From the NCBI RefSeq assembly GCF_035474595.1, contig NZ_DATIND010000145.1, forward strand, positions 1 to 51,038: DNA of 51,038 nt. Direction: 5' to 3'. Positions 1 through 51,038 of the stretch are shown piece by piece. The notes under the pieces were generated by a model that did not search any database, was not told the DNA's origin, and saw nothing but the letters and a program-made list of their open reading frames with translations. How positions within the stretch are numbered: the stretch's first letter is position 1; every line of letters starts with the position of its first letter. Origin of the DNA: Longimicrobium sp. Lineage in GTDB: Bacteria; Gemmatimonadota; Gemmatimonadetes; Longimicrobiales; Longimicrobiaceae. The position numbers were made by a program, and so were the translations under genes.

Positions 1-7
1 GGAGCGC

Positions 8-87
8 GGGGACAACAGCAGTACCGTTGTCCCCGTGCGCAGGGGGCTCGGCGCCGTTGGCAACAGTTGTATCGTTGCCTACGGCGC
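8..87. repeat. Two adjacent hairpins with matching 9-nt loops
   Basis: Hairpin 1 pairs GGGGACAAC (8-16) with GTTGTCCCC (26-34) around the loop AGCAGTACC. Hairpin 2 pairs 51-64 with 74-87 (13 pairs, one T/T mismatch) around AGTTGTATC. Both stems end in CAAC/GTTG and both loops follow AG-NN-GTA-Y-C, while the outer stem bases differ but stay complementary. A third small hairpin (CCCCCGC, TT, GCGGGGG) follows at 99-114. The rest of 1-219 shows no gene. The stretch could be a structured leader of the gene at 220 or a repeat element. Confidence 0.6.
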
Positions 88-219
88 GCGCAGCCCGGCC
101 CCCGCTTGCGGGGGACACGCCCAAACCGGGCCGTTGTTCAGTCAGTTCAAATGACGCCGCGACGGCCCGCAACCTGCTGGGCTGTAAAAAACGAGGGAAC
201 CGCGGCGAACCGAAGGGCC

Positions 220-756
220 ATGATCAAAGTACGCGTGCAGAGCCTGGGGCTCGACCAGAACACCAAGTCGCCCGTCGTCATCCTGCAGGAGGACGGCGGC
301 GAGCGGGTGCTGCCCATCTGGATCGGGCCGGCGGAGGCCAGCGCCATCGCCATGGAGCTGGCCGGGATGAAGTTTCCCCGCCCACTCACCCACGACCTGT
401 TCCCCCTGCTCATCCGCGGGCTGGGGGGCACGCTCACCCGCGTGCTCATCACCAGGGTGCACGACAACACCTACTTCGCCGAGCTCGTGATCACGCGCGG
501 CGACGAGGTGTTCACGGTGGATGCACGGCCGTCGGACAGCATTGCCATCGCGCTGCGCACCCGCGCGGACCTGTTCACCACCGACGACCTGCTCACCAAC
601 GCCGCCATCGAGGTGCCGCCCCCCGGCGAGACGACCTTTCCGGGAGAAGGCGGCGATGCGGAGACGTCCGGCCCGCAGCCGGGGCTGAGCCCCGAGCAGC
701 TCAAGGAATACCTCCGCAAGCTCGACCCCGAAGACCTGGGACGCTTCAACCCGTGA
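220..756 (+). CDS. Bifunctional nuclease (BFN/DUF151) domain protein
   Basis: The 178-residue product opens with MIKVRVQSLGL and carries the BFN/DUF151 core over roughly residues 1-130: the VxIL..ED..R.LPIWIG segment near residue 20-35, then the RPLTHDLF and ITRV..NTYFAEL segments and a DARPSDSIAIALR motif. Those match the family well; the function in bacteria is unsettled (nuclease activity was reported for plant members). The tail (about 131-178) is acidic and Pro/Gly-rich. I chose the ATG at 220 because the conserved domain begins there; an upstream in-frame ATG at 67 would add a low-complexity extension through the hairpin region. The stop overlaps the next start (GTGA at 753), so the two are probably cotranscribed. 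Confidence 0.85.
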   Translation: MIKVRVQSLGLDQNTKSPVVILQEDGGERVLPIWIGPAEASAIAMELAGMKFPRPLTHDLFPLLIRGLGGTLTRVLITRVHDNTYFAELVITRGDEVFTVDARPSDSIAIALRTRADLFTTDDLLTNAAIEVPPPGETTFPGEGGDAETSGPQPGLSPEQLKEYLRKLDPEDLGRFNP

Positions 757-1787
757 TCGATTCAGTCCTGCGGATGCGGGCGGCGCGCTGCACGGCGCGC
801 CGCCCGTTCCCGCTCCTGACCCTGCTCCTCGCGCTGGCCGCGGGGATGCTTTCGTTTTCGGCCGACGCCGCGGCGCAGACCGTCACCGGGCGCGTGGTGC
901 GCGCGGGCGCCGGCGTGCCCAACGTGCCCGTGGAGCTGCACCGGGTGGCCACCGACACCTCCGGCCTGCTCGCCACGGGCACGGCGGACGGGGACGGCCG
1001 CTTCAGCTTTACCCTGCCGCCGGTGGACGCGAGGGGGTTCACGGTCTTCTTCGCCACGGCCATGGTAGAGGGGGTGCGCTACTTTGGCCCCGCGCTGCAC
1101 CCGGGGGAAACGGGCACTTCGTACGTGGTCGCCGTGTACGACACCACTTCGGCCAAACCGGCCCTGGACGCCCTGCGTGTGGGACGCCGCGACGTGATCG
1201 TGATCGCGGGGCAGCGCGGCGGCTGGGAGGTGGCCGAGGTGGTGCGCGTGGAGAACCCCACCGGCAAGACGGTGGTGGGCGCGGGCGGCTCCCCCGTGTT
1301 CGGGATGGCCATGCCGTCGGGCGCCACGGACTTCCAGACGGAGGAGCCGGGCGTGTCGGAGTCCGCCGGGGCGGAAAAGCCGCGCGACCTGGTGCTGATG
1401 GGTGGCCGCGTGCTGGCCACGGTGCCCCTGACGCCCGGCGGCCGCGACTTCTTCTTCCGCTACCGGCTGCCCGCGAAGACGGGGACGCTGGCCCTGCCGC
1501 TGTCGCAGCGCACGGACACGCTGGCCGTCTACGTGCGCCAGCCGTCGCCGGACGTGCGGGTGGACGGGCTGCCCGCGGGCGAGCCGTTCACGGCGGAGGG
1601 CGAGCAGTTCCTGCGCTACACGGGCACGGCGCTGGCCCCCGGCGCGACGGTCCGCCTGCGCGCGGCGAGCAACGGCGGCGCGCCCATGGACCCGCGGCTG
1701 GCGGCGGGGATCGTGACGGGGCTGGTGCTGGCCGCGGGCGCCTGGTTCGCCCTGCGCCGCCGGCCGTCGCAGCCCACGCCGGCCTGA
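753..1787 (+). CDS. Secreted, C-terminally membrane-anchored protein
   Basis: About 344 residues. The N-terminus has an Arg-rich stretch and a hydrophobic core (FPLLTLLLALAAGMLSF) ending near DAAAQT, a typical Sec signal peptide. The next 90 residues resemble a carboxypeptidase-regulatory-like / SpaA-type beta-sandwich (TVTGRVVRAGAGVPNVPVEL, then DGRFSFTLP). The middle is predicted beta-rich and unfamiliar. The C-terminus has one hydrophobic segment (AGIVTGLVLAAGAWFAL) followed by RRR, so the protein is probably anchored with its bulk outside the cytoplasm. The GTG at 753 overlaps the previous stop; the ATG at 774 would also leave a complete signal peptide, and neither start has a strong Shine-Dalgarno. 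Function unknown. Confidence 0.7.
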   Translation: MIDSVLRMRAARCTARRPFPLLTLLLALAAGMLSFSADAAAQTVTGRVVRAGAGVPNVPVELHRVATDTSGLLATGTADGDGRFSFTLPPVDARGFTVFFATAMVEGVRYFGPALHPGETGTSYVVAVYDTTSAKPALDALRVGRRDVIVIAGQRGGWEVAEVVRVENPTGKTVVGAGGSPVFGMAMPSGATDFQTEEPGVSESAGAEKPRDLVLMGGRVLATVPLTPGGRDFFFRYRLPAKTGTLALPLSQRTDTLAVYVRQPSPDVRVDGLPAGEPFTAEGEQFLRYTGTALAPGATVRLRAASNGGAPMDPRLAAGIVTGLVLAAGAWFALRRRPSQPTPA

Positions 1788-1807
1788 GCCGAAGGGGATC
1801 GCGGCCC

Positions 1808-2617
1808 ATGGCGCTGGCCAACACGCGGGCGCTGGTGCTGCAGTCGTTTCCGTACAGCGAAAGCAGCAAGGTGCTCCGGCTCTTTACCCTGGAGCACGGG
1901 CTGCGCTCGGTGATGGCCAAGGGCGCGCTGCGCCCCAAGAGCCGCTACGGCGGGGTGCTGGAGCCGTTCACGGAGGGAGTGGCCACCTTCTACCTCAAGG
2001 AGGGGCGCGACCTGCACACTCTCTCCGGCTTCGACCTGCTGCGCAGCCGGCAGGCGCTGGGGCGCTCGCTGGCCGCCTTCGCGGGCGCCTCGCTGGTGGC
2101 CGAGCTGGTGCTGCACGCCGACACGGAAGAAGCCAACCCCGAGATCTACGAGTCGCTCGCCGCCGCCTTCGACGCGATGGCGGCCGCGGGCGACGCGGAC
2201 GAGGCGCTCCGGGCCGCGCTCACCGGCGCGTGGACGCTCATCTCCCTCCTCGGCTTCGAGCCGGGGACGGACCACTGCGTGGTCTGCGAGCGCCCGCTGG
2301 TTCCCGCCGAGCCGGTGCGCTTCGACACGTCGGCCGGGGGCGTGGCCTGCGTCCGCTGCCGCCCGGCGGGGCGCATCATCCCCGCCGCCTCGCGCGCGGA
2401 GCTGCACGCCATGGTGCGCGGCCGCACCCCCGAAGAGCCGCTGGCCAGCCCGGGGCTGCACCGCGCCCTCCTGCGCGTGTTCCTGGAGACGCACGTGCAG
2501 CAGGACCGCCCCTTCCGCGCGCTCCCCCTCTTCCTGGACCAGATGGGCGCCACCGTCCCATCGGAGAGCGAGGCGGAGGGGGATGGGGATGGAGAGGCGA
2601 TGGACGGCGCGCGGTAG
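1808..2617 (+). CDS. recO: DNA repair protein RecO
   Basis: 269 residues, close to the usual RecO length. The N-terminal OB-fold begins ALVLQSFPYSESSKVLRLFT with the expected VMAKGALRPKSRYGG and LEPF segments; the helical C-terminal part carries a zinc site with two CxxC pairs (Cys157/160 and Cys181/184). RecO acts with RecR to load RecA onto SSB-coated single-stranded DNA in the RecF pathway. It starts at the ATG at 1808, 20 bp after the preceding gene, with AAGGGG upstream, so it may share that operon. The last 15 residues are acidic and probably disordered. No recF or recR lies in the window. Confidence 0.93.
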   Translation: MALANTRALVLQSFPYSESSKVLRLFTLEHGLRSVMAKGALRPKSRYGGVLEPFTEGVATFYLKEGRDLHTLSGFDLLRSRQALGRSLAAFAGASLVAELVLHADTEEANPEIYESLAAAFDAMAAAGDADEALRAALTGAWTLISLLGFEPGTDHCVVCERPLVPAEPVRFDTSAGGVACVRCRPAGRIIPAASRAELHAMVRGRTPEEPLASPGLHRALLRVFLETHVQQDRPFRALPLFLDQMGATVPSESEAEGDGDGEAMDGAR

Positions 2618-2826
2618 GGTGGCCGGACAGGCGCGTGTCATCCCGGTAGACGGCGAGCGCGGAGACGATCGGCCTCCCGCCGCGGAGTCGGACGCGCGGG
2701 CGCACTTTCGTACTTCCGTATTCCCGTACTTTTCGTACTCCCGCGCAGCGGGCCGACGAATCTTCCGTGCCCCCAGCGGGGTAGACGCGGGGTTCATCGG
2801 TGCCCGCGCGGGTGTGCCGGAATTGC

Positions 2827-2856
2827 TTGACCCATGGCGGACGCCGCGGATATGTT
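2827..2856 (+). promoter_or_regulatory. Sigma-70-like promoter
   Basis: TTGACC (2827-2832), an 18-bp spacer and TATGTT (2851-2856). It would start transcripts near 2863, giving an 80-nt leader for the gene at 2945. The 327-bp gap between recO and that gene (2618-2944) also has a degenerate run of GTACTT/GTATTC-like short repeats at about 2700-2745 and no convincing gene. Confidence 0.45.
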
Positions 2857-2944
2857 GACCCTGATCCCCAACCCCGAACCGTCCGACCCGTGCGACTCCA
2901 GGAGGCGAATGCGACGGTAAACGCATGAACAGAGGAAGGTGCTG

Positions 2945-3436
2945 ATGCGGCGCGCCCCACCTGTTCTGCTCCTCCTCCTGGTGATCTACGGCTTTCTCTC
3001 CCCTCCCGCGGCACGGGCGCAGGACCCCCGGGGAAGCCCGCCGGTGGTGACCCAGAAGGGATTCCGGCTGGAGCAGAACTACCCGAACCCCGCGAACCCG
3101 GGCACGTACATCCCGTTCTATCTGGAGGAAAGCCTGTTCCAGCATGGAGGCAACCGGGTGGTCTCCATCAGGATCGTGAACATATTTCGTCAGCTGGTGG
3201 CAATTCCCAAGGCCGTGGGCCATCCGCGCGGCCCCGACGTGCCGGTGAACAACCTCCCCTACACGGAGCCGGGCCGGAAGCAGGCGCGGTGGGACGGCAG
3301 GGACCTGAACGGCCGGATCGTGGCCACCGGGGTGTACTACTGCGAGCTGGTGGTGGACGGCAACACCGACTACATCAAGATGGTGGTCACCCACCCCCGC
3401 AGGCGCTCGCGATTCCCGATTCCATTCCTGCACTGA
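2945..3436 (+). CDS. Secreted protein with FlgD-Ig-like C-terminal domain
   Basis: 163 residues. A signal peptide (hydrophobic core PPVLLLLLVIYGFLS, cleavage near ARAQD) is followed by a short linker, then the motif FRLEQNYPNPANPGTYIPF and a C-terminal WDGRDLNGRIVATGVYYCEL. These two motifs frame the FlgD Ig-like / type IX-sorting-domain-like fold found at the end of many exported proteins in Bacteroidota and Gemmatimonadota, but here it makes up almost the whole protein. The ATG at 2945 has AGGAAGG five bases upstream; an in-frame GTG at 2939 is the alternative. A promoter lies upstream and a strong terminator 2 bp downstream, so the gene is monocistronic. Function unknown. Confidence 0.75.
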   Translation: MRRAPPVLLLLLVIYGFLSPPAARAQDPRGSPPVVTQKGFRLEQNYPNPANPGTYIPFYLEESLFQHGGNRVVSIRIVNIFRQLVAIPKAVGHPRGPDVPVNNLPYTEPGRKQARWDGRDLNGRIVATGVYYCELVVDGNTDYIKMVVTHPRRRSRFPIPFLH

Positions 3437-3437
3437 G

Positions 3438-3474
3438 AAGCCGGTTCGACGTGGTTTAGTCGGCCGGCTTTTTT
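3438..3474 (+). terminator. Rho-independent terminator
   Basis: AAGCCGG (3438-3444) pairs with CCGGCTT (3464-3470), an inner GAC/GTC pairs as well, and TTTT follows directly. It begins right after the stop codon of the FlgD-like gene. Confidence 0.85.
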
Positions 3475-3591
3475 GTTGGAGTGAGAGAAGTCCTAAGTGC
3501 TAAGTCCTGAGTCCTAAGTGCTAAGTCCTGAGTGCTGAGTGCTGAGTGCTGAGTGCTGAGTGCCGAGTGCCGAGTGCCGAGTGCTGAGAGG

Positions 3592-3690
3592 AGATCGGTG
3601 TTGAGCGCCGATGCCGCGGAGTGAGCGGATCAGCCTCGCGCAGTTTGCGAGGCTTCCCGTAGTTGTTGCTGCGGCTTCAGCCGCCGGTGA
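3592..3690 (+). repeat. Family A paired-hairpin element, copy 1
   Basis: Hairpin 1: AGCCTCGC / GCGAGGCT (3632-3654, 7-nt loop). The linker TTCCCGTAGTTGTTGCT follows. Hairpin 2: GCGGCT-TC-AGCCGC (3671-3684). Other copies lie at 37284 and 39325 (minus orientation) and at 50870 (plus). It does not code for a protein. Confidence 0.75.
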
Positions 3691-3700
3691 GCACACAAGA

Positions 3701-3736
3701 AGACCGGCCCGGTGCATCGTCGCACCGGGCCGGTCT
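3701..3736. terminator. Perfect 15-bp stem between convergent genes
   Basis: AGACCGGCCCGGTGC (3701-3715) pairs perfectly with 3722-3736 around a 6-nt loop. It stands between the plus-strand gene ending at 3436 and the minus-strand gene ending at 3773. The T-tract is poor on both sides, so termination strength is uncertain. Confidence 0.55.
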
Positions 3737-3772
3737 GACAACTTCAGGACTTGGGACTTAGGACTTCTTTTC

Positions 3773-4132
3773 TCAGTCCACGTGGTAAAGGAAGCGGCCG
3801 CAGTTCTCGCAGGTGCGGATCTCGGCGTTGCGCTCGGCGTCGCTGGCCTGCGCGGTGGGCACGGCCACGAAGCACCCGTAGCAGGTGCCGTTGATCACCG
3901 GCACCATCACCCGCGGCAGCCGCGCCGACACGCGCCGGTAGCGGGCGAGGATCTGCGGAGGCAGCGTCTCCTCCATCTCGGCGATCTTGGCGTCGAGCTT
4001 CTGGACGGCGTCGTCCACGCTCAGCCCGAACACCTGCTCCTGGACCTCGCGCTCGCCGGCTCCGGCGATGTCGCGGCGCTGGGTCTTCAGGTCCTGGATC
4101 TCCAGCAGAATCTCGAGGTTCTGGTTCATCAT
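3773..4132 (-). CDS. C4 zinc-ribbon protein with N-terminal coiled coil
   Basis: 119 residues. The first two thirds are helical and rich in Glu/Gln/Lys (EILLEIQDLKTQRRDIAG, then DAKIAEMEE), as expected for a coiled coil. The end carries a zinc ribbon with two C-x2-C knuckles (NGTCYGCFVAVP and RTCENCGRFLYHVD). This is the layout of the zf-RING_7/DksA-like C4 zinc-ribbon family, usually about 240 residues, so this copy is short. The start lies one base after the ptsN stop, meaning tight translational coupling; an ATG one codon in is equally possible. Role unknown; similar proteins have been linked to nucleic acid or ribosome binding. Confidence 0.75.
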   Translation of the reverse strand: MMNQNLEILLEIQDLKTQRRDIAGAGEREVQEQVFGLSVDDAVQKLDAKIAEMEETLPPQILARYRRVSARLPRVMVPVINGTCYGCFVAVPTAQASDAERNAEIRTCENCGRFLYHVD

Positions 4133-4133
4133 C

Positions 4134-4586
4134 TCAGACGCCCTTTTCCTCCAGCAGGGCCAGGAAGTCCTTCGGCCCGTCCAACCCCCCCAGCCGTTCG
4201 GTCACGTCGGCCTCCTTGGCGAACTGGGCGATGCGCCCCAGCACCGGCAGGTACTGGTTGCTCACCTCCAGCGGCGGGGCCACGATCAGGAAGAAGTAGC
4301 TCACCGGCTGGTCGTCGATGGCCTTGTAGTCCACGCCGCCCTTCTTGCGCCCGAAGGCCAGGCGCAGGCGGTTCACCACCAGCGAGCGGCAGTGCGGGAT
4401 GGCGATTCCCTTGCCGATGCCGGTGGAGCCCAGGTTCTCGCGGCGCTTCAGCATCTTGAACAGGATGCCCTGGGACTTGTCGTCCACCCCGAGCAGCCCG
4501 ATGAGCTCCTTCAGGATCTCGTCCTTGCTCTCGCCCTTCAGGTCGAGCTGGATCGCGTCCTCGCCCAGAAACTCACGAAGTTCCAT
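4134..4586 (-). CDS. ptsN: PTS EIIA-type protein (PtsN / EIIA-Ntr-like)
   Basis: 150 residues, the normal size of a stand-alone EIIA-Ntr domain. It starts MELREFLGEDAIQLDLKG and has the phosphorylation-site motif GIGKGIAIPHCR with His65. EIIA-Ntr proteins take phosphate from PEP via EI-Ntr and NPr and regulate nitrogen, potassium or stress responses rather than transporting sugar. The partner genes ptsP and npr are not in the window. It is the first gene of a two-gene minus-strand unit with the zinc-ribbon gene, behind a near-consensus promoter at 4655-4683. A second EIIA-like domain occurs at 49309, fused to CBS domains. Confidence 0.87.
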   Translation of the reverse strand: MELREFLGEDAIQLDLKGESKDEILKELIGLLGVDDKSQGILFKMLKRRENLGSTGIGKGIAIPHCRSLVVNRLRLAFGRKKGGVDYKAIDDQPVSYFFLIVAPPLEVSNQYLPVLGRIAQFAKEADVTERLGGLDGPKDFLALLEEKGV

Positions 4587-4654
4587 GTCTTCAATCAGGG
4601 TTCGGATCTATGTAGAAAACCGCGTCCGGCATGTTCCGGATACGGAAACGCGCC

Positions 4655-4683
4655 AATGTAAGCCACGGCTCGTGCACTGTCAA
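4655..4683 (-). promoter_or_regulatory. Sigma-70-like promoter of ptsN
   Basis: On the minus strand: TTGACA (4683-4678), a 17-bp spacer, TACATT (4660-4655). The -35 is a perfect consensus match. A start near 4648 would give a leader of about 62 nt. Confidence 0.65.
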
Positions 4684-4691
4684 AACAAGCA

Positions 4692-4726
4692 GGGAACAGG
4701 GGATAGGGGACAGGGGACAGGGAACG
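4692..4726 (+). repeat. Five GGGRACA heptads
   Basis: Units GGGAACA, GGGGATA, GGGGACA, GGGGACA, GGGAACG in tandem in the divergent region between ptsN and the next gene. A related run stands at 28285-28319. No complementary arm is seen here. The remainder of 4587-4854 holds only the ptsN promoter. Confidence 0.7.
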
Positions 4727-4854
4727 GCGGCCCTGCACGCTTTTCTCCCCGTTCCGGTGAATCGTGGCCGATCCGCCTCGCCGCGATTATCCTGAGGACA
4801 CGCACGTCTTCCGGCTCGCTGGATGAAAATCCCCTCCCACTTTCCGGATCTTCC

Positions 4855-5568
4855 ATGCGCCGATTCATCACCCTCGCTCTCTGCATCCTCGCCGCGCCTA
4901 CCCTCGCCCGCGCGCAGGCGGTCGGCATCTCCCCCGGCACCGCCACGTACGCCGGCCGCTACGAATACCAGGGGCAGACGCAGGACGGCGGTACCCGCCG
5001 GGTCAGCGTGTCGGACACGACGATCGACGGCGCGCACGTGTGGATCGTGGTGAACCGGCTGAAGGTGGGCGATGACGCGATGCTGGACTCCGTGGGGATG
5101 CGGGCGGGGGACCTGCGCCCCGTCTTCCGCCGCACGGCCGGGGATGGATCGCGCCTGAGCCTGGCCATGCGCGACGGCGTGGTGGAAGGCCAGCTCGAGA
5201 CCGACGAAGGCACGGTGCGGGTGTCGCTGCGCCCCGGCGAGCGCAGCTTCCTGAACTACTACGCGCTGTGGGCCGCGCTGCGGGAGTGGCCGCTGGCCGC
5301 GGGGTGGCGCGGCACCGCCAGCGCGCTGGAGCTGAACGGCCGCTCGGAGTTCACGCCGCTGGAGCTGGCGGTGGAAGGCGAAGAGCGGATCCACACGCCG
5401 GCGGGCGACTTCGACTGCTGGATCGTGCACGTGACCGGCGCAGGGGGCATCGACGAGCGCTACTGGGTCAGCAAGCCGGACCACGTGGTGGTGCGCACCC
5501 GCGAGCCGGTGGGCCCTCCGGGCGGCATGCTGCAGCTGGACCTCACCGCGCTCACGCACGCGCCGTGA
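4855..5568 (+). CDS. Exported DUF3108-like protein
   Basis: 237 residues. A short signal peptide (MRRFITLALCILAAPTLARAQA) is followed by a beta-rich domain: YAGRYEYQGQ, DTTIDGAHVWIVVNRL, ELEVEGEERIHTPAGDFDCW and RYWVSKPDHVVVRTRE. The pairing of an intermediate YEY..G strand with a C-terminal TPAG-F-CW and YWVS segment resembles DUF3108 / LolA-like periplasmic proteins; this is family resemblance only. The ATG at 4855 gives a complete signal peptide; no strong Shine-Dalgarno precedes it. It is followed 107 bp later by dusB on the same strand. Function unknown. Confidence 0.7.
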   Translation: MRRFITLALCILAAPTLARAQAVGISPGTATYAGRYEYQGQTQDGGTRRVSVSDTTIDGAHVWIVVNRLKVGDDAMLDSVGMRAGDLRPVFRRTAGDGSRLSLAMRDGVVEGQLETDEGTVRVSLRPGERSFLNYYALWAALREWPLAAGWRGTASALELNGRSEFTPLELAVEGEERIHTPAGDFDCWIVHVTGAGGIDERYWVSKPDHVVVRTREPVGPPGGMLQLDLTALTHAP

Positions 5569-5675
5569 GGAGAGCGGTGGCCGGGGTGATCGGGGTCGGC
5601 GCGGCTCGCGGCGTTCGGCGGCGGGTGGGACTAGCGCGGGTTGAAGCGCGGCGCCGATTCGGGTAGCTTTCCGGG

Positions 5676-6671
5676 ATGCAACAGAACGCATTCGACATGC
5701 TCCGGAGCGGCCGCGTGCCGCTGTACCTGGCGCCGCAGGCCGGCGTCAGCGAGAGTCCCTTCCGCCGCCTCTGCCGCTCGTTCGGCGCGGACGTGGTGGT
5801 CAGCGAGTTCGTGAGCGCCGAGGGGATCCGCCGCCACGACCGCCGCACGCACTCGTACCTGCGCTTCCACGACGACGAGCGCCCCATCGGCATCCAGATC
5901 TTCGGCGCCGACGCGCAGGCGATGGCCGAGGCCGCCGCGCTGGTGGAGGAGGTGTACGCGCCCGACTACCTGGACATCAACTTCGGCTGCCCGGTGAAGA
6001 AGGTGGCGCTGCGCAACGGCGGCAGCGGGTGCCTGAGGGACCTGGACATGGTGGAGCGCATCATTCGCGCGGTGAAGGGCGCCATCGCCATCCCCACCAC
6101 GGTGAAGATCAGGAGCGGCTGGAGCGAGGAGATGCGCGACCCCGTGTCCATCGCGCTCCGCTGCCAGGACGCGGGGGCCGAGGTGCTGACGCTGCACGCC
6201 CGCACCCGCACGCAGATGTACAGCGGCCACGCCAACTGGGACGAGATCGCCGCCGTGGTCGAGGCGCTCGACATCCCCGTCATCGGCAACGGCGACGTGT
6301 GGACCGGCGTGGACGCCAAGCGGATGCACGACCACACCGGGTGCGCGGGGATCATGATCGCCCGCGGCAGCCACGGGCAGCCGTGGATCTTCGGGCAGGC
6401 GCGCGCGGCGCTCGACGGCACCCCCATCCCCGACGACCCGGACGTGACGGAGCGCTTCCGCATCATCATCCACCACGCCCGCCTGGCCATCGCCTGGGAA
6501 AAGGATGAGGAGAAGGCGATGATCGAGTTCCGCAAGCACCTGGGGTGGTATACCAAGGGGCTCCCGAACGGGCGCATCCTCCGCCAGGAGCTGTTCGAGG
6601 TGACGTCGCTGCAGGAGGCGGAGGAGAAGCTGGAGCGGTATCTCGAAGAGTACGAAGGGGCGGCGGTTTGA
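5676..6671 (+). CDS. dusB: tRNA-dihydrouridine synthase (DusB-like)
   Basis: 331 residues, the usual size. The FMN-binding TIM barrel is clear: [16 protein letters not shown] near the start, [21 protein letters not shown] with catalytic Cys105, the [15 protein letters not shown] segment, [12 protein letters not shown], and [15 protein letters not shown]. The C-terminal helical domain has [20 protein letters not shown]. The enzyme reduces uridines in the tRNA D-loop to dihydrouridine using NADPH. Its stop overlaps the larB start, so the two genes are translationally coupled although their functions are unrelated. Confidence 0.93.
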
Positions 6672-7429
6672 CCCCCGAGCGGCTGCGGGCGCTGCTGGCC
6701 GAGGTGGCCGCCGGCGCGCTGACGGTGGACGACGCGGAGCGGCGCCTGGCCTGGGAGCCGTTCGAGGACCTGGATTTCGCCTCGGTGGACCACCACCGGG
6801 CGCTGCGGCAGGGCTTTCCCGAGGTCGTGTTCGGGCAGGGGAAGACCCCCGAGCAGATCGCCGGCATCGCCGCGCGCATCGCCCCGCGCGGGGACGGGTT
6901 CCTGGCCACGCGGCTGGCCGACGATGCGGCGGAGATGCTGGCCGCGAAGATCCCCGCCATCGAGCTGAATCCCCTCGGCCGGACGGCGTATCTCCCCCCC
7001 GCCGAGCCGGTCGCCCGGAAGACGCGCGGCAGCGTGCTCATCGTCACGGCGGGGACGAGCGACCTTCCCGTGGCCGAGGAGGCGGCGGTGACGGCGGCGG
7101 CGTTCGGCAACCCGGTGGAGCGGCTGACCGACGTGGGCGTGGCGGGGATCCACCGCCTCCTCGCCCGCACCGACCGGCTGCGCTCCGCCTCGGTGGTCAT
7201 CGTGGTCGCGGGGATGGAGGGGGCGCTCCCGTCCGTCGTCGGCGGGCTCGTCGCCGTCCCGGTGATCGCCGTGCCGACCAGCGTGGGGTACGGCGCGTCG
7301 TTCGGGGGGATCGCGGCGCTGCTGGGGATGCTGAACTCCTGCGCGTCCGGCGTCACCGTGGTCAACATCGACAACGGCTTCGGCGCGGCGGCCGCCGCCT
7401 CGCGCATCAACCTTCTGCCCGCTTCCTGA
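6668..7429 (+). CDS. larB: LarB, nickel-pincer cofactor biosynthesis (pyridinium-3,5-biscarboxylate mononucleotide synthase)
   Basis: About 253 residues if translation begins at the TTG at 6668, which overlaps the dusB stop (TTGA). The N-terminal helical part has [30 protein letters not shown], diagnostic of LarB. The C-terminal PurE-like domain has [32 protein letters not shown], the glycine-rich [22 protein letters not shown] with a conserved Cys, and [11 protein letters not shown]. LarB carboxylates and hydrolyses nicotinate adenine dinucleotide in the first step of the nickel-pincer cofactor pathway. The partners larC and larE, and any lactate racemase-type client, are not in the window. 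Confidence 0.92.
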
Positions 7430-7496
7430 CATTCCCTCCAGCGGACGCAGCCCCGCCCCGCCCCAGCTGATCGCCGCGGGCGCCGCGTACCTCGCG

Positions 7497-9368
7497 GTGC
7501 TGGCGGCGCTCGGCCGTCTCCCCGTCTGGGCGCTGCTGGCCGCGGGCGCGCTCCTGGTCCTCCTCGCCGCCTGGGTGCAGCGCGCGGGCGCGGGGCGGAC
7601 GCAGCTGGCGCTGGCCGCATGGCCGCCGCTGCACGTCCTCCTCTTCGCGACCGGATCGGCGGATTCGCCGCTGATCGCGCTGGCCGCGGCGTGGCTGGTC
7701 GCCCTGGGCCGCTCGTCCACCCGCGCGCTGGCGGGGGGATGGATCGCCGCGGCGCTCCTCGTCCCCGCGGCGCAGTGGCTGCACCGCGCGCCGCCGTCCG
7801 TCATCTCCATCACCCGATACGAATTGCTCCTTGCCGTCGCCGCGGGGCTGTCGATGCTGCGCCGCGCCCGTCCCTCCGCATCCGCGTCGCCATCGACCGA
7901 CGAGCCGCGGGAGGGGGGGAAGAAGGAGGAGACGGGGGATGCGGACGCGGACCTGAGGGCGGCGCTGGAGATCGTCCGCCGCGCGACGGACGCGCACGAG
8001 GCCACGCTCTGGCGCGCGGACGGCGAGTGGCGCTCGGCGTCGCTGGTGGCGCGCGCGGCCGCGCCGGGGGTGCCGCTGCCGGACGCCGTCGTCGGGCTGG
8101 AGGGCTCGCCGTACAAGTGGGCGGTGGAGGAGCAGCTTCCGCAGCACGTGCGCCGCGGCAAGCGCGACCTTCCCGCGCCGTGGGCGGAGGAGATGCTGGT
8201 CGTTCCCGTCGACCTTCCCGAGGGGGTGCTGGCGCTGGCGTATCCCGGGCTCGTTCCCCCCGGCGCGGACGCGGCGGCGCTGGACGCGGCCCGGCACCTG
8301 ACCACCGTGCACGCGCTGCTGAAGTCGCGCGGCGAGCACGCCCGCGACGACGCCCGCGTGCAGGCGATCGCCGAGGCCGCTCGCGCGCTCCCGGGCGAGA
8401 TCGAGGTGGACGCCTTCGCGCGCCGCCTGGCCGCCATCGTCCGCCAGGGAACGGGCGCCGCGGGCGTCGCGGTCGCCGTCGCGGGCGACGAGGCGGGGCG
8501 GGGAAGGGTGCTGGTGGTGGACGACACCGGCCCCGCGCCGCAGATCTCCGACGGCTTCGCGGAGGGCGATTCGCGGCTGGCGATGGCGATGAAGCACGCG
8601 GTGGACCTGCGCTACGACGATCTGCGCCGCGAGCGCGAGAAGCTGCCGCTGCTGACCGCGGGCGAGCAGTGGCGGATGGCGCCGCGCTCCGCCGCCGTGT
8701 TCCCGCTCGTCGCCGACGGGCGCGCGCTGGGCGCCGTGGCGGCGTGGCACCCGGAGCCGGGGAAGTTCGGGGAGAAGGAGACGGAGCTGCTACGCCTGCT
8801 CTGCTCCATCGCGCCGATGCCGCTGCGCAGCGCGCGCCAGTACGAGGCGCTGGACCTGCGCGCGCACACCGACGCGCTGACCGCGCTCCCCAACCGCGCC
8901 GCGTTCGAGGAGCGGCTGGCCACGCTCACGCACGTGTTCGACCGCTACGCGCGCCCGTTCGCGGTGCTGGTGCTGGACGTGGACTTCTTCAAGAAGTTCA
9001 ACGACACGCACGGCCACGAGGCGGGCGACCGCGTGCTGCAGCACGTGGCCGCCGTCGTCCGCCAGACCGTGCGCGACGTGGACACCCCCGCGCGCCTGGG
9101 CGGCGAGGAGTTCGTGGTGTTGATGCCGGAGACGGGCCTCCGCGCCAGCCAGGAGGCGGGCGAGCGCCTGCGCCGCAGCATCGAGGCGCGCACGGTGAGC
9201 TGGAACGGGCGCCCGCTCTCCGTCACCGTTTCCATCGGCGCCGCGTCATGCCCCGACTGCACCACCACCGCCAGCGAGGTGCTGAAGCTGGCCGACGAGG
9301 CGCTCTACCGCGCCAAGGCCGCCGGCCGGAACCGCGTCGCCAGCGCGCCCAGGGCGGCGAAGGTGTAG
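7497..9368 (+). CDS. Membrane-anchored GAF-like/GGDEF diguanylate cyclase
   Basis: At least 623 residues. The N-terminus has three or four hydrophobic segments (to about residue 120), then a charged linker, one or two GAF-like regions (about 150-280 and 290-440), and a GGDEF domain (about 450-610). The active motif is GGEEF (535-539), and the product-inhibition I-site RDVD stands five residues upstream, so it should make c-di-GMP from two GTP with feedback control. The GTG at 7497 is the first ordinary start, but the codons before it still encode a hydrophobic stretch (LIAAGAAYLA), so the real start may be a rare codon between 7431 and 7467. It is followed by a heptad hairpin. Confidence 0.85.
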   Translation: MLAALGRLPVWALLAAGALLVLLAAWVQRAGAGRTQLALAAWPPLHVLLFATGSADSPLIALAAAWLVALGRSSTRALAGGWIAAALLVPAAQWLHRAPPSVISITRYELLLAVAAGLSMLRRARPSASASPSTDEPREGGKKEETGDADADLRAALEIVRRATDAHEATLWRADGEWRSASLVARAAAPGVPLPDAVVGLEGSPYKWAVEEQLPQHVRRGKRDLPAPWAEEMLVVPVDLPEGVLALAYPGLVPPGADAAALDAARHLTTVHALLKSRGEHARDDARVQAIAEAARALPGEIEVDAFARRLAAIVRQGTGAAGVAVAVAGDEAGRGRVLVVDDTGPAPQISDGFAEGDSRLAMAMKHAVDLRYDDLRREREKLPLLTAGEQWRMAPRSAAVFPLVADGRALGAVAAWHPEPGKFGEKETELLRLLCSIAPMPLRSARQYEALDLRAHTDALTALPNRAAFEERLATLTHVFDRYARPFAVLVLDVDFFKKFNDTHGHEAGDRVLQHVAAVVRQTVRDVDTPARLGGEEFVVLMPETGLRASQEAGERLRRSIEARTVSWNGRPLSVTVSIGAASCPDCTTTASEVLKLADEALYRAKAAGRNRVASAPRAAKV

Positions 9369-9384
9369 GGAAGAAAGAAAAAAG

Positions 9385-9500
9385 AAGTCCTAAGTCCCAA
9401 GTCCTGAGTCCCAAGTGAACTGCGAGCGTGTGCCACCTGGGACTCAGCACTCAGCACTCAGCACTCAGCACTTGGGACTCAGGACTCAGGACTCAGGACT
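9385..9500. repeat. Heptad-built long hairpin after a stop codon
   Basis: The ascending arm is AAGTCCT AAGTCCC AAGTCCT GAGTCCC AAGTG (9385-9417); the descending arm at 9439-9500 is made of GGGACTC, AGCACTC, AGCACTT and AGGACTC units. GAGTCCCAAGTG (9406-9417) and 9469-9480 pair perfectly over 12 bp and the stem extends outward with wobble. It starts 16 bp after the diguanylate cyclase stop and could act as its terminator. Confidence 0.75.
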
Positions 9501-9530
9501 ATCCCCGTAAGTCGTTGCCAGATCGATAGA

Positions 9531-9559
9531 TTGACACGCTCGCCCACAGGGGTTAGATT
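9531..9559 (+). promoter_or_regulatory. tmRNA promoter
   Basis: TTGACA (9531-9536), a 17-bp spacer and TAGATT (9554-9559). Transcription would begin near 9566, about 23 nt before the mature tmRNA 5' end. Confidence 0.7.
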
Positions 9560-9588
9560 GGGAGCGTTGATTGAAAACACAGGGTCAT

Positions 9589-9962
9589 GGGGATGACAGG
9601 TTTCGACGCGTACGGTGAAGCCGTGGCTGCGTGCCGAGGAGCTCGGGGCACTCGTTAAATCTCCGGGAAAATTGTACCTGCGAACGATAACTTCGCCCTG
9701 GCTGCGTAAGTAGACGCCCCTCACGGGGCTCCTTACCTCCCATCCGTCGGTCAGCCCCGCCTGAGGCGGGCCGCCGGGTGTCGATAAATTCTGGCTGGCC
9801 TGCGTTTGGCGCCGTGACGGCGCAGGCGAGATTTTCACGGCTGGTTCGCAAGGGGCCTTCAGCCGGCCGATGAGCGAGCGAGGAGAACAGAACGGTTGAA
9901 TACGCACGTAGACGCTGCGGGGGATCGGTAGGCGGACCCGGGTTCGAATCCCGGCATCTCCA
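9589..9962 (+). ncRNA. ssrA: Transfer-messenger RNA (tmRNA)
   Basis: One-piece tmRNA of about 374 nt. The 5' end GGGGATGACAGGTTTCGACG and the 3' end GGTTCGAATCCCGGCATCTCCA form the tRNA-Ala-like domain: GGGGATG pairs with CATCTCC in the acceptor stem, and GGTTCGAATC is the T-loop. The mRNA-like part begins at the resume codon GCG (9680) and encodes the degradation tag ANDNFALAA ending in TAA (9707-9709). The rest folds as pseudoknots. CCA is not encoded (the genome reads ACTC after the stem), so it must be added enzymatically. smpB is not in the window. tmRNA frees stalled ribosomes and tags the unfinished protein. Confidence 0.97.
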
Positions 9963-9970
9963 CTCATGAC

Positions 9971-10008
9971 GAAAGCCGGGCTCAGCTTCATTGCTGGGCC
10001 CGGCTTTC
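9971..10008 (+). terminator. tmRNA terminator
   Basis: A perfect 16-bp stem, GAAAGCCGGGCTCAGC (9971-9986) with 9993-10008, loop TTCATT. The following GTCGTTTCTG is only moderately T-rich. The gap to the next gene (10009-10221) holds a 10-bp repeat of the tmRNA 3' end (10026-10035) and the operator-like palindrome. Confidence 0.8.
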
Positions 10009-10183
10009 GTCGTTTCTGTCTTCCCGCATCTCCACGCGAACTCAGCCGCAGTAAACAACCCTCTTTCGCTCGCCGCTTCCACGGATTAAGTTCGCTCCGA
10101 GACATAACTAGACACGTTGGACAAATTGGAATTATTGGAATTACTGGTCAGGCGGCCGGCGCGGAAGGGTGGGCCTTGTGCTG

Positions 10184-10201
10184 GTACGTCTTTTGACGTA
10201 C
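10184..10201. promoter_or_regulatory. Candidate operator of the toxin-antitoxin pair
   Basis: The perfect palindrome GTACGTCTTTTGACGTAC (7-bp arms, TTTT centre) ends 20 bp before the first start codon. Its position and its AT-centred design resemble the palindromes bound by MqsA-type antitoxins. A possible -35 (TTGGAC, 10117-10122) lies upstream but no convincing -10 was found. Confidence 0.5.
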
Positions 10202-10221
10202 ATTGAAATCCGGGAGGCGGA

Positions 10222-10518
10222 ATGGGGTTTCGGGACGTGCGGAGCCTGCTGATCGACGCCCTGGAATCCGGGCGCTTTCAGCACGAATACCGGGCCGACA
10301 TGGAAAGCAAGAACCTGCTCGCCATTGGCGAGGTCACGCCCGAGTTCGTGGTGTCGCTGCTGCGGCGGTGCCCGGGGCAGGCGTACCGGTGCAGCCCGTA
10401 CCACTTCGACCATCGCATCCAGTGCCACCAGTTCACCCCCAGCCTGAACGGCGAGCGGTGGTACCTGAAGGCCTGCTTCCTTTCCGCCGACGCCGTGTTC
10501 ATCAGCGTGCACCAGTAG
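10222..10518 (+). CDS. MqsR-like toxin candidate
   Basis: 98 residues, the length of E. coli MqsR. Compared from memory with MqsR, residues 62-83 align without gaps and share Asp63, His64, Ile66, Pro73, Leu75 and Tyr81-Leu82-Lys83; Tyr81 falls at the number of a key MqsR residue. The C-terminus (DAVFISVHQ) fits the last beta-strand. MqsR is a RelE-fold, ribosome-independent mRNA interferase. The N-terminal half is more divergent (helical, then EVTPEFVVSLLRRC). A strong Shine-Dalgarno (GGGAGG) precedes the ATG. The toxin-first order with the zinc-finger gene 9 bp downstream is that of mqsRA. An unrelated small RelE-like protein remains possible. Confidence 0.6.
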   Translation: MGFRDVRSLLIDALESGRFQHEYRADMESKNLLAIGEVTPEFVVSLLRRCPGQAYRCSPYHFDHRIQCHQFTPSLNGERWYLKACFLSADAVFISVHQ

Positions 10519-10527
10519 GAGGGCTCC

Positions 10528-11160
10528 ATGCATCTGTACCGTGAGGGCGACGCGTCCGAGGCCATCTGCCACGCCTGCCAGCGGCGCGTGGCCACGCGCT
10601 TCGCCGTGCGCACGGTCACGCTCCCCGAAACGGGCATCGAGGTGCCCGACGTGCTGGCCGCGGTGTGCGACGAGTGTGGCCAGGTGGCCGCCATCCCGGC
10701 GCAGTCCGCGCCCAAGCTGAAGGAGGCGCGGGAGCGGCGGAAGGCGGAGGAGCTGGAGGCGCGCATCCCCTCGCACCTGGACGACGTGGTGCACCTGCTG
10801 TCGGACCACTTCGCGGCCGCGGTGGCCAGCTTCCGCCCCTCGCTGCTGCGCTTCTACCTGCGCGAGGTGGCCAGCGACCCGGAGCTGGCCGCGCGGGTGC
10901 GGTCGCTCTCGGCCAGCGACCTGGCGCAGGGGCGGGCGCGTGCCCGCGTGTCGCTGCGCGCGCCCGAGGGGCTGCTGCGCGACGTGCGTCAGGCCGCGCG
11001 CCTGGCGGGGATCGGCTCCGATGCCGACCTGATCCGCGGCATCCTGCTGGCGGCCAAGGAAGATGTGCTGGAGGGCGGCGCCCCCGAACGCCGCCTCCGT
11101 CTCGGTGGCGCCGCGCAGGCCGAGGGCGCGCCGCGGCCAGCGGAACTCGCGGTTCGGTAG
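10528..11160 (+). CDS. Zinc-finger (YgiT/MqsA-type) plus ribbon-helix-helix antitoxin candidate
   Basis: 210 residues. The N-terminal domain has Cys14/Cys17 and Cys47/Cys50 with an intervening beta-rich segment, the spacing of the MqsA/YgiT zinc domain that binds the toxin. Residues 60-130 are helical and charged. Residues 139-181 read as a ribbon-helix-helix: strand ARVSLRAP, helix GLLRDVRQAARLAG, turn IGSDAD, helix LIRGILLAAKEDV, much like the Arc repressor. MqsA normally ends in an XRE-type helix-turn-helix, so this swap is unusual. AGGAGGG overlaps the toxin stop and sits four bases before the ATG, predicting efficient coupled translation. It probably neutralizes the upstream protein and represses from the 10184 palindrome; this is inference. 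Confidence 0.6.
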   Translation: MHLYREGDASEAICHACQRRVATRFAVRTVTLPETGIEVPDVLAAVCDECGQVAAIPAQSAPKLKEARERRKAEELEARIPSHLDDVVHLLSDHFAAAVASFRPSLLRFYLREVASDPELAARVRSLSASDLAQGRARARVSLRAPEGLLRDVRQAARLAGIGSDADLIRGILLAAKEDVLEGGAPERRLRLGGAAQAEGAPRPAELAVR

Positions 11161-11177
11161 GTTTCCAGGAGATGAAG

Positions 11178-11212
11178 AGAGCCGGCCCGGGATCATCCCC
11201 CGGACCGGCTCT
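11178..11212. terminator. Bidirectional terminator between convergent genes
   Basis: AGAGCCGG (11178-11185) and CCGGG pair with CCCGG and CCGGCTCT (11205-11212), leaving one internal mismatch. It lies 18 bp after the antitoxin stop and 28 bp from the end of the minus-strand gene. Confidence 0.65.
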
Positions 11213-11239
11213 TCGCGTTCGGCGACGCGCCTCTCGGCC

Positions 11240-11929
11240 TCACTCCGGCGGCGGGGCGCGGAAGCCGTTGCGGGCGAGGAGGTCCAGCGCGGCGGCGGCC
11301 TTGCGCGAGCGGACGGCGCCGCTGGCGTGCAGGCGGCGGAGCGCGTCCGCACCCGCGGGGCCCATCTCCGCCAGCGTCCAGACGGCGGCGGCGGGCGCGT
11401 CGTAGCCGTCGGCGGGGTCCGCGTCTCCCGTCGCGACGGTGATGAGATAGGCGGCGGCCCGGCGGCGATCGGGGGCGAGCGCGAGGAGGCGCAGCGCGGT
11501 GCGGCGGAGCGCGGGATCGGTGCTGCGCCGGTGGATGCGCTCCAGCCGCGCGCCCACGCCCGGCGCGGCGGTGCGCGCGAGGGTGATCGTTGCCGCCTGG
11601 CGCACCTTGGGGTCGGCCGAGCGCAGCGCCAGCCGTTCCAGCGCCGCCTGGAACGCCGGTTCGCCGGCCGCCGCCCCGGTGGAGGGGGCGGCGTCCGCGG
11701 GCTCGTCCAGCGCGGCGGAGCGGCCGGGGGTGGGGTCCTCGGGGCGGCGCGTGGCCGGGGCGGGGAGGGTGATGCTGTACTCTACGCCGTTCTGCTCGTG
11801 CACGCGCAGCTCGTAGCCGGCGGAGGTGCGCACGAGGCGGCCAGCATCCTCCTGCGCGGGCGCGCGGGCGGCGAGGAGCGGGATGGAGACGAGAAGAAGC
11901 GGGACTGCGCGGCGCACCGGCATCATCAT
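11240..11929 (-). CDS. Exported HEAT-like repeat protein
   Basis: 229 residues. A signal peptide (RRAVPLLLVSIPLLAARAPA, cleavage near APAQED) is followed by a short beta stretch (TSAGYELRVHEQNGVEYSITLP) and an acidic linker. The rest, from about residue 90, is a series of helical hairpins: ALERLALRSADPKVRQAATITLART, LERIHRRSTDPALRRTALRLLAL, AAVWTLAEMGPAGADALRRL. The DP-x-V/L-R-x-x-A pattern is that of HEAT/PBS-lyase repeats, which serve as protein-binding scaffolds. Start: GGAGG lies six bases before the ATG at 11929; a GTG at 11932 and two more ATGs also fit. No partner is evident nearby. Confidence 0.7.
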   Translation of the reverse strand: MMMPVRRAVPLLLVSIPLLAARAPAQEDAGRLVRTSAGYELRVHEQNGVEYSITLPAPATRRPEDPTPGRSAALDEPADAAPSTGAAAGEPAFQAALERLALRSADPKVRQAATITLARTAAPGVGARLERIHRRSTDPALRRTALRLLALAPDRRRAAAYLITVATGDADPADGYDAPAAAVWTLAEMGPAGADALRRLHASGAVRSRKAAAALDLLARNGFRAPPPE

Positions 11930-12106
11930 CACCCACCTCCCTTCTGCGCATCGGGACGGTGATCGTCGGCTTCCCCGTAGAACGCGGGGCGGGAGGCGAT
12001 TCTAACGCGCACCGTCTTCATCGCCGCGCTTGACGGTGGCGCGGGCGCAGCGCGTATTGTGCGCCGGGGATTCGATCTCCATCTCCCGAAACCGGCGGAG
12101 GCTCCG

Positions 12107-12532
12107 ATGCGGCGTGCTCCGGTCTCGCTCCTGCTGGTCGCCGGGCTGGCGCTGCTCGTCCATGTGGACTGGCACCTGGCGCGGTCCGGGCACGGGCATC
12201 ACCGGCTCAGCTTCGACTGGCCGTACCACTGGACGCTGGCCGTACCCGCCTTCGCGCTCGCCGCGTGGGTGGTGTGGCGGCGGTGGCCGGACCGGCTCGC
12301 CCCGGCGTCGGCGCTGAACCTGGGGCTGGCGCTGGCGGTGGGGCAGGTGCTGGAGCCGCTGGCCGAGCAGATCCACTACTTCCATCGCTTCGCCCTGGGG
12401 ATCGAGCCGCCGCGGTGGACGGTGTTCCTGCAGTTCGCGGGGACGGGGCTGCTGGCGTACGCCTGCACGCTGGCGCTCCTCCATCGCCGCGCGCGGCGCG
12501 ATCCATCGCGGGCGCCGGTGCGTCCGGCCTGA
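12107..12532 (+). CDS. Small integral membrane protein
   Basis: 141 residues with four likely transmembrane helices: APVSLLLVAGLALLVHV, WTLAVPAFALAAWVVW, LNLGLALAVGQVLEPL and FLQFAGTGLLAYACTLALL. A His-rich loop (HGHHRLSFDWPYHW) between the first two and HYFHRF between the third and fourth could bind metal or face the periplasm. The end is basic. The ATG at 12107 follows GGCGGAGG. I do not recognize the family and the neighbours give no clue; a terminator at 12560 separates it from the convergent gene. Confidence 0.65.
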   Translation: MRRAPVSLLLVAGLALLVHVDWHLARSGHGHHRLSFDWPYHWTLAVPAFALAAWVVWRRWPDRLAPASALNLGLALAVGQVLEPLAEQIHYFHRFALGIEPPRWTVFLQFAGTGLLAYACTLALLHRRARRDPSRAPVRPA

Positions 12533-12559
12533 GCATCGGACGATCTCCCGAAAATCGAA

Positions 12560-12592
12560 GAGGCGCCACGGACCGATCGTCCGCGGCGCCTC
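12560..12592. terminator. Bidirectional terminator between convergent genes
   Basis: GAGGCGCC (12560-12567) pairs with GGCGCCTC (12585-12592), with an inner CGGAC/GTCCG stem. It lies between the convergent genes ending at 12532 and 12617. Confidence 0.7.
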
Positions 12593-12616
12593 GTCTCCAT
12601 CATCCCCCGCCCGCGG

Positions 12617-13822
12617 TCACGGCTTCTGCGCCGCCGCTTCGCGCGCGAGGAGCGCCTGCACCTGGGCCTGCAGCCCGGCCACGTCGGCGCGCAGCCCCTC
12701 GACCTCGCCGCGCAGCTGCGTGACCTCGTTGGTGCGGTGGTTCAGCTGCCGCTGCAGGTCGGTGGTGCGCGCCTCCAGCGCCTTCACGCCGGCCAGGTTC
12801 ACCCCGTCGATGTCGCCCAGCCCGATGGTGGTTTCGCCCAGGCCCAGAGCGAAGGCGTGGTAGAAGTCTTCGGCCACCGGGCCCAGGTGCCGTACGCGGG
12901 CGGCATCGGGGCCACCGATCATGTTCCAGGTGGTGATGGGGATCCCCCGGATCCGGGCGAGCACGTCCTCGCCGTTCACCGCCACGAAGTTCTCCTTGAG
13001 CGTGCGGCTGGACGCGCAGGTCCAGCTGGGGACCGCCACGGTCAGGTCGCATCCCACGTTGCCGCCGGCGCCCGGGGTGTTGCCGTTGGCCGCGGTGCTC
13101 ACGCGCAGGCGGATGCCACCGTTGTAGCGGATGCGGAACTCGTTGTCGGCCTGGTTGCGCACCGAGTCGGTGGTGGACTCGTCGCCCATGGCCATGGTGC
13201 CGGTGTGCGTGTTGTTCGAGGCGCGGTACCCGATGGCCACCGAGTAGTCGTTGTTGGCCGTGGTGCGGTAGCCCAGCGCCACCGAGCCCTGCCCGCCCGC
13301 GCGCACCGTGTAGCCGATGGCCGTGCAGGCGAAGCCGGAGCAGACGTTGCTGGCGCCCGAGCTGAAGCCGGCGGTGCCGCTTACGGTCACCCCCGAGCCG
13401 AAGCCTACGCCCACGGTGGAGCTGACCGTCACCTGGTCGCCGTAGGCGAAGGCGCCGTAGCCGCTGGCGGTGACCTGATTGCCGCCGGCGAAGGTGAAGT
13501 CGTCCATGTTGGCGTCGTCCCAGTTGGTCTGGGCCGTGGGAACGCGCCCCCAGCGCACCGAGCCGCGGCAGGGATCCCACATGAAGCGTGTGCCGGCGCC
13601 GGTGGCGGGGAGCTGCGCCGCGCAGCCGGTGGTGTTGCCCACGTCACGCACGAAGCCGTAGGCCACGAAGGCGCCGGAGCTGTCCACGCGGAAGCGGTCG
13701 CTGAGCGGCGAGCCGGCGCGGAGCCTGAGCAGCACGGCGGCCTGCCCGTGGGCGGGCGCGGGAGCGCCGGCGGCGCACAGGGCCGCGGCGAGCGTCGCGG
13801 CGGCGAAGATCGGGGTCCTCAT
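12617..13822 (-). CDS. Exported trimeric-adhesin-like protein with S74 self-cleaving chaperone domain
   Basis: 401 residues. Signal peptide to about residue 26 (AHGQA). Residues 105-215 hold YadA/Hep_Hag-style head repeats (SGYGAFAYGDQ, VGVGFGSGV, GSVALGYRTTA, YSVAIGYRAS). From residue 271 the S74 intramolecular chaperone domain begins with SSRTLKENF: Ser271 and Lys276 have the five-residue spacing of the catalytic Ser-Lys dyad known from phage endosialidase tails, followed by W-N-MIGG, HLGPVAEDFYHAF and DIDGVNLAGVKAL. A coiled coil ends the protein. S74 domains assemble trimers and then cut themselves off. It starts 36 bp after the lipoprotein gene upstream, so they form one minus-strand unit. 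Confidence 0.8.
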   Translation of the reverse strand: MRTPIFAAATLAAALCAAGAPAPAHGQAAVLLRLRAGSPLSDRFRVDSSGAFVAYGFVRDVGNTTGCAAQLPATGAGTRFMWDPCRGSVRWGRVPTAQTNWDDANMDDFTFAGGNQVTASGYGAFAYGDQVTVSSTVGVGFGSGVTVSGTAGFSSGASNVCSGFACTAIGYTVRAGGQGSVALGYRTTANNDYSVAIGYRASNNTHTGTMAMGDESTTDSVRNQADNEFRIRYNGGIRLRVSTAANGNTPGAGGNVGCDLTVAVPSWTCASSRTLKENFVAVNGEDVLARIRGIPITTWNMIGGPDAARVRHLGPVAEDFYHAFALGLGETTIGLGDIDGVNLAGVKALEARTTDLQRQLNHRTNEVTQLRGEVEGLRADVAGLQAQVQALLAREAAAQKP

Positions 13823-13858
13823 GGGGGCGTGTCTCCGGGAAAGGTTTCGCGCCGCGCG

Positions 13859-15190
13859 CTACTGCGCGTCGACGTCCATCTCGAACAGGTCCGACGTGAT
13901 CGTCCCCGAGTCGACCGCTTGGGGCGCCACGCCGTGGTACTGGCCGTCCAGCGCGTATGTCCCGGTGACCAGCACGCTGGGGAAGCGGCCCTGGAACGCC
14001 TTGTTCGCCCCCGACAGGAGCACCGAGCCCGCGCCGCTGGCCACGATCCCCGAGGGCGCCGTCTGGCCGGTGCGCACATTGCCGGTGGAGGTCAGGACGA
14101 AGCTCGCCACGTTCAGCGTGGCCTGGTCCGCCACCGTCAGGTCGGAGATCGCCACGGCCGAGGTGAGCACGGGGAAGTTGCCGCTGGCCAGCGGGAAGGG
14201 AACGGTGACCGAGTCGGCCGCCACCGGCACCAGCCCGTCGGCCCAGTTCGTTCCCACGCTCCAGTCGGCCGAGGTGGCGCCGGTCCACGCGCGCGTCATC
14301 CCGGTGACGTCGAACACCATGCTCCCCGAGCGCGTCCCGTCGTTCGCGGTGATGGAGCAGGTGGCGAACTGGACCCCGTCCACCAGTCCCGTCCCGCTCA
14401 CCGTGGCGCACGCCGCGTTGGTGGTGCCGAAGGTGATGGTGGTGCCGGGGACCACGTTCCCCACCGCCGTCCTCGACACGGCCGTCAGCGGGTGCGTGGC
14501 CGTGGGGTGCAGCGGGCCGTAGTGGTAGTCGGGAAGCTCGCCGTCCAGCGTGATGTAGCCGTTGGGGTACTCGACGGGAGCCGAGACGTAGAGGAGGAAC
14601 GTGAAGGAGGTCACCGTCGGCGGCATCACCAGCGTCCACGTCTTCGCGCCCGAAGTGGCGTTCTGCGCCAGCAGCTGGTTGTACTGGTAGAAGGGCTGCC
14701 CCGCCGCGGTGAAGGTGGCGAAGCCGTCGGGGACCACCGCCGCCGTCCCCGTTCCCCCGGTGACCGTGGGGCCCGAGGAGAAGAAGACGCGCACCCCGTT
14801 GGGGTCGGTCGTCGTCCCGTCCGTCGTTCCCATCGGCTGCTGGATGAGGTTCTGCACCGTGACGTCGAAGGTGAACTGCCCGGTGCCGCTGTTGTAGGCC
14901 ACGTTGCTGGAGGTGAGCTTCACCAGCACCCCCTGGTTGCCCACGATGATGTCGCCCTGCGTGCTGCCGGCGGGGAGCGCGGCCGCGCAGGAGACCGCCA
15001 GCGTCTGGCGGTTGCCGGTGCACTCGAGCGCCTGGATGGTGATGGGCGTGCCGGGGGTGCCGGGCGGCGTGCCGGTGCCAGGGCCGGGGCCCACGGGGTT
15101 GGCCCGGTCGGAGCAGGCCGCGGCGCCGAGCGCCAGCAGCGCGGCGGCCAGGGCGCGGGTCCGGCGGTGGAGGGGCCGGTCAGGAAGCAT
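13859..15190 (-). CDS. Lipoprotein with Ig-like and beta-rich repeats (paralogue of 15729-16598)
   Basis: 443 residues from the ATG at 15190. A basic N-terminus and hydrophobic core end in the lipobox LGAAAC, so it is a predicted lipoprotein. Residues 60-260 share long segments with the next minus-strand gene upstream (KLTSSNV.Y, FTFDVTVQNLIQQP, GTTDG.T.DPNG, MPPTV.SF.F..YV), so they are paralogues. A Big-like domain follows (ATHPLTAVSRTAVG, ATVSGTGLVDG). The C-terminal 150 residues (TGATSADWSVGTNWADG, VADQATLNVA) resemble autotransporter-type beta-helix strand repeats. Upstream in-frame codons do not encode a better start. Probably surface-exposed; function unknown. Confidence 0.75.
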   Translation of the reverse strand: MLPDRPLHRRTRALAAALLALGAAACSDRANPVGPGPGTGTPPGTPGTPITIQALECTGNRQTLAVSCAAALPAGSTQGDIIVGNQGVLVKLTSSNVAYNSGTGQFTFDVTVQNLIQQPMGTTDGTTTDPNGVRVFFSSGPTVTGGTGTAAVVPDGFATFTAAGQPFYQYNQLLAQNATSGAKTWTLVMPPTVTSFTFLLYVSAPVEYPNGYITLDGELPDYHYGPLHPTATHPLTAVSRTAVGNVVPGTTITFGTTNAACATVSGTGLVDGVQFATCSITANDGTRSGSMVFDVTGMTRAWTGATSADWSVGTNWADGLVPVAADSVTVPFPLASGNFPVLTSAVAISDLTVADQATLNVASFVLTSTGNVRTGQTAPSGIVASGAGSVLLSGANKAFQGRFPSVLVTGTYALDGQYHGVAPQAVDSGTITSDLFEMDVDAQ

Positions 15191-15728
15191 GGGACGTCCT
15201 TGCGAACGGGTTGGCACCGCGCCGGCGGTGGGCGCGGGGTCGGGCACATCGGCCGCGCGCACAGACGGGCGCGCGTGGACATAACGGGAGCCGGACGGGC
15301 CTGCGGCTCACGCTCGACGCTTGGTGCTGTGTGCTGGTGCTCCGGGACCCCGGGGAGCAGATCGGCTGCGGGTCCGCTATGGGGCCGGGGGTGATGAGCG
15401 GGAGGTGAGGTGGTACTCCCCGGCCGGGTGCACGCCAGGTGCGTGCAGGTGGTGCAGATACAAGGTTGCGCTTTGTCCAACGTTGGCGCAAGGGAACGTT
15501 TGGCGTAATTCCTGATCCGCCAATGCGTTGCAGATGCTGCGAACTGCGAGGGGATGGGGAGGGGAGATGCGGGGCCGTCCGTTGCCCCCGTGACCGGTGG
15601 CTGGGTCGATCCGTGCGGGGTAAACGATGGAGGCGCCGCGAGCCATGCTCGTGGCGCCATCGTCAAGTCGTCAGCGGGCTCGCCTGATCCGGCTGGTATT
15701 CGGACCGGCAGCCCAGTCCAGCCCGGGC
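15191..15728. other. Intergenic region without a convincing gene
   Basis: 538 bp between two minus-strand lipoprotein genes. The open frames here are short and lack family signatures. A 10-bp palindrome CCAACGTTGG (15477-15486) is the only symmetrical site seen. The region presumably holds the promoter of the gene starting at 15190, but I could not identify a well-spaced -35/-10 pair. Confidence 0.5.
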
Positions 15729-16598
15729 CTACGGCGTGATGGTGAAGCCGATGCTCCCGGAGCGCGCGCCGCTCGTCGCCGTGATCGTGCAGGTGCCGGG
15801 AGCGACGCCGGTGACGGTTCCCGCGCCGTCGACGGTGGCGCAGCCGGAATCGCTCGTCGCATAGGTCACCGTGGCGCCGGGCACCGTGGCACCCGAGGCG
15901 GTCTTCACGACCGTGGCGAGCGCGCGCGTCGTTCCCACCTGAAGCGAGTCGGTGCCCGCCCCGGGAAGGTAGCCGTCCAGCTGCACGTATCCGCTGGGGT
16001 ACTGAACCGCTGCGTAGACGTAGACGGAAAAGCTGAACGATCCCACCGTCGGCGGCATGTCGAACGTCCACGTACGTGGGGAGGAAACTGCGCTCTGCGC
16101 CAGGATCGTGCTGTACTGGTAGTACGGCTGGTTGGACGCGGTGAAGGTTCCGATGCCATCCGCCTCGACGGTGATGGATCCCGAACCGGACGTCACGAAC
16201 GGTTGCACGTTGAAGAATACGTCGATCCCGTTCGGGTCCGGCGTGATGCCGTCGGTGGTGCCGATCGGCTGCTGGATCAGGTTCTGAACGGTCACGTCGA
16301 AGGTGAACTTCTCCACTCCATCGTAATGAACGTTGCTGGACGTCAGCTTCACGGCACCGCCTCCCAGGATGATGTCGCTCAGGGAACCGCTGCTGCCCGG
16401 GCGGGCCGGGGCGCAAGTGACGGCGGTCCGGGTGGCGGTGCACTCGAGCAGCTGGAGGGGGACGGCGCCGCCGGGCGAGGCCGGTGCCGGCGCTTTCGCG
16501 AGCGGATTGGCGCCGTCGGTGCACGCGGCGCCCAAGAGAGCCACGATCGCGACGGGGATCAGCCTCAGCGAGCGGCGGCGTTCGTTCGTCATCGGCAT
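15729..16598 (-). CDS. Lipoprotein with Big-like domain (paralogue of 13859-15190)
   Basis: 289 residues. The start at 16598 (MPMTNERRRS) follows GGGAG by six bases. A basic N-region, hydrophobic stretch and lipobox LLGAAC predict lipidation. The body repeats the conserved segments of the downstream paralogue (FTFDVTVQNLIQQPIGTTDG, MPPTVGSFSFSVYVYAAVQY) and ends with a Big-2-like domain (TRALATVVKTASGATVPGATVTY, ATVDGAGTVTGVAPGTCTITAT). It lacks the C-terminal beta-helix-like part of its paralogue and so looks like the shorter, ancestral-style version. It probably sits on the outer membrane; substrate or role unknown. Confidence 0.75.
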   Translation of the reverse strand: MPMTNERRRSLRLIPVAIVALLGAACTDGANPLAKAPAPASPGGAVPLQLLECTATRTAVTCAPARPGSSGSLSDIILGGGAVKLTSSNVHYDGVEKFTFDVTVQNLIQQPIGTTDGITPDPNGIDVFFNVQPFVTSGSGSITVEADGIGTFTASNQPYYQYSTILAQSAVSSPRTWTFDMPPTVGSFSFSVYVYAAVQYPSGYVQLDGYLPGAGTDSLQVGTTRALATVVKTASGATVPGATVTYATSDSGCATVDGAGTVTGVAPGTCTITATSGARSGSIGFTITP

Positions 16599-16691
16599 CG
16601 GATCTCCCTTGCGGTGTGAGCTGGGTGGATTCCAGGTGCCGGGACGGAGAGTCATCGTCCGCGCCGGATGTGCCAGAATCCTTTCCGGCAT

Positions 16692-16720
16692 ACTATGTCG
16701 GTAGATGAGTGCTCTTGCAA
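16692..16720 (-). promoter_or_regulatory. Promoter of the 15729-16598 lipoprotein gene
   Basis: On the minus strand: TTGCAA (16720-16715), a 17-bp spacer and CATAGT (16697-16692). It predicts a leader of about 87 nt. Confidence 0.45.
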
Positions 16721-16820
16721 GGACTTTCTATCGTGCCGATCCCTCGGTCGGTCCGCGTTCGTGCACTGTCCCGCGGTCTTCACGACTCGCGGCAGCACGG
16801 CGGGTGAAGGCCGCGCCGCA

Positions 16821-16850
16821 TTGACGAACCGCCTCGCGCGGCGGCATTCT
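16821..16850 (+). promoter_or_regulatory. Weak promoter candidate for the NrtR-like gene
   Basis: TTGACG (16821-16826), 18 bp, CATTCT (16845-16850). The -10 is poor. The spacer contains the inverted repeat CCGCC/GGCGG, which could bind a regulator. The rest of 16599-16886 shows no gene. Confidence 0.3.
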
Positions 16851-16886
16851 GCGGCCGGGCTGACGCGGACGACGAGGAGGGGACGA

Positions 16887-18026
16887 GTGGCGAACGGGCC
16901 TGGGCAGGGCGAAGGCGTTCCCGAGTGGGCGCTGAAGTACGACGCGGGCGAGTATCCGGCCTACGCCGTCACCGGCGACGCGGTGGCGCTGGCGCTGGAC
17001 TGGCCGGTAGGCGAGGCCTCGCTGCGCGCGCTGGTCGTGGTCCGCGGCGGCGACCCTTTCCGCGGCCGCGACGCATGGCCGGGCGGCTTCCTGGAGTGGG
17101 ACCAGGACCCCACCACCCGCGAGACCGCGCTGCGCGAGCTGCGCGAGGAGACCGGCGTGGAGGAGCCGGGCTACCTGGAGCCGCTGGGGAGCTACACGCA
17201 GGACGGCCGCGATCCGCGCCAGTTCGCCGGGCATCCCGATCCCGCCACCGGCGCGTGGGTGCGCACCGGCGCGCGCGTCGCCTCGAACGCGTATCTCATG
17301 CTCCTCCCCCAGCCCGCGGAGCTGACGGCGCAGGCGGAGGAGGTGTCCGAGGCGCGCTGGACCGACCTCTACACCTACCTGCCGTGGGAGGACCTGCGCG
17401 CCGAAGCCGGGCGCCGCGCCGCGCACGAGGTGCTGGCCGTGCTGGGCGAGTGGGCCGCGCGTCAGGGCGGCGACGCGCGCGAGCGGATCGGCCACGCCTT
17501 CGGGTCCGGGCTGCGCGAGTGGAACGAGGAGCGCGTGTCCGAACGCTGGCGCCTTCTCTTCGACGCCGGGCTGGTCGCCGAGGCGCGGCGGGACCGCTGG
17601 GGGCGGCCGCTCCCGGGCGCGGGGGAGGGGTTCGGGCGGGAGATGGCCTTCGACCACCGCCGCATCCTGGCCGACGCGCTGGCCCGGCTGCGCGGCAAGA
17701 TCAAGTACGTCCCCGCCACCCTGAAGGCGCTGGCCGGCGACGACTTCACCCTCGACGAGCTGCAGGCCGCCTGCGAGGCCGTGGCCGGGCGCCCGCTGCA
17801 CCGCGCCAACTTCCGCCGCACCGTGGCGCAGACCAAGGGCGACCGGCAGACGCGCGCGCCCCGGATCGTCGCGGGAACGGGAAAGCGCCGCACGCGCGCC
17901 GCCGGCGAGCCGGGGGTGGCGCCGGAGCTCTTCCGCTTCCGCCCGGGGGTGGTGCACGCGCGGCTCGACCCCTCGCTCCGCCTTCCCTTTCTCCCGCTGG
18001 AGCCGGGCGACGGAGACGACGCTTGA
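16887..18026 (+). CDS. Nudix plus winged-helix protein, NrtR-like regulator of NAD metabolism
   Basis: 379 residues from the GTG at 16887, with GAGGAGGGG just upstream. Residues 10-170 are a Nudix domain: YPAYAVTGDAVALALD, then the Nudix box GGFLEWDQDPTTR...ALRELREETG. The REx2EE core is intact, but the box is two residues longer than usual and the upstream Glu is replaced, so hydrolysis may be impaired. The later part has KIKYVPATLKALAGDDFTLDELQAACEAV with FRRTVAQ, the C-terminal winged-helix signature of NrtR-type repressors that sense ADP-ribose. The next genes encode nicotinate phosphoribosyltransferase and nicotinamidase, classic NrtR targets. A Nudix hydrolase without a regulatory role is the alternative. 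Confidence 0.78.
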   Translation: MANGPGQGEGVPEWALKYDAGEYPAYAVTGDAVALALDWPVGEASLRALVVVRGGDPFRGRDAWPGGFLEWDQDPTTRETALRELREETGVEEPGYLEPLGSYTQDGRDPRQFAGHPDPATGAWVRTGARVASNAYLMLLPQPAELTAQAEEVSEARWTDLYTYLPWEDLRAEAGRRAAHEVLAVLGEWAARQGGDARERIGHAFGSGLREWNEERVSERWRLLFDAGLVAEARRDRWGRPLPGAGEGFGREMAFDHRRILADALARLRGKIKYVPATLKALAGDDFTLDELQAACEAVAGRPLHRANFRRTVAQTKGDRQTRAPRIVAGTGKRRTRAAGEPGVAPELFRFRPGVVHARLDPSLRLPFLPLEPGDGDDA

Positions 18027-18082
18027 CGCGGCCCGCACCCGGCGCTATCCTGTGCCGATCGAATGATTCTCGTTTTGAGAAT
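18023..18082 (+). promoter_or_regulatory. Promoter plus 17-bp palindrome upstream of the NAD-salvage genes
   Basis: TTGACG (18023-18028), 17 bp, TATCCT (18046-18051) forms a good sigma-70 promoter that begins on the stop codon of the NrtR-like gene. Just downstream is ATTCTC-GTTTT-GAGAAT (18066-18082), near the expected transcript start and 20 bp before the next ATG. This is where a repressor site would be placed; NrtR-type control is inferred. A Fur-like site was considered, but the half-sites and context fit it poorly. Confidence 0.55.
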
Positions 18083-18102
18083 AACATGGGAGCCGAAACC
18101 GG

Positions 18103-19308
18103 ATGATCGACCAGCCGCCCGCCGACGATGCCACCGCACGCGCCGCCCATCTCCACGACGGGCTGCGCCGCTTTCCCCCCGAGCTCTTCCAGTTCGACGC
18201 GCGGATCCGCACCGGCTGGCTCTCCGACCGTTATTTCGTGCGCACCGCCAGCACCCTGCGCCACGCCGGCCGCGACCCGGTGGTGACGATGCAGGTCTTC
18301 GCCAAGCAGGCCGGCGTGCTGGCGGGCGTGTACGAGGCGGTGCGCCTCTTCCAGACGCAGCTGGCGGAAGGATACGACCCGGCCGATCTCCGCATCCGCA
18401 CGCTGCTGGAGGGCGACGCGGTGAACGCCGCCGGCTCCGACGCGTGGGAGCCGGTGATGCACATCACCGGCTGCTACCGCGGCTTCGCGCACCTGGAGAC
18501 GCCGGTGCTGGGCGTGCTGGCGCGGCGCTCGCTCATCGCCAGCAACACGCGCATCGTGGTCGACGCCGCGGCGGGGAAGCCGGTCATCTTCATGGCGCCG
18601 CGCCACGACGACTGGCGGGTGCAGACGCCCGACGGCTACGCGGCGCAGATCGGCGGCGTGCAGAGCGTGTCCAGCGACGCGGCCGGCGCCTGGTGGGGCG
18701 CGCGCGGGGTGGGGACCATGCCGCACGCCATGATCGCGGCCTTCGGCGGCGACACCGTGGCGGCCACCCTCGCCTTCGCGCGCTACCTGCGCGGCGAGGA
18801 GCCGGGCGTGCAGCTGATGAGCCTGGTGGACTACGAGAACGACTCCGTGCGCACCGCGCTCGAGGTCGCGCGGGCGATCCGGGCCGAGTTCGGCGACGGC
18901 GTGCTGAGCGCCGTTCGCGTGGACACCAGCGAGCGATTGATCGACGCGTCGCTGATCGGCGACCCCGAGGTGTGGGGGCGCGCCCGGCTCACCGGCGTGA
19001 ACTCCTACCTCGTGCGGAAGATGCGCGCGGCGCTGGACGCGGAGGGCTTCCACTACGTCGGCATCGTCGCCAGCGGCGGGTTCACGCCGTCCAAGATCAG
19101 GCGCTTCGAGGGCGAGGGCGTTCCCGTCGTGGCCTACGGCGTGGGCAGCAGCCTGCTGGGCCACAGCGACCCGGCCAGCGGGCTGCTGAACGACTTCGAC
19201 TTCACCGCCGACCTTGTGCGGGTGGACGACCGGCCGGAAGGAAAGATCGGCCGCACCTTCCGCGAGAACCCGCGGCTGGTGCCGGTGGATTGGGCGCAGT
19301 TGATTTAA
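18103..19308 (+). CDS. pncB: Nicotinate phosphoribosyltransferase
   Basis: 401 residues. Family motifs are clear: the substrate-binding region IRTGWLSDRYFVRTASTL, HITGCYRGFAHLETPVLGVLARRSLIASNT, GVGTMPHAMIAAFGGDTVAA, LVDYENDSVRTALEVARAI, VRVDTSERL and IVASGGFTPSKIRRFEGEGVPVVAYGVGSSLLG. The enzyme converts nicotinate and PRPP to nicotinate mononucleotide in the Preiss-Handler branch of NAD synthesis. It starts at ATG 18103 behind its own promoter and palindrome. The nicotinamidase 64 bp downstream would supply nicotinate. Octad repeats begin inside the stop codon. Confidence 0.92.
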   Translation: MIDQPPADDATARAAHLHDGLRRFPPELFQFDARIRTGWLSDRYFVRTASTLRHAGRDPVVTMQVFAKQAGVLAGVYEAVRLFQTQLAEGYDPADLRIRTLLEGDAVNAAGSDAWEPVMHITGCYRGFAHLETPVLGVLARRSLIASNTRIVVDAAAGKPVIFMAPRHDDWRVQTPDGYAAQIGGVQSVSSDAAGAWWGARGVGTMPHAMIAAFGGDTVAATLAFARYLRGEEPGVQLMSLVDYENDSVRTALEVARAIRAEFGDGVLSAVRVDTSERLIDASLIGDPEVWGRARLTGVNSYLVRKMRAALDAEGFHYVGIVASGGFTPSKIRRFEGEGVPVVAYGVGSSLLGHSDPASGLLNDFDFTADLVRVDDRPEGKIGRTFRENPRLVPVDWAQLI

Positions 19309-19346
19309 GTGCGAAAGTGCGAAAGTGCGTGAGTGCGAAAGTGCGG
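19307..19346 (+). repeat. Octad direct repeat overlapping a stop codon
   Basis: Five 8-bp units (AAGTGCGA twice, AAGTGCGT, GAGTGCGA, AAGTGCGG). The first unit begins with the last two bases of the pncB stop TAA. No complementary arm is seen. It is similar in style to the heptad elements elsewhere. Confidence 0.75.
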
Positions 19347-19372
19347 GAGCGGGGGATTACGGAAGAGAGGGC

Positions 19373-20113
19373 ATGATGACCGATAGAATCGCGCGGATCG
19401 GGTGGGTGGTGGACGCGCAGAATGATTTCCTGCTGCCGCCGGCGGAGAGCGGGCGCCTGTACGTCCACGACCTGTTCGACGACGGGAAGGACGTTGGGGC
19501 CTCGCAGATCATGCCCGCGCTGCAGCAGGCCGTGGAGTGGATGCGCGCCAACTGCGACGCCATCGTCTACACCGGAGACTGGCACTCGTACGAGGACGAG
19601 GAGATCGACACCGAATCTCCCGACGCGACCAGGGGGACGTATCCGCCGCACTGCATGGGGCTTTCGCCCGACGCGGCGGAGCGCGCGGGGGCCGAGATCC
19701 ACGAATCCATCCGCCCCGAGGACATGCTGGTGCTGGAGCGCGGCGCCAGCGCCGACGTGGCCCGCAACGTGGCCCGCCGCGCGGTGGGCGAGGGACGCCC
19801 GGTGTTCATCCACAAGAACCGCTTCGACGTCTTCACCGGCAACCCGGCCACGGACGCGTTCCTGCGCGAGCTGGGCTACCGCCTGGGCGCGCCGCTGGAG
19901 ATCTACGTGGCCGGCGTGGCCCGCGACGTGTGCGTGAAGAACGCGGTGGAGGGGATGCTGGAGCCGCGCGGCTACCCCGTCACCGTCATCACCGACGCCA
20001 CCTGGGGGCTGGGGCTGGAGCCGGAGGCCGAGAGCCTCGCGCGATGGGCGGGGCAGGGCGCCGCGCTGATCACCACCCGCGGCCTGGAGCTCCGCGCCCG
20101 CAAGGGAAGCTGA
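19373..20113 (+). CDS. Nicotinamidase-like cysteine hydrolase
   Basis: 246 residues of the isochorismatase-like hydrolase fold. The catalytic triad is visible as Asp14 (WVVDAQNDF), Lys148 (FIHKNRFDVF) and Cys187 (GVARDVCVKNAV). Metal-binding residues typical of nicotinamidase are present: Asp69-Trp-His71 and His93 in TYPPHCMG. It should deamidate nicotinamide to nicotinate, feeding the upstream phosphoribosyltransferase. The family also acts on other amides, but the metal-site motifs and the neighbour support PncA function. ATGs at 19373 and 19376 both fit the GAGAGGG upstream. It is somewhat longer than E. coli PncA. Confidence 0.85.
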   Translation: MMTDRIARIGWVVDAQNDFLLPPAESGRLYVHDLFDDGKDVGASQIMPALQQAVEWMRANCDAIVYTGDWHSYEDEEIDTESPDATRGTYPPHCMGLSPDAAERAGAEIHESIRPEDMLVLERGASADVARNVARRAVGEGRPVFIHKNRFDVFTGNPATDAFLRELGYRLGAPLEIYVAGVARDVCVKNAVEGMLEPRGYPVTVITDATWGLGLEPEAESLARWAGQGAALITTRGLELRARKGS

Positions 20114-20208
20114 GCAGCAGCATCCAGACTGCGCGGCGATTCAGGTCCGGGCCTCGCATCCCACGATCGCCGCCGAACGCGCCGGCATCCGGGCGGCTCA
20201 GTCGAAGT

Positions 20209-20249
20209 TACCCCCTCCCGTTATCGGGCCCCGTTTTCGGGAGGGGGTA
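20209..20249. terminator. Long hairpin after the nicotinamidase gene
   Basis: TACCCCCTCCCG (20209-20220) pairs perfectly with 20238-20249 around a 17-nt loop. There is no T-tract on the plus strand. A similar but broken stem (CCCCTCCC/GGGAGGAGG) stands near 28390, so it is likely a dispersed repeat that may also terminate transcription. The rest of 20114-20354 shows no gene. Confidence 0.5.
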
Positions 20250-20354
20250 CGCGGTCCCAGCCGCGGGGGGAGGGTTCCCCCGCGATCGCGATCCACCGCG
20301 CGCCCCCACCGCCGCGCCGCCGTCCTCCTCCACCGCCGCATCCGGGATCCGGCG

Positions 20355-20870
20355 ATGCGCATCTTCCCGACTTCCGACGAGCCGCACCACGTCTTCCGCG
20401 GCGCGCTGGTGGGGAGCGTGGTGGCCCTCGGCGTGTTCGAGCTGCTGCTGCGCGTGGTGGGGCTGCGGCAGGACGTGACCGCCATCATCCTGGGCGTGGC
20501 GATGATCCCCGCGCTGGTGGTGGGCTTCATCCGGCAGGTGGGCGCGCTGCTGAGCGACCCGGACCGGCTGCCGCACACCATCGGCTACGCCTTCGGGACC
20601 ATCGCCCTCACCATCCTCTTCTTCGCCTTTCTCTACCGCGAGCTGGGGATCGTCCGCCCCAGTGACCCGGCGGCGGGCGAGGTGACCAGCTTCTTCACCT
20701 GCCTGTACTTCAGCGCCAGCACCATCACCACCGCCGGGCTGGGCGACTTCGTGCCGATGCCCGAGGCGCGCATCATGGCGGCGCTGGAGATGGTGATCGG
20801 GTACGTGGCGTTCGGCATCGTGACCGCCGCCAGCTTCTTCCTCATCTCGCACCGGAGCCGCAAGCCGTGA
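20355..20870 (+). CDS. Two-pore-helix ion channel protein
   Basis: 171 residues with about four hydrophobic segments: RGALVGSVVALGVFELLLRVV, AIILGVAMIPALVVGFI, IGYAFGTIALTILFFAFLY and the C-terminal ARIMAALEMVIGYVAFGIVTAASFFL. Between the last two is a pore loop, FFTCLYFSASTITTAGLGDF, matching the TTxGxGD filter of potassium channels (Ion_trans_2), although Leu replaces the usual Tyr/Phe of GYG and selectivity may differ. No regulatory RCK domain follows. The stop overlaps the start of the DUF1003 gene (GTGA), so the two are coupled and may act at the same membrane. Confidence 0.82.
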   Translation: MRIFPTSDEPHHVFRGALVGSVVALGVFELLLRVVGLRQDVTAIILGVAMIPALVVGFIRQVGALLSDPDRLPHTIGYAFGTIALTILFFAFLYRELGIVRPSDPAAGEVTSFFTCLYFSASTITTAGLGDFVPMPEARIMAALEMVIGYVAFGIVTAASFFLISHRSRKP

Positions 20871-21400
20871 GCACGAACACGCACCTCCCGCTGCGCTTTC
20901 CGCACCCGTTCCGCCACGACCATCCGCCGGTGGTGAACGTCGAGGAGGTGATGGCGGAGCGGATGACCGTCGGCGAGCGCACCGCCGACCGCGTCGCGGC
21001 GATGATGGGCTCGTGGAAGTTCATCATCATCCAGTCCTCCATCCTGGCCGTCTGGTTCATGCTGAACAGCGTGGCCATGATCCGGCACTGGGACCCGTAT
21101 CCCTTCATCCTCATGAACCTGGTGCTTTCCACGCAGGCGGCGTACGCGGCGCCCATCATCATGATGAGCCAGAACCGGCAGGCCGTGCGCGACCGGCTGG
21201 AGGCGCGCAACGACTTCGAGGTGAACCGCAAGGCGGAGATCGAGATCGCCGCCGTGCTGGAGCACCTGGCGGCGCAGGACCGCGCGCTGGAGCAGGTGCA
21301 CGCGCTGCTGGCCAGGCTCTGCGCCACGCACGACATCGTCGCCGAGCCGCACCTGAACTTCGACGCGCCCGACGGCGCCCCGGCGGACCCGAAGACCTGA
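20867..21400 (+). CDS. DUF1003 membrane protein
   Basis: 177 residues from a GTG overlapping the previous stop. The DUF1003 core is clear: MTVGERTADRVAAMMGSWKFIIIQSSILAVWFMLN, WDPYPFILMNLVLSTQAAYAAPIIMMSQNRQ, then DRLEARNDFEVNRKAEIEI and a helical tail. Two transmembrane helices are expected, with the rest cytoplasmic. The family is widespread and uncharacterized. Its coupling to a potassium-channel-like gene suggests a joint role in ion homeostasis or envelope stress; this is inference. Confidence 0.88.
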   Translation: MSTNTHLPLRFPHPFRHDHPPVVNVEEVMAERMTVGERTADRVAAMMGSWKFIIIQSSILAVWFMLNSVAMIRHWDPYPFILMNLVLSTQAAYAAPIIMMSQNRQAVRDRLEARNDFEVNRKAEIEIAAVLEHLAAQDRALEQVHALLARLCATHDIVAEPHLNFDAPDGAPADPKT

Positions 21401-21414
21401 AAAGAAGGCCTCAT

Positions 21415-21473
21415 GCGGAGACGCGGAGTCGCGGAGGCGATGGGGATGCACCTCCGCGTCTCCGCGTCTCCGC
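21415..21473. repeat. Hairpin with arms made of GCGGAGNC octads
   Basis: Ascending units GCGGAGAC, GCGGAGTC, GCGGAGG (21415-21437) pair with the CTCCGCGT units at 21451-21473 over 23 bp with one mismatch. It lies 15 bp after the DUF1003 stop. Elements with CTCCGCGTCTCCGCG text also appear near 28600 and, in a variant, near 45870. Confidence 0.7.
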
Positions 21474-21571
21474 GCGAGATCCCGCGATGCCGGGCCATGC
21501 GATGGAAGTGGATGCGGACGATGGACTTGCGTCGACTCATCCGAAGCACATCACCCCAACTTGCACCCGTC

Positions 21572-22099
21572 ATGGACGAATCGCTCAAAGACCGCGTCGA
21601 GGTCGTTCAGGGTGACATCACCAGGCTGCGCGTGGACGGCATCGTGAACGCGGCCAACACCTCGCTGCTGGGCGGCGGCGGCGTGGACGGCGCCATCCAC
21701 CGCGCGGCCGGGCGCAGGCTGGTGGAGGAGTGCCGGATGCTGCACGGATGCCGCACCGGCCAGGCCAAGATCACCGCCGGCTACGACCTTCCCGCGCGGT
21801 GGGTGATCCATACCGTGGGCCCCGTATGGCAGGGGGGCGAAAAAGGCGAGGACGAGATGCTGGCCACGGCGTGGCGGAACTCGCTCAAGATCGCCGCCGA
21901 CAAGGAGATGGAGACGGTGGCGTTTCCCTCCATCAGCACCGGCGCGTACCGCTTTCCGCTGGAGCGCGCGGCCCGCATTGCGGTGCGCGAGGTGCACCGG
22001 TTTCTGAGCGAGAACCCGTACCCGCGCAAGGTGATCTTCTGCGCCTTCGAAGAGGAAGCATACCGAGAATACTTGACGGCGGTGCAAATGGAGTTTTAA
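21572..22099 (+). CDS. Macrodomain protein (ADP-ribose / O-acetyl-ADP-ribose hydrolase type)
   Basis: 175 residues, nearly all macrodomain. Motifs: [37 protein letters not shown] (ADP-ribose pocket), [27 protein letters not shown], and [24 protein letters not shown]. This is the MacroD/YmdB type that deacetylates O-acetyl-ADP-ribose or removes ADP-ribose from proteins. The ATG at 21572 begins just before the domain. Its place after an NAD-salvage cluster and an NrtR-like regulator suggests ADP-ribose turnover as a common theme, though no sirtuin or ADP-ribosyltransferase is in the window. Confidence 0.9.
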
Positions 22100-22208
22100 A
22101 TGATGCGCAACCGGATTCATTGCAGTTCATGACCCGACCCCACGACATTCCGGCCGCGCGGGCGCAGGACGCGCGCCCCGCCTTGCCACTGCCGACCCCG
22201 GAGCGCAC

Positions 22209-22769
22209 ATGGAAGACCTGCAGGAAGTCAAAGCGGTGCTGGACGAGATCAACAACGCCATCTCGAGCTACGATCCCGTCCTGAAGGAGCGCGCGCGAGA
22301 CATCCTCCTGGAGCGTGCCTTCGGTGGCCGCGTGGCCCGGGGCGGCGCGGCCCCGCGCGCGCAGGCCGAGCCTGCGGGCGACGCCGGCGCCGCGGGCGAG
22401 GAGCAGCCGCGGCGCCGCGGCCGGCCGCGCGGGAGCACCAACGCGCGCCGCAACGGGGCGGGGGGCGTCTCTTCCGCCATCGAGCGGTGGAAGCCCGAGA
22501 CCATGGCCGAGCGCGCGCTGCTGGGCGCCTGGGTGCTGGCCCGCGGCCGCGCCGACCGCACCGTCACCAGCCAGGCCATCAACGCCGAGCTGAAGCGCAA
22601 CGGGCTGCCGGTGCCCAACATCACCCGCGCCATCGAGAGCAACCTGCGCTCGCGCCCGCCGCTCATGGTGCAGAAGAAGAAGATGGGCACCACCCGGCAG
22701 GCCCGGAAGCAGTACGCGCTGACGCAGGAGGGGGTGGACCTGGTGGAAGGAAAGCTCAGCGGCAGCTGA
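22209..22769 (+). CDS. AT-hook plus winged-helix-like putative DNA-binding protein
   Basis: 186 residues in three parts. Residues 1-40 form a helix-rich start (EDLQEVKAVLDEINNAISSY, VLKERARDILLERAF). Residues 41-85 are a disordered Ala/Gly/Arg linker holding an AT-hook, RRRGRPRGS (core 71-75). Residues 90-186 look like a winged helix: WKPETMAERALLGAWVLARG, RTVTSQAINAELKRNGLPVPNITRAIESNLR, then MVQKKKMGTTRQARKQYALTQEGVDLVEG. I do not recognize a named family. The architecture suggests a nucleoid-associated protein or a regulator that uses the hook to reinforce binding. It starts at ATG 22209, follows the macrodomain gene by 109 bp, and ends at a hairpin. Confidence 0.65.
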   Translation: MEDLQEVKAVLDEINNAISSYDPVLKERARDILLERAFGGRVARGGAAPRAQAEPAGDAGAAGEEQPRRRGRPRGSTNARRNGAGGVSSAIERWKPETMAERALLGAWVLARGRADRTVTSQAINAELKRNGLPVPNITRAIESNLRSRPPLMVQKKKMGTTRQARKQYALTQEGVDLVEGKLSGS

Positions 22770-22794
22770 TCCCGATCTCCCCGATCGACCAGCA

Positions 22795-22829
22795 GCGGCG
22801 CGCCCCTCCACCCCGGACGGGCGCGCCGC
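22795..22829 (+). terminator. Terminator-like hairpin
   Basis: GCGGCGCGCCC (22795-22805) pairs perfectly with GGGCGCGCCGC (22819-22829), followed by CGGCTTTGCG with a short T run. It separates the AT-hook gene from the kinase gene. Confidence 0.55.
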
Positions 22830-22928
22830 CCGGCTTTGCGCAAACCTTCTGCATCACCTTGCGCCGGGCCGGATGGAACGTTTCTTTCCTGCCGTTAAAT
22901 CAGACCCGCACACCCGCGCAAAGGCTCC

Positions 22929-25211
22929 TTGAGCGACGCCGCCGCTTCCGCACGCTCCGCGACCCCCGCCGTCCTCCGCCCCGACGCGGGGCTGATGGCG
23001 CTGTTCGTGGCGCTCCTGCTGATCCTGGCCACGCTGCTGGGGCTGGCCAACGCGGGGTTCCGCAAGGTGGCGGCGGCCAACCGCTGGAGCATCCACACCT
23101 GGCAGGTGATCACCGAGGCCGAGGGGCTGGGCGCCGCGCAGGCCGAGATGGAGACCACCTACCGCGGCTTCGGCATCTCCGGCGACCCGCAGTTCCTGGC
23201 CGGGTGGAGCGAGGGCGCCCGCGACTGGGACGGGCACCTGGCCGCGCTGCGCCGGCTGACCGCCGACAACCCCCGCCAGCAGGCGCGCCTCCGCCGCATC
23301 ACGGCGCTGCAGGCGCGCTTCCGCGCGGGGCAGGCCGGGCCCATGTCCGCCCGCGAGGGCGACAGCGCGGCCATGCGCGCGGCGCGGGCCACCGCGGGCG
23401 ATGTGCGCGCGCTCACCGCCCGCCGCGCCGTGGCCGACTCCATCCGCCAGACGCTGGCCGAGGTGCGCGGCGAGGAGTTCTCCCTGCTGGGCCGCCGCGC
23501 GCAGGAGGCGCGGGCGCTGGAGCGGCGCACCGCCTTCCTGGTGCTGAGCGGAGGGATCCTCGCGGTCCTCCTGGCCGTCGGCGCCGGCGTGCTGGTCGTG
23601 CGCCGGACGGCGCGATTGCGCGAGGCCAACCGTCTCCTCACCGCCGAGGCGGCCGAGCGCATCCTGGCGCGGCAGGCGGCCGAGCGGCTGGCGCGGCAGA
23701 ACGAGCTGATCCTGAACGCCGCGGCCGAGGGGATCTACGGGCTGGACGCGCACGGCTACACCACCTTCGCCAACCCCGCGGCGGCGGCCATGCTGGGGTA
23801 CGCCCCCGACGACCTTCCCGGGCGGCCGTACGAGGCCACGCTGCTGTCGTCCGACGGCGGGCACGACCCCATCCGCGCCGCCCTCCTCTCCGGCGAGACG
23901 AAGACCGCGAAGGACGCCACCTTCCGCCGCGCCGACGGCCGTCGCTTCCCGGTGGAGTTCACCTGCACGCCCATCGTGGAGGAGGAGCGCATCGCCGGCG
24001 TGGTGGTCACCTTCCGCGACGTGACCGAGCGCCGCGAGGTGGACCGCATGAAGGACGAGTTCATCTCCGTGGTCAGCCACGAGCTGCGCACGCCGCTCAC
24101 CGCCATCCGCGGCTCGCTGGGGCTGCTGGCCTCGGGGAAGGCGGGCGAGGTGCCGCAGCGCGGGCAGCGGATGCTGGAGATCGCCGTCCAGAACACCGAC
24201 CGCCTCATCCGCCTCATCAACGACATCCTGGACATCGAGCGGATCGAGTCCGGGAAGGTGGCCATGGAGCCGCGGCCGGTGAACGCGGCCGAGCTGGCGC
24301 AGAACGCCGCCGAGGTGATGATGCCCATGGCCGAGCGCGCCGGCGTGGGCGTCTACGTGTGGGCCGAGCCGGTGGCCCTGGTGGCCGACCCCGACCGCCT
24401 CCTGCAGGTGCTCACCAACCTCATCTCCAACGCGGTGAAGTTCTCCAACCCCGGGGGCACGGTGGAGCTGACGGTGGAGCCGGAGGGCGAGGACGCGATG
24501 TTCCGCGTGACCGACCACGGGCGCGGCATTCCCGCCGACCGGCTGGAAAGCATCTTCGAGCGCTTCCAGCAGGTGGACTCGTCGGATTCGCGGCAGAAGG
24601 GCGGAACGGGGCTGGGGCTGGCCATCTGCCGCACCATCGTGGGGCAGCACGGGGGGCGGATCTGGGCCGAGAGCGTGCTGGGCGAGGGAAGCACGCTGGC
24701 CTTCACCCTCCCGCTCCCCGCGCGCGAGCCGGCCGAGGTCGAGGCGGCGCCGCGCCCGGGCGACCCCGACCCCGTGGTTCCCGAGCCGGCGGACGGGCGC
24801 AAGCACGTCCTGGTGGTGGAGGACGACGCCGACCTGGCGGGCGTGCTGGCCGAGACCTTCCAGCGGCAGGGCGTGGCGGCCGAGGTGGCGGGAACGGGGG
24901 AGAGCGCGTGGGGCGCCGCGCGCCGCCGCACGCCGGACGCCGTGGTGCTCGACATCGCCATCCCCGAGGGCGACGGCTACTGGCTGGCCGAACGCTTCCG
25001 CGAGCACGAGGGGCTGCGCGACGTGCCGATCGTGGCGTATACCGCGCTGGACCTGGACGAGCCCGGCCGCGAGCGCCTGCGCCGCGCCGGGGTGGAGGTG
25101 CTGATCAAGAGCCGCATCGAGCCGGTGGAGCTGGAGCGGCGCGTCCTGGCGCTGCTCACGCAGGCGGAGGCGCGGGCGGGCGGGGGGCAGGGCGGGGGCG
25201 GCGAATCGTGA
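22929..25211 (+). CDS. Hybrid sensor histidine kinase (CHASE3-PAS-HisKA-HATPase-REC)
   Basis: 760 residues. Two transmembrane segments (about 20-42 and 195-220) flank a CHASE3-type extracellular sensor. A PAS domain follows (LILNAAAEGIYGLDAHGYTTFANPAAAAMLGY), then HisKA with His384 in SVVSHELRTPLTAIRGSL, the ATPase with N, G1 and G2 boxes (NLISNAVKFSNPGG, VTDHGRGIPADRLE, KGGTGLGLAI), and a C-terminal receiver with Asp675 (AVVLDIAIPEGDG). The receiver lysine motif reads LIKSRI rather than KP. The start is TTG 22929 behind AAAGG. Phosphate probably passes from His384 to Asp675 and on to an Hpt; one occurs two genes downstream. Confidence 0.92.
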   Translation: MSDAAASARSATPAVLRPDAGLMALFVALLLILATLLGLANAGFRKVAAANRWSIHTWQVITEAEGLGAAQAEMETTYRGFGISGDPQFLAGWSEGARDWDGHLAALRRLTADNPRQQARLRRITALQARFRAGQAGPMSAREGDSAAMRAARATAGDVRALTARRAVADSIRQTLAEVRGEEFSLLGRRAQEARALERRTAFLVLSGGILAVLLAVGAGVLVVRRTARLREANRLLTAEAAERILARQAAERLARQNELILNAAAEGIYGLDAHGYTTFANPAAAAMLGYAPDDLPGRPYEATLLSSDGGHDPIRAALLSGETKTAKDATFRRADGRRFPVEFTCTPIVEEERIAGVVVTFRDVTERREVDRMKDEFISVVSHELRTPLTAIRGSLGLLASGKAGEVPQRGQRMLEIAVQNTDRLIRLINDILDIERIESGKVAMEPRPVNAAELAQNAAEVMMPMAERAGVGVYVWAEPVALVADPDRLLQVLTNLISNAVKFSNPGGTVELTVEPEGEDAMFRVTDHGRGIPADRLESIFERFQQVDSSDSRQKGGTGLGLAICRTIVGQHGGRIWAESVLGEGSTLAFTLPLPAREPAEVEAAPRPGDPDPVVPEPADGRKHVLVVEDDADLAGVLAETFQRQGVAAEVAGTGESAWGAARRRTPDAVVLDIAIPEGDGYWLAERFREHEGLRDVPIVAYTALDLDEPGRERLRRAGVEVLIKSRIEPVELERRVLALLTQAEARAGGGQGGGGES

Positions 25212-25436
25212 CGCTCCTTGTCCCGGCGCGGGGATTGCCGTTGGATGGGTGCCCAGACTCGCGCGACGGCGCAACGGAATCGGGGGAAGGCCGGCCCGCG
25301 GGGGGTGACTCGCCGCGCCCGCCGCGCGTCTTCTCCCGGATCCGCGCGGCGGATGCATCCGGCGGCGGCGCGCGCGACGTAATCATGTTTCCGGCCGGCC
25401 GCGCGAGGGACGGCCGGATGGGATGATGGAGACACA

Positions 25437-25814
25437 ATGAGCCGACGCATCCTGATCGTGGACGACGAGGACGACATCCGCGAGGTCGCGCAGATGTCGC
25501 TGGAGATGGTGGCCGGCTGGGAGGTGATCCCCGCCTCCAGCGGCGAGGAGGGGATCCGGCTGGCGGCCGAGCACCGGCCCGACGCCATTCTCCTGGACGT
25601 GATGATGCCGGGGATGGACGGCCCCGCCACGGCCCAGCGCCTGGGCGAGGACGCGGCCACCTCGGCCATTCCCATCATCCTGCTGACCGCCAAGGTGCAG
25701 GCCGCCGACCGCCGCCGCTTCGAGGGGCTGGGGGTGGCCGGGGTGCTGGCCAAGCCGTTCGACCCCATGGACCTGGCGCGCCAGGTGTCGGCCTCGCTGG
25801 GGTGGCCGGAGTGA
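25437..25814 (+). CDS. Single-domain response regulator (CheY-like)
   Basis: 125 residues consisting of one receiver domain: RILIVDDEDDIREVA (acidic pocket), Asp54 in AILLDVMMPGMDG, Thr in ILLTAK and Lys106 in LAKPFDP. With no output domain, it works as a phosphate shuttle or by protein contact. It lies 225 bp after the hybrid kinase and its stop overlaps the GTG of the multidomain receiver/GGDEF gene, so the three likely form one phosphorelay. The 225-bp gap has no gene. Confidence 0.93.
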   Translation: MSRRILIVDDEDDIREVAQMSLEMVAGWEVIPASSGEEGIRLAAEHRPDAILLDVMMPGMDGPATAQRLGEDAATSAIPIILLTAKVQAADRRRFEGLGVAGVLAKPFDPMDLARQVSASLGWPE

Positions 25815-28279
25815 GCGGAAGTCCGCCCGCGCGGGTGCTGGTGGCCGGCTTCGGCGACGCCGTGGCCGGCTTCCTGGCGCGCCAGCTGCGCGGCGTGACG
25901 GTGGAAACGGCGCCCGACGCCGCCGCCGCGCGCGCCGAGCTGGCCCGCGGCGGGTGGGCGCTCCTGCTGGTCGACGACGCCATCCCCGGCGGCCCCGCGC
26001 GCGACCTGCTGCGCGGCACCGAACCCCATCCCCCCACCTTCCTCTGCCTGGAGCGCGGCACCCGCGCCTCGCTCACCCGCGCCGACCTGGACGCGCTCGG
26101 CGTGGCGCGCATCTTCTTCCACCCGCTGGACCGCCAGGCGCTGGTGCGCGAGGCCGGCGCCGTGCTGGGCACCGGCGGGCCGTCGCCCGACGACCCGCGC
26201 GACGTGGCCGCCGCCGCCGGAGAGGCGAAGCGCGGCGCGCTGGCCGACGCGGTGCGGCAGGCGTGGGAGCGCTTCCGCGGCGCGGTGATGGAACGGGTGG
26301 ACGCCGTCGAGTCGGCCGCGGTGGCCGTGCTGGAGGGGGGGCTGGACGAGGAGAGCCGCCGCCACGCCGAGCGCGAGGCGCACAAGCTGGCGGGCTCCGT
26401 GGGCACCTTCGGCTTCGCGCAGGGGTCGCGGCTGGCGCGCGAGATCGAGCTCCTGCTGCAGGGCGCGGCGCCGCTGGGGCAGGCCGAGGCGCTGAAGCTC
26501 ACCGACCTGGTCGTCGCGCTCCGCCGCGAGCTGGCGCGGCCGCCCACGCCCGCCGCCGACCCCTCCGCGTCGCGCGAGCGTGTCGCGGCGCCGCCGCAGG
26601 CCGGGCCGGCGACGGGCGCGCGGCTCCCGCTGCTGCTGATCGTGGATGACGACGCCGAGCTGGCCGACCGCATCGCCATGGAGGCGGGCGGGCGGGGGTT
26701 CCGCACGCGCGTGGCCCCCGGCGTGGCCGAGGCGCGCGCCGCGGTGGCCGAGGAGCGCCCCGCCGCCGTCCTCCTGGACCTTTCCTTCGAGCGGGGGGAG
26801 AGCGGGCTCTCGCTCCTTTCCGAGCTGGCGTCGCGCACCCCGCGCGTCCCCGTCCTGGTCCTCACCGCGCGGGGCTCGTTCACCGACCGCGTGGACGTGG
26901 CGCGGATGGGGGGGATGGGGTTCCTGCAGAAGCCGGTGCCCCCCGCCGCCGCGGTCGACGCGGTGCAGGGGGTGCTGCACCGCGGCCGCGACCGCCACGC
27001 CTGCGTGCTGGTGGTGGACGACGACCCGCTGGTGCTGGCCAGCGTGGGCTCGCTGCTCGAGGCGGGCGGGGTGAAGGTGCACACGCTGGACGACCCGCTC
27101 CGCTTCTGGGAGGCGCTGGAGGAGTTCTGCCCCGACGTGGTGATCCTCGACATCGACATGCCGCGGGTGAACGGGATCGAGCTCTGCCGCGTGCTGCGCA
27201 ACGACACCCGCTGGGGCGCCACCCCGGTGGTCTTCCTCACCGCGCGCGCCGGCCCGGAAACGGTGCAGCAGGTGTTCAGCGCGGGCGCCGACGACTTCGT
27301 GGCCAAGCCCATCGTGGGCCCCGAGCTGGTCACCCGCATCACCAACCGCCTGGAGCGCGTGCAGCTGCACCGGGCGCTGGCGGATACCGATCCGCTCACC
27401 GGCGTGGCGAACCGGCGGCGGTCGGAGGAGCTGATGGGGCAGCTGCTGAACCTGGCCGTGCGCCACCAGCAGCCCTTCTCGCTGGCGCTGCTGGACCTTG
27501 ACCACTTCAAGCAGGTGAACGACCAGCACGGCCACGGCACGGGCGACGAGGTGCTGCGGCGCGTGGCCCGCATGCTGGAGCGCAGCTTCCGCGCGGAAGA
27601 CGTGGTGGCGCGGTGGGGCGGGGAAGAGTTCCTCGTCGCCATGCACGGGATGGACAAGGACGACGGGGTGCAGCGCCTGGCCGAGGTGCTCGAGGTGCTG
27701 CGCGACGAGCCCTTCGAGGTTCCCGGCGCCGAGCCGCTGCGGGTGACGTTCAGCGCCGGCGTGGCCCAGTACCCGATGGACGGCGGCGACCTGCAGGCGC
27801 TCTACCGCACGGCCGACGCGACGATGTACCAGGCCAAGGAGGCGGGGCGCGACCGCGTGCTTCCCGCGGGGTGGACGGCCGGGCAGCCCAGCACCGCCGA
27901 GCACGTGGACGTGCTGGTGGTGGAGGACGACCACACGCTGGCGCGCCTCCTCCTGCACGCGCTGGAAACGCGCGGCTGGCGCAGCCGCTGGATCGCCGAC
28001 GGACGCGAGGCCGCGCAGCAGCTCACCGGCAGCCGCCCCAGGCTGCGCGCGCGCGTGGTGCTGCTGGACGTGGACCTGCCGGGGATGGACGGCCACGCGC
28101 TGCTGCGCACCCTGGCGCGCGAGCGGGTGCTGGAGCGCACGCGCGTGATCGTGCTCACGGTGCGCGCGCACGAGGCCGAGGTGGTGCAGGCGCTGGAGGA
28201 AGGCGCGTTCGACCACGTGGCCAAGCCGTTCAGCGTGCCCATCCTGCTGCAGCGCATCCGGAGGGCGATGCGCGCATGA
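25811..28279 (+). CDS. Multidomain phosphorelay diguanylate cyclase (REC-like, Hpt, REC, REC, GGDEF, REC)
   Basis: 822 residues from the GTG overlapping the previous stop. Order: degenerate receiver-like domain (1-115; Asp55/56 kept, N-terminal acidic pair lost); Hpt with His191 in EAHKLAGSVGTFG; receiver with Asp323; receiver with Asp447 (VVILDIDMPRVNG); GGDEF with active GGEEF (603-607) and I-site RAED five residues before it; C-terminal receiver with Asp753 (LLDVDLPGMDG) and AKPF. It should both relay phosphate and synthesize c-di-GMP. The number of receivers and their position on both sides of the GGDEF are unusual. The upstream kinase and CheY-like protein are likely partners; the exopolysaccharide operon 420 bp downstream is a likely target. 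Confidence 0.92.
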   Translation: MSGSPPARVLVAGFGDAVAGFLARQLRGVTVETAPDAAAARAELARGGWALLLVDDAIPGGPARDLLRGTEPHPPTFLCLERGTRASLTRADLDALGVARIFFHPLDRQALVREAGAVLGTGGPSPDDPRDVAAAAGEAKRGALADAVRQAWERFRGAVMERVDAVESAAVAVLEGGLDEESRRHAEREAHKLAGSVGTFGFAQGSRLAREIELLLQGAAPLGQAEALKLTDLVVALRRELARPPTPAADPSASRERVAAPPQAGPATGARLPLLLIVDDDAELADRIAMEAGGRGFRTRVAPGVAEARAAVAEERPAAVLLDLSFERGESGLSLLSELASRTPRVPVLVLTARGSFTDRVDVARMGGMGFLQKPVPPAAAVDAVQGVLHRGRDRHACVLVVDDDPLVLASVGSLLEAGGVKVHTLDDPLRFWEALEEFCPDVVILDIDMPRVNGIELCRVLRNDTRWGATPVVFLTARAGPETVQQVFSAGADDFVAKPIVGPELVTRITNRLERVQLHRALADTDPLTGVANRRRSEELMGQLLNLAVRHQQPFSLALLDLDHFKQVNDQHGHGTGDEVLRRVARMLERSFRAEDVVARWGGEEFLVAMHGMDKDDGVQRLAEVLEVLRDEPFEVPGAEPLRVTFSAGVAQYPMDGGDLQALYRTADATMYQAKEAGRDRVLPAGWTAGQPSTAEHVDVLVVEDDHTLARLLLHALETRGWRSRWIADGREAAQQLTGSRPRLRARVVLLDVDLPGMDGHALLRTLARERVLERTRVIVLTVRAHEAEVVQALEEGAFDHVAKPFSVPILLQRIRRAMRA

Positions 28280-28284
28280 AGGGA

Positions 28285-28319
28285 GGGAACAGAGGACAGG
28301 GTACAGGGAACAGGGTGGA
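28285..28319 (+). repeat. Five GGGNACA heptads after a stop codon
   Basis: Units GGGAACA, GAGGACA, GGGTACA, GGGAACA, GGGTGGA, beginning 5 bp after the stop of the multidomain GGDEF gene. The same unit type occurs at 4692-4726. Confidence 0.7.
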
Positions 28320-28486
28320 CGTTCGCGCGTGCCACGCACCGGCGCGCGCCCTCGCCCCCGCGCCCTCCCCCCGCGCCGGAGGGCGCGACCCCCTCCCATT
28401 CCGGGAGGAGGTGGCCTTCCAGCATCTGCGCGAGAGCCAGCCGGGCGGGCACGATGCAGCCCCCGACGCGCGGATCTCGTCCAGCT

Positions 28487-28540
28487 ACCTCTCCCGGTAC
28501 GGGCGAGGTGGACGGCCTGGGCCGGCCGGAGAGGGCGCGG
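28487..28540 (+). repeat. Family D element, copy 1
   Basis: ACCTCTCCCG-GTA-CGGGCGAGGT hairpin (28487-28509, one mismatch) followed by GGACGGCCTGGGCCGGCCGG and AGAGGGCGCGG. A second copy at 41649 has a perfect stem. It lies in the 420-bp gap before the exopolysaccharide operon. Confidence 0.7.
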
Positions 28541-28581
28541 CGCATGGCGATGCGCGGATGCCCGTCATCGCGAAAACCGCA

Positions 28582-28651
28582 GGGGTTTCACGCAGGGAAG
28601 CAGAGCAGCGGAGATGTTTCCTCCGTTCCTCCGCGTCTCCGCGTGAACCCC
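28582..28651. repeat. Hairpin element with CTCCGCGTCTCCGCG text
   Basis: GGGGTTTCACGC (28582-28593) pairs with GCGTGAACCCC (28641-28651) with one bulge; the interior contains GCGGAG and CTCCGCG segments. It ends about 50 bp before the start of the HEAT gene. Apart from the repeats, 28280-28700 shows no gene. Confidence 0.6.
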
Positions 28652-28700
28652 TTTCTGGTTTTGGAGATGCGAAGGATCCATGGTGGATGGAGATCGCGCG

Positions 28701-29759
28701 ATGAGCTCCATCCGCCTGCTCGACCTGGCGCTGGTGGTGATCGGCGTGGCGTGGATCGCCAGCCTGGTCACCATCTTCGGCCACGGCGTGGCGATGGCGC
28801 TGCACGAGCGCCGCTCCGCCCCGCTGATGGAGCGCGGGCGGATGGCGCTGGCCGGCGTGGCCGTGCAGCCGCGCGTGGACCGCGCCGACGAGGCGTTCCT
28901 GCGCGCCCTGCCGCTGCGCCTGCAGATCCGCCTCTTCACCGAGCTGGCGCCCAGCATCGGCGGGGCGCAGCGGCGGCACCTGTCGGCGCTGGCGCGCGAG
29001 GTCGGGCTGGTGGAGGGCGCCGAGCGCCTCTGCAAGAGCCGCAAGTGGTGGAAGCGGCTGCGCGGCATCCGCCTGCTCACCGCGCTGGGCGGCGGCGAGG
29101 ACGTCGTCCCCCCGCTCTTCCGCGATCCCCATCCCGCCGTGCGTGCGGAAGCTGCCGAGTGGGCGGGGCAGAACCCCACGCCGGGCGTCATCCGCCGCCT
29201 CATCCTCCTCCTCGAATATCCCGAGGCGGTGGGAAGCTGGGTGCTGCGCGACTCGCTCATCCGCATCGGCCCGCCGGCGATCGACCCGCTGGCCGCGTAC
29301 CTGGAGACGCACGGCGGCGAGCAGGCCGAGGCCGCGCTCGAGGTGGCCACCGGCCTGGCCGACCCGCGCTTCGCCGCGGCGGCCGAGCGGCTGTGCGGGG
29401 ATGCCGACCCCGTCTGCCGCGCGCGCGCCGTCGCGCTCGCCGGCGCCATCGGCGGTGACGCGCTGGTGCGGCGCGCCGTCGGGCTGCTGGACGACGCCGA
29501 GCCCTCGGTCCGCGCCGCCGCGGCGGCCGCGCTGGGGCGGCTGGGGCACTGGCCCGCCGCCGCCCGGCTCGCGCGGATGCTGCGCGACCCCGCCTGGGTG
29601 GTGCGCAGCCAGAGCGCGCTGGCGATGCGGCGGCTGGGGAGCCCGGGGCAGCTGCTCCTTCGCCGCGCGCTGGACGACCGCGACCGCTTCGCCGCCGACA
29701 TCGCGCGGCAGGTGCTGGACATGCCCGAAACCACCACCGAGCGGGACCAGTGGCGATGA
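28701..29759 (+). CDS. Membrane-anchored HEAT-repeat protein of the exopolysaccharide operon
   Basis: 352 residues from ATG 28701 (GGAG eight bases upstream); an in-frame ATG at 28680 is the alternative. One N-terminal transmembrane helix (LLDLALVVIGVAWIASLVTIFG) is followed by a basic segment and HEAT/PBS-lyase-type repeats from about residue 95: WWKRLRGIRLLTALGGGEDVVPPLF, DPHPAVRAEAAEWAG, GSWVLRDSLIRIG, DADPVCRARAVALAGAIGG, DAEPSVRAAAAAALGRLG, DPAWVVRSQSALAMRRLG. It is probably a cytoplasmic scaffold tethered at the inner membrane. Its stop overlaps the start of the glycosyltransferase gene (ATGA), so a stoichiometric partnership with the synthase is likely. No enzymatic motif is seen. Confidence 0.8.
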   Translation: MSSIRLLDLALVVIGVAWIASLVTIFGHGVAMALHERRSAPLMERGRMALAGVAVQPRVDRADEAFLRALPLRLQIRLFTELAPSIGGAQRRHLSALAREVGLVEGAERLCKSRKWWKRLRGIRLLTALGGGEDVVPPLFRDPHPAVRAEAAEWAGQNPTPGVIRRLILLLEYPEAVGSWVLRDSLIRIGPPAIDPLAAYLETHGGEQAEAALEVATGLADPRFAAAAERLCGDADPVCRARAVALAGAIGGDALVRRAVGLLDDAEPSVRAAAAAALGRLGHWPAAARLARMLRDPAWVVRSQSALAMRRLGSPGQLLLRRALDDRDRFAADIARQVLDMPETTTERDQWR

Positions 29760-31258
29760 GCCCGTACTCGATCGCCGTCTGGATCCTGGTGAAGCTGGAG
29801 TGGGCGATCCTGGCCTACTTCCTCCTGGTGAACGGCTGGTACCTGGTCCTCCTGGCCAGCGCCGGGGTGGAGATGCGCCGCCACGTCCTCCTTTCGCGCG
29901 GGCAGGCGCGCTGGAAGATGCTGGGCTCGCGCGTGGTTCCCGGCATCTCCATGCTGGCCCCCGCCTACAACGAGGCCGCCACCATCGGCGAGAGCGTGCG
30001 CGCCCTGCTCGCGCTCTACTATCCCAACCTCGAGGTCGTGGTCGTCAACGACGGGTCGCGCGACGAGACCATGGCGGTGCTCATCGACCAGTTCGACCTG
30101 GCGCCCATCCACCCCATCTACCAGAAGCGCATCCACTCCGCCGAGGTCGTCTCCCTCTACCGCTCGCGCACGCACCCCAACCTGGTCGTCGTCGACAAGC
30201 GCAACGGCGGCAAGGCCGACGCGCTGAACGCGGGATTGAATCTGGCGACGGGCGACCTGGTCTGCGCCATCGACGCCGACACGCTGATCGAGCCCGACGC
30301 GCTGATCCGCATGGTGCGGCCCTTCATCGACGACGACGAGGTGATCGCCGCGGGGGGAACCATCCGCGTGGCCAACGCGTCGCGCGTGGAGAGCGGCCGC
30401 GTGGTGGAGACGCGGGTGCCGCGGCGCGCGCTCCCCGGCTTCCAGGTCGTCGAGTATCTCCGCGCCTTCCTCTTCGGGCGGCTGGGATGGAACCGGCTGG
30501 GCGGCAACCTCATCATCTCCGGCGCCTTCGGCCTCTTCCGCCGCGACCTGATGATCGCCGCGGGCGGGTACCTGGAAGAAACGGTGGGCGAGGACATGGA
30601 GCTGGTCCTGCGCCTGCGCCGCATCGGCTACGAGCGCAAGGGCGCGCACCGGGTGGACTTCATCCCCGACCCCGTGGCGTGGACCGAGGCGCCCTCCACC
30701 TTCCGCGTCCTCGCCCGGCAGCGCGACCGCTGGCAGCGCGGGCTGGCCGACGTGCTCTGGCGCCACCGCGGGCTCCTCTTCAACCCGAAGTACGGGCGGA
30801 TGGGCACCATCGTGTACCCGTACTTCGTGTTCAACGAGATGCTGGCGCCGGTGGTCGAGGCGGTGGGGTTCCTGGGGGTGATCCTTGGGCTGATGCTGAA
30901 CGCCATCGACTGGCCCTTCGCCATCCTCTTCTTCCTGACGGCGTACGGGCTGGGCGCGGTGCTGACCTTTACCGCGCTGGTGCTGGAGGAGATGAACTTC
31001 CACCGCTACCACACCTTCGGCGACCGGGTGATGCTGGTGGTCTGGGCGCTGCTGGAAAACCTGGGCTACCGGCAGCTGACGGTGATCTGGCGGCTGAAGG
31101 GGATGTGGAACTACGTCCGCGGCAGCAAGAGCTGGGGGAAGATGGATCGCAAGGGCTTCGCCCCCACCCCGGCGCAGGTGGCCGATGCCGACCGGGCGAT
31201 CGAGGCGGAGGCGGAGTCCTCCGGCTCGGCGAAGGTGAAGCGGCGGGTGCGGGTGTGA
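29756..31258 (+). CDS. Processive family-2 glycosyltransferase (polysaccharide synthase)
   Basis: 500 residues. N-terminal transmembrane helix (LEWAILAYFLLVNGWYLVLL), cytoplasmic GT-A domain, and three or four C-terminal transmembrane helices (EMLAPVVEAVGFLGVILGLML, FAILFFLTAYGLGAVLTFTAL, VMLVVWALLENLGY). Catalytic motifs: SMLAPAYNEA, VVVNDGSRDET, Asp173-Ala-Asp175, GEDMEL, and Gln322-x2-Arg325-Trp326, the QxxRW signature of processive synthases such as those for cellulose, hyaluronan and poly-N-acetylglucosamine. It lacks a PilZ domain, so any c-di-GMP control must act through another protein. It couples to the HEAT gene upstream. The sugar cannot be deduced from sequence. Confidence 0.9.
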   Translation: MSPYSIAVWILVKLEWAILAYFLLVNGWYLVLLASAGVEMRRHVLLSRGQARWKMLGSRVVPGISMLAPAYNEAATIGESVRALLALYYPNLEVVVVNDGSRDETMAVLIDQFDLAPIHPIYQKRIHSAEVVSLYRSRTHPNLVVVDKRNGGKADALNAGLNLATGDLVCAIDADTLIEPDALIRMVRPFIDDDEVIAAGGTIRVANASRVESGRVVETRVPRRALPGFQVVEYLRAFLFGRLGWNRLGGNLIISGAFGLFRRDLMIAAGGYLEETVGEDMELVLRLRRIGYERKGAHRVDFIPDPVAWTEAPSTFRVLARQRDRWQRGLADVLWRHRGLLFNPKYGRMGTIVYPYFVFNEMLAPVVEAVGFLGVILGLMLNAIDWPFAILFFLTAYGLGAVLTFTALVLEEMNFHRYHTFGDRVMLVVWALLENLGYRQLTVIWRLKGMWNYVRGSKSWGKMDRKGFAPTPAQVADADRAIEAEAESSGSAKVKRRVRV

Positions 31259-31301
31259 AGGGAGGTGTGCGGTCGGGCTGGCCGGTCGCGGGGATGCTGG
31301 A

Positions 31302-31355
31302 GAGCAGTCCCGCAGGGCCTTTGTGCGGTTGTTGCCGGTGAATTCCATTCACCGG
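31302..31355 (+). repeat. Family B paired-hairpin element, copy 1
   Basis: A damaged AGTCCC-GCA-GGGCCT hairpin, the linker TTGTGCGGTTGTTG, then a perfect hairpin CCGGTGAAT-TCC-ATTCACCGG (31335-31355). It lies between the synthase gene and the glycoside-hydrolase gene. Confidence 0.7.
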
Positions 31356-31410
31356 ATGCTAGACCGGTGATGAGCAGAGAGCTGACAAGATGCGTGGAGA
31401 GAAGGGCTTG

Positions 31411-34110
31411 ATGCAGTTCATCTTACGTGAATCCGATCTACGGATGCGGCGACGGATCGCGCTCGCGGCGATGGCGGCCGCGCTCGGCGGCGCGGCCGTG
31501 CCGACGCTGGGTGCGATGGGAATGCGGGGGGCGCAGGAGTGCCCCGAGGTCGCCAACCCGCTGGTGGAGCGCGGGTGGACGCTGTACCGCGCCAGCCAGA
31601 TCGACTCGGCGCGCGCGCGGTTCGACGCGGCGCTGCGGCGGTGCCCCACGCACGTCGGCGCGCGCGTGGGCAGCGGCTTCGCCATGCTCCGCGCCGGCGA
31701 CGTCCCCGGCGCGCGGCGGAGCTTCGAGGCCGTCATCGCCGCGGCGCCGCAGAACGTGGACGCGCTGGTCGGCCTCGGGCTGGCCGCGTGGCGGCAGGGC
31801 GACCAGGAGACGTCGCGGAGCGCGTTCACCCGCGTGCGCCGCATCGATCCCAACAACGCCGACGCGCGCGAGTACCTGGCGCGGCTGGGCGAGGCGCCGG
31901 TGGTCGTCCAGCGCGGTCCGCTCGTCATCCCCGACACCATCGTCTACCCCAGCCGCGCGCACGGCGACCGCTTCGAGGTGCGGACGGCGCGCGGGTGGGA
32001 GCCGTTCTACGTGAAGGGCGTGAACCTCGGCGCGGCCACGCCCGGGCATCATCCCAGCGAGTTCCCCGATTCGGCCACGTACGCCCGCTGGATCGCGCAG
32101 ATGGCGGAGATGGGCGCGAACACCGTGCGCGTCTACACCATCCATCCCCCCCACTTCTACCGCGCGCTGTACGCCTGGAACTCGGCGCACCGGGAGAATC
32201 CGCTGTGGATCATCCATGGCGTGTGGACCGAGTTGCCGGAGAACGACGACTTCGCCGACCCGCAGTGGGAGGGGCAGTTCTTCGCGGAGATGCAGCGCGT
32301 GGTCGACCTCCTGCACGGCCGCGCCGACCTCCCGCCGCGCCCCGGCCACTCCAGCGGGCAGTACACGGCCGACGTATCGCCCTGGGTGCTGGCGTGGATC
32401 ATCGGACGCGAGTGGGAGCCGTTCTCGGTGGGCGAGTTCAACGCGCGGCGGCCGAACTATCCCGCGTGGAGCGGGCGCTACCTCACCGTCGCCGGCGGCA
32501 CGCCGATGGACCGCTGGCTGGGGAAGGCGTGCGAGCACATCGTGGAGTACGAGGCGCGCACCTACCACGCGATGCGGCCGGTGGCCTACACCAACTGGCC
32601 CACGCTGGACCCGCTGAAGCACCCGACGGAGACCACGGTCGACGAGGAGATCTCCATCCGCACGCGCCTGGGCGAGCGGGTGGACCGCAAGCCGCTGGAG
32701 TACGACAACGACCGCATCGACCTGGACGCCTCGATCGTGCACCCGACCGCGGCGTACCCGGCGGGCTACTTCGCCAGCTTCCACGCGTATCCGTACTACC
32801 CGGACTTCATGGTGCTGGACCCGGGGTACAACCGCGCGTCGTCCAGCCTGGGGCGCAGCAACTACTTCGGCTACCTGCGCGAATTGAAGGCGCACCACCC
32901 GGGGATGCCGGTCGTCATCAGCGAGTACGGCGTACCGGGGTCGATGGGGAGCGCGCACCTGCAGCCCCAGGGATGGCACCACGGCGGCCACGACGAGGCG
33001 TCGATGGCCGAAGCCGATGCGCGGCTGACCCGCGAGATCGCCGAGAGCGGGATGGCCGGCGGGGCGATCTTCGCGTGGATCGACGAGTGGTTCAAGAAGA
33101 ACTGGATCGTCATCGACTTCGAGATTCCGCTGGAGCGCAACCGCCTCTGGCTGAACCGGCTCGATGCCGAGCAGCACTACGGGATGCTGACCGAGGAGCC
33201 CGGCGAGGTCGTCCGCGGCGCGACGCTGGCCGACCGGGCCTCCGCGTGGGCCGCGCGGCCGGTGCTGTACCGCACGCCGCAGGGCGTGGTGCGCGCCGCA
33301 GTGGACGAGGCGTACCTGTGGGTGGAGGTGGAGACGGCGGACGGCCGCGCGCCCGACGAGCTCTACCTCGGCTTCGACGTGGTGAAGCCCGACGCGGGCG
33401 ACTTCCGCTGGCCCGGCCGCGTCGGCGAGCGGCTGCCGGTGGGGATCGAGTTCGCGCTGCACGCCACGCGCGGCGGCGAGGTGCGGCTGCTGGCCGATCC
33501 CCCGTCGAACCCGTTCGCGATCGACCTGGTGAACCAGATCCCCGGCCAGCCCACGCCGCCGCCGCACATCGACAACCCGCTGCCGGGCTTCTTCTTCGGG
33601 CGCTACCAGTCGCGCTACAACCGGCCGTTCGTCACCCGCGCCAACGACGACGGGGTGTACGACTCGCTGCGCGTGGTCACCAACCGCCGCCGCTTCGGGC
33701 GCGACGGGACGGAGTTCGCCGCCTTCGGCTACGACCGCGGCATCCTGCGCCAGGGCCCGCCGCCGGACGGAAGCTGGGAGATGCTGGACCGCGGCGTCTT
33801 CGAGGTCCGCATCCCCTGGATGCTGCTGAACTTCACCGACCCCAGCGAGCGCCGCGTGCTGCAGGACGCGCCCGGCGCCAACCCGAACGGCGACTTCGGC
33901 ACGGAGACGGTTCCCGGGATCCGCATCGTGGCCGCGGCGCGGTCGGGAAGCCGGTGGACGCAGTGGCCCGCGTCCGGCGGCGCGTCCGCGGTGCCGCTCT
34001 TCACCTGGCCCACGTGGGAGATGCCGCGCTCCCGCGAGCGCATCCGCCCCGTCTTCGGCGCCATGCGCGACGCCTTCCGCACCATGGACCCGCCGGTGAT
34101 GCACCGATGA
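31411..34110 (+). CDS. Exported TPR plus glycoside-hydrolase-like (clan A type) protein
   Basis: About 899 residues. The ATG at 31411 follows GAGAAGGG; ATGs at 31390 and 31444 also precede the signal-like hydrophobic stretch (RRRIALAAMAAALGGAAVP). TPR units cover about 45-145. A TIM-barrel region follows: YVKGVNLGAATPGHHP, MGANTVRVYTIHPPHFY, WIIGREWEPF with Glu334 (likely acid/base) and VVISEYGVPG with Glu505 (likely nucleophile), the layout of clan GH-A enzymes. The C-terminal 300 residues are beta-rich and may bind carbohydrate. Its stop overlaps the next gene (ATGA). By position it corresponds to the periplasmic modifying or trimming enzyme of a synthase-dependent export system. Confidence 0.78.
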   Translation: MQFILRESDLRMRRRIALAAMAAALGGAAVPTLGAMGMRGAQECPEVANPLVERGWTLYRASQIDSARARFDAALRRCPTHVGARVGSGFAMLRAGDVPGARRSFEAVIAAAPQNVDALVGLGLAAWRQGDQETSRSAFTRVRRIDPNNADAREYLARLGEAPVVVQRGPLVIPDTIVYPSRAHGDRFEVRTARGWEPFYVKGVNLGAATPGHHPSEFPDSATYARWIAQMAEMGANTVRVYTIHPPHFYRALYAWNSAHRENPLWIIHGVWTELPENDDFADPQWEGQFFAEMQRVVDLLHGRADLPPRPGHSSGQYTADVSPWVLAWIIGREWEPFSVGEFNARRPNYPAWSGRYLTVAGGTPMDRWLGKACEHIVEYEARTYHAMRPVAYTNWPTLDPLKHPTETTVDEEISIRTRLGERVDRKPLEYDNDRIDLDASIVHPTAAYPAGYFASFHAYPYYPDFMVLDPGYNRASSSLGRSNYFGYLRELKAHHPGMPVVISEYGVPGSMGSAHLQPQGWHHGGHDEASMAEADARLTREIAESGMAGGAIFAWIDEWFKKNWIVIDFEIPLERNRLWLNRLDAEQHYGMLTEEPGEVVRGATLADRASAWAARPVLYRTPQGVVRAAVDEAYLWVEVETADGRAPDELYLGFDVVKPDAGDFRWPGRVGERLPVGIEFALHATRGGEVRLLADPPSNPFAIDLVNQIPGQPTPPPHIDNPLPGFFFGRYQSRYNRPFVTRANDDGVYDSLRVVTNRRRFGRDGTEFAAFGYDRGILRQGPPPDGSWEMLDRGVFEVRIPWMLLNFTDPSERRVLQDAPGANPNGDFGTETVPGIRIVAAARSGSRWTQWPASGGASAVPLFTWPTWEMPRSRERIRPVFGAMRDAFRTMDPPVMHR

Positions 34111-35924
34111 CGAACCGCATGCGCATCTTCCTCCCGCTCTTCGCGTTCCTCACCCTCGCGTGGGCGGCGCCGGCGCGCGCGCAGGACGCGGCCGACCGCG
34201 CGTGGGCCGCGGGGAACGTGGCCGAGGCGGGGCGATTGTACGAGCAGCGCCTGCGCGCGGACAGCAACGACGTGCGCGCGCTGCACCGCGTGGCCCTGGT
34301 CCGCGCGTGGGACGGCAGGTACGACGAGGCGCTGGCGCTGCTCGACCGCGCGCTGCGGCTGACGCCGAGCGACGTGGAGACGCAGGTGGACCGCGCGCGC
34401 GTGCTGGCGTGGAAGGGCGATCCGGCCGGCGCGGTGACGGCGCTGGAGCCGGTGCTGCAGCAGAACCCGGCGTACCTCCCGGCGCTGCAGGCGCGCGCGC
34501 AGTTCCTGTCGTGGGCGGGGGACTTCAACGCGTCGCTGCAGACCTACGGCAGGATCCTGGAGATCGCGCCGGGCGACCGGGCGATCGGGCTGGAGCGGGC
34601 GCGGGTGCTGTCGTGGGCCTCGCGCTTCGCCGCGGCCCGGGCGGCGTACGACTCCATCCTGCGCCGCGACCCGCGCGACCACGACGCGCTGCTGGGGATG
34701 GCGCAGGTGCTGTCGTGGGAGGGAAAGCTGGACTCGGCGGAGGTGGTCTACGGCCGCCTGCTGGAGATCAACGGCAACGACGTGCAGGCGATGCAGGGCC
34801 TCGCGCGGACGGCTGCCTGGCGCGGCGACCTGCTCGCGGCCGAACGGCGCTGGCGGCGCGTCCTCGCCCGCAACCCGGACGATCCGGCGGCGCTGGTCGG
34901 CCTGTCGCAGACGCTGCGGTGGCAGGGGAGGGACGCGGCCGCGCTCGAGGCCGCCCGCCGCGCCATCCGCGCCGCCCCCACGGACCGCGACGCGCGGACG
35001 GAGCTTACCTGGGCGGCCCTGCCGACGCGCCCCGCGGTGGCCCCGGCGTTCACCTATGAGACGGACTCGGACGGGAACCGCATCTCCACGATCTCCTCCA
35101 GCGCCGCCTTCCGCCCCGACCCGCGGGTGGAGGTCCGCGCGGACGCGTACCTCCGCGACGCGCGGCTGGAGGGCTCGGCCACGCCGGACGGCACCTCGAA
35201 GGGCGTGGGACTGGGGATCCGGACGCAGCTGGAGCCCGGCTGGTGGCTCTCGGCGGGCGGCGGCGTCACGCAGACCGACCGCGCGGGCGAGGACACGCGG
35301 GCCAGCTGGCGCGCGGCGGTCTCGTCTCCCGGCCGCTATCCGGTGACGGCCACGCTGGCGTACAACCGCACGCCGCTGGACGCCACCGCGCTCCTCATCC
35401 AGCGCGAGGTGGACGTGGACGAGCTGACGCTCTCGGCCGGCTTCGTTCCCGCGCAGGGGTGGGCGATCAGCGCGGGCGGCGGCGGCGCGGACTTCCACGG
35501 CCGCGTGTCGGGCGAGACGAACCGGCGCACGAACGGCAACGTCGCCGTGACGCGGCGGCTGGCGCGCTTCTTCACGCTGGGTGCGGCGGGGCGGGCGTTC
35601 GGGTTCGACCAGGACCTGAACGACGGCTACTTCGACCCCGACCTGTACTGGATCGGCGAGGCGCTGGGCCGCTTCGGGCGCGAGTGGCGGCACGTGGGCG
35701 TGAGCGCGGAGGTGGCGCCCGGCATTCAGCAGGTCCGCACCGGCGGCGACCGCAGCGCGACGCTGCGCGCCAGCGGCGGCCTGAGCTACACCGTGGCCCC
35801 CGGCCGCCGCATCGGCGTCTCCGCCGGCTACGCCAACGCCGGCCTCCAGCGCCTCTCGCCCACCGACACAGGCGGCGGCTACCGCTACACGGCCGTCAGC
35901 GTGAGCGCCAACTGGGCGTTTTGA
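34107..35924 (+). CDS. TPR plus outer-membrane beta-barrel protein (YaiO/PgaA-like exporter)
   Basis: 605 residues. Signal peptide MRIFLPLFAFLTLAWAAPARAQ; about eight TPR motifs from 25 to 310 (NDVRALHRVALVRAWDGRYDEAL, DVETQVDRARVLAWKGDPAGAV and onward); then a barrel of alternating strands from about 325 to the end, closing with the aromatic C-terminal pattern SANWAF expected by the BAM machinery. The barrel resembles the YaiO family, and the TPR-barrel layout is that of PgaA, BcsC and AlgK/E. It should form the outer-membrane pore for a polysaccharide, with the TPR part in the periplasm. Last gene of the operon; TTGACA overlaps its stop. Confidence 0.82.
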   Translation: MTNRMRIFLPLFAFLTLAWAAPARAQDAADRAWAAGNVAEAGRLYEQRLRADSNDVRALHRVALVRAWDGRYDEALALLDRALRLTPSDVETQVDRARVLAWKGDPAGAVTALEPVLQQNPAYLPALQARAQFLSWAGDFNASLQTYGRILEIAPGDRAIGLERARVLSWASRFAAARAAYDSILRRDPRDHDALLGMAQVLSWEGKLDSAEVVYGRLLEINGNDVQAMQGLARTAAWRGDLLAAERRWRRVLARNPDDPAALVGLSQTLRWQGRDAAALEAARRAIRAAPTDRDARTELTWAALPTRPAVAPAFTYETDSDGNRISTISSSAAFRPDPRVEVRADAYLRDARLEGSATPDGTSKGVGLGIRTQLEPGWWLSAGGGVTQTDRAGEDTRASWRAAVSSPGRYPVTATLAYNRTPLDATALLIQREVDVDELTLSAGFVPAQGWAISAGGGGADFHGRVSGETNRRTNGNVAVTRRLARFFTLGAAGRAFGFDQDLNDGYFDPDLYWIGEALGRFGREWRHVGVSAEVAPGIQQVRTGGDRSATLRASGGLSYTVAPGRRIGVSAGYANAGLQRLSPTDTGGGYRYTAVSVSANWAF

Positions 35925-35989
35925 CAGGCTTGTGTGCTCGCTAGTTGCTGCGTATCGTCCGATGGATATTTATCTGGAGTCACAATTTC

Positions 35990-36688
35990 ATGAGCGAAGA
36001 CAACCACTGGCTTCGAAATTACGTTGTTGCGCCGCTGGTCGTGGCTATTATCGCGGCGGTATTCACGTACTACCTCACTTCGCGCGGAAAAGAAAAGGCC
36101 GAACTTAGCTATCGAATAGACACACCTAGTGAATTCCTGTCCCAGCGGATTCAGGGGCTGCGGGTCGTCCTTGGTACAAACGCGGTTTCCTTTCCGGTGC
36201 TCTATCGTGTGACCGTATGGAATTCTGGAGATGTGACCATCAAGGACATTCCGGTGAGCCTCGTGTTTCGGGAACGTGATTCAGCTTTCTCAATTCTTGT
36301 CGTCCAGCATCAGACGGTACCAGCGTTCGAGTTCGGGCCGATTCGGGACACAACTGCTGAAGCGATCCCGTCAGGATTTCAAGCTCGACGCTTCGTCTAT
36401 TCACAACTGGATCCACGCGATCTCGATCATATCTCGATTCTGACTGATGGCCGTGGAGAGCTGGCTATTTACGCAAAAGGCCGTGGAACCCATGTGTCGG
36501 TTGTAAACCAGACGAACCGAAGACCCAGCATCATCCTGTTCGCAGTTGTTGCGATGCTTCTTTCGATTGCCGCAACGCTGTTGCCGAAAGCTGCCCGGCT
36601 GGTACCCGTGTGGAAACCGCAATTCCGAGTGATCAGAGTGATCGACACGGAGGAGCTGGAGCGAAAAGAGCCGCCCCGATCTCAATGA
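35990..36688 (+). CDS. Two-helix membrane protein of lower GC content
   Basis: 232 residues from ATG 35990 with GGAG ten bases upstream. One transmembrane helix near the N-terminus (NYVVAPLVVAIIAAVFTYYL) and one near residue 180-197 (SIILFAVVAMLLSIAATLL) enclose a beta-rich domain (ELSYRIDTPSEFLSQRI, LYRVTVWNSGDVTIKDIPVSLVF, HISILTDGRGELAIYAKG). I do not recognize the family. Base use is plainly different from the neighbours, with many A/T third positions, so recent acquisition is likely. The stop codon lies in the loop of the terminator hairpin. Similar two-helix proteins occur near defence genes, but no such context is visible here. Confidence 0.65.
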   Translation: MSEDNHWLRNYVVAPLVVAIIAAVFTYYLTSRGKEKAELSYRIDTPSEFLSQRIQGLRVVLGTNAVSFPVLYRVTVWNSGDVTIKDIPVSLVFRERDSAFSILVVQHQTVPAFEFGPIRDTTAEAIPSGFQARRFVYSQLDPRDLDHISILTDGRGELAIYAKGRGTHVSVVNQTNRRPSIILFAVVAMLLSIAATLLPKAARLVPVWKPQFRVIRVIDTEELERKEPPRSQ

Positions 36689-36702
36689 TCGGGGCGGCTC
36701 TT
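36666..36702. terminator. Perfect 16-bp bidirectional terminator
   Basis: AAGAGCCGCCCCGATC (36666-36681), loop TCAAT, GATCGGGGCGGCTCTT (36687-36702). The upstream gene's TGA (36686-36688) straddles the loop, so its last codons form the stem. It serves both that gene and the convergent csp gene. Confidence 0.9.
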
Positions 36703-36733
36703 CAGTTCGTCGGACCGTCAGGTCCGCGAGGGC

Positions 36734-36943
36734 TTAGCCCAGGCGGGTGACGTTCTCGGCGGCGGGGCCCTTCTGGCCCTGCACGACGTCGAACTCCACG
36801 CGCTCGCCCTCCGCCAGCGAGCGGAAGCCGCTGCCCTGGATGGCGCTGTGGTGCACGAAGCAGTCCTTCGAGCCGTCCTCGGGAGTGATGAACCCGAAGC
36901 CCTTGGTGTCGTTGAACCACTTCACGGTGCCGGTGGTACGCAT
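36734..36943 (-). CDS. Cold-shock protein
   Basis: 69 residues, the standard size. RNP motifs are intact: [17 protein letters not shown] and [14 protein letters not shown]; the end is [21 protein letters not shown]. Cold-shock proteins bind single-stranded RNA and DNA and melt mRNA structure. The ATG at 36943 follows AAGGAG with a 7-bp gap; a longer frame to 37036 would add an unrelated extension. The gene lies between a terminator upstream (37042-37088, minus strand) and the bidirectional terminator downstream, so it is an independent unit with a leader that cannot exceed about 100 nt. Confidence 0.95.
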
Positions 36944-37041
36944 TCCGAAACTCCTTGCATTGGTGTAGACTGCCGAGGCCCGGGAAATCCGTACCAGCCG
37001 ACTGTCTCCTAAGCGGGCAAATTCGCCCCCCGCCACAGGCG

Positions 37042-37088
37042 CGCGAAAAACAGAAAAGGACCGGGACGATTGAAGCGTCCAGGTCCTT
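37042..37088 (-). terminator. Rho-independent terminator (minus strand)
   Basis: Plus-strand arms AAGGACC-g-GGACG (37056-37068) and CGTCC-a-GGTCCTT (37076-37088) form a 12-bp stem with one mismatch; on the minus strand TTTTCTGTTTTT follows. It faces transcription coming from the flippase gene. 37089-37480 holds no gene, only repeat elements. Confidence 0.8.
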
Positions 37089-37283
37089 AGGGCACACTGG
37101 CCCGGGCTGAATCGTACGCCCGGTGTTCTTCGCTGCTCACCAATCTAGCGGCATCGTCAGGATTTGTCCACCCCCTTGCGTGGGACGATCTCCCGACACG
37201 CCTCGGATCGCCTCGCCCGGCCATCTTCCGAATCTCCCAACTCTCTGCTGCAACCGGCGATGGGTCCTCCGACCCGCCCGCCA

Positions 37284-37385
37284 CGCCGGCCCCTCACCGG
37301 CGGCTGAAGCCGCAGCAACAACCACGGGAAGCCTCGCAAACCGCGCGAGGCTGATCCGCTCGGGATCTGGCATCCCCGCGAATCC
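37284..37385 (-). repeat. Family A paired-hairpin element, copy 2
   Basis: In minus orientation: hairpin 2 GCGGCT-GA-AGCCGC (37300-37313), then GTTGTTGC in complement, then the AGCCTCGC/GCGAGGCT hairpin (37330-37352). Confidence 0.75.
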
Positions 37386-37402
37386 CACCCGATCGCACCG
37401 AT

Positions 37403-37459
37403 GCCCGGGGAGCAGTCCCGCAGGGACTTCGTGCTGTTGTTGCCGCGAATTCCATTCGC
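37403..37459 (+). repeat. Family B paired-hairpin element, copy 2
   Basis: AGTCCC-GCA-GGGACT (37414-37428), linker TCGTGCTGTTGTTGCC, then GCGAAT-TCC-ATTCGC (37445-37459). Confidence 0.75.
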
Positions 37460-37480
37460 CTTCCCAGCCTCCGCACGCTG

Positions 37481-39136
37481 CTACGCCGTCGCCGGCTTGC
37501 GGCCGACGGGGATCAGGCGCCGCATGGCCTTCCACTCGCCCGCGCGGAAGAAGCGGGTGAGCACGAGCAGGGCGGGGAAGGCCACCACCAGCAGCAGCTT
37601 CACCCCGATCGACCGGCCCTCCGTGGGCCCCCACCCGTGCGTGGCCAGCCACTGGTCCGCGAAGTAGAGCGCGGCCACGATCGCCGCCAGGTGCGCCAGC
37701 CGCGCCCACTCCCAGGGCACCGGGTACACGCGGTTGCTCTGCCACGCGCCCAGCGCCGCCATCAGCGCGTAGCTGGCCGGCGTGGCCCACGCCACCGCCA
37801 CCATCGAGTGCCGCGCCGCGACCACGCAGATGGCGATGTTGATGGCCGCGCCGGCGCCCGCGATCCACGGCAGGATCCCCGTCTTCTTCTCGATGTACAG
37901 CCCCGCCGTGACCACCGCGTACATGGCGCTGAACACGTACCCCAGAAGGATGATGGGAACGATGGAGAGCCCCAGCCAGTACGCCGGCGAGCTGGCGATG
38001 TGGCGGATCTTGGGGATTCCGGCCAGCGTGGGGATGAAGAGCGCCAGGCCCAGGAACGCGAACGCGCAGAGCAGCATCACCGACGTCAGCACGCGCGTGA
38101 ACAGGTGCGGCGCGTCGCGGTCGCGGCCGTGCTGCAGCGAGAAGGGCGTCCACGCCATGCGGAACATCTGCGCCAGCAGGAGCATGGCCACGCCCAGCTT
38201 GTAGTTGAAGTTGTAGATCCCCAGCACGTCCTTGGTGGCCATCCCGTACACCGCCTTCGAGACGCTGTCCGGGAGGAGGTTCAGCACCAGCCGGTCGCCG
38301 TTCTCCACGATCATCACCGCGAACATGGCGGGCATGATGGGGAGCGCGTACGTCCACAGCGGCTTCCAGTTCACCCCGCGCAGCAGGCGCGGGCGGAAGA
38401 GCCGCGCGATCTCGCTGGTGAAGAGCGCGAGGACCACCAGGTTGGCGACCAGGTTGGCCAGGAAGATGGCGCTGATCCCCCAGTGCAGGAACGCGATCAG
38501 GATCACGTTCAGCACGATGCTGACGGCCACGAAGAGCAGCCGCAGCACGGCGTACCGCTTGGCGCGCCCGGTCATCCGCAGGTGCGCGTAGGGGACGGCG
38601 ATCAGCGCGTCGGTGTAGACGATGCCGATCAGGTACAGGAACCCGTCGGCCGGCAGCTTCATGCCGTGCGACAGCCAGCGCGACCCCAGCGCGCCCACCA
38701 GCAGCGCCGCCGCCCCGGCGACCGCCACGATGCCGAAGGGCATGCTGAACGCGCGCTGCCGCTCTTCCAGCGGTTTGTCCTTCACCGCGGCGGCGCTGCG
38801 CATGTAGGCCACGTCCATCCCCAGCAGGAAGACGATGGAGAGCATGGGCGCGTAGGTGTAGACCGCGCTCTGCACCCCGTTGGCCGCGGGGGGGAAGTAG
38901 GCGACGTACAGGAACTGCAGCGCGTAGCTCAGGAAGCGGCCGAACACGGAGCTGAGGCCGTAGATCAGCGACTCGCTCCCCAGCCGCTTCAGCTTGCTGG
39001 CGAAGCCGCCGCCGCTGGCGCCGGTGATGGGCGCGCCCGGCGCGCCGCCCTCGATGGGCGACTGCGTGTCGCCCGCCTCGGGGCGGGGCATCAGCAGCGT
39101 CTCGTCGTCGTCCCGCTCGATATCCTGGGCGCTCAT
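37481..39136 (-). CDS. Polysaccharide flippase / O-antigen transporter-like protein (MOP superfamily)
   Basis: 551 residues with about 14 predicted transmembrane helices, starting ESLIYGLSSVFGRFLSYALQFLYVAYF after a 50-residue polar N-terminus and ending RLIPVGRKPATA. The size, the helix number and conserved early text (GLSSVFGRFL, PLWTYALPIMPAMFA) fit Wzx-type flippases of the MOP superfamily, which move lipid-linked sugars across the inner membrane. The ATG at 39136 is the first that precedes the polar stretch. No glycosyltransferase cluster adjoins it, but polysaccharide genes lie on both sides at a distance (synthase operon; heptose kinase, phosphomannomutase). Minus strand, apparently alone, ending before family A/B elements. 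Confidence 0.82.
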   Translation of the reverse strand: MSAQDIERDDDETLLMPRPEAGDTQSPIEGGAPGAPITGASGGGFASKLKRLGSESLIYGLSSVFGRFLSYALQFLYVAYFPPAANGVQSAVYTYAPMLSIVFLLGMDVAYMRSAAAVKDKPLEERQRAFSMPFGIVAVAGAAALLVGALGSRWLSHGMKLPADGFLYLIGIVYTDALIAVPYAHLRMTGRAKRYAVLRLLFVAVSIVLNVILIAFLHWGISAIFLANLVANLVVLALFTSEIARLFRPRLLRGVNWKPLWTYALPIMPAMFAVMIVENGDRLVLNLLPDSVSKAVYGMATKDVLGIYNFNYKLGVAMLLLAQMFRMAWTPFSLQHGRDRDAPHLFTRVLTSVMLLCAFAFLGLALFIPTLAGIPKIRHIASSPAYWLGLSIVPIILLGYVFSAMYAVVTAGLYIEKKTGILPWIAGAGAAINIAICVVAARHSMVAVAWATPASYALMAALGAWQSNRVYPVPWEWARLAHLAAIVAALYFADQWLATHGWGPTEGRSIGVKLLLVVAFPALLVLTRFFRAGEWKAMRRLIPVGRKPATA

Positions 39137-39324
39137 CGTCTTTCGTGAAAACGCGGGCGGGGATCGGGCACCGCGCCGCGGCTCGTGCGTAGGGGGATCC
39201 GCATCACCCTGCGGCCTCAGGCAAACCGGGGGCCGCGCCGCCGAACCATGCGCACGCCGCGCCCAGCGGGCAGCGGTGGGAGGCCGGCAGGGTGGCGTCG
39301 GCGGCCGCATAGCCACGGGAGCTG

Positions 39325-39478
39325 CCCCCGTCACCGGCGGCTGAAGCCGCAGCAACAACTACGGGAAGCCTCGCAAACGGCGCGAGGCTGTTCGGGTCGA
39401 AAGCTGGTTCCGGCTCCGGAGGACGCCTCCCTATCATCCATCGTGGTCGCGCGCGGCGCGGTGTTCGACTCAGGATGA
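39325..39478 (-). repeat. Family A element, long copy 3
   Basis: Hairpin 2 at 39337-39350, hairpin 1 at 39367-39389, and an outer block to 39478 containing TCATCCTGAGTCGAACACCG in minus orientation. The outer block is shared with copy 4 at 50870, so the full element is about 150 bp. Confidence 0.7.
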
Positions 39479-39515
39479 AATCGCTCGCGGCATCAGCGCG
39501 GTGCCTCCGGGATGC

Positions 39516-39575
39516 CGGGGGAGCAGTCCCGCAGGGACTTTGTGCTGCTGTTGCCGCGAATTTATTTTTATTCGC
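39516..39575 (+). repeat. Family B paired-hairpin element, copy 3
   Basis: AGTCCC-GCA-GGGACT (39525-39539), linker TTGTGCTGCTGTTGCC, then GCGAAT with a T-rich 8-nt loop and ATTCGC (39556-39575). Together with family A copy 3 it fills most of the 474-bp gap 39137-39610, in which I see no gene. Confidence 0.75.
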
Positions 39576-39610
39576 CTTCCCAACTCTTTCCCACGCCTCC
39601 GCCCGCGAGG

Positions 39611-40447
39611 TCAGCGCGCGGGCTCCCACGAGATCAGACGCTCCTCGCTCGCGGGCGCGTCGCCCAGCGTGCGGATGCGCACGGCGGCGCCGAGCGCGGG
39701 GGCGTAGTGCACCTCGAAGTGCTCGTCCTCGTCCTCGCTCGTCACCTTCACGTCGATCACGTACACGGGGCCCGGCACCGCCGGTTCCGAGGCCGTGTAA
39801 TCCCCCTCCATCCCGGTCACCACGAGCTCGTACCCGTCGCCGCCGGCCTGGCCGCGCGCCCAACCGGCCACCTCCACGCCGCCGCTCTCCACCGTGCGGA
39901 AGGTCAGCCGGTTGCCCACCGCGAGCGGAAACAGCCGCCCCTGCGCGCCGGTGACCGCCAGCACGCGGGTGTCGGCCGAGGCGCGGCGCGTGTCGGCCGA
40001 GCCGGTGGCCATCGTGTAGCTCCACGCGTCGCGGAACAGGTCCAGTGCGCCGCCGAGCTGCTGGTCCATGACGGTGCGCAGCTGCGGCATGGGCCCGCCC
40101 GGGAGCTCCATCTCCATCACGGCGCTGTCCCGGACCACCGAGCGCCAGCCGCTGCCCTCGCGCACGGTGTAGAGGTGCTCGCGTGTCCGCATCCCGTTCA
40201 GCTCCAGGAAATCCGCGCGGCGCATGCTCCGGAAGGCCGGCTTCGGCGCGGCGCCGAAGAGCGCCTCCTCGCCGGCGGCGGCACCGCCCTTGGCCGTCGC
40301 GGGCGCGGCGGCGGGGGCGGGCGCGGGGAGGGCGGCGGACGGATCGGCGGCCGGAATCGCGAGCCGCGGCACCTTGCCGGACACCGCGAACGCCGCGCCG
40401 CCGGTGACGATCGCCCCAGCGATGAGAAGGTCGAGCGTTTTGCGCAT
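39611..40447 (-). CDS. Exported beta-rich protein of unknown function
   Basis: 278 residues from ATG 40447. A hydrophobic N-terminus (LDLLIAGAIVTGGAAFAVSG) gives a signal peptide or anchor. A Pro/Ala-rich linker (about 35-60) follows, then a beta-rich domain: FLELNGMRTREHLYTVREG, VVRDSAVMEMELPGG, LDLFRDAWSYTMATG, RLFPLAVGNRLTFRTVESGG and DYTASEPAVPGPVYVIDVKV. The layout (a mid-domain PLxVG strand and a C-terminal VYVIDVKV strand) recalls DUF3108-like periplasmic proteins, as does the gene at 4855, but I could not confirm homology. It is divergent from the heptose kinase gene and has no operon partner. Confidence 0.65.
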   Translation of the reverse strand: MRKTLDLLIAGAIVTGGAAFAVSGKVPRLAIPAADPSAALPAPAPAAAPATAKGGAAAGEEALFGAAPKPAFRSMRRADFLELNGMRTREHLYTVREGSGWRSVVRDSAVMEMELPGGPMPQLRTVMDQQLGGALDLFRDAWSYTMATGSADTRRASADTRVLAVTGAQGRLFPLAVGNRLTFRTVESGGVEVAGWARGQAGGDGYELVVTGMEGDYTASEPAVPGPVYVIDVKVTSEDEDEHFEVHYAPALGAAVRIRTLGDAPASEERLISWEPAR

Positions 40448-40626
40448 CGGGAAGACCAAAGGGAGGGGATGGAGACGGGAGGGACGCGGAAAGGTAGCGC
40501 CGCGCGCGTGTGCCGGGGAGTGGCGGCGGCGTCCGCATCTTCTTTACACCCCGCGGCCCCGCGGGTAGATTCCGCGCCCTCTTTCCCGGCCCGCGGCCGG
40601 GCGGCACCACGGCGGCGGATGGGGAG

Positions 40627-41613
40627 ATGGAACGGCTTTCACGCGCGCGGCTGGACGAGATCCTGGAGCGTGCCCGCGGCCTGCGCGTGGCGGTGGTCGG
40701 CGACGTGATGCTCGACGTGTACCTGGTGGGCTCCGTCTCGCGCATCTCTCCCGAGGCGCCGGTGCCGGTGGTGCACGTCACCGAGGAGCGCTTCGCCCTG
40801 GGCGGTGCGGCCAACGTGGCGGCGAACGTGGCCGCCGTGGGCGCCGAGTGCCACCTGGTGGGCTACGTGGGCGCCGACGAGTCCGGCCGCCGCATCCGCC
40901 AGGCGCTCTCGGCGCTGGACGGCGGCCGCGTGCACGCCCGGCTGGTGGAGCGCGAGGACCGGCCGACGACCACCAAGACGCGCGTGGTGGCCCGGCACCA
41001 GCAGGTGGTGCGCTTCGACCGCGAGGACGCGGGCGACCTGCCGGACGCGTGCGCCACCGAGCTGTGCGACGCCGTCCGCCAGGCCGTGGCCGCGAGCGAC
41101 GCGCTGGTGCTGGAGGACTACAACAAGGGCGTGCTGGTCCCCGCCGTCATCCGCGCCGCGCTGGACGCGGCCAGGGAGGCGGGCATCCCCAGCGTGGTAG
41201 ACCCCAAGTTCCGCAACTTCATGGAGTTCGGCGGGGCCACGGTGTTCAAGCCCAACGCGCTGGAGCTGGGCGCCGCGCTGGGCGCGCACGTCCGCCCCGA
41301 CGACGACGCGTGGCTGGAGGACGCCCGCACCCGGGTCGGCGCGCGCCACCTGCTGCTGACGCTGGGGGAAGACGGGATGGCGCTGCGGTCGGACGATGCG
41401 GCCACCTTCCGCATCCCCACCGTCGCCCGCGAGGTGTTCGACGTGAGCGGCGCGGGCGACACGGTCACCGCCTTCGTCGCCGTCGCCCTCGCCGCGGGCG
41501 CGACGATGGAGGAGGCGGCGGTCCTCGCCAACCTCGCGGCCGGCATCGAGGTCGGCAAACCCGGCGTGGCCGTGGTCACCCCCGCCGAGCTCCGCGCGAT
41601 GGTGGGAGATTGA
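40627..41613 (+). CDS. rfaE1: D-glycero-beta-D-manno-heptose 7-phosphate kinase (RfaE1/HldE kinase domain)
   Basis: 328 residues of the PfkB ribokinase family: [31 protein letters not shown] at the start, [61 protein letters not shown], and the catalytic [20 protein letters not shown]. These are the RfaE1/HldE kinase signatures. It phosphorylates heptose 7-phosphate for ADP-heptose, the precursor of lipopolysaccharide core. The nucleotidyltransferase half of HldE is absent here, so it must be a separate gene elsewhere. GGGGAG touches the ATG at 40627. Supports a lipopolysaccharide-type outer membrane. Confidence 0.9.
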
Positions 41614-41648
41614 GGAATCCCGCCGAACCGCGAGGATCCCGGATCGCT

Positions 41649-41703
41649 ACCTCTCCCGGTACGGGAGAGGTGGACGGCCTCGGCCGGCCGGAGAGGGCGC
41701 GGG
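41649..41703 (+). repeat. Family D element, copy 2
   Basis: Perfect hairpin ACCTCTCCCG-GTA-CGGGAGAGGT (41649-41671) followed by GGACGGCCTCGGCCGGCCGG and AGAGGGCGCGG. It lies between rfaE1 and ridA. Confidence 0.75.
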
Positions 41704-41788
41704 TGCCGCGGAATCGCGCCGCATCCGGAAATCGCAGAATCACGGCAATCACCACCCGACGTTCATCAACCCTGACGAGGTTCTCGAC

Positions 41789-42181
41789 ATGGCATTGTTC
41801 CAGCAGGTCCAGACCGGCGACGCGCCGGCCGCCATCGGCCCGTACAGCCAGGCCATGATCGCCAACGGGCTGGTCTTTACCGCCGGCCAGATCCCCCTCG
41901 ACCCCGCGTCGATGCAGATCGTGGAGGGCGACGTGGCCGTGCAGACGGAGCGGGTGATGACGAACATCGCCGCGGTGCTCAAGGCCGCCGGCGCGGACCT
42001 CTCCACCGTGGTGAAGACGACGGTGTTCCTGCGCGACATGAACGACTTCGCGGCCATGAACGAGGTGTACGGCCGCCACTTCGGCGACCACAAGCCGGCG
42101 CGCTCGACGGTGCAGGTGGCGCGGCTCCCGCGCGACGTGGCGGTGGAGATCGAGGCCATCGCGGTGGTCCGCAACAGCTGA
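41789..42181 (+). CDS. ridA: RidA family reactive-intermediate deaminase
   Basis: 130 residues, the usual length. Motifs: [67 protein letters not shown] and Arg105 in [26 protein letters not shown], the arginine that binds the substrate carboxylate. RidA hydrolyses reactive enamine/imine products of PLP enzymes and so prevents their damage. It is followed 76 bp later by the phosphomannomutase gene. Confidence 0.94.
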
Positions 42182-42257
42182 GCTGAACGACGAAACGGGC
42201 TCCGCTCCGCGAACGGGCGGCGCCCCCCATTTTTCTGCAATCGGAAACGAGAGACGG

Positions 42258-43646
42258 ATGGTCAACCCGCACATCTTCCGGCAGTACGACATCCGCGGCG
42301 TGGTCGGCAACGACGTGACCGGCGAGGTCGCCGAGTCCATCGGCCGCGGCTTCGCCACCCTGGTGCGGCGCAAGCTGGAGAACGCCTCGCCCGTGCTGGC
42401 GCTGGGGCGCGACAACCGCCTGAGCAGCAACGAGCTGGCCGACGCGGTGAAGCGCGGGATGCTGGCCGCGGGCGCGCAGGTCATCGACGTGGGCCTCGTC
42501 CCCACGCCGGTGCACTCGTTCGCCATGGCGTACTGGGGAACGGACGGCGGCCTGCAGGTGACGGGAAGCCACAACCCGCCGCAGTACAACGGGTTCAAGA
42601 TGGCCATCTCCGGCGGCTCCATCTACGGCGAGATGATCCAGGAGGTGCGCCGCATCATCGAGCAGGAGGACTTCGAGAGCGGCGAGGGGCGCGCCGAGAA
42701 CCGCGCGGTGCTGGAGATCTACGTCCGCGAGGTGGCGGCGAAGTTCCAGATCGCCCGGCCGGTGAAGGTGGTGGTCGACTGCGGCAACGGCACCGGCTCG
42801 ATCGTCGCGGTGGACCTGCTGAAGGCGCTGGGCGCGAACGTCGACGTCATCCCCATCTTCTGCGAGAGCGACGGGACCTTCCCGAACCACCATCCCGATC
42901 CGGTGGTGGACAAGAACCTGGCCGACATCATCGCCAAGGTGAAGGAGACGGGGGCGGACCTGGGCGTGGCCTTCGACGGCGACGCGGACCGCATCGGCGC
43001 CATCGACGACCGCGGCGGGATCGTGCGCGGCGACACGCTGCTGCTGCTGTACGGGCTGGACCTGCTGGAGAAGCGCGGGCCGGGGCAGAAGGTGGTGTTC
43101 GACGTGAAGTGCACGCAGGCGCTCCCCGAGGTGCTGGAGGCGCACGGCGGCGTTCCGGTCCTCAACGCGACAGGGCACTCGCTGATCAAGAAGCGGATGA
43201 AGGAGGAGCACGCGCTGCTGGCGGGCGAGCTCTCGGGCCACATCATGTTCGGCGACAACTACTACGGCTTCGACGACGCGCTGTACGGCGCCTGCCTGCT
43301 GATCGACATCGTCGCGCGGCGGCAGGGGACGCTGGGCGAGTGGATCGGCACCTTCCCGAAGTTCGTCTCCACCAGCGAACTGCGGTACCCCGCGACCGAG
43401 GAGACCAAGTTCGAGATCGTAGGCCGCGCGGTGGAGCACTTCCGCAAGGACCACGAGGTGGTGGACGTGGACGGCGCGCGCGTGCTCTTCGGCGACGGCT
43501 GGGGGCTGATCCGCGCCTCCAACACCGAGCCCGTCCTGGTCGCCCGCTACGAGGCCCGCACCCCCGAGCGCCTGCAGGAGATCCGCTCGGAGATGGAGGG
43601 CTGGCTCGCCGGCGAGGGCATCGGCGCGGCGACGACGGGGCACTGA
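42258..43646 (+). CDS. Phosphomannomutase / phosphoglucomutase
   Basis: 462 residues of the alpha-D-phosphohexomutase family. Start FRQYDIRGVVGNDVTGEVAESIGRGFATLV; phosphoserine loop TGSHNPPQYNGFKM with Ser104; metal loop AFDGDADRIGAIDD; sugar-binding loop GELSGHIMFGDNYYGFDDALYGACLL; phosphate-binding RASNTEPVLVARYEA. It interconverts hexose 6- and 1-phosphates for GDP-mannose, UDP-glucose or similar precursors. It may serve polysaccharide or lipopolysaccharide synthesis along with the kinase upstream; the preferred sugar cannot be read from sequence. Confidence 0.93.
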   Translation: MVNPHIFRQYDIRGVVGNDVTGEVAESIGRGFATLVRRKLENASPVLALGRDNRLSSNELADAVKRGMLAAGAQVIDVGLVPTPVHSFAMAYWGTDGGLQVTGSHNPPQYNGFKMAISGGSIYGEMIQEVRRIIEQEDFESGEGRAENRAVLEIYVREVAAKFQIARPVKVVVDCGNGTGSIVAVDLLKALGANVDVIPIFCESDGTFPNHHPDPVVDKNLADIIAKVKETGADLGVAFDGDADRIGAIDDRGGIVRGDTLLLLYGLDLLEKRGPGQKVVFDVKCTQALPEVLEAHGGVPVLNATGHSLIKKRMKEEHALLAGELSGHIMFGDNYYGFDDALYGACLLIDIVARRQGTLGEWIGTFPKFVSTSELRYPATEETKFEIVGRAVEHFRKDHEVVDVDGARVLFGDGWGLIRASNTEPVLVARYEARTPERLQEIRSEMEGWLAGEGIGAATTGH

Positions 43647-43691
43647 GCTGCCGCCGCAGGCAGAGCCGGCGCCCGGTCCGGAAGAAGGAGA

Positions 43692-44093
43692 GCCGAGCCG
43701 CTGCCGCTGACCCGCCAATGAATTGGCGGGCAACAAGGGCACAAAGTCCCTCCGGGACTGCAGCCGAGGCATGTTGCCCTATCGGCTGCATCCATCCGAG
43801 CCGCCGCCGTTGACCCGCCAATGAATTGGCGGGCAACAAGGGCACAAAGTCCCTGCGGGACTGCGGCCAAGGCATGTTGCCCTATCGGCTGCATCCATCC
43901 GAGCCGCCGCCGTTGACCCGCCAATGAATTGGCGGGCAACAAGGGCACCAAGTCCCTCCGGGACTGCGGCCGAGGCATGTTGCCCTATCGGCTGCATCCA
44001 TCCGAGCCGCCGCCGTTGACCCGCCAATGAATTGGCGGGCAACAAGGGCACAAAGTCCCTCCGGGACTGCGGCCGAGGCATCCTGCCGGATCC
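43692..44093 (-). repeat. Four head-to-tail copies of a 103-bp family B repeat
   Basis: Homologous TGACCCGCC points fall at 43708, 43811, 43914 and 44017: exactly 103 bp apart. Each unit holds CCCGCCAAT-GA-ATTGGCGGG, the complement of the family B linker (CAACAAGGGCACAAAG), the hairpin AGTCCC-TCC-GGGACT, and GCAGCCGA...TCGGCTGC. Unit-to-unit differences are single bases. The last copy stops before the TGTTGCCC part. Because 103 is not a multiple of three, the frames that read through are not genes. Confidence 0.9.
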
Positions 44094-44108
44094 GTAGCCT
44101 CGCGCGAG

Positions 44109-44148
44109 CCGCCGCCCGTGGATATGCACGGGCGGCGGTCCTGTTTTT
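44109..44148 (+). terminator. Rho-independent terminator
   Basis: CCGCCGCCCGTG (44109-44120), loop GATATG, CACGGGCGGCGG (44127-44138), then TCCTGTTTTT. It follows the 103-bp array and would stop transcripts from the phosphomannomutase gene through the repeats. Confidence 0.85.
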
Positions 44149-44426
44149 CATACGCAGACGAATACTGCAGCGGGATAACGCGCGGGTCATTCGCGTCGGT
44201 GGTTCTTTCTGCGTCCGATCTGCGGAGCAGTTCTGATGCGCAAATCGAATGTGTTGCCTGGCCGCACCGTGAATTGCATTTTGAGACAGAATTTTTCCAT
44301 GATCCTCTCTCCCGGAAAGGAGTTGGCCAAGGCCGCCAGGGAACGCGACAGCTCGGACCCGCGGCATTTTCTCTCAGACCATCCCACCATAACCGACGTA
44401 CCATCTTCGCATCCTCGAGGGACCGT
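44149..44426. other. AT-richer leader region of the protease gene
   Basis: This stretch is more A/T-rich than its surroundings. It probably contains the promoter of the protease gene at 44427; TTGCCT (about 44252) with CATTTT 17 bp later is possible but weak. A 64-codon frame ending at the protease start codon (44236-44430) lacks a Shine-Dalgarno and family signals. Confidence 0.4.
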
Positions 44427-45737
44427 ATGATGAACCGCTCCGCGGCAGCCGCCGCCCTGATCCTGCCGTTGCTCGTGGCCGCCTGCGCCGGCGACGACAC
44501 CCCGGTCACACCCCCGGCGCCTCCCTCCGCGCCAGCCGGGGCCGTGAACCCCGACCTTCCCGGTACCGACGGCGAGTTCATGCGCCTGGCGCGCCAGATC
44601 CCCGGCTTCGGCGGCTACTGGCTCGACCACGACGGCAGCGTGAACGTGGCGCTCACCGACGCCGCGCAGGAGGCGAAGGCACGCGCGGTGCTGGCGCCCG
44701 TCACCCGGCTGCGGCGCGACGACCGCGGCGGGGAAGGCGCCGCTTCGTTCCGTTTTCACCGCGTGGAGTACGATTTTGGCCAGCTTGCCACCTGGCATGC
44801 GCGCCTGACGTCCGTGCTGACGCTGCCGGGCGTGGTGTTCACCGACGCCGACGAGACGGCCAACCGCATCCGCATCGGCATCTCGAATCCCTCCGCGCGC
44901 GGCGCGGTCGAGGCCGAGGTCGCGCGGCTGAAGGTGCCGCTGGCGGCGGTGATCGTGGAGCACGCGGCTGCCGTGGAGCCCACCGTCGCCCTGTCGTCGT
45001 ACATCCGGCCGGTGATCGGCGGCGTGGGGATCACACGAGACATCGGCGGAACGTGCACCCTGGGCTTCAACGCCTACTACGTGAACCCGTACTGGGGCGC
45101 CGGAGTGGGAACGCGCGTGTTCTTCACCGCCGACCACTGCACGGCCACGCAGGGTCACGTGGACGGCACTGTGTTCAGCCAGGGAGGGTCGCGCATCGGC
45201 GTGGAGCTTGCCGATCCGCCCATGCTGACCAGCGCGACCTATCTCAGCTGCCCCGCCGGCTGGCAGTGCCGCTTCAGCGACGTGGCGGCGGTTCGCTACG
45301 ACGACGCCGTGGCGTGGACGCTGGGCGGCATCGCGCACACCGCGTACTGGTTCGGGCAGACCTCGGGCTCCACCGATGCGGACCTGGCGAACACGTTCCA
45401 CATCAACGGCGGGGGCTCGCCGGTCGTGGGGATGGTCGTCGGGAAGGTGGGCGTCACGACCGGGTGGACGGCGGGCCCCGTTCAGAAGACCTGCTCCAAC
45501 TTCTCGGGCGCAGGCGGCATTCTGATCCTGTGCCAGGACTTCGTGGATGCGTACGCCAACAGCGGCGACAGCGGCTCGCCCGTGTTCACGTCGTCGGGGA
45601 GCGGCGCCTCGCTCTACGGAATCGTATGGGCGAAGACCTCGCGCTACGATCCGGACACCGGCACCACGCTGAACCAGTTCGTGTTCAGCAACACCAACAA
45701 CATCCAGCGCGACTTCGGCAGCTTCACGCCCTCCTGA
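44427..45737 (+). CDS. Trypsin-like serine protease lipoprotein
   Basis: 436 residues. Lipoprotein signal with lipobox LLVAAC. Residues 40-175 form a propeptide-like region with inhibitor-like features (GYWLDHDGSVNVALTDA, ADETANRIRIGIS, VAVEPTVAL), as in alpha-lytic-protease type enzymes. The S1-fold catalytic domain has His237 in VFFTADHCTA, Asp285 in FSDVAAVRYDDA and Ser382 in NSGDSGSPVF, a full triad. Several Cys pairs suggest disulfides. The enzyme probably acts at the cell surface or outside after propeptide removal. ATGs at 44427 and 44430 both follow GAGG. The gene stands alone, behind the repeat array and before a hairpin. Confidence 0.88.
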   Translation: MMNRSAAAAALILPLLVAACAGDDTPVTPPAPPSAPAGAVNPDLPGTDGEFMRLARQIPGFGGYWLDHDGSVNVALTDAAQEAKARAVLAPVTRLRRDDRGGEGAASFRFHRVEYDFGQLATWHARLTSVLTLPGVVFTDADETANRIRIGISNPSARGAVEAEVARLKVPLAAVIVEHAAAVEPTVALSSYIRPVIGGVGITRDIGGTCTLGFNAYYVNPYWGAGVGTRVFFTADHCTATQGHVDGTVFSQGGSRIGVELADPPMLTSATYLSCPAGWQCRFSDVAAVRYDDAVAWTLGGIAHTAYWFGQTSGSTDADLANTFHINGGGSPVVGMVVGKVGVTTGWTAGPVQKTCSNFSGAGGILILCQDFVDAYANSGDSGSPVFTSSGSGASLYGIVWAKTSRYDPDTGTTLNQFVFSNTNNIQRDFGSFTPS

Positions 45738-45763
45738 CCGTCTGACCGCGGCCGGCTTGCGAA

Positions 45764-45796
45764 CCGCCCCTGTTCCGGCTCCCGGGACAGGGGCGG
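45764..45796 (+). terminator. Terminator-like hairpin
   Basis: CCGCCCCTGT (45764-45773) pairs with ACAGGGGCGG (45787-45796). There is no T-tract, so it may be a weak terminator. The 496-bp gap 45738-46233 contains this hairpin and repeats but no gene. Confidence 0.5.
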
Positions 45797-45867
45797 CGCG
45801 TATTCCATCCTGGTTCCCATCCCTATCGACCGCGCGCCGGCTTCGCACCAACACCGAGGAACAGCAA

Positions 45868-45930
45868 TAACGGAGGGTTCGGTGCGCGCACGGAGTTCCT
45901 CCGTTACCTCCGTTCCCTCCGTGTGAGGTA
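45868..45930. repeat. Hairpin element with CCTCCGTT octads
   Basis: TAACGGAGG (45868-45876) faces CCTCCGTTA, repeated as CCTCCGTTACCTCCGTTCC up to about 45920. Similar in design to the elements at 21415 and 28582. Confidence 0.55.
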
Positions 45931-45978
45931 CCAAGGCATGGCAGGGTGCGCCCGACGCTCGCGAGCAGCCACGAGGCC

Positions 45979-46035
45979 GGGGCTGCAGTCCCGCAGGGAC
46001 TTTGTGCTGTTGTTGCCCGCCAATTCATTGGCGGG
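45979..46035 (+). repeat. Family B paired-hairpin element, copy 4, plus a fragment
   Basis: AGTCCC-GCA-GGGACT (45987-46001), linker TTGTGCTGTTGTTG, then CCCGCCAAT-TC-ATTGGCGGG (46016-46035). A partial second-hairpin copy follows at about 46068-46092 (GCCAAT-TCC-ATTTGGC). Confidence 0.75.
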
Positions 46036-46233
46036 GTGAGGGGCGGCGGCTCGCGCGCTGCCGGCTTCCTTGCCGCCAATTCCATTTGGCAGGTCACCGG
46101 CCGGGCCGCCGGAGGTGCTGGGACCGGTGCCGGGGGAGGGAAACCCCGGAAGCCGCAAGCGATTGTCCCGCCGGTCGCTTGCCGCCTCCGCGGGGGCGGC
46201 TTACAATGTCGCCCTCTTTTGCCTGGGAGGTCC

Positions 46234-47190
46234 GTGGCGCAGGACAGAACCATCGTCATCGCGCTGGGCGGCAACGCGCTGGCCCAGCCGGGCGAAGAGG
46301 GAACCATCACCCAGCAGTTCGGGCACACGCGCGAAAGCCTGGGCGCCGTGGTGGCGCTGGCCCGCGAGGGGTGGCGCATCGCCATCGTGCACGGCAACGG
46401 GCCGCAGGTGGGGAACGAGCTGATCCGCAACGAGCAGTCGCGCGACCTGGTTCCCCCGCTTCCGCTGGGCGTGCTGGTCGCGGCGACGGAGGGGTGGATC
46501 GGCTACATGATCCAGCAGTCGCTGCAGAACGCGCTGCGCCGCGCGGGCGTGGACCGGCAGGTGGTGACGCTCGTCACCCAGGTGGTGGTCGACCCGAACG
46601 ACCCGGAGCTGGAGCGCCCCACCAAGCCCATCGGCCGCACCATGGACGAGGCGACGGCGCGCTCGCTGGCCGCCGAGCTGGGCGGCGACGTGGCCGAGAC
46701 CAGGGGCGGCTGGCGGCGCGTGGTTCCCAGCCCGCGGCCCACGGCCATCGTGGAGCGCCCGATGATCCGCTCGCTGGTGGCGGAAGGGCACCTGGTGATC
46801 GCGGCGGGCGGCGGGGGATGCCCCGTGTACCCCGACCCGCGCTGGGGCGGCGGGTTCGAGGGAATCGACGCGGTGGTGGACAAGGACCGCGCGGCCGCCA
46901 TCCTGGCGCGCGACATCGGCGCCGAGGTGCTGGTGATCCTGACCGACGTGGAGTGCGTCTACGCCGATTACGGCGGGGAGGCGCAGCGCGCGCTCGGGCG
47001 GATCACGGTGGACGAGGCCGAGCGTCTCCTCCGCTCCGGCGAGCTGGGCGAGGGAAGCATGGCGCCGAAGGTAGAGGCCGCGGCCGGCTTCGTGCGCAGC
47101 GGTGGCGGCCGCGCGGTGATCGCGCGGCTGGACCAGGGGCGGGAGGCGGTGGCGGGGCAGGCGGGAACGGAGATCGTGCCAAGTGCCTAG
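46234..47190 (+). CDS. arcC: Carbamate kinase
   Basis: 318 residues of the amino-acid-kinase fold: IVIALGGNALAQPGEEG, IAIVHGNGPQVGNELIRNE, PLGVLVAATEGWIGYMIQQSLQNAL, VVPSPRPTAIVERPMI, VIAAGGGGCPVY, DAVVDKDRAAAILARDIGAEVLVILTDVECVY and GSMAPKVEAAAGFV. It makes ATP from carbamoyl phosphate and ADP. It starts at GTG 46234 behind GGGAGG. No arginine deiminase or ornithine carbamoyltransferase lies in the window, so its carbamoyl-phosphate source is unclear. The last codons and the stop belong to a heptad repeat (AAGTGCCTAG), so the C-terminus VPSA is repeat-encoded. Confidence 0.9.
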   Translation: MAQDRTIVIALGGNALAQPGEEGTITQQFGHTRESLGAVVALAREGWRIAIVHGNGPQVGNELIRNEQSRDLVPPLPLGVLVAATEGWIGYMIQQSLQNALRRAGVDRQVVTLVTQVVVDPNDPELERPTKPIGRTMDEATARSLAAELGGDVAETRGGWRRVVPSPRPTAIVERPMIRSLVAEGHLVIAAGGGGCPVYPDPRWGGGFEGIDAVVDKDRAAAILARDIGAEVLVILTDVECVYADYGGEAQRALGRITVDEAERLLRSGELGEGSMAPKVEAAAGFVRSGGGRAVIARLDQGREAVAGQAGTEIVPSA

Positions 47191-47268
47191 TGCCAAGTGC
47201 CAAGTAACGACCGCGATGGGGGGCAGCGTCGCGGGTACTAGGCACTAGGCACTTGGCACTAGGCACTT
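47181..47268. repeat. Heptad hairpin with a perfect 21-bp stem overlapping a stop codon
   Basis: Units AAGTGCC, TAGTGCC, AAGTGCC (47181-47201) pair perfectly with 47248-47268. The loop contains the further units AAGTA and TACTAGGCAC. The carbamate kinase stop TAG is the start of the second unit. The sucC start codon is 33 bp downstream, so the element could terminate or shield transcripts between the two genes. Confidence 0.85.
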
Positions 47269-47300
47269 TGGGTTCACTTTCAACGCGGACGCAGACTCGC

Positions 47301-48446
47301 GTGAACATCCACGAATACCAGGCGAAGGAGCTGCTCGTCGCCCAGGGGATCCCGGTTCCCATGGGCGAGGTGGCCACCACGCCCGAAGAGGCCGAGGCCA
47401 TCGCCCGCAGGCTGGGCGGCGCCGTGGTCATCAAGGCGCAGGTGCACGCCGGCGGCCGCGGCAAGGCCGGCGGCGTGAAGCTGGCCAGGACCCCCGAGGA
47501 GGCGAAGGAGAAGGCCGGCGCCATCCTGGGGATGCAGATCAAGGGGCTCACCGTGCACAAGGTGCTCATCGCCCCCGCCGAGGACATCGCCAGCGAGGCG
47601 TACGTCGGCATCATCCTGGACCGCGCATCCAAGGCGCCGGTGTGGATGGTCTCGGCCGCGGGCGGCGTGGACATCGAGGAGGTGGCCGTCACCGATCCCG
47701 AGAAGATCACCAAGCTCGCGGTCGATCCCCGCTTCGGCTTCCTTCCGCACCAGGCGTATCTGCTCGCGACGAAGCTGTACAGCGACGTGAAGCAGCAGCG
47801 CGCGGCCGCGCAGATCCTGCTGAAGCTCTACAGGGCGTTCGTCGAGGCGGGCGCGTCGCTGGCCGAGATCAACCCGCTGATCACCACTCCCGCGGGCGAC
47901 GTGAAGGCCATCGACGCCAAGTTCAACATCGACGACAACGAGCTCTTCCGGAAGCCGGAGATCGAGGCGCTCCGCGACGAGAGCTCCGACCCCGAGGCCG
48001 AGGTCATGGCCCGCGACGCCGGGCTCACCTTCATCAAGCTCGACGGCAACGTGGGGTGCGTGGTGAACGGCGCCGGGCTGGCAATGGCCACCATGGACCT
48101 GGTGAAGTACTACGGCGGCGAGCCGGCCAACTTCCTGGACATCGGCGGCTCGTCGAACCCCGAGAAGGTGGTGAACGCGCTGCGCATCATCACCGGCGAC
48201 CCGGCGGTGAAGGTGATCCTGTTCAACATCTTCGGTGGCATCACCCGCACCGACGACGTGGCCAACGGCATCGTGACGGCCATGAAGCAGATCGACATCT
48301 CCGTGCCCATCGTCATCCGGCTCACGGGGACCAACGAGGAGATCGCGGTGAAGATCCTGGCCGACGCCGGCTTCACGGCGCTGACCGACATGGACGAGGC
48401 GGTGGAGAAAGCCGTCCAGATGGCGAAGGGAGCGGGGGCCTCGTGA
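47301..48446 (+). CDS. sucC: Succinyl-CoA synthetase, beta subunit
   Basis: 381 residues from GTG 47301 ([20 protein letters not shown]). ATP-grasp domain: [42 protein letters not shown] analogue, and SLAEINPLI. The C-terminal domain has [36 protein letters not shown] and [17 protein letters not shown]. With SucD it converts succinyl-CoA to succinate with formation of ATP or GTP in the citric acid cycle. The stop overlaps the sucD start (GTGA), the usual coupled pair. No strong Shine-Dalgarno is visible, but the family start is clear. Confidence 0.96.
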
Positions 48447-49312
48447 GCATCTTCATCGACAACTCCACCCGTCTGATCGTGCAGGGGATCACGGGCCGCG
48501 ACGGCTCGTTCCACGCGAAGCAGATGATCGAGTACGGCACCCACGTGGTGGCCGGCGTGGTGCCGGGGCGCGGCGGGCAGACGTTCGAGGGAACGGTTCC
48601 CGTCTTCAACACCGTCGAGGAAGCGGTGAAGGAGACCGGCGCCAACTCCAGCGTCATCTACGTGCCCCCCGCCGGCGCGGCCGACGCGATCTTCGAGGCG
48701 GCCGACGCGGGCGTGGACTTCATCGTATGCATCACCGAGGGCGTGCCCGTGCTGGACATGACGCGGGTGCGGCCGTACGTGATGGAGAAGGGCGCCCGTC
48801 TCCTGGGACCGAACTGCCCGGGGCTCATCTCCCCCGGCAAGAGCAAGGTGGGGATCATTCCCGGCCACATCACCCAGCCGGGGAACGTGGGGCTGGTGTC
48901 GCGCTCGGGGACGCTGACCTACGAGGTGGTGTTCAAGCTGAAGCAGGCCGGGCTGGGGACGACCACCTGCGTGGGGATCGGGGGCGACCCCATCAACGGC
49001 ACCAACTTCATCGACTGCCTGGCCGCGTTCGAGGCGGACCCCGAAACCGCGGCCGTCGTGATGATCGGCGAGATCGGCGGGACCGACGAGCAGGACGCCG
49101 CGCGCTACGTGAAGGAGAACATGAAGAAGCCCGTGGTGGGCTTCATCGCCGGGCAGACGGCGCCTCCGGGGCGGCGGATGGGGCACGCCGGCGCCATCAT
49201 CTCCGGGAGCGCGGGAACGGCCGAGGAGAAGATGCAGGCCTTCCGCGACAACGGGATCGGCGTGGCGCGCCGCCCGCTGGACGTGGTGGGGCTGATCCAG
49301 GAGGTCCTCTGA
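48443..49312 (+). CDS. sucD: Succinyl-CoA synthetase, alpha subunit
   Basis: 289 residues from GTG 48443. CoA-binding Rossmann domain: [34 protein letters not shown]; central [10 protein letters not shown] and [24 protein letters not shown]; the active-site His248 in [20 protein letters not shown], which is phosphorylated in the reaction. It forms the catalytic complex with SucC. AGGAGG in its last codons serves as the Shine-Dalgarno of the next gene. Confidence 0.96.
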
Positions 49313-50220
49313 GCGAGGGCGGCCCACCGCCGCGGGGGCGCGAGATCCGGCTGAGCGAGGTGCTGCGGCCGGAGCACGTGGTGGCCCCGCTTCCCGCGGA
49401 CACCGTGCAGGCCGCGGTGTCAGCGCTGGCGCAGCGGCTGATGGACAGCGGCGCGGTGGCCGACCCCGAGCGGCTGGCCCGGCTCTTCTCCGAGAGCCGC
49501 ATCCGCGACCTGATCCACGTGGGCGAGCGCGTCCTGCTCCCGCACGTGCGGACGGACGCGGTGCGCGAGCTGGTCGTCGCCCTCGGCGTCGCGGCGGTGC
49601 CGCTGGCCACGGCGACGGCGGGGGACGAGCCGGTGGCGCAGGTGGTGGTCCTCGTCCTGGCCCCGCCCTCGGCCACGGGGGTGTACCTGCAGACGGTGGC
49701 GGCGCTCGCGCGGGTGCTGCGGAGCGACGCGGTGGTGGACGCGATGCTGGCCGCGCACAGCGCCGAGGAGATCCTGGCGATCCCCGAGGTGCGCGAGATC
49801 ACCATCCAGCCGCGGCTCACGGTGCGCGACGTGATGACGCAGCGCGTGCACCGCGTGGGCCCCGACGCCCCGGTGCGCGAGGTGCTCGACCTGGTTGCTG
49901 ACCACAAGCTGCGCGCCGTCCCCGTGGTGGACGACGAGCGTGGGGTGCTGGGAATGGTGACCGACCGCGACCTGATGCGCTTCTTCCTCCCCGTCGTCCA
50001 GAAGACCACGGGGGAGAGCCCGGCGTCGCTGAAGGACACGCCGGTGCGCGAGGTGATGAGCCGCTCGGTGATCTGCGTGTCGGAGGACCAGGCGCTCACC
50101 GAGGTGATGTCGATCATGGTCAGCAAGGACATCGAGCGCCTCCCGGTCGTTTCCGAGGGAAAGCTCACCGGCTTCCTGACGCGGGGAGACATCCTGCGGA
50201 AGCTGTTCGCGTTTCCGTAA
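49309..50220 (+). CDS. EIIA (PtsN-like) domain fused to a CBS pair
   Basis: About 303 residues. The EIIA-like domain begins [20 protein letters not shown] and has [20 protein letters not shown] with His79 at the phosphorylation position. Residues 165-303 are two CBS domains: [37 protein letters not shown] and [36 protein letters not shown]. The first good start is CTG 49309, overlapping the sucD stop and four bases after a perfect AGGAGG; the next in-frame GTG (49360) would cut into the EIIA domain. CBS pairs bind adenine nucleotides, so it may link PTS phosphorylation to energy charge. Its coupling to sucCD suggests a role in central carbon control; inference. Confidence 0.8.
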
Positions 50221-50223
50221 AGG

Positions 50224-50302
50224 AAGTCCCAAGTCCCAAGTGCCAAGTCCTAAGTGACGGACTTCAGTACACTTAGGACTTGGGACTCAGGACTCAGGAC
50301 TT
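50224..50302. repeat. Heptad hairpin with T-rich tail after a stop codon
   Basis: AAGTCCC, AAGTCCC, AAGTGCC, AAGTCCT, AAGTG (50224-50256) and CACTT, AGGACTT, GGGACTC, AGGACTC, AGGACTT (50270-50302). AAGTCCTAAGTG pairs perfectly with CACTTAGGACTT and the stem extends outward with mismatches; CTTTTC follows. It starts four bases after the stop at 50220 and resembles a terminator. Confidence 0.85.
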
Positions 50303-50338
50303 CTTTTCAATCTTCAACCCTGAAGGATAGACGAACCG

Positions 50339-50755
50339 ATGTCCCGTACCTTCGCCATCATCAAGCCCGACGCCGTGCAGAACGGCCACGCGGGGAAGAT
50401 CCTCGCCCACATCCAGGACGCGGGCTTCCGTATCCTGGGGATGAAGCTGACGCAGATCAGCCTGCCGCAGGCGCAGAAGTTCTACGAGGTGCACAGGGAG
50501 CGCGGCTTCTACGGCGAGCTGGTCGAGTTCATGTCCAGCGGCCCGAGCGTCGTGCTGGCGCTGGAGGCGGAGAACGCGGTGCAGAAATGGCGCGACACCA
50601 TCGGCGCCACCGACCCGGCCGAGGCCGCCGAGGGCACCATCCGCAAGCTCTACGCGGAGAACAAGGGCCGCAACGCCGTGCACGGCTCCGACAGCGACGA
50701 GAACGCCGCCATCGAGATCGCCTTCTTCTTCAGCGGCCTCGAGCTGGTCGGCTGA
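50339..50755 (+). CDS. ndk: Nucleoside-diphosphate kinase
   Basis: 138 residues, standard length. Start [44 protein letters not shown]; active site His115 in [20 protein letters not shown]. It transfers the gamma phosphate between nucleoside triphosphates and diphosphates through a phosphohistidine, keeping the NTP pool balanced. GAAGGA lies upstream of the ATG. A heptad hairpin separates it from the EIIA-CBS gene and a terminator follows. sucCD and ndk often lie near each other, since the synthetase makes NTP. Confidence 0.97.
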
Positions 50756-50777
50756 TCCGGCTCGCGGCGACGCAGAC

Positions 50778-50814
50778 CGGCCCCGCTTCCGAAGCTCGGT
50801 GGCGGGGCCGATTT
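50778..50814 (+). terminator. Rho-independent terminator of ndk
   Basis: CGGCCCCGC (50778-50786) pairs with GCGGGGCCG (50802-50810), followed by ATTTTCTTCT. Confidence 0.85.
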
Positions 50815-50869
50815 TCTTCTGCGTGGTACCGGATCCGGCAACCCCTGTGCATAACAAACGCCCGGAGAG

Positions 50870-51022
50870 ACGTCATCCTGAGTCGAACACCGCGCTTCGC
50901 GCGACCACGGAGGATGAAAGGAGATCGGTCGTGAGCACCGGGGCCGCGGAGTGAGCGGAATCAGCCTCGCGCAGTTTGCGAGGCTTCCCGTAGTTGTTGC
51001 TGCGACTTCAGTCGCCGGTGAC
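50870..51022 (+). repeat. Family A element, long copy 4
   Basis: Outer block TCATCCTGAGTCGAACACCG with a CGCGC-TT-CGCGCG hairpin, then hairpin 1 (50963-50985) and hairpin 2 GCGACT-TC-AGTCGC (51002-51015). The G-to-A and C-to-T changes in hairpin 2 relative to copy 1 are paired, so the stem is kept. No gene follows before the window ends. Confidence 0.75.
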
Positions 51023-51038
51023 CGGCTGCGCCCGCGCA

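Follow-up and report, generated by a model that had tools for sequence, protein, structure and literature searches.

Within the window, by which we mean the whole 51,038-nucleotide stretch of DNA that was analysed, a gene for a 98-residue protein is followed, after 9 bp, by a gene for a 210-residue protein. Both open reading frames and the gap between them are as the first-pass annotation had described them (Table 1). The two-gene unit lies downstream of a tmRNA gene (9589-9963, Rfam RF00023) and of a terminator-like hairpin that follows the tmRNA gene (9967-10012). Ahead of the first gene is an inverted repeat that had been taken for a perfect 18-bp palindrome; it is instead GTACGTC-TTTT-GACGTAC, that is, two 7-bp arms around a 4-nt TTTT spacer. 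Read by eye, the repeat sits inside the 17-nt spacer of a promoter-like TTGTGC/TACATT pair, and TTG-containing stretches lie just ahead of the corresponding repeat in many homologues. A strict sigma-70 promoter scan found no promoter. The hairpin past the second gene is a possible transcript end (z of -1.55, with equally good folding in 15 of 200 shuffles) and was not called by the terminator scan. We read the locus, with a probability of roughly 0.86, as an autoregulated type II toxin-antitoxin operon in which an MqsR-fold toxin comes first, the antitoxin is a chimera of an MqsA-N-like front and ribbon-helix-helix (RHH) units, and the repeat is the operator. The computation supports this reading through the gene pairing, both predicted folds, the conservation of the operator and the one-sided decay of the toxin gene.

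Table 1. Parts of the two-gene unit, in positions of the window
Feature	Position	Strand	Basis
Putative promoter pair TTGTGC - 17 nt - TACATT	10176..10204	+	Read by eye
Putative operator, inverted repeat GTACG-N8-CGTAC (GTACGTC TTTT GACGTAC)	10184..10201	none	Conserved upstream
Ribosome-binding-like GGGAGG ahead of the toxin ATG	10212..10217	+	Read by eye
Putative toxin gene, 98 aa, MqsR-fold	10222..10518	+	AlphaFold2, fold match, family alignment
Putative antitoxin gene, 210 aa: MqsA-N-like zinc domain and tandem RHH	10528..11160	+	AlphaFold2, fold matches, pairing
Antitoxin residues 9-58, MqsA-N-like beta domain (C14, C17, C47, C50)	10552..10701	+	TIGR03831, MqsA structures
Antitoxin residues 73-116, predicted RHH unit 1 (strand 73-81, helices 82-94 and 99-116)	10744..10875	+	Model
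Antitoxin residues 137-181, predicted RHH unit 2 (strand 137-146, helices 147-160 and 165-181)	10936..11070	+	Model
Hairpin, possible transcript end, no T-run	11177..11213	+	9+5 bp stem, 16 nt past the antitoxin stop

The tmRNA gene ends in the 10 nt GCATCTCCAC (9954-9963), which recur 72 bp further on, at 10026-10035, just before the pair, and this repeat is possibly a scar of integration at ssrA. An island at ssrA that uses the 10-nt repeat as its attachment site was considered and rejected, as two more copies in the window lie in sequence whose likeness to the tmRNA end goes no further. A scan of 60 homologous loci together with their flanking sequence (up to 3 kb) found no tmRNA gene, which also counts against such an island. 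Short direct repeats (AAGTCCTGAGTCC-like, CACTCAGCACTCAGCACTCAG and GGACTCAGGACTCAGGACT) were seen by eye at 9385-9500, in the stretch that separates the tmRNA gene from the gene upstream of it.

The first protein and its predicted MqsR fold

A fold match to MqsR had been named beforehand as a test of the toxin assignment, and the AlphaFold2 model of the first protein (pLDDT 89.5, pTM 0.82) provides one. MqsR chain 3hi2_B is its only PDB match at E <0.001 (Foldseek E 7.6e-4), and in the VIA alignment the same chain reaches Z 8.0, at 3.4 A over 89 residues, the next row being at Z 5.2. Models that have no clear relatives often reach a best Z of 7 to 8, which puts 8.0 at the edge; the weight therefore goes to the gap between this match and the next row, to coverage of the full length and to the partner gene. 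Sequence identity by itself would not have proven the link to MqsR. The local alignment of the two sequences scores 33 (shuffle mean 22.5; 44 of 2000 shuffles as good), and across the 41 family members compared with the MqsR sequence the median z is 0.64, with four members above 3. Profile comparison was carried out with MqsR, DUF4258, BrnT and ParE sets drawn from the same phylum. MqsR came out on top at 19.9, its 40 column shuffles reaching at most 14.4, and its alignment with the toxin is collinear over 55 columns; the other sets align over 10-16. The ParE profile (16.0 over 16 columns) and the DUF4258 profile (15.8 over 10 columns) lie just above their own 40 shuffles, at 15.0 and 15.6, respectively. 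By hhalign the toxin and MqsR profiles match with a probability of 6.6% (P 0.0056), or 2.7% with a smaller set.

Pfam and NCBIfam contain no model that recognises the window protein. Across the 41 members, for which 17 families were listed, MqsR_toxin is matched by a single one (E 0.12), and PADLOC, PHROGs, Pfam and NCBIfam gave only weak, scattered matches. A PDB sequence search with the toxin and with its profile returned no result. When genome contigs were scanned with the toxin sequence alone, no match was confirmed; the scan was repeated with the alignment. In phage records, the eight matches found, at E 0.5, are to tape-measure genes; a further search of phage records matched none.

The first-pass annotation had pointed to Asp63-His64, Pro73 and Tyr81-Leu-Lys83 as lying in the same ungapped arrangement as in E. 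coli MqsR, and alignment with the 3hi2 sequence bears out the register. We examined conservation in 41 intact members from the window, named genomes and viral contigs (alignment A3, the window protein plus 40 of 43 toxins; L119, which is frameshifted, L080 and L090 were omitted). Tyr81 and Lys83 are present in all 41. Asp63-His64 was dropped as a family signature, since it is poorly conserved (Asp63 in 11 members and His64 in one); Pro73 is found in 14. Nine columns are invariant, namely Leu14, Gly17, Arg24, Trp80, Tyr81, Lys83, Phe86, Phe93 and Ser95. Histidines 21, 61, 69 and 97 are kept in 38-40 of the 41, and with column 60, where the window protein has Tyr, the histidine columns hold His in 37-40. 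Position 56 is Arg in the window protein and varies in the family (Ser in 10, Glu in 7, Arg in 6 and Thr in 6 of the 41). In MqsR, Lys56 and Tyr81 are described as essential, and the same source says that the enzyme has neither the histidine nor the glutamate with which related RNases carry out catalysis (PMC9636575). We infer that the conserved histidines of the present family are catalytic, with Tyr81, Lys83 and histidines 61, 69 and 97 as the likely active-site set. By its model the protein belongs to the MqsR branch within the RelE-type RNases, and its most likely activity is the cleavage of mRNA.

A probable antitoxin with a zinc-type front and two predicted RHH units

The AlphaFold2 model of the second protein (pLDDT 94.5, pTM 0.75) runs from a beta domain at residues 9-58 through a helix and two strand-helix-helix units to a last helix. 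C14, C17, C47 and C50 are its only cysteines and make up the two CxxC pairs that had been noted, 30 residues apart (C17 to C47). The front of the protein scores 16.8 bits with TIGR03831 (cut-off 20.2) and 14.7 bits with TIGR03830 (cut-off 61.8), the latter match covering only residues 14-72. In the structural comparison, residues 12-73 match MqsA-N (3gn5, 3ga8 and 3hi2, Z 5.3-5.5) and residues 73-194 match TraY, chain 9f10_E of the F relaxosome, with a Z of 8.4 across 102 residues; helical arrangements of a common kind can give scores as high. Residues 74-185 match VirC2 (Z 5.1), which we take to be a single-chain RHH protein. Foldseek returned no match for the antitoxin at E <0.001, its first three rows being MqsA, so the statement on the fold rests on the model and the second-look alignment.

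A single C-terminal RHH had been placed at residues 139-181. An RHH is indeed predicted there, at 137-181, and it is the second of two, the other lying at 73-116. The two units resemble each other (hhalign P 8.6e-4; control comparison 0.26). Direct sequence matches to RHH families are weak. The window protein matches CopG_antitoxin at 137-163 (E 0.27), and its profile matches the DUF1778 protein 7zg5_C at positions 139-189 (E 0.3). Among the 49 antitoxin members, CopG_antitoxin is weakly matched by three (best E 0.0011), MqsA_antitoxin weakly by three (best E 0.0042) and RHH_1 by two (best E 0.038). The PDB sequence search with the antitoxin and with its profile gave nothing significant. The alignment of the family (A4) comprises the window protein and 48 of 54 antitoxins; L080, L086, L090, L102, L124 and the second copy in L081 were omitted. 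The earlier proposal of a toxin-antitoxin module in which the DNA-binding half of the antitoxin has been exchanged is supported by the RHH units of the model.

F TraY is a monomer that holds the whole RHH dimer fold (PMC12117103), and DndE is built in the same way (PMC10853773). The tandem of the present antitoxin is predicted to form a single-chain RHH of this kind, its two units pairing within one chain, so that the RHH dimer expected by the first-pass annotation would probably lie within one polypeptide. The same operon could also work with a tandem that does not close on itself, two antitoxin chains swapping units or forming a four-unit assembly on the operator. RHH antitoxins normally act as dimers of chains (PMC4803016), and the presence of two half-sites in the repeat makes it probable that two or more antitoxin chains occupy it, both of which favour a multi-chain arrangement. 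Against it stand the match of the single-chain model to a monomer with the complete dimer fold, and a mean pLDDT of 94-98 in ten-residue blocks through both units, apart from the edges. We consider the multi-chain arrangement rather unlikely. With pairing inside one chain, each antitoxin molecule would already be a DNA-binding unit, and the usual conditional cooperativity by bridging of dimers would have to differ. Such an antitoxin would let operon repression be studied without dimerisation of chains.

The front domain is most likely the part that neutralises the toxin. Its cysteines are variable. Within the first 70 residues, exactly two CxxC motifs are present in 36 of the 49 antitoxins, none in 10, one in two and three in one. 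The ten members without CxxC come from Gemmatimonadetes/Gemmatimonadota loci (nine) and from Candidatus Palauibacter, a genus of the same phylum. In contrast, the four cysteines of MqsA are reported to be perfectly conserved (PMC2791442). The loss in 10 of 49 suggests that the beta fold may do without zinc, and in the Gemmatimonadota group it may work in this way. These members would offer a direct test of whether zinc matters in MqsA-type neutralisation. The fullest form of the proposal combines a single-chain RHH pseudo-dimer as antitoxin, an MqsA-type domain that is zinc-free in one lineage, and an MqsR-fold RNase in which histidines replace the chemistry of Lys56; for this combination we would give even odds.

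Small open reading frames (77-93 codons) that correspond to the antitoxin front only were seen in four loci (L054, 1489-1719; L055, 1459-1707; L056, 1507-1743; L057, 1282-1560), and an open reading frame of the toxin family was not found in these four.

Gene pairing, toxin decay and the upstream repeat

The gene pair is real and widespread. Conserved pairing in other genomes had also been named beforehand as a test, and in the 59 loci fetched with the toxin profile the antitoxin adjoins the toxin in every one, with the toxin gene preceding the antitoxin gene as in the window. These loci come from Gemmatimonadota, from Alpha-, Beta- and Gammaproteobacteria, and from four viral contigs; the proteobacterial hosts include Rhizobium, Mesorhizobium, Roseicyclus, Acetobacter, Limnohabitans, Pseudomonas, Marinomonas, Oceanospirillum and Winslowiella. 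Two further viral loci, found from the antitoxin side, hold both genes. Plasmids of Rhizobium and Acetobacter also carry the pair, and where the genes are annotated they are called hypothetical. Of the 298 genomes that sample the phylum, 19 show the toxin and 42 show either the antitoxin or just its front domain. One locus (L081) has a second antitoxin copy (29-622) about 2.4 kb upstream of a complete pair, the fetched stretch starting just before it.

The two genes do not decay alike. Among 63 loci (the 59 above and four plasmid loci, the second antitoxin of L081 being omitted), the toxin is broken beside an intact antitoxin in 15, and the reverse is found in none (sign test 6e-5). Both genes are intact in 43 and broken in two; the remaining loci are contig-edge cases, two with a broken toxin and the antitoxin at the edge and one with the toxin at the edge. 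The breaks are stops, frameshifts, missing fronts and missing starts. Two of the 15 (L087 and L113) are without a start codon in the expected place only, and leaving them aside gives 13 to 0. On reading, L119, scored as intact, proved to be frameshifted, and the end of L116 is altered. Many of the loci come from metagenome assemblies, where an indel may be an error; here the antitoxin acts as the control. Taken from the antitoxin side, 26 loci of the phylum include 25 with usable upstream sequence, and in these the toxin is intact in 10 (among them L050, scored as a fragment and full-length by reading) and broken or undetected in 15; in one of the 26, L053, the antitoxin itself is broken. With an intact toxin the operator lies 339-348 bp before the antitoxin, or 404 bp in L050. 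In six loci with a broken or undetected toxin the distance is 58-194 bp, indicating loss of part or all of the toxin gene with retention of operator and antitoxin. Because the loci have a common ancestry and the two decay sets partly overlap, neither the counts of decay nor those of the operator below are counts of independent events.

One-sided decay is what a harmful first gene and a protective, self-regulated second gene would predict; a merely dispensable first gene also fits. It could be that the RelE-fold protein encoded by the first gene has lost its toxicity or never had any, acting for instance as a co-repressor that tunes the second protein. The survival of antitoxin copies without a detectable toxin would suit this, as would the absence of the Lys56 that is essential in MqsR (PMC9636575). 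The nine invariant columns, Arg24, Trp80, Tyr81 and Lys83 among them, and the conserved His columns look enzyme-like, however, and the 15-to-0 loss, open to dispensability as it is, fits a harmful product. We regard a non-toxic first gene as improbable.

That the repeat controls the pair, as the first-pass annotation had suggested, is supported by the conservation of the site, which is the strongest finding on the pair. Of 55 distinct upstream regions, 53 have TAC-N10-GTA no more than 60 bp from the toxin start, where 0.69 is expected and no more than 4 were reached in any of 200 simulations. The longer TACG-N8-CGTA occurs in 42 of 55 (expected 0.09) and the full form of the window, GTACG-N8-CGTAC, in 14 of 55 (expected 0.01). 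For these counts the toxin starts were placed by profile and the motif forms were picked after the repeats had first been inspected; 57 of 67 loci were usable, 55 of them distinct, the other 10 having no toxin start in view or being too short. In the window and four relatives, the block of the repeat is the main invariant upstream stretch. One Gemmatimonadota group has GTACT-N8-AGTAC instead, and an outlying member (L110) has a different repeat. Two Marinomonas loci carry two such repeats, and in L077 and L079 a tandem of two operator-like repeats takes the place of the single one upstream of the toxin. In the whole genome GTACG-N8-CGTAC has three sites, the same number as a control pattern, so the letters alone do not define an operator; a regulon read from them was accordingly rejected.

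The site in the promoter region of the pair also bears on whether the two genes serve as accessory factors of a relaxosome or of partition. The top fold matches of antitoxin residues 73-195 are TraY and VirC2, and some copies are plasmid-borne, which would favour such a role. The conserved site before the pair's own genes, the predicted MqsR fold of the partner and the annotated neighbours inspected, among which no transfer gene is named, all argue against it, and we hold it to be very improbable. For the toxin-antitoxin operon, the GTAC half-sites, each itself palindromic, would suit binding by a two-fold or pseudo-two-fold RHH unit. We infer that the antitoxin probably binds GTACG-N8-CGTAC in the promoter with one pseudo-dimer per GTAC half-site, and that in this position it probably represses the operon. 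The conserved putative operator would provide a handle with which to find and test members of the family.

Relation to known systems

The closest comparison is with MqsR/MqsA of E. coli (PF15723/PF15731, TIGR03830). The two systems share the toxin-first order, the MqsR fold (here predicted), Tyr81, a palindromic site in the promoter region and a zinc-type domain at the front of the antitoxin, with CxxC-x29-CxxC here and CxxC-x30-CxxC in MqsA (PMC2791442). Unlike MqsR, the window toxin has no match to MqsR_toxin PF15723, and Lys56 is not kept, histidines being conserved here instead. MqsA has an XRE helix-turn-helix, whereas the window antitoxin has a predicted RHH tandem, and the repeat of the present pair, GTACG-N8-CGTAC, differs from the AACCT-N3-AGGTT of MqsRA (PMC4894380). 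Since order, fold, Tyr81 and zinc domain agree, and family model, Lys56 and helix-turn-helix do not, the pair is most likely MqsRA-like and outside the defined MqsRA family.

That the MqsA zinc domain can be reused is already known from MqsR:PanA of Bacillus fungorum, where it is sufficient for neutralisation (PMC10440598). That antitoxin keeps the helix-turn-helix and adds a Panacea domain, and no RHH is mentioned for it (PMC10440598). In the literature searched, mostly outside subscription papers, we found no description of an antitoxin with an MqsA domain and RHH, and the joining of the two, as it appears in sequence and model, seems to be new. If the reading is right, the neutralising domain of MqsA can be moved between architectures and has here been combined with a DNA-binding module of an entirely different kind, and the toxins add an RNase-fold family unnamed in Pfam and NCBIfam, found in Gemmatimonadota, Proteobacteria and viral contigs.

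The antitoxin would share with F TraY, DndE (PMC10853773 for DndE) and probably VirC2 the arrangement of two RHH units and a C-terminal helix in a single chain; these, in contrast, are proteins of conjugation or DNA modification without a toxin-binding domain. RelBE and like systems also place a RelE-fold toxin under an RHH antitoxin, but RelB has one N-terminal RHH, its C-terminal segment wraps the toxin (PMC11980606), and it has no MqsA domain. As to a DUF4258 toxin with an MqsA-like antitoxin, PF14076 matched neither the window toxin nor, among the families listed for them, the 41 members.

In the same genome, a standard MqsR (PF15723) is encoded at another locus (L062, G000:C142:21733-22023) and is followed by a CxxC/helix-turn-helix MqsA-like gene. 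Across the whole genome (G000), other matches to RelE-fold toxins at E <= 0.001 are four BrnT, four ParE and one DUF4258. Beside an MqsR-family toxin in a further locus (L070, 1806-2564), an antitoxin was seen by eye to have an apparent CxxC front, a helix-turn-helix and an RHH-like stretch (PSLRLPRSLSEQLAQRADDEGVDVNTLAVMIL), possibly an intermediate architecture.

Follow-up and report, generated by a model that had tools for sequence, protein, structure and literature searches.

A receiver (REC) domain, a HEAT-repeat membrane protein and a GT2 glycosyltransferase form one widespread module, REC-HEAT-GT2, which occurs in several bacterial phyla and in haloarchaea, and a four-gene cluster in the window (the whole stretch of 51,038 nucleotides of Longimicrobium sp. 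DNA that was analysed) is one version of it. It is very probable that this cluster produces a sugar polymer and exports it. We infer polymer production from the GT2, the porin fold and the hydrolase fold, which bear out the initial annotation of the locus as a synthase-dependent cluster for making and exporting an exopolysaccharide. The module may allow two-component signalling to switch the polymer-making enzyme on directly. It is apparently undescribed: no published HEAT-GT2 polysaccharide system was found in the open-licence literature, and HEAT and response regulators are unmentioned in the main text of an operon survey (PMC7112194).

Computation gave the gene content, the REC-HEAT-GT2 order, the GT2 clade and the predicted folds of the third and fourth genes. 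All four open reading frames of the initial annotation were recovered at their positions, and so were the ATGA overlaps between HEAT and GT2 (29756-29759) and between the TPR-hydrolase and the TPR-barrel (34107-34110). The view that these four genes are the whole unit had to be given up, because the REC-ending protein encoded before them belongs to the core. Upstream of the four-gene set and on the same strand, Pfam searches placed a kinase gene, a lone REC gene and a REC/GGDEF gene, none of which the initial annotation had mentioned as part of the cluster, and the following features were thus assigned:

22929..25211, + strand: hybrid histidine kinase (Pfam: two TM segments, CHASE3, PAS, HisKA, HATPase, REC)
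25437..25814, + strand: stand-alone REC protein, 125 aa (PF00072, 1.6e-24)
25802..28279, + strand: pseudoREC-Hpt-REC-REC-GGDEF-REC protein (Pfam; GGEEF with RxxD I-site)
28280..28700, no strand: spacer between the REC/GGDEF gene and HEAT, with a dispersed repeat inside at 28575-28670
28701..29759, + strand: HEAT-repeat membrane protein, 352 aa (PF13646, 1.2e-16; TM at residues 9-27)
29756..31258, + strand: processive-type GT2 synthase (Pfam/NCBIfam; motifs; clade of HEAT-paired GT2s)
31444..34110, + strand: predicted exported TPR protein with a clan-A (beta/alpha)8 hydrolase and a C-terminal beta-sandwich region (model; GH157, Z 29.5)
34107..35924, + strand: predicted TPR (8 repeats) and 16-strand outer-membrane export porin (model pLDDT 87.5; top matches PgaA, BcsC and PelB)

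The open reading frame of the TPR-hydrolase opens at 31390, and the in-frame ATG at 31444, directly 5′ of the signal peptide, is the likelier start. In a genome of the same genus (L048), all seven genes were found in unchanged order, including the hybrid kinase and, in the same place, a copy of the lone REC that is 73% identical. The gap between the REC/GGDEF gene and HEAT is 3 bp in L048 and 421 bp in the window, where the inserted repeat belongs to a type with dozens of partial copies across the genome. Because of this gap and its repeat, co-transcription of the REC/GGDEF gene with HEAT in the window is uncertain. A sigma-70-only scan of 28200-36100 found no promoter or terminator consensus.

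The GT2 synthase carries the motifs DGS, NGGKAD, DAD, GED and QRDRW, all intact, and its N-terminal hydrophobic segment, cytosolic catalytic domain and C-terminal TM bundle follow the pattern of processive synthases, in agreement with the initial reading of a processive GT2 with DAD and QxxRW. Its best NCBIfam relative was PgaC/IcaA (TIGR03937), which scored 137 bits against a cut-off of 422, and lipid transferases scored about 30 bits. In a GT2 tree built on a MAFFT alignment, the HEAT-paired GT2s formed one clade (31 sequences, UFBoot 96) that excludes PgaC, IcaA, YaiP, NfrB, BcsA, ArnC and the fused deacetylase-type GT2s. Placement of BcsA, NfrB and ArnC is weak, as some domain matches were short, and the HEAT-paired clade itself holds. 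The window GT2, with the HEAT gene directly upstream, falls inside this clade. Grouping with lipid glycosyltransferases, named in the initial annotation as an outcome that would speak against it, was not found for ArnC, the lipid glycosyltransferase in the tree, which lies far away.

Of 200 genomes from the window's phylum, 58 contained a relative of the GT2, as did 49 of 198 genomes from Bacteroidota, the phylum of a Carboxylicivirga genome. On plasmids, relatives were detected in Mesorhizobium, Devosia, Erythrobacter, Legionella, Deinococcus, Paenibacillus, Planococcus, Emticicia, Bacteroides and three haloarchaea; those paired with HEAT showed 31-45% identity and 240-390 bits, leaving a clear gap to all others (<165 bits). 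A peptide-pattern scan of genome contigs returned one distant match only, since the patterns were too specific. Neighbourhoods were scored with profiles, and a locus was counted if its GT2 exceeded 200 bits, which gave 89 loci, those within one phylum not being independent counts. A HEAT gene lay directly upstream of the GT2 in 87 of the 89, with a median gap of 0 bp; one exception is cut off by the end of its contig, and in the other the GT2 is only partial. No HEAT neighbour was found at ten GT2 loci outside the clade. Thus the neighbours of the synthase are not random, and the co-occurrence search proposed in the initial annotation came out in its favour. The idea stated there that coupling to HEAT is an unusual feature does not stand, because this coupling is the hallmark of a large family. 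Fusions of REC to HEAT, HEAT to GT2 or REC to GT2 were not found among the loci.

The HEAT protein itself agreed with its first description as a membrane protein: it has a single TM at the N-terminus, and from the positive residues after this TM its solenoid should be cytosolic. A tblastn search of the plasmids with this protein gave no match because its sequence diverges too fast, and HEAT genes were found instead by position and profile. One row (L094), which was in the wrong frame, was left out of the HEAT alignment.

In 64 of the 89 loci a REC-encoding gene ends no more than 150 bp from HEAT, and the number rises to 73 when any such gene on the same strand up to 3 kb away is counted. In all 64 adjacent proteins REC is the C-terminal domain, and it is preceded by nothing, by Hpt, by more RECs or by GGDEF. 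Among these proteins the residues for phosphorylation were largely kept (acceptor Asp 86%, DD 90%, Lys 96%). REC domains are rare in the background, with 71 in the whole 6.57-Mb genome. The window protein encoded before HEAT likewise ends in REC, and this C-terminal REC is the part common to its relatives. In haloarchaea the unit is REC-HEAT-GT2 with a stand-alone REC, and several Bacteroidota have HK-REC-HEAT-GT2, again with a stand-alone REC adjoining HEAT; in Alphaproteobacteria a barrel or TPR gene is found between REC and HEAT. At least four deep lineages thus have the arrangement, namely the window's phylum, Bacteroidota, Alphaproteobacteria and haloarchaea. Loci without a nearby REC were those of Deinococcus, both Bacillota, Bacteroides, Legionella and several Bacteroidota. 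A REC that lacks DNA-binding output has only two ways to act, by touching another protein or by serving as one step of a phosphorelay. Because it is constantly found beside HEAT, HEAT is its likeliest partner.

Since the window protein before HEAT also carries a complete GGDEF domain, c-di-GMP could instead be the real switch, the protein being a local diguanylate cyclase whose RECs control only the cyclase. The genome has 18 GGDEF matches, synthase-dependent systems are usually under c-di-GMP control (PMC8669469), and DgcJ, which serves NfrB, offers a parallel. However, no recognised c-di-GMP site, such as PilZ or MshEN, is present in GT2 or HEAT. Many relatives have no GGDEF domain while the C-terminal REC is constant, and only REC is present in haloarchaea and at most Bacteroidota loci. 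GGDEF had no match in the Haloferax and Bacteroides control genomes, which makes c-di-GMP unlikely as the common denominator. We consider c-di-GMP an unlikely switch for this module.

The strictness of the HEAT-GT2 coupling, 87 of 89 loci compared to 64 of 89 for REC next to HEAT, and the existence of REC-less loci would suit another explanation, in which HEAT serves constitutively in the structure or assembly of the synthase, in the manner of PgaD or BcsB, while the RECs are only phosphorelay steps for other targets. This explanation is less easily reconciled with the constant position of REC as the final domain ahead of HEAT, never followed by a DNA-binding output, or with three relatives (L102-L104) in which the catalytic motifs of GT2 are lost, HEAT is kept and no REC lies upstream. 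We hold a purely structural HEAT to be rather improbable.

We return to the reading that we prefer, in which REC acts on HEAT. This describes a synthase-dependent exopolysaccharide system with a core of REC, HEAT and GT2, in which REC docks on HEAT to gate the synthase, and we believe it to be reasonably probable. From its motifs and topology, GT2 would build a polymer from an activated sugar on the cytosolic side and extrude it through the TM bundle that it carries; once in the periplasm, the chain may be trimmed or released by the TPR-hydrolase, and the TPR porin would take it out. HEAT would be a regulatory subunit, held next to the synthase by its membrane anchor and reaching into the cytosol with its solenoid. 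We infer the REC-HEAT contact and the direction of control: the phosphorylated C-terminal REC of the upstream protein would dock on the HEAT solenoid and so gate the synthase post-translationally. The hybrid kinase (22929-25211) is the likely input of the module, and in the window it would govern local c-di-GMP as well as phosphorylation of the receiver, because the REC protein also carries Hpt and an active-looking GGDEF.

The export part of this scheme was examined by structure prediction. An AlphaFold model of the barrel protein, built from ten relatives, showed 8 TPRs followed by 16 strands (pLDDT 87.5), and its best structural match was the PgaA barrel (4y25; Z 27.6, rmsd 2.1, 273 residues), followed by BcsC (6tzk, Z 26.9) and PelB (9h80, Z 25.4), all three of which are polysaccharide export porins. 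This predicted fold fits the TPR and outer-membrane barrel originally proposed. The hydrolase region, modelled from eleven relatives (pLDDT 77), is a predicted (beta/alpha)8 fold, nearest to the GH157 endo-beta-1,3-glucanase 9g4n (Z 29.5 over 316 residues) and then to GH2 glucuronidases. The identity to GH157 is 16%, and the window protein differs by its TPRs and extra C-terminal region. The hydrolase was placed by fold search only, as a PDB sequence search with its profile gave no match and no Pfam family scored above its cut-off, with GH72 as a sub-threshold hint. The glutamates E169 (REWEP) and E340 (ISEYG), in region numbering, are at the positions expected for a catalytic pair and invariant in 11 homologues. 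The signal peptide, the predicted clan-A fold and the Glu pair are together consistent with a periplasmic enzyme that modifies or hydrolyses the polymer, and support the exported TPR and clan-A hydrolase that had been suggested from the letters of the DNA. The GH157 match and the weak GH72 hint point, if only weakly, to a beta-glucan with a beta-1,3-glucan-like chain as the product, for which the initial annotation had suggested an undescribed glycan.

Outside the core, the accessory slot is changeable, and contains a hydrolase, an LtaS-like transferase or sugar-nucleotide genes. Within the window's phylum, TPR-hydrolase and TPR-barrel are linked; the window's genus has them in tandem, and other orientations are seen elsewhere. 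Deinococcus has TPR-hydrolase-HEAT-GT2, and the monoderms Paenibacillus and Planococcus have hydrolase-HEAT-GT2 without TPR or barrel. Hence the TPRs on the hydrolase, which had been listed among the unusual traits, hold for the window's phylum and Deinococcus and not for Bacillota. In Bacteroidota the GT2 has an LtaS-like sulfatase-fold domain, either fused to it or encoded next to it, and some of these loci also have a YaiO barrel. A dehydrogenase and epimerases are beside the core in Legionella, and a nucleotidyltransferase and GlmS in Halosolutus. As the accessory genes vary by lineage, the polymer probably differs between lineages.

The LtaS-like sulfatase-fold domain that is fused to, or follows, the Bacteroidota GT2 would suit a GT2 that adds sugar to a lipid or makes a short glycolipid with no exported polymer, but we find this very improbable given QxxRW and the TM pattern of processive synthases, the 137 bits to PgaC/IcaA versus about 30 to lipid transferases, the distance of ArnC in the tree, and the PgaA/BcsC-type porin encoded in the same operon.

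Taking the probable exported polymer and its proposed control by REC through HEAT together, a broader proposal is that REC-HEAT-GT2 represents a general and ancient form of direct phosphorylation control of polymer-making glycosyltransferases, independent of c-di-GMP and envelope type, common to diderm bacteria and haloarchaea, with REC-less HEAT-GT2 in monoderms and with swappable modification and export genes. We see an even chance that this proposal is right. Many biofilms have synthase-dependent polymers as their backbone, and accounts of how these polymers are controlled usually centre on c-di-GMP; if the proposal is true, sensor kinases would have a second, direct way of reaching polymer synthesis, both in phyla that have c-di-GMP and in phyla that lack it. 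The sequence signature would also let annotators recognise many loci so far labelled only 'HEAT repeat protein' and 'glycosyltransferase'.

Among known systems, the Pga locus for PNAG (pgaABCD) resembles the window cluster in its processive GT2, its periplasmic glycoside hydrolase and its TPR and 16-strand porin. The window cluster differs in having no PgaD or deacetylase, with HEAT in PgaD's place, in a GT2 that lies outside the PgaC/IcaA branch and reaches 137 bits where the PgaC cut-off is 422, and in a hydrolase nearest to GH157 and not to PgaB. The Bcs cellulose system shares a GT2, a hydrolase and a TPR porin (BcsC, Z 26.9), whereas the window cluster has no PilZ or BcsB; a domain search found no PilZ, deacetylase or Bcs domains in the four proteins, as first noted. 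A separate GT2-PilZ protein is encoded elsewhere in the same genome (contig C64).

The E. coli pairs NfrB/NfrA/YbcH and YaiP/YaiO are alike in combining a GT2 with a TPR or barrel export protein. However, these loci have no HEAT gene, and both NfrB and YaiP fall outside the HEAT-paired clade. NfrB has a diguanylate cyclase dedicated to it (PMC8669469), and the window GT2 has no C-terminal MshEN domain. The window cluster also has no deacetylase comparable to YaiS. The YaiO domain (PF19413) had no match in the window barrel at E 0.01, and YaiO barrels serve relatives in Bacteroidota and Mesorhizobium.

For the proposed control, the closest comparison is EpsW of Myxococcus xanthus, a single-domain REC whose phosphorylated form (EpsW~P) turns on the phosphoglycosyl transferase EpsZ through direct contact (PMC12802240). 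EpsZ belongs to the Wzx/Wzy pathway, which is not synthase-dependent, and EpsW acts on it with no HEAT adaptor, but in both cases a REC without DNA-binding output exerts, or in the window would exert, post-translational control of a polysaccharide enzyme.

The HEAT-repeat membrane protein was retained beside a degenerate GT2 synthase at three loci, from three species of one genus, and no REC domain was found upstream at any of them:

L102, 6903-8258, degenerate GT2
L103, 9063-10616, degenerate GT2
L104, 9222-10625, degenerate GT2

The DxD, ED and QxxRW motifs were lost from the GT2, as read in the sequences of L102 and L104, and the L103 protein was grouped with these two by score as a close match. 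HEAT and the degenerate GT2 are a possible pseudoenzyme pair at these loci. In Bacteroidota (L123 and L125-L128), an LtaS-like sulfatase-fold domain was fused to the GT2 in ORFs of 1134-1260 aa, which suggests that the polymer is decorated with phosphoglycerol or phosphoethanolamine. For L123, L126 and L128, Pfam matches confirmed the fused domain. Three further loci carried variants:

L106, 4030-12384, Planococcus plasmid locus, hydrolase-HEAT-GT2 preceded by polyphosphate-polymerase-domain, DUF4956 and CotH genes
L101, 3689-7201, enlarged HEAT partner, up to 1170 aa, 11 HEAT_2 stretches
L099, 3628-5919, enlarged HEAT partner, up to 763 aa, 7 HEAT_2 stretches

Both catalytic glutamates were absent from the Planococcus hydrolase.

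A dispersed repeat (28575-28670) with 50 genome-wide matches lies in the gap that separates the GGDEF/REC gene from HEAT; in the same-genus relative this gap is only 3 bp. The repeat is partly palindromic, because several matches fall on both strands at one place.

Other genes in the window and its genome were as follows:

12620-13822 (-), protein combining YadA head repeats with a Peptidase_S74 (endosialidase chaperone) domain
7497-9368 (+), gene with the window's second GGDEF domain (8862-9335)
37481-39358 (-), putative flippase
contig C64 of the window's own genome, 70633-72231, GT2-PilZ protein (787 aa), separate from this exopolysaccharide cluster

By its domains, the first is a predicted unusual trimeric surface protein. 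On visual inspection the third resembles a Wzx/MOP-type flippase, and Pfam at 1e-5 gave no match to it. The GT2-PilZ protein is probably a cellulose synthase.
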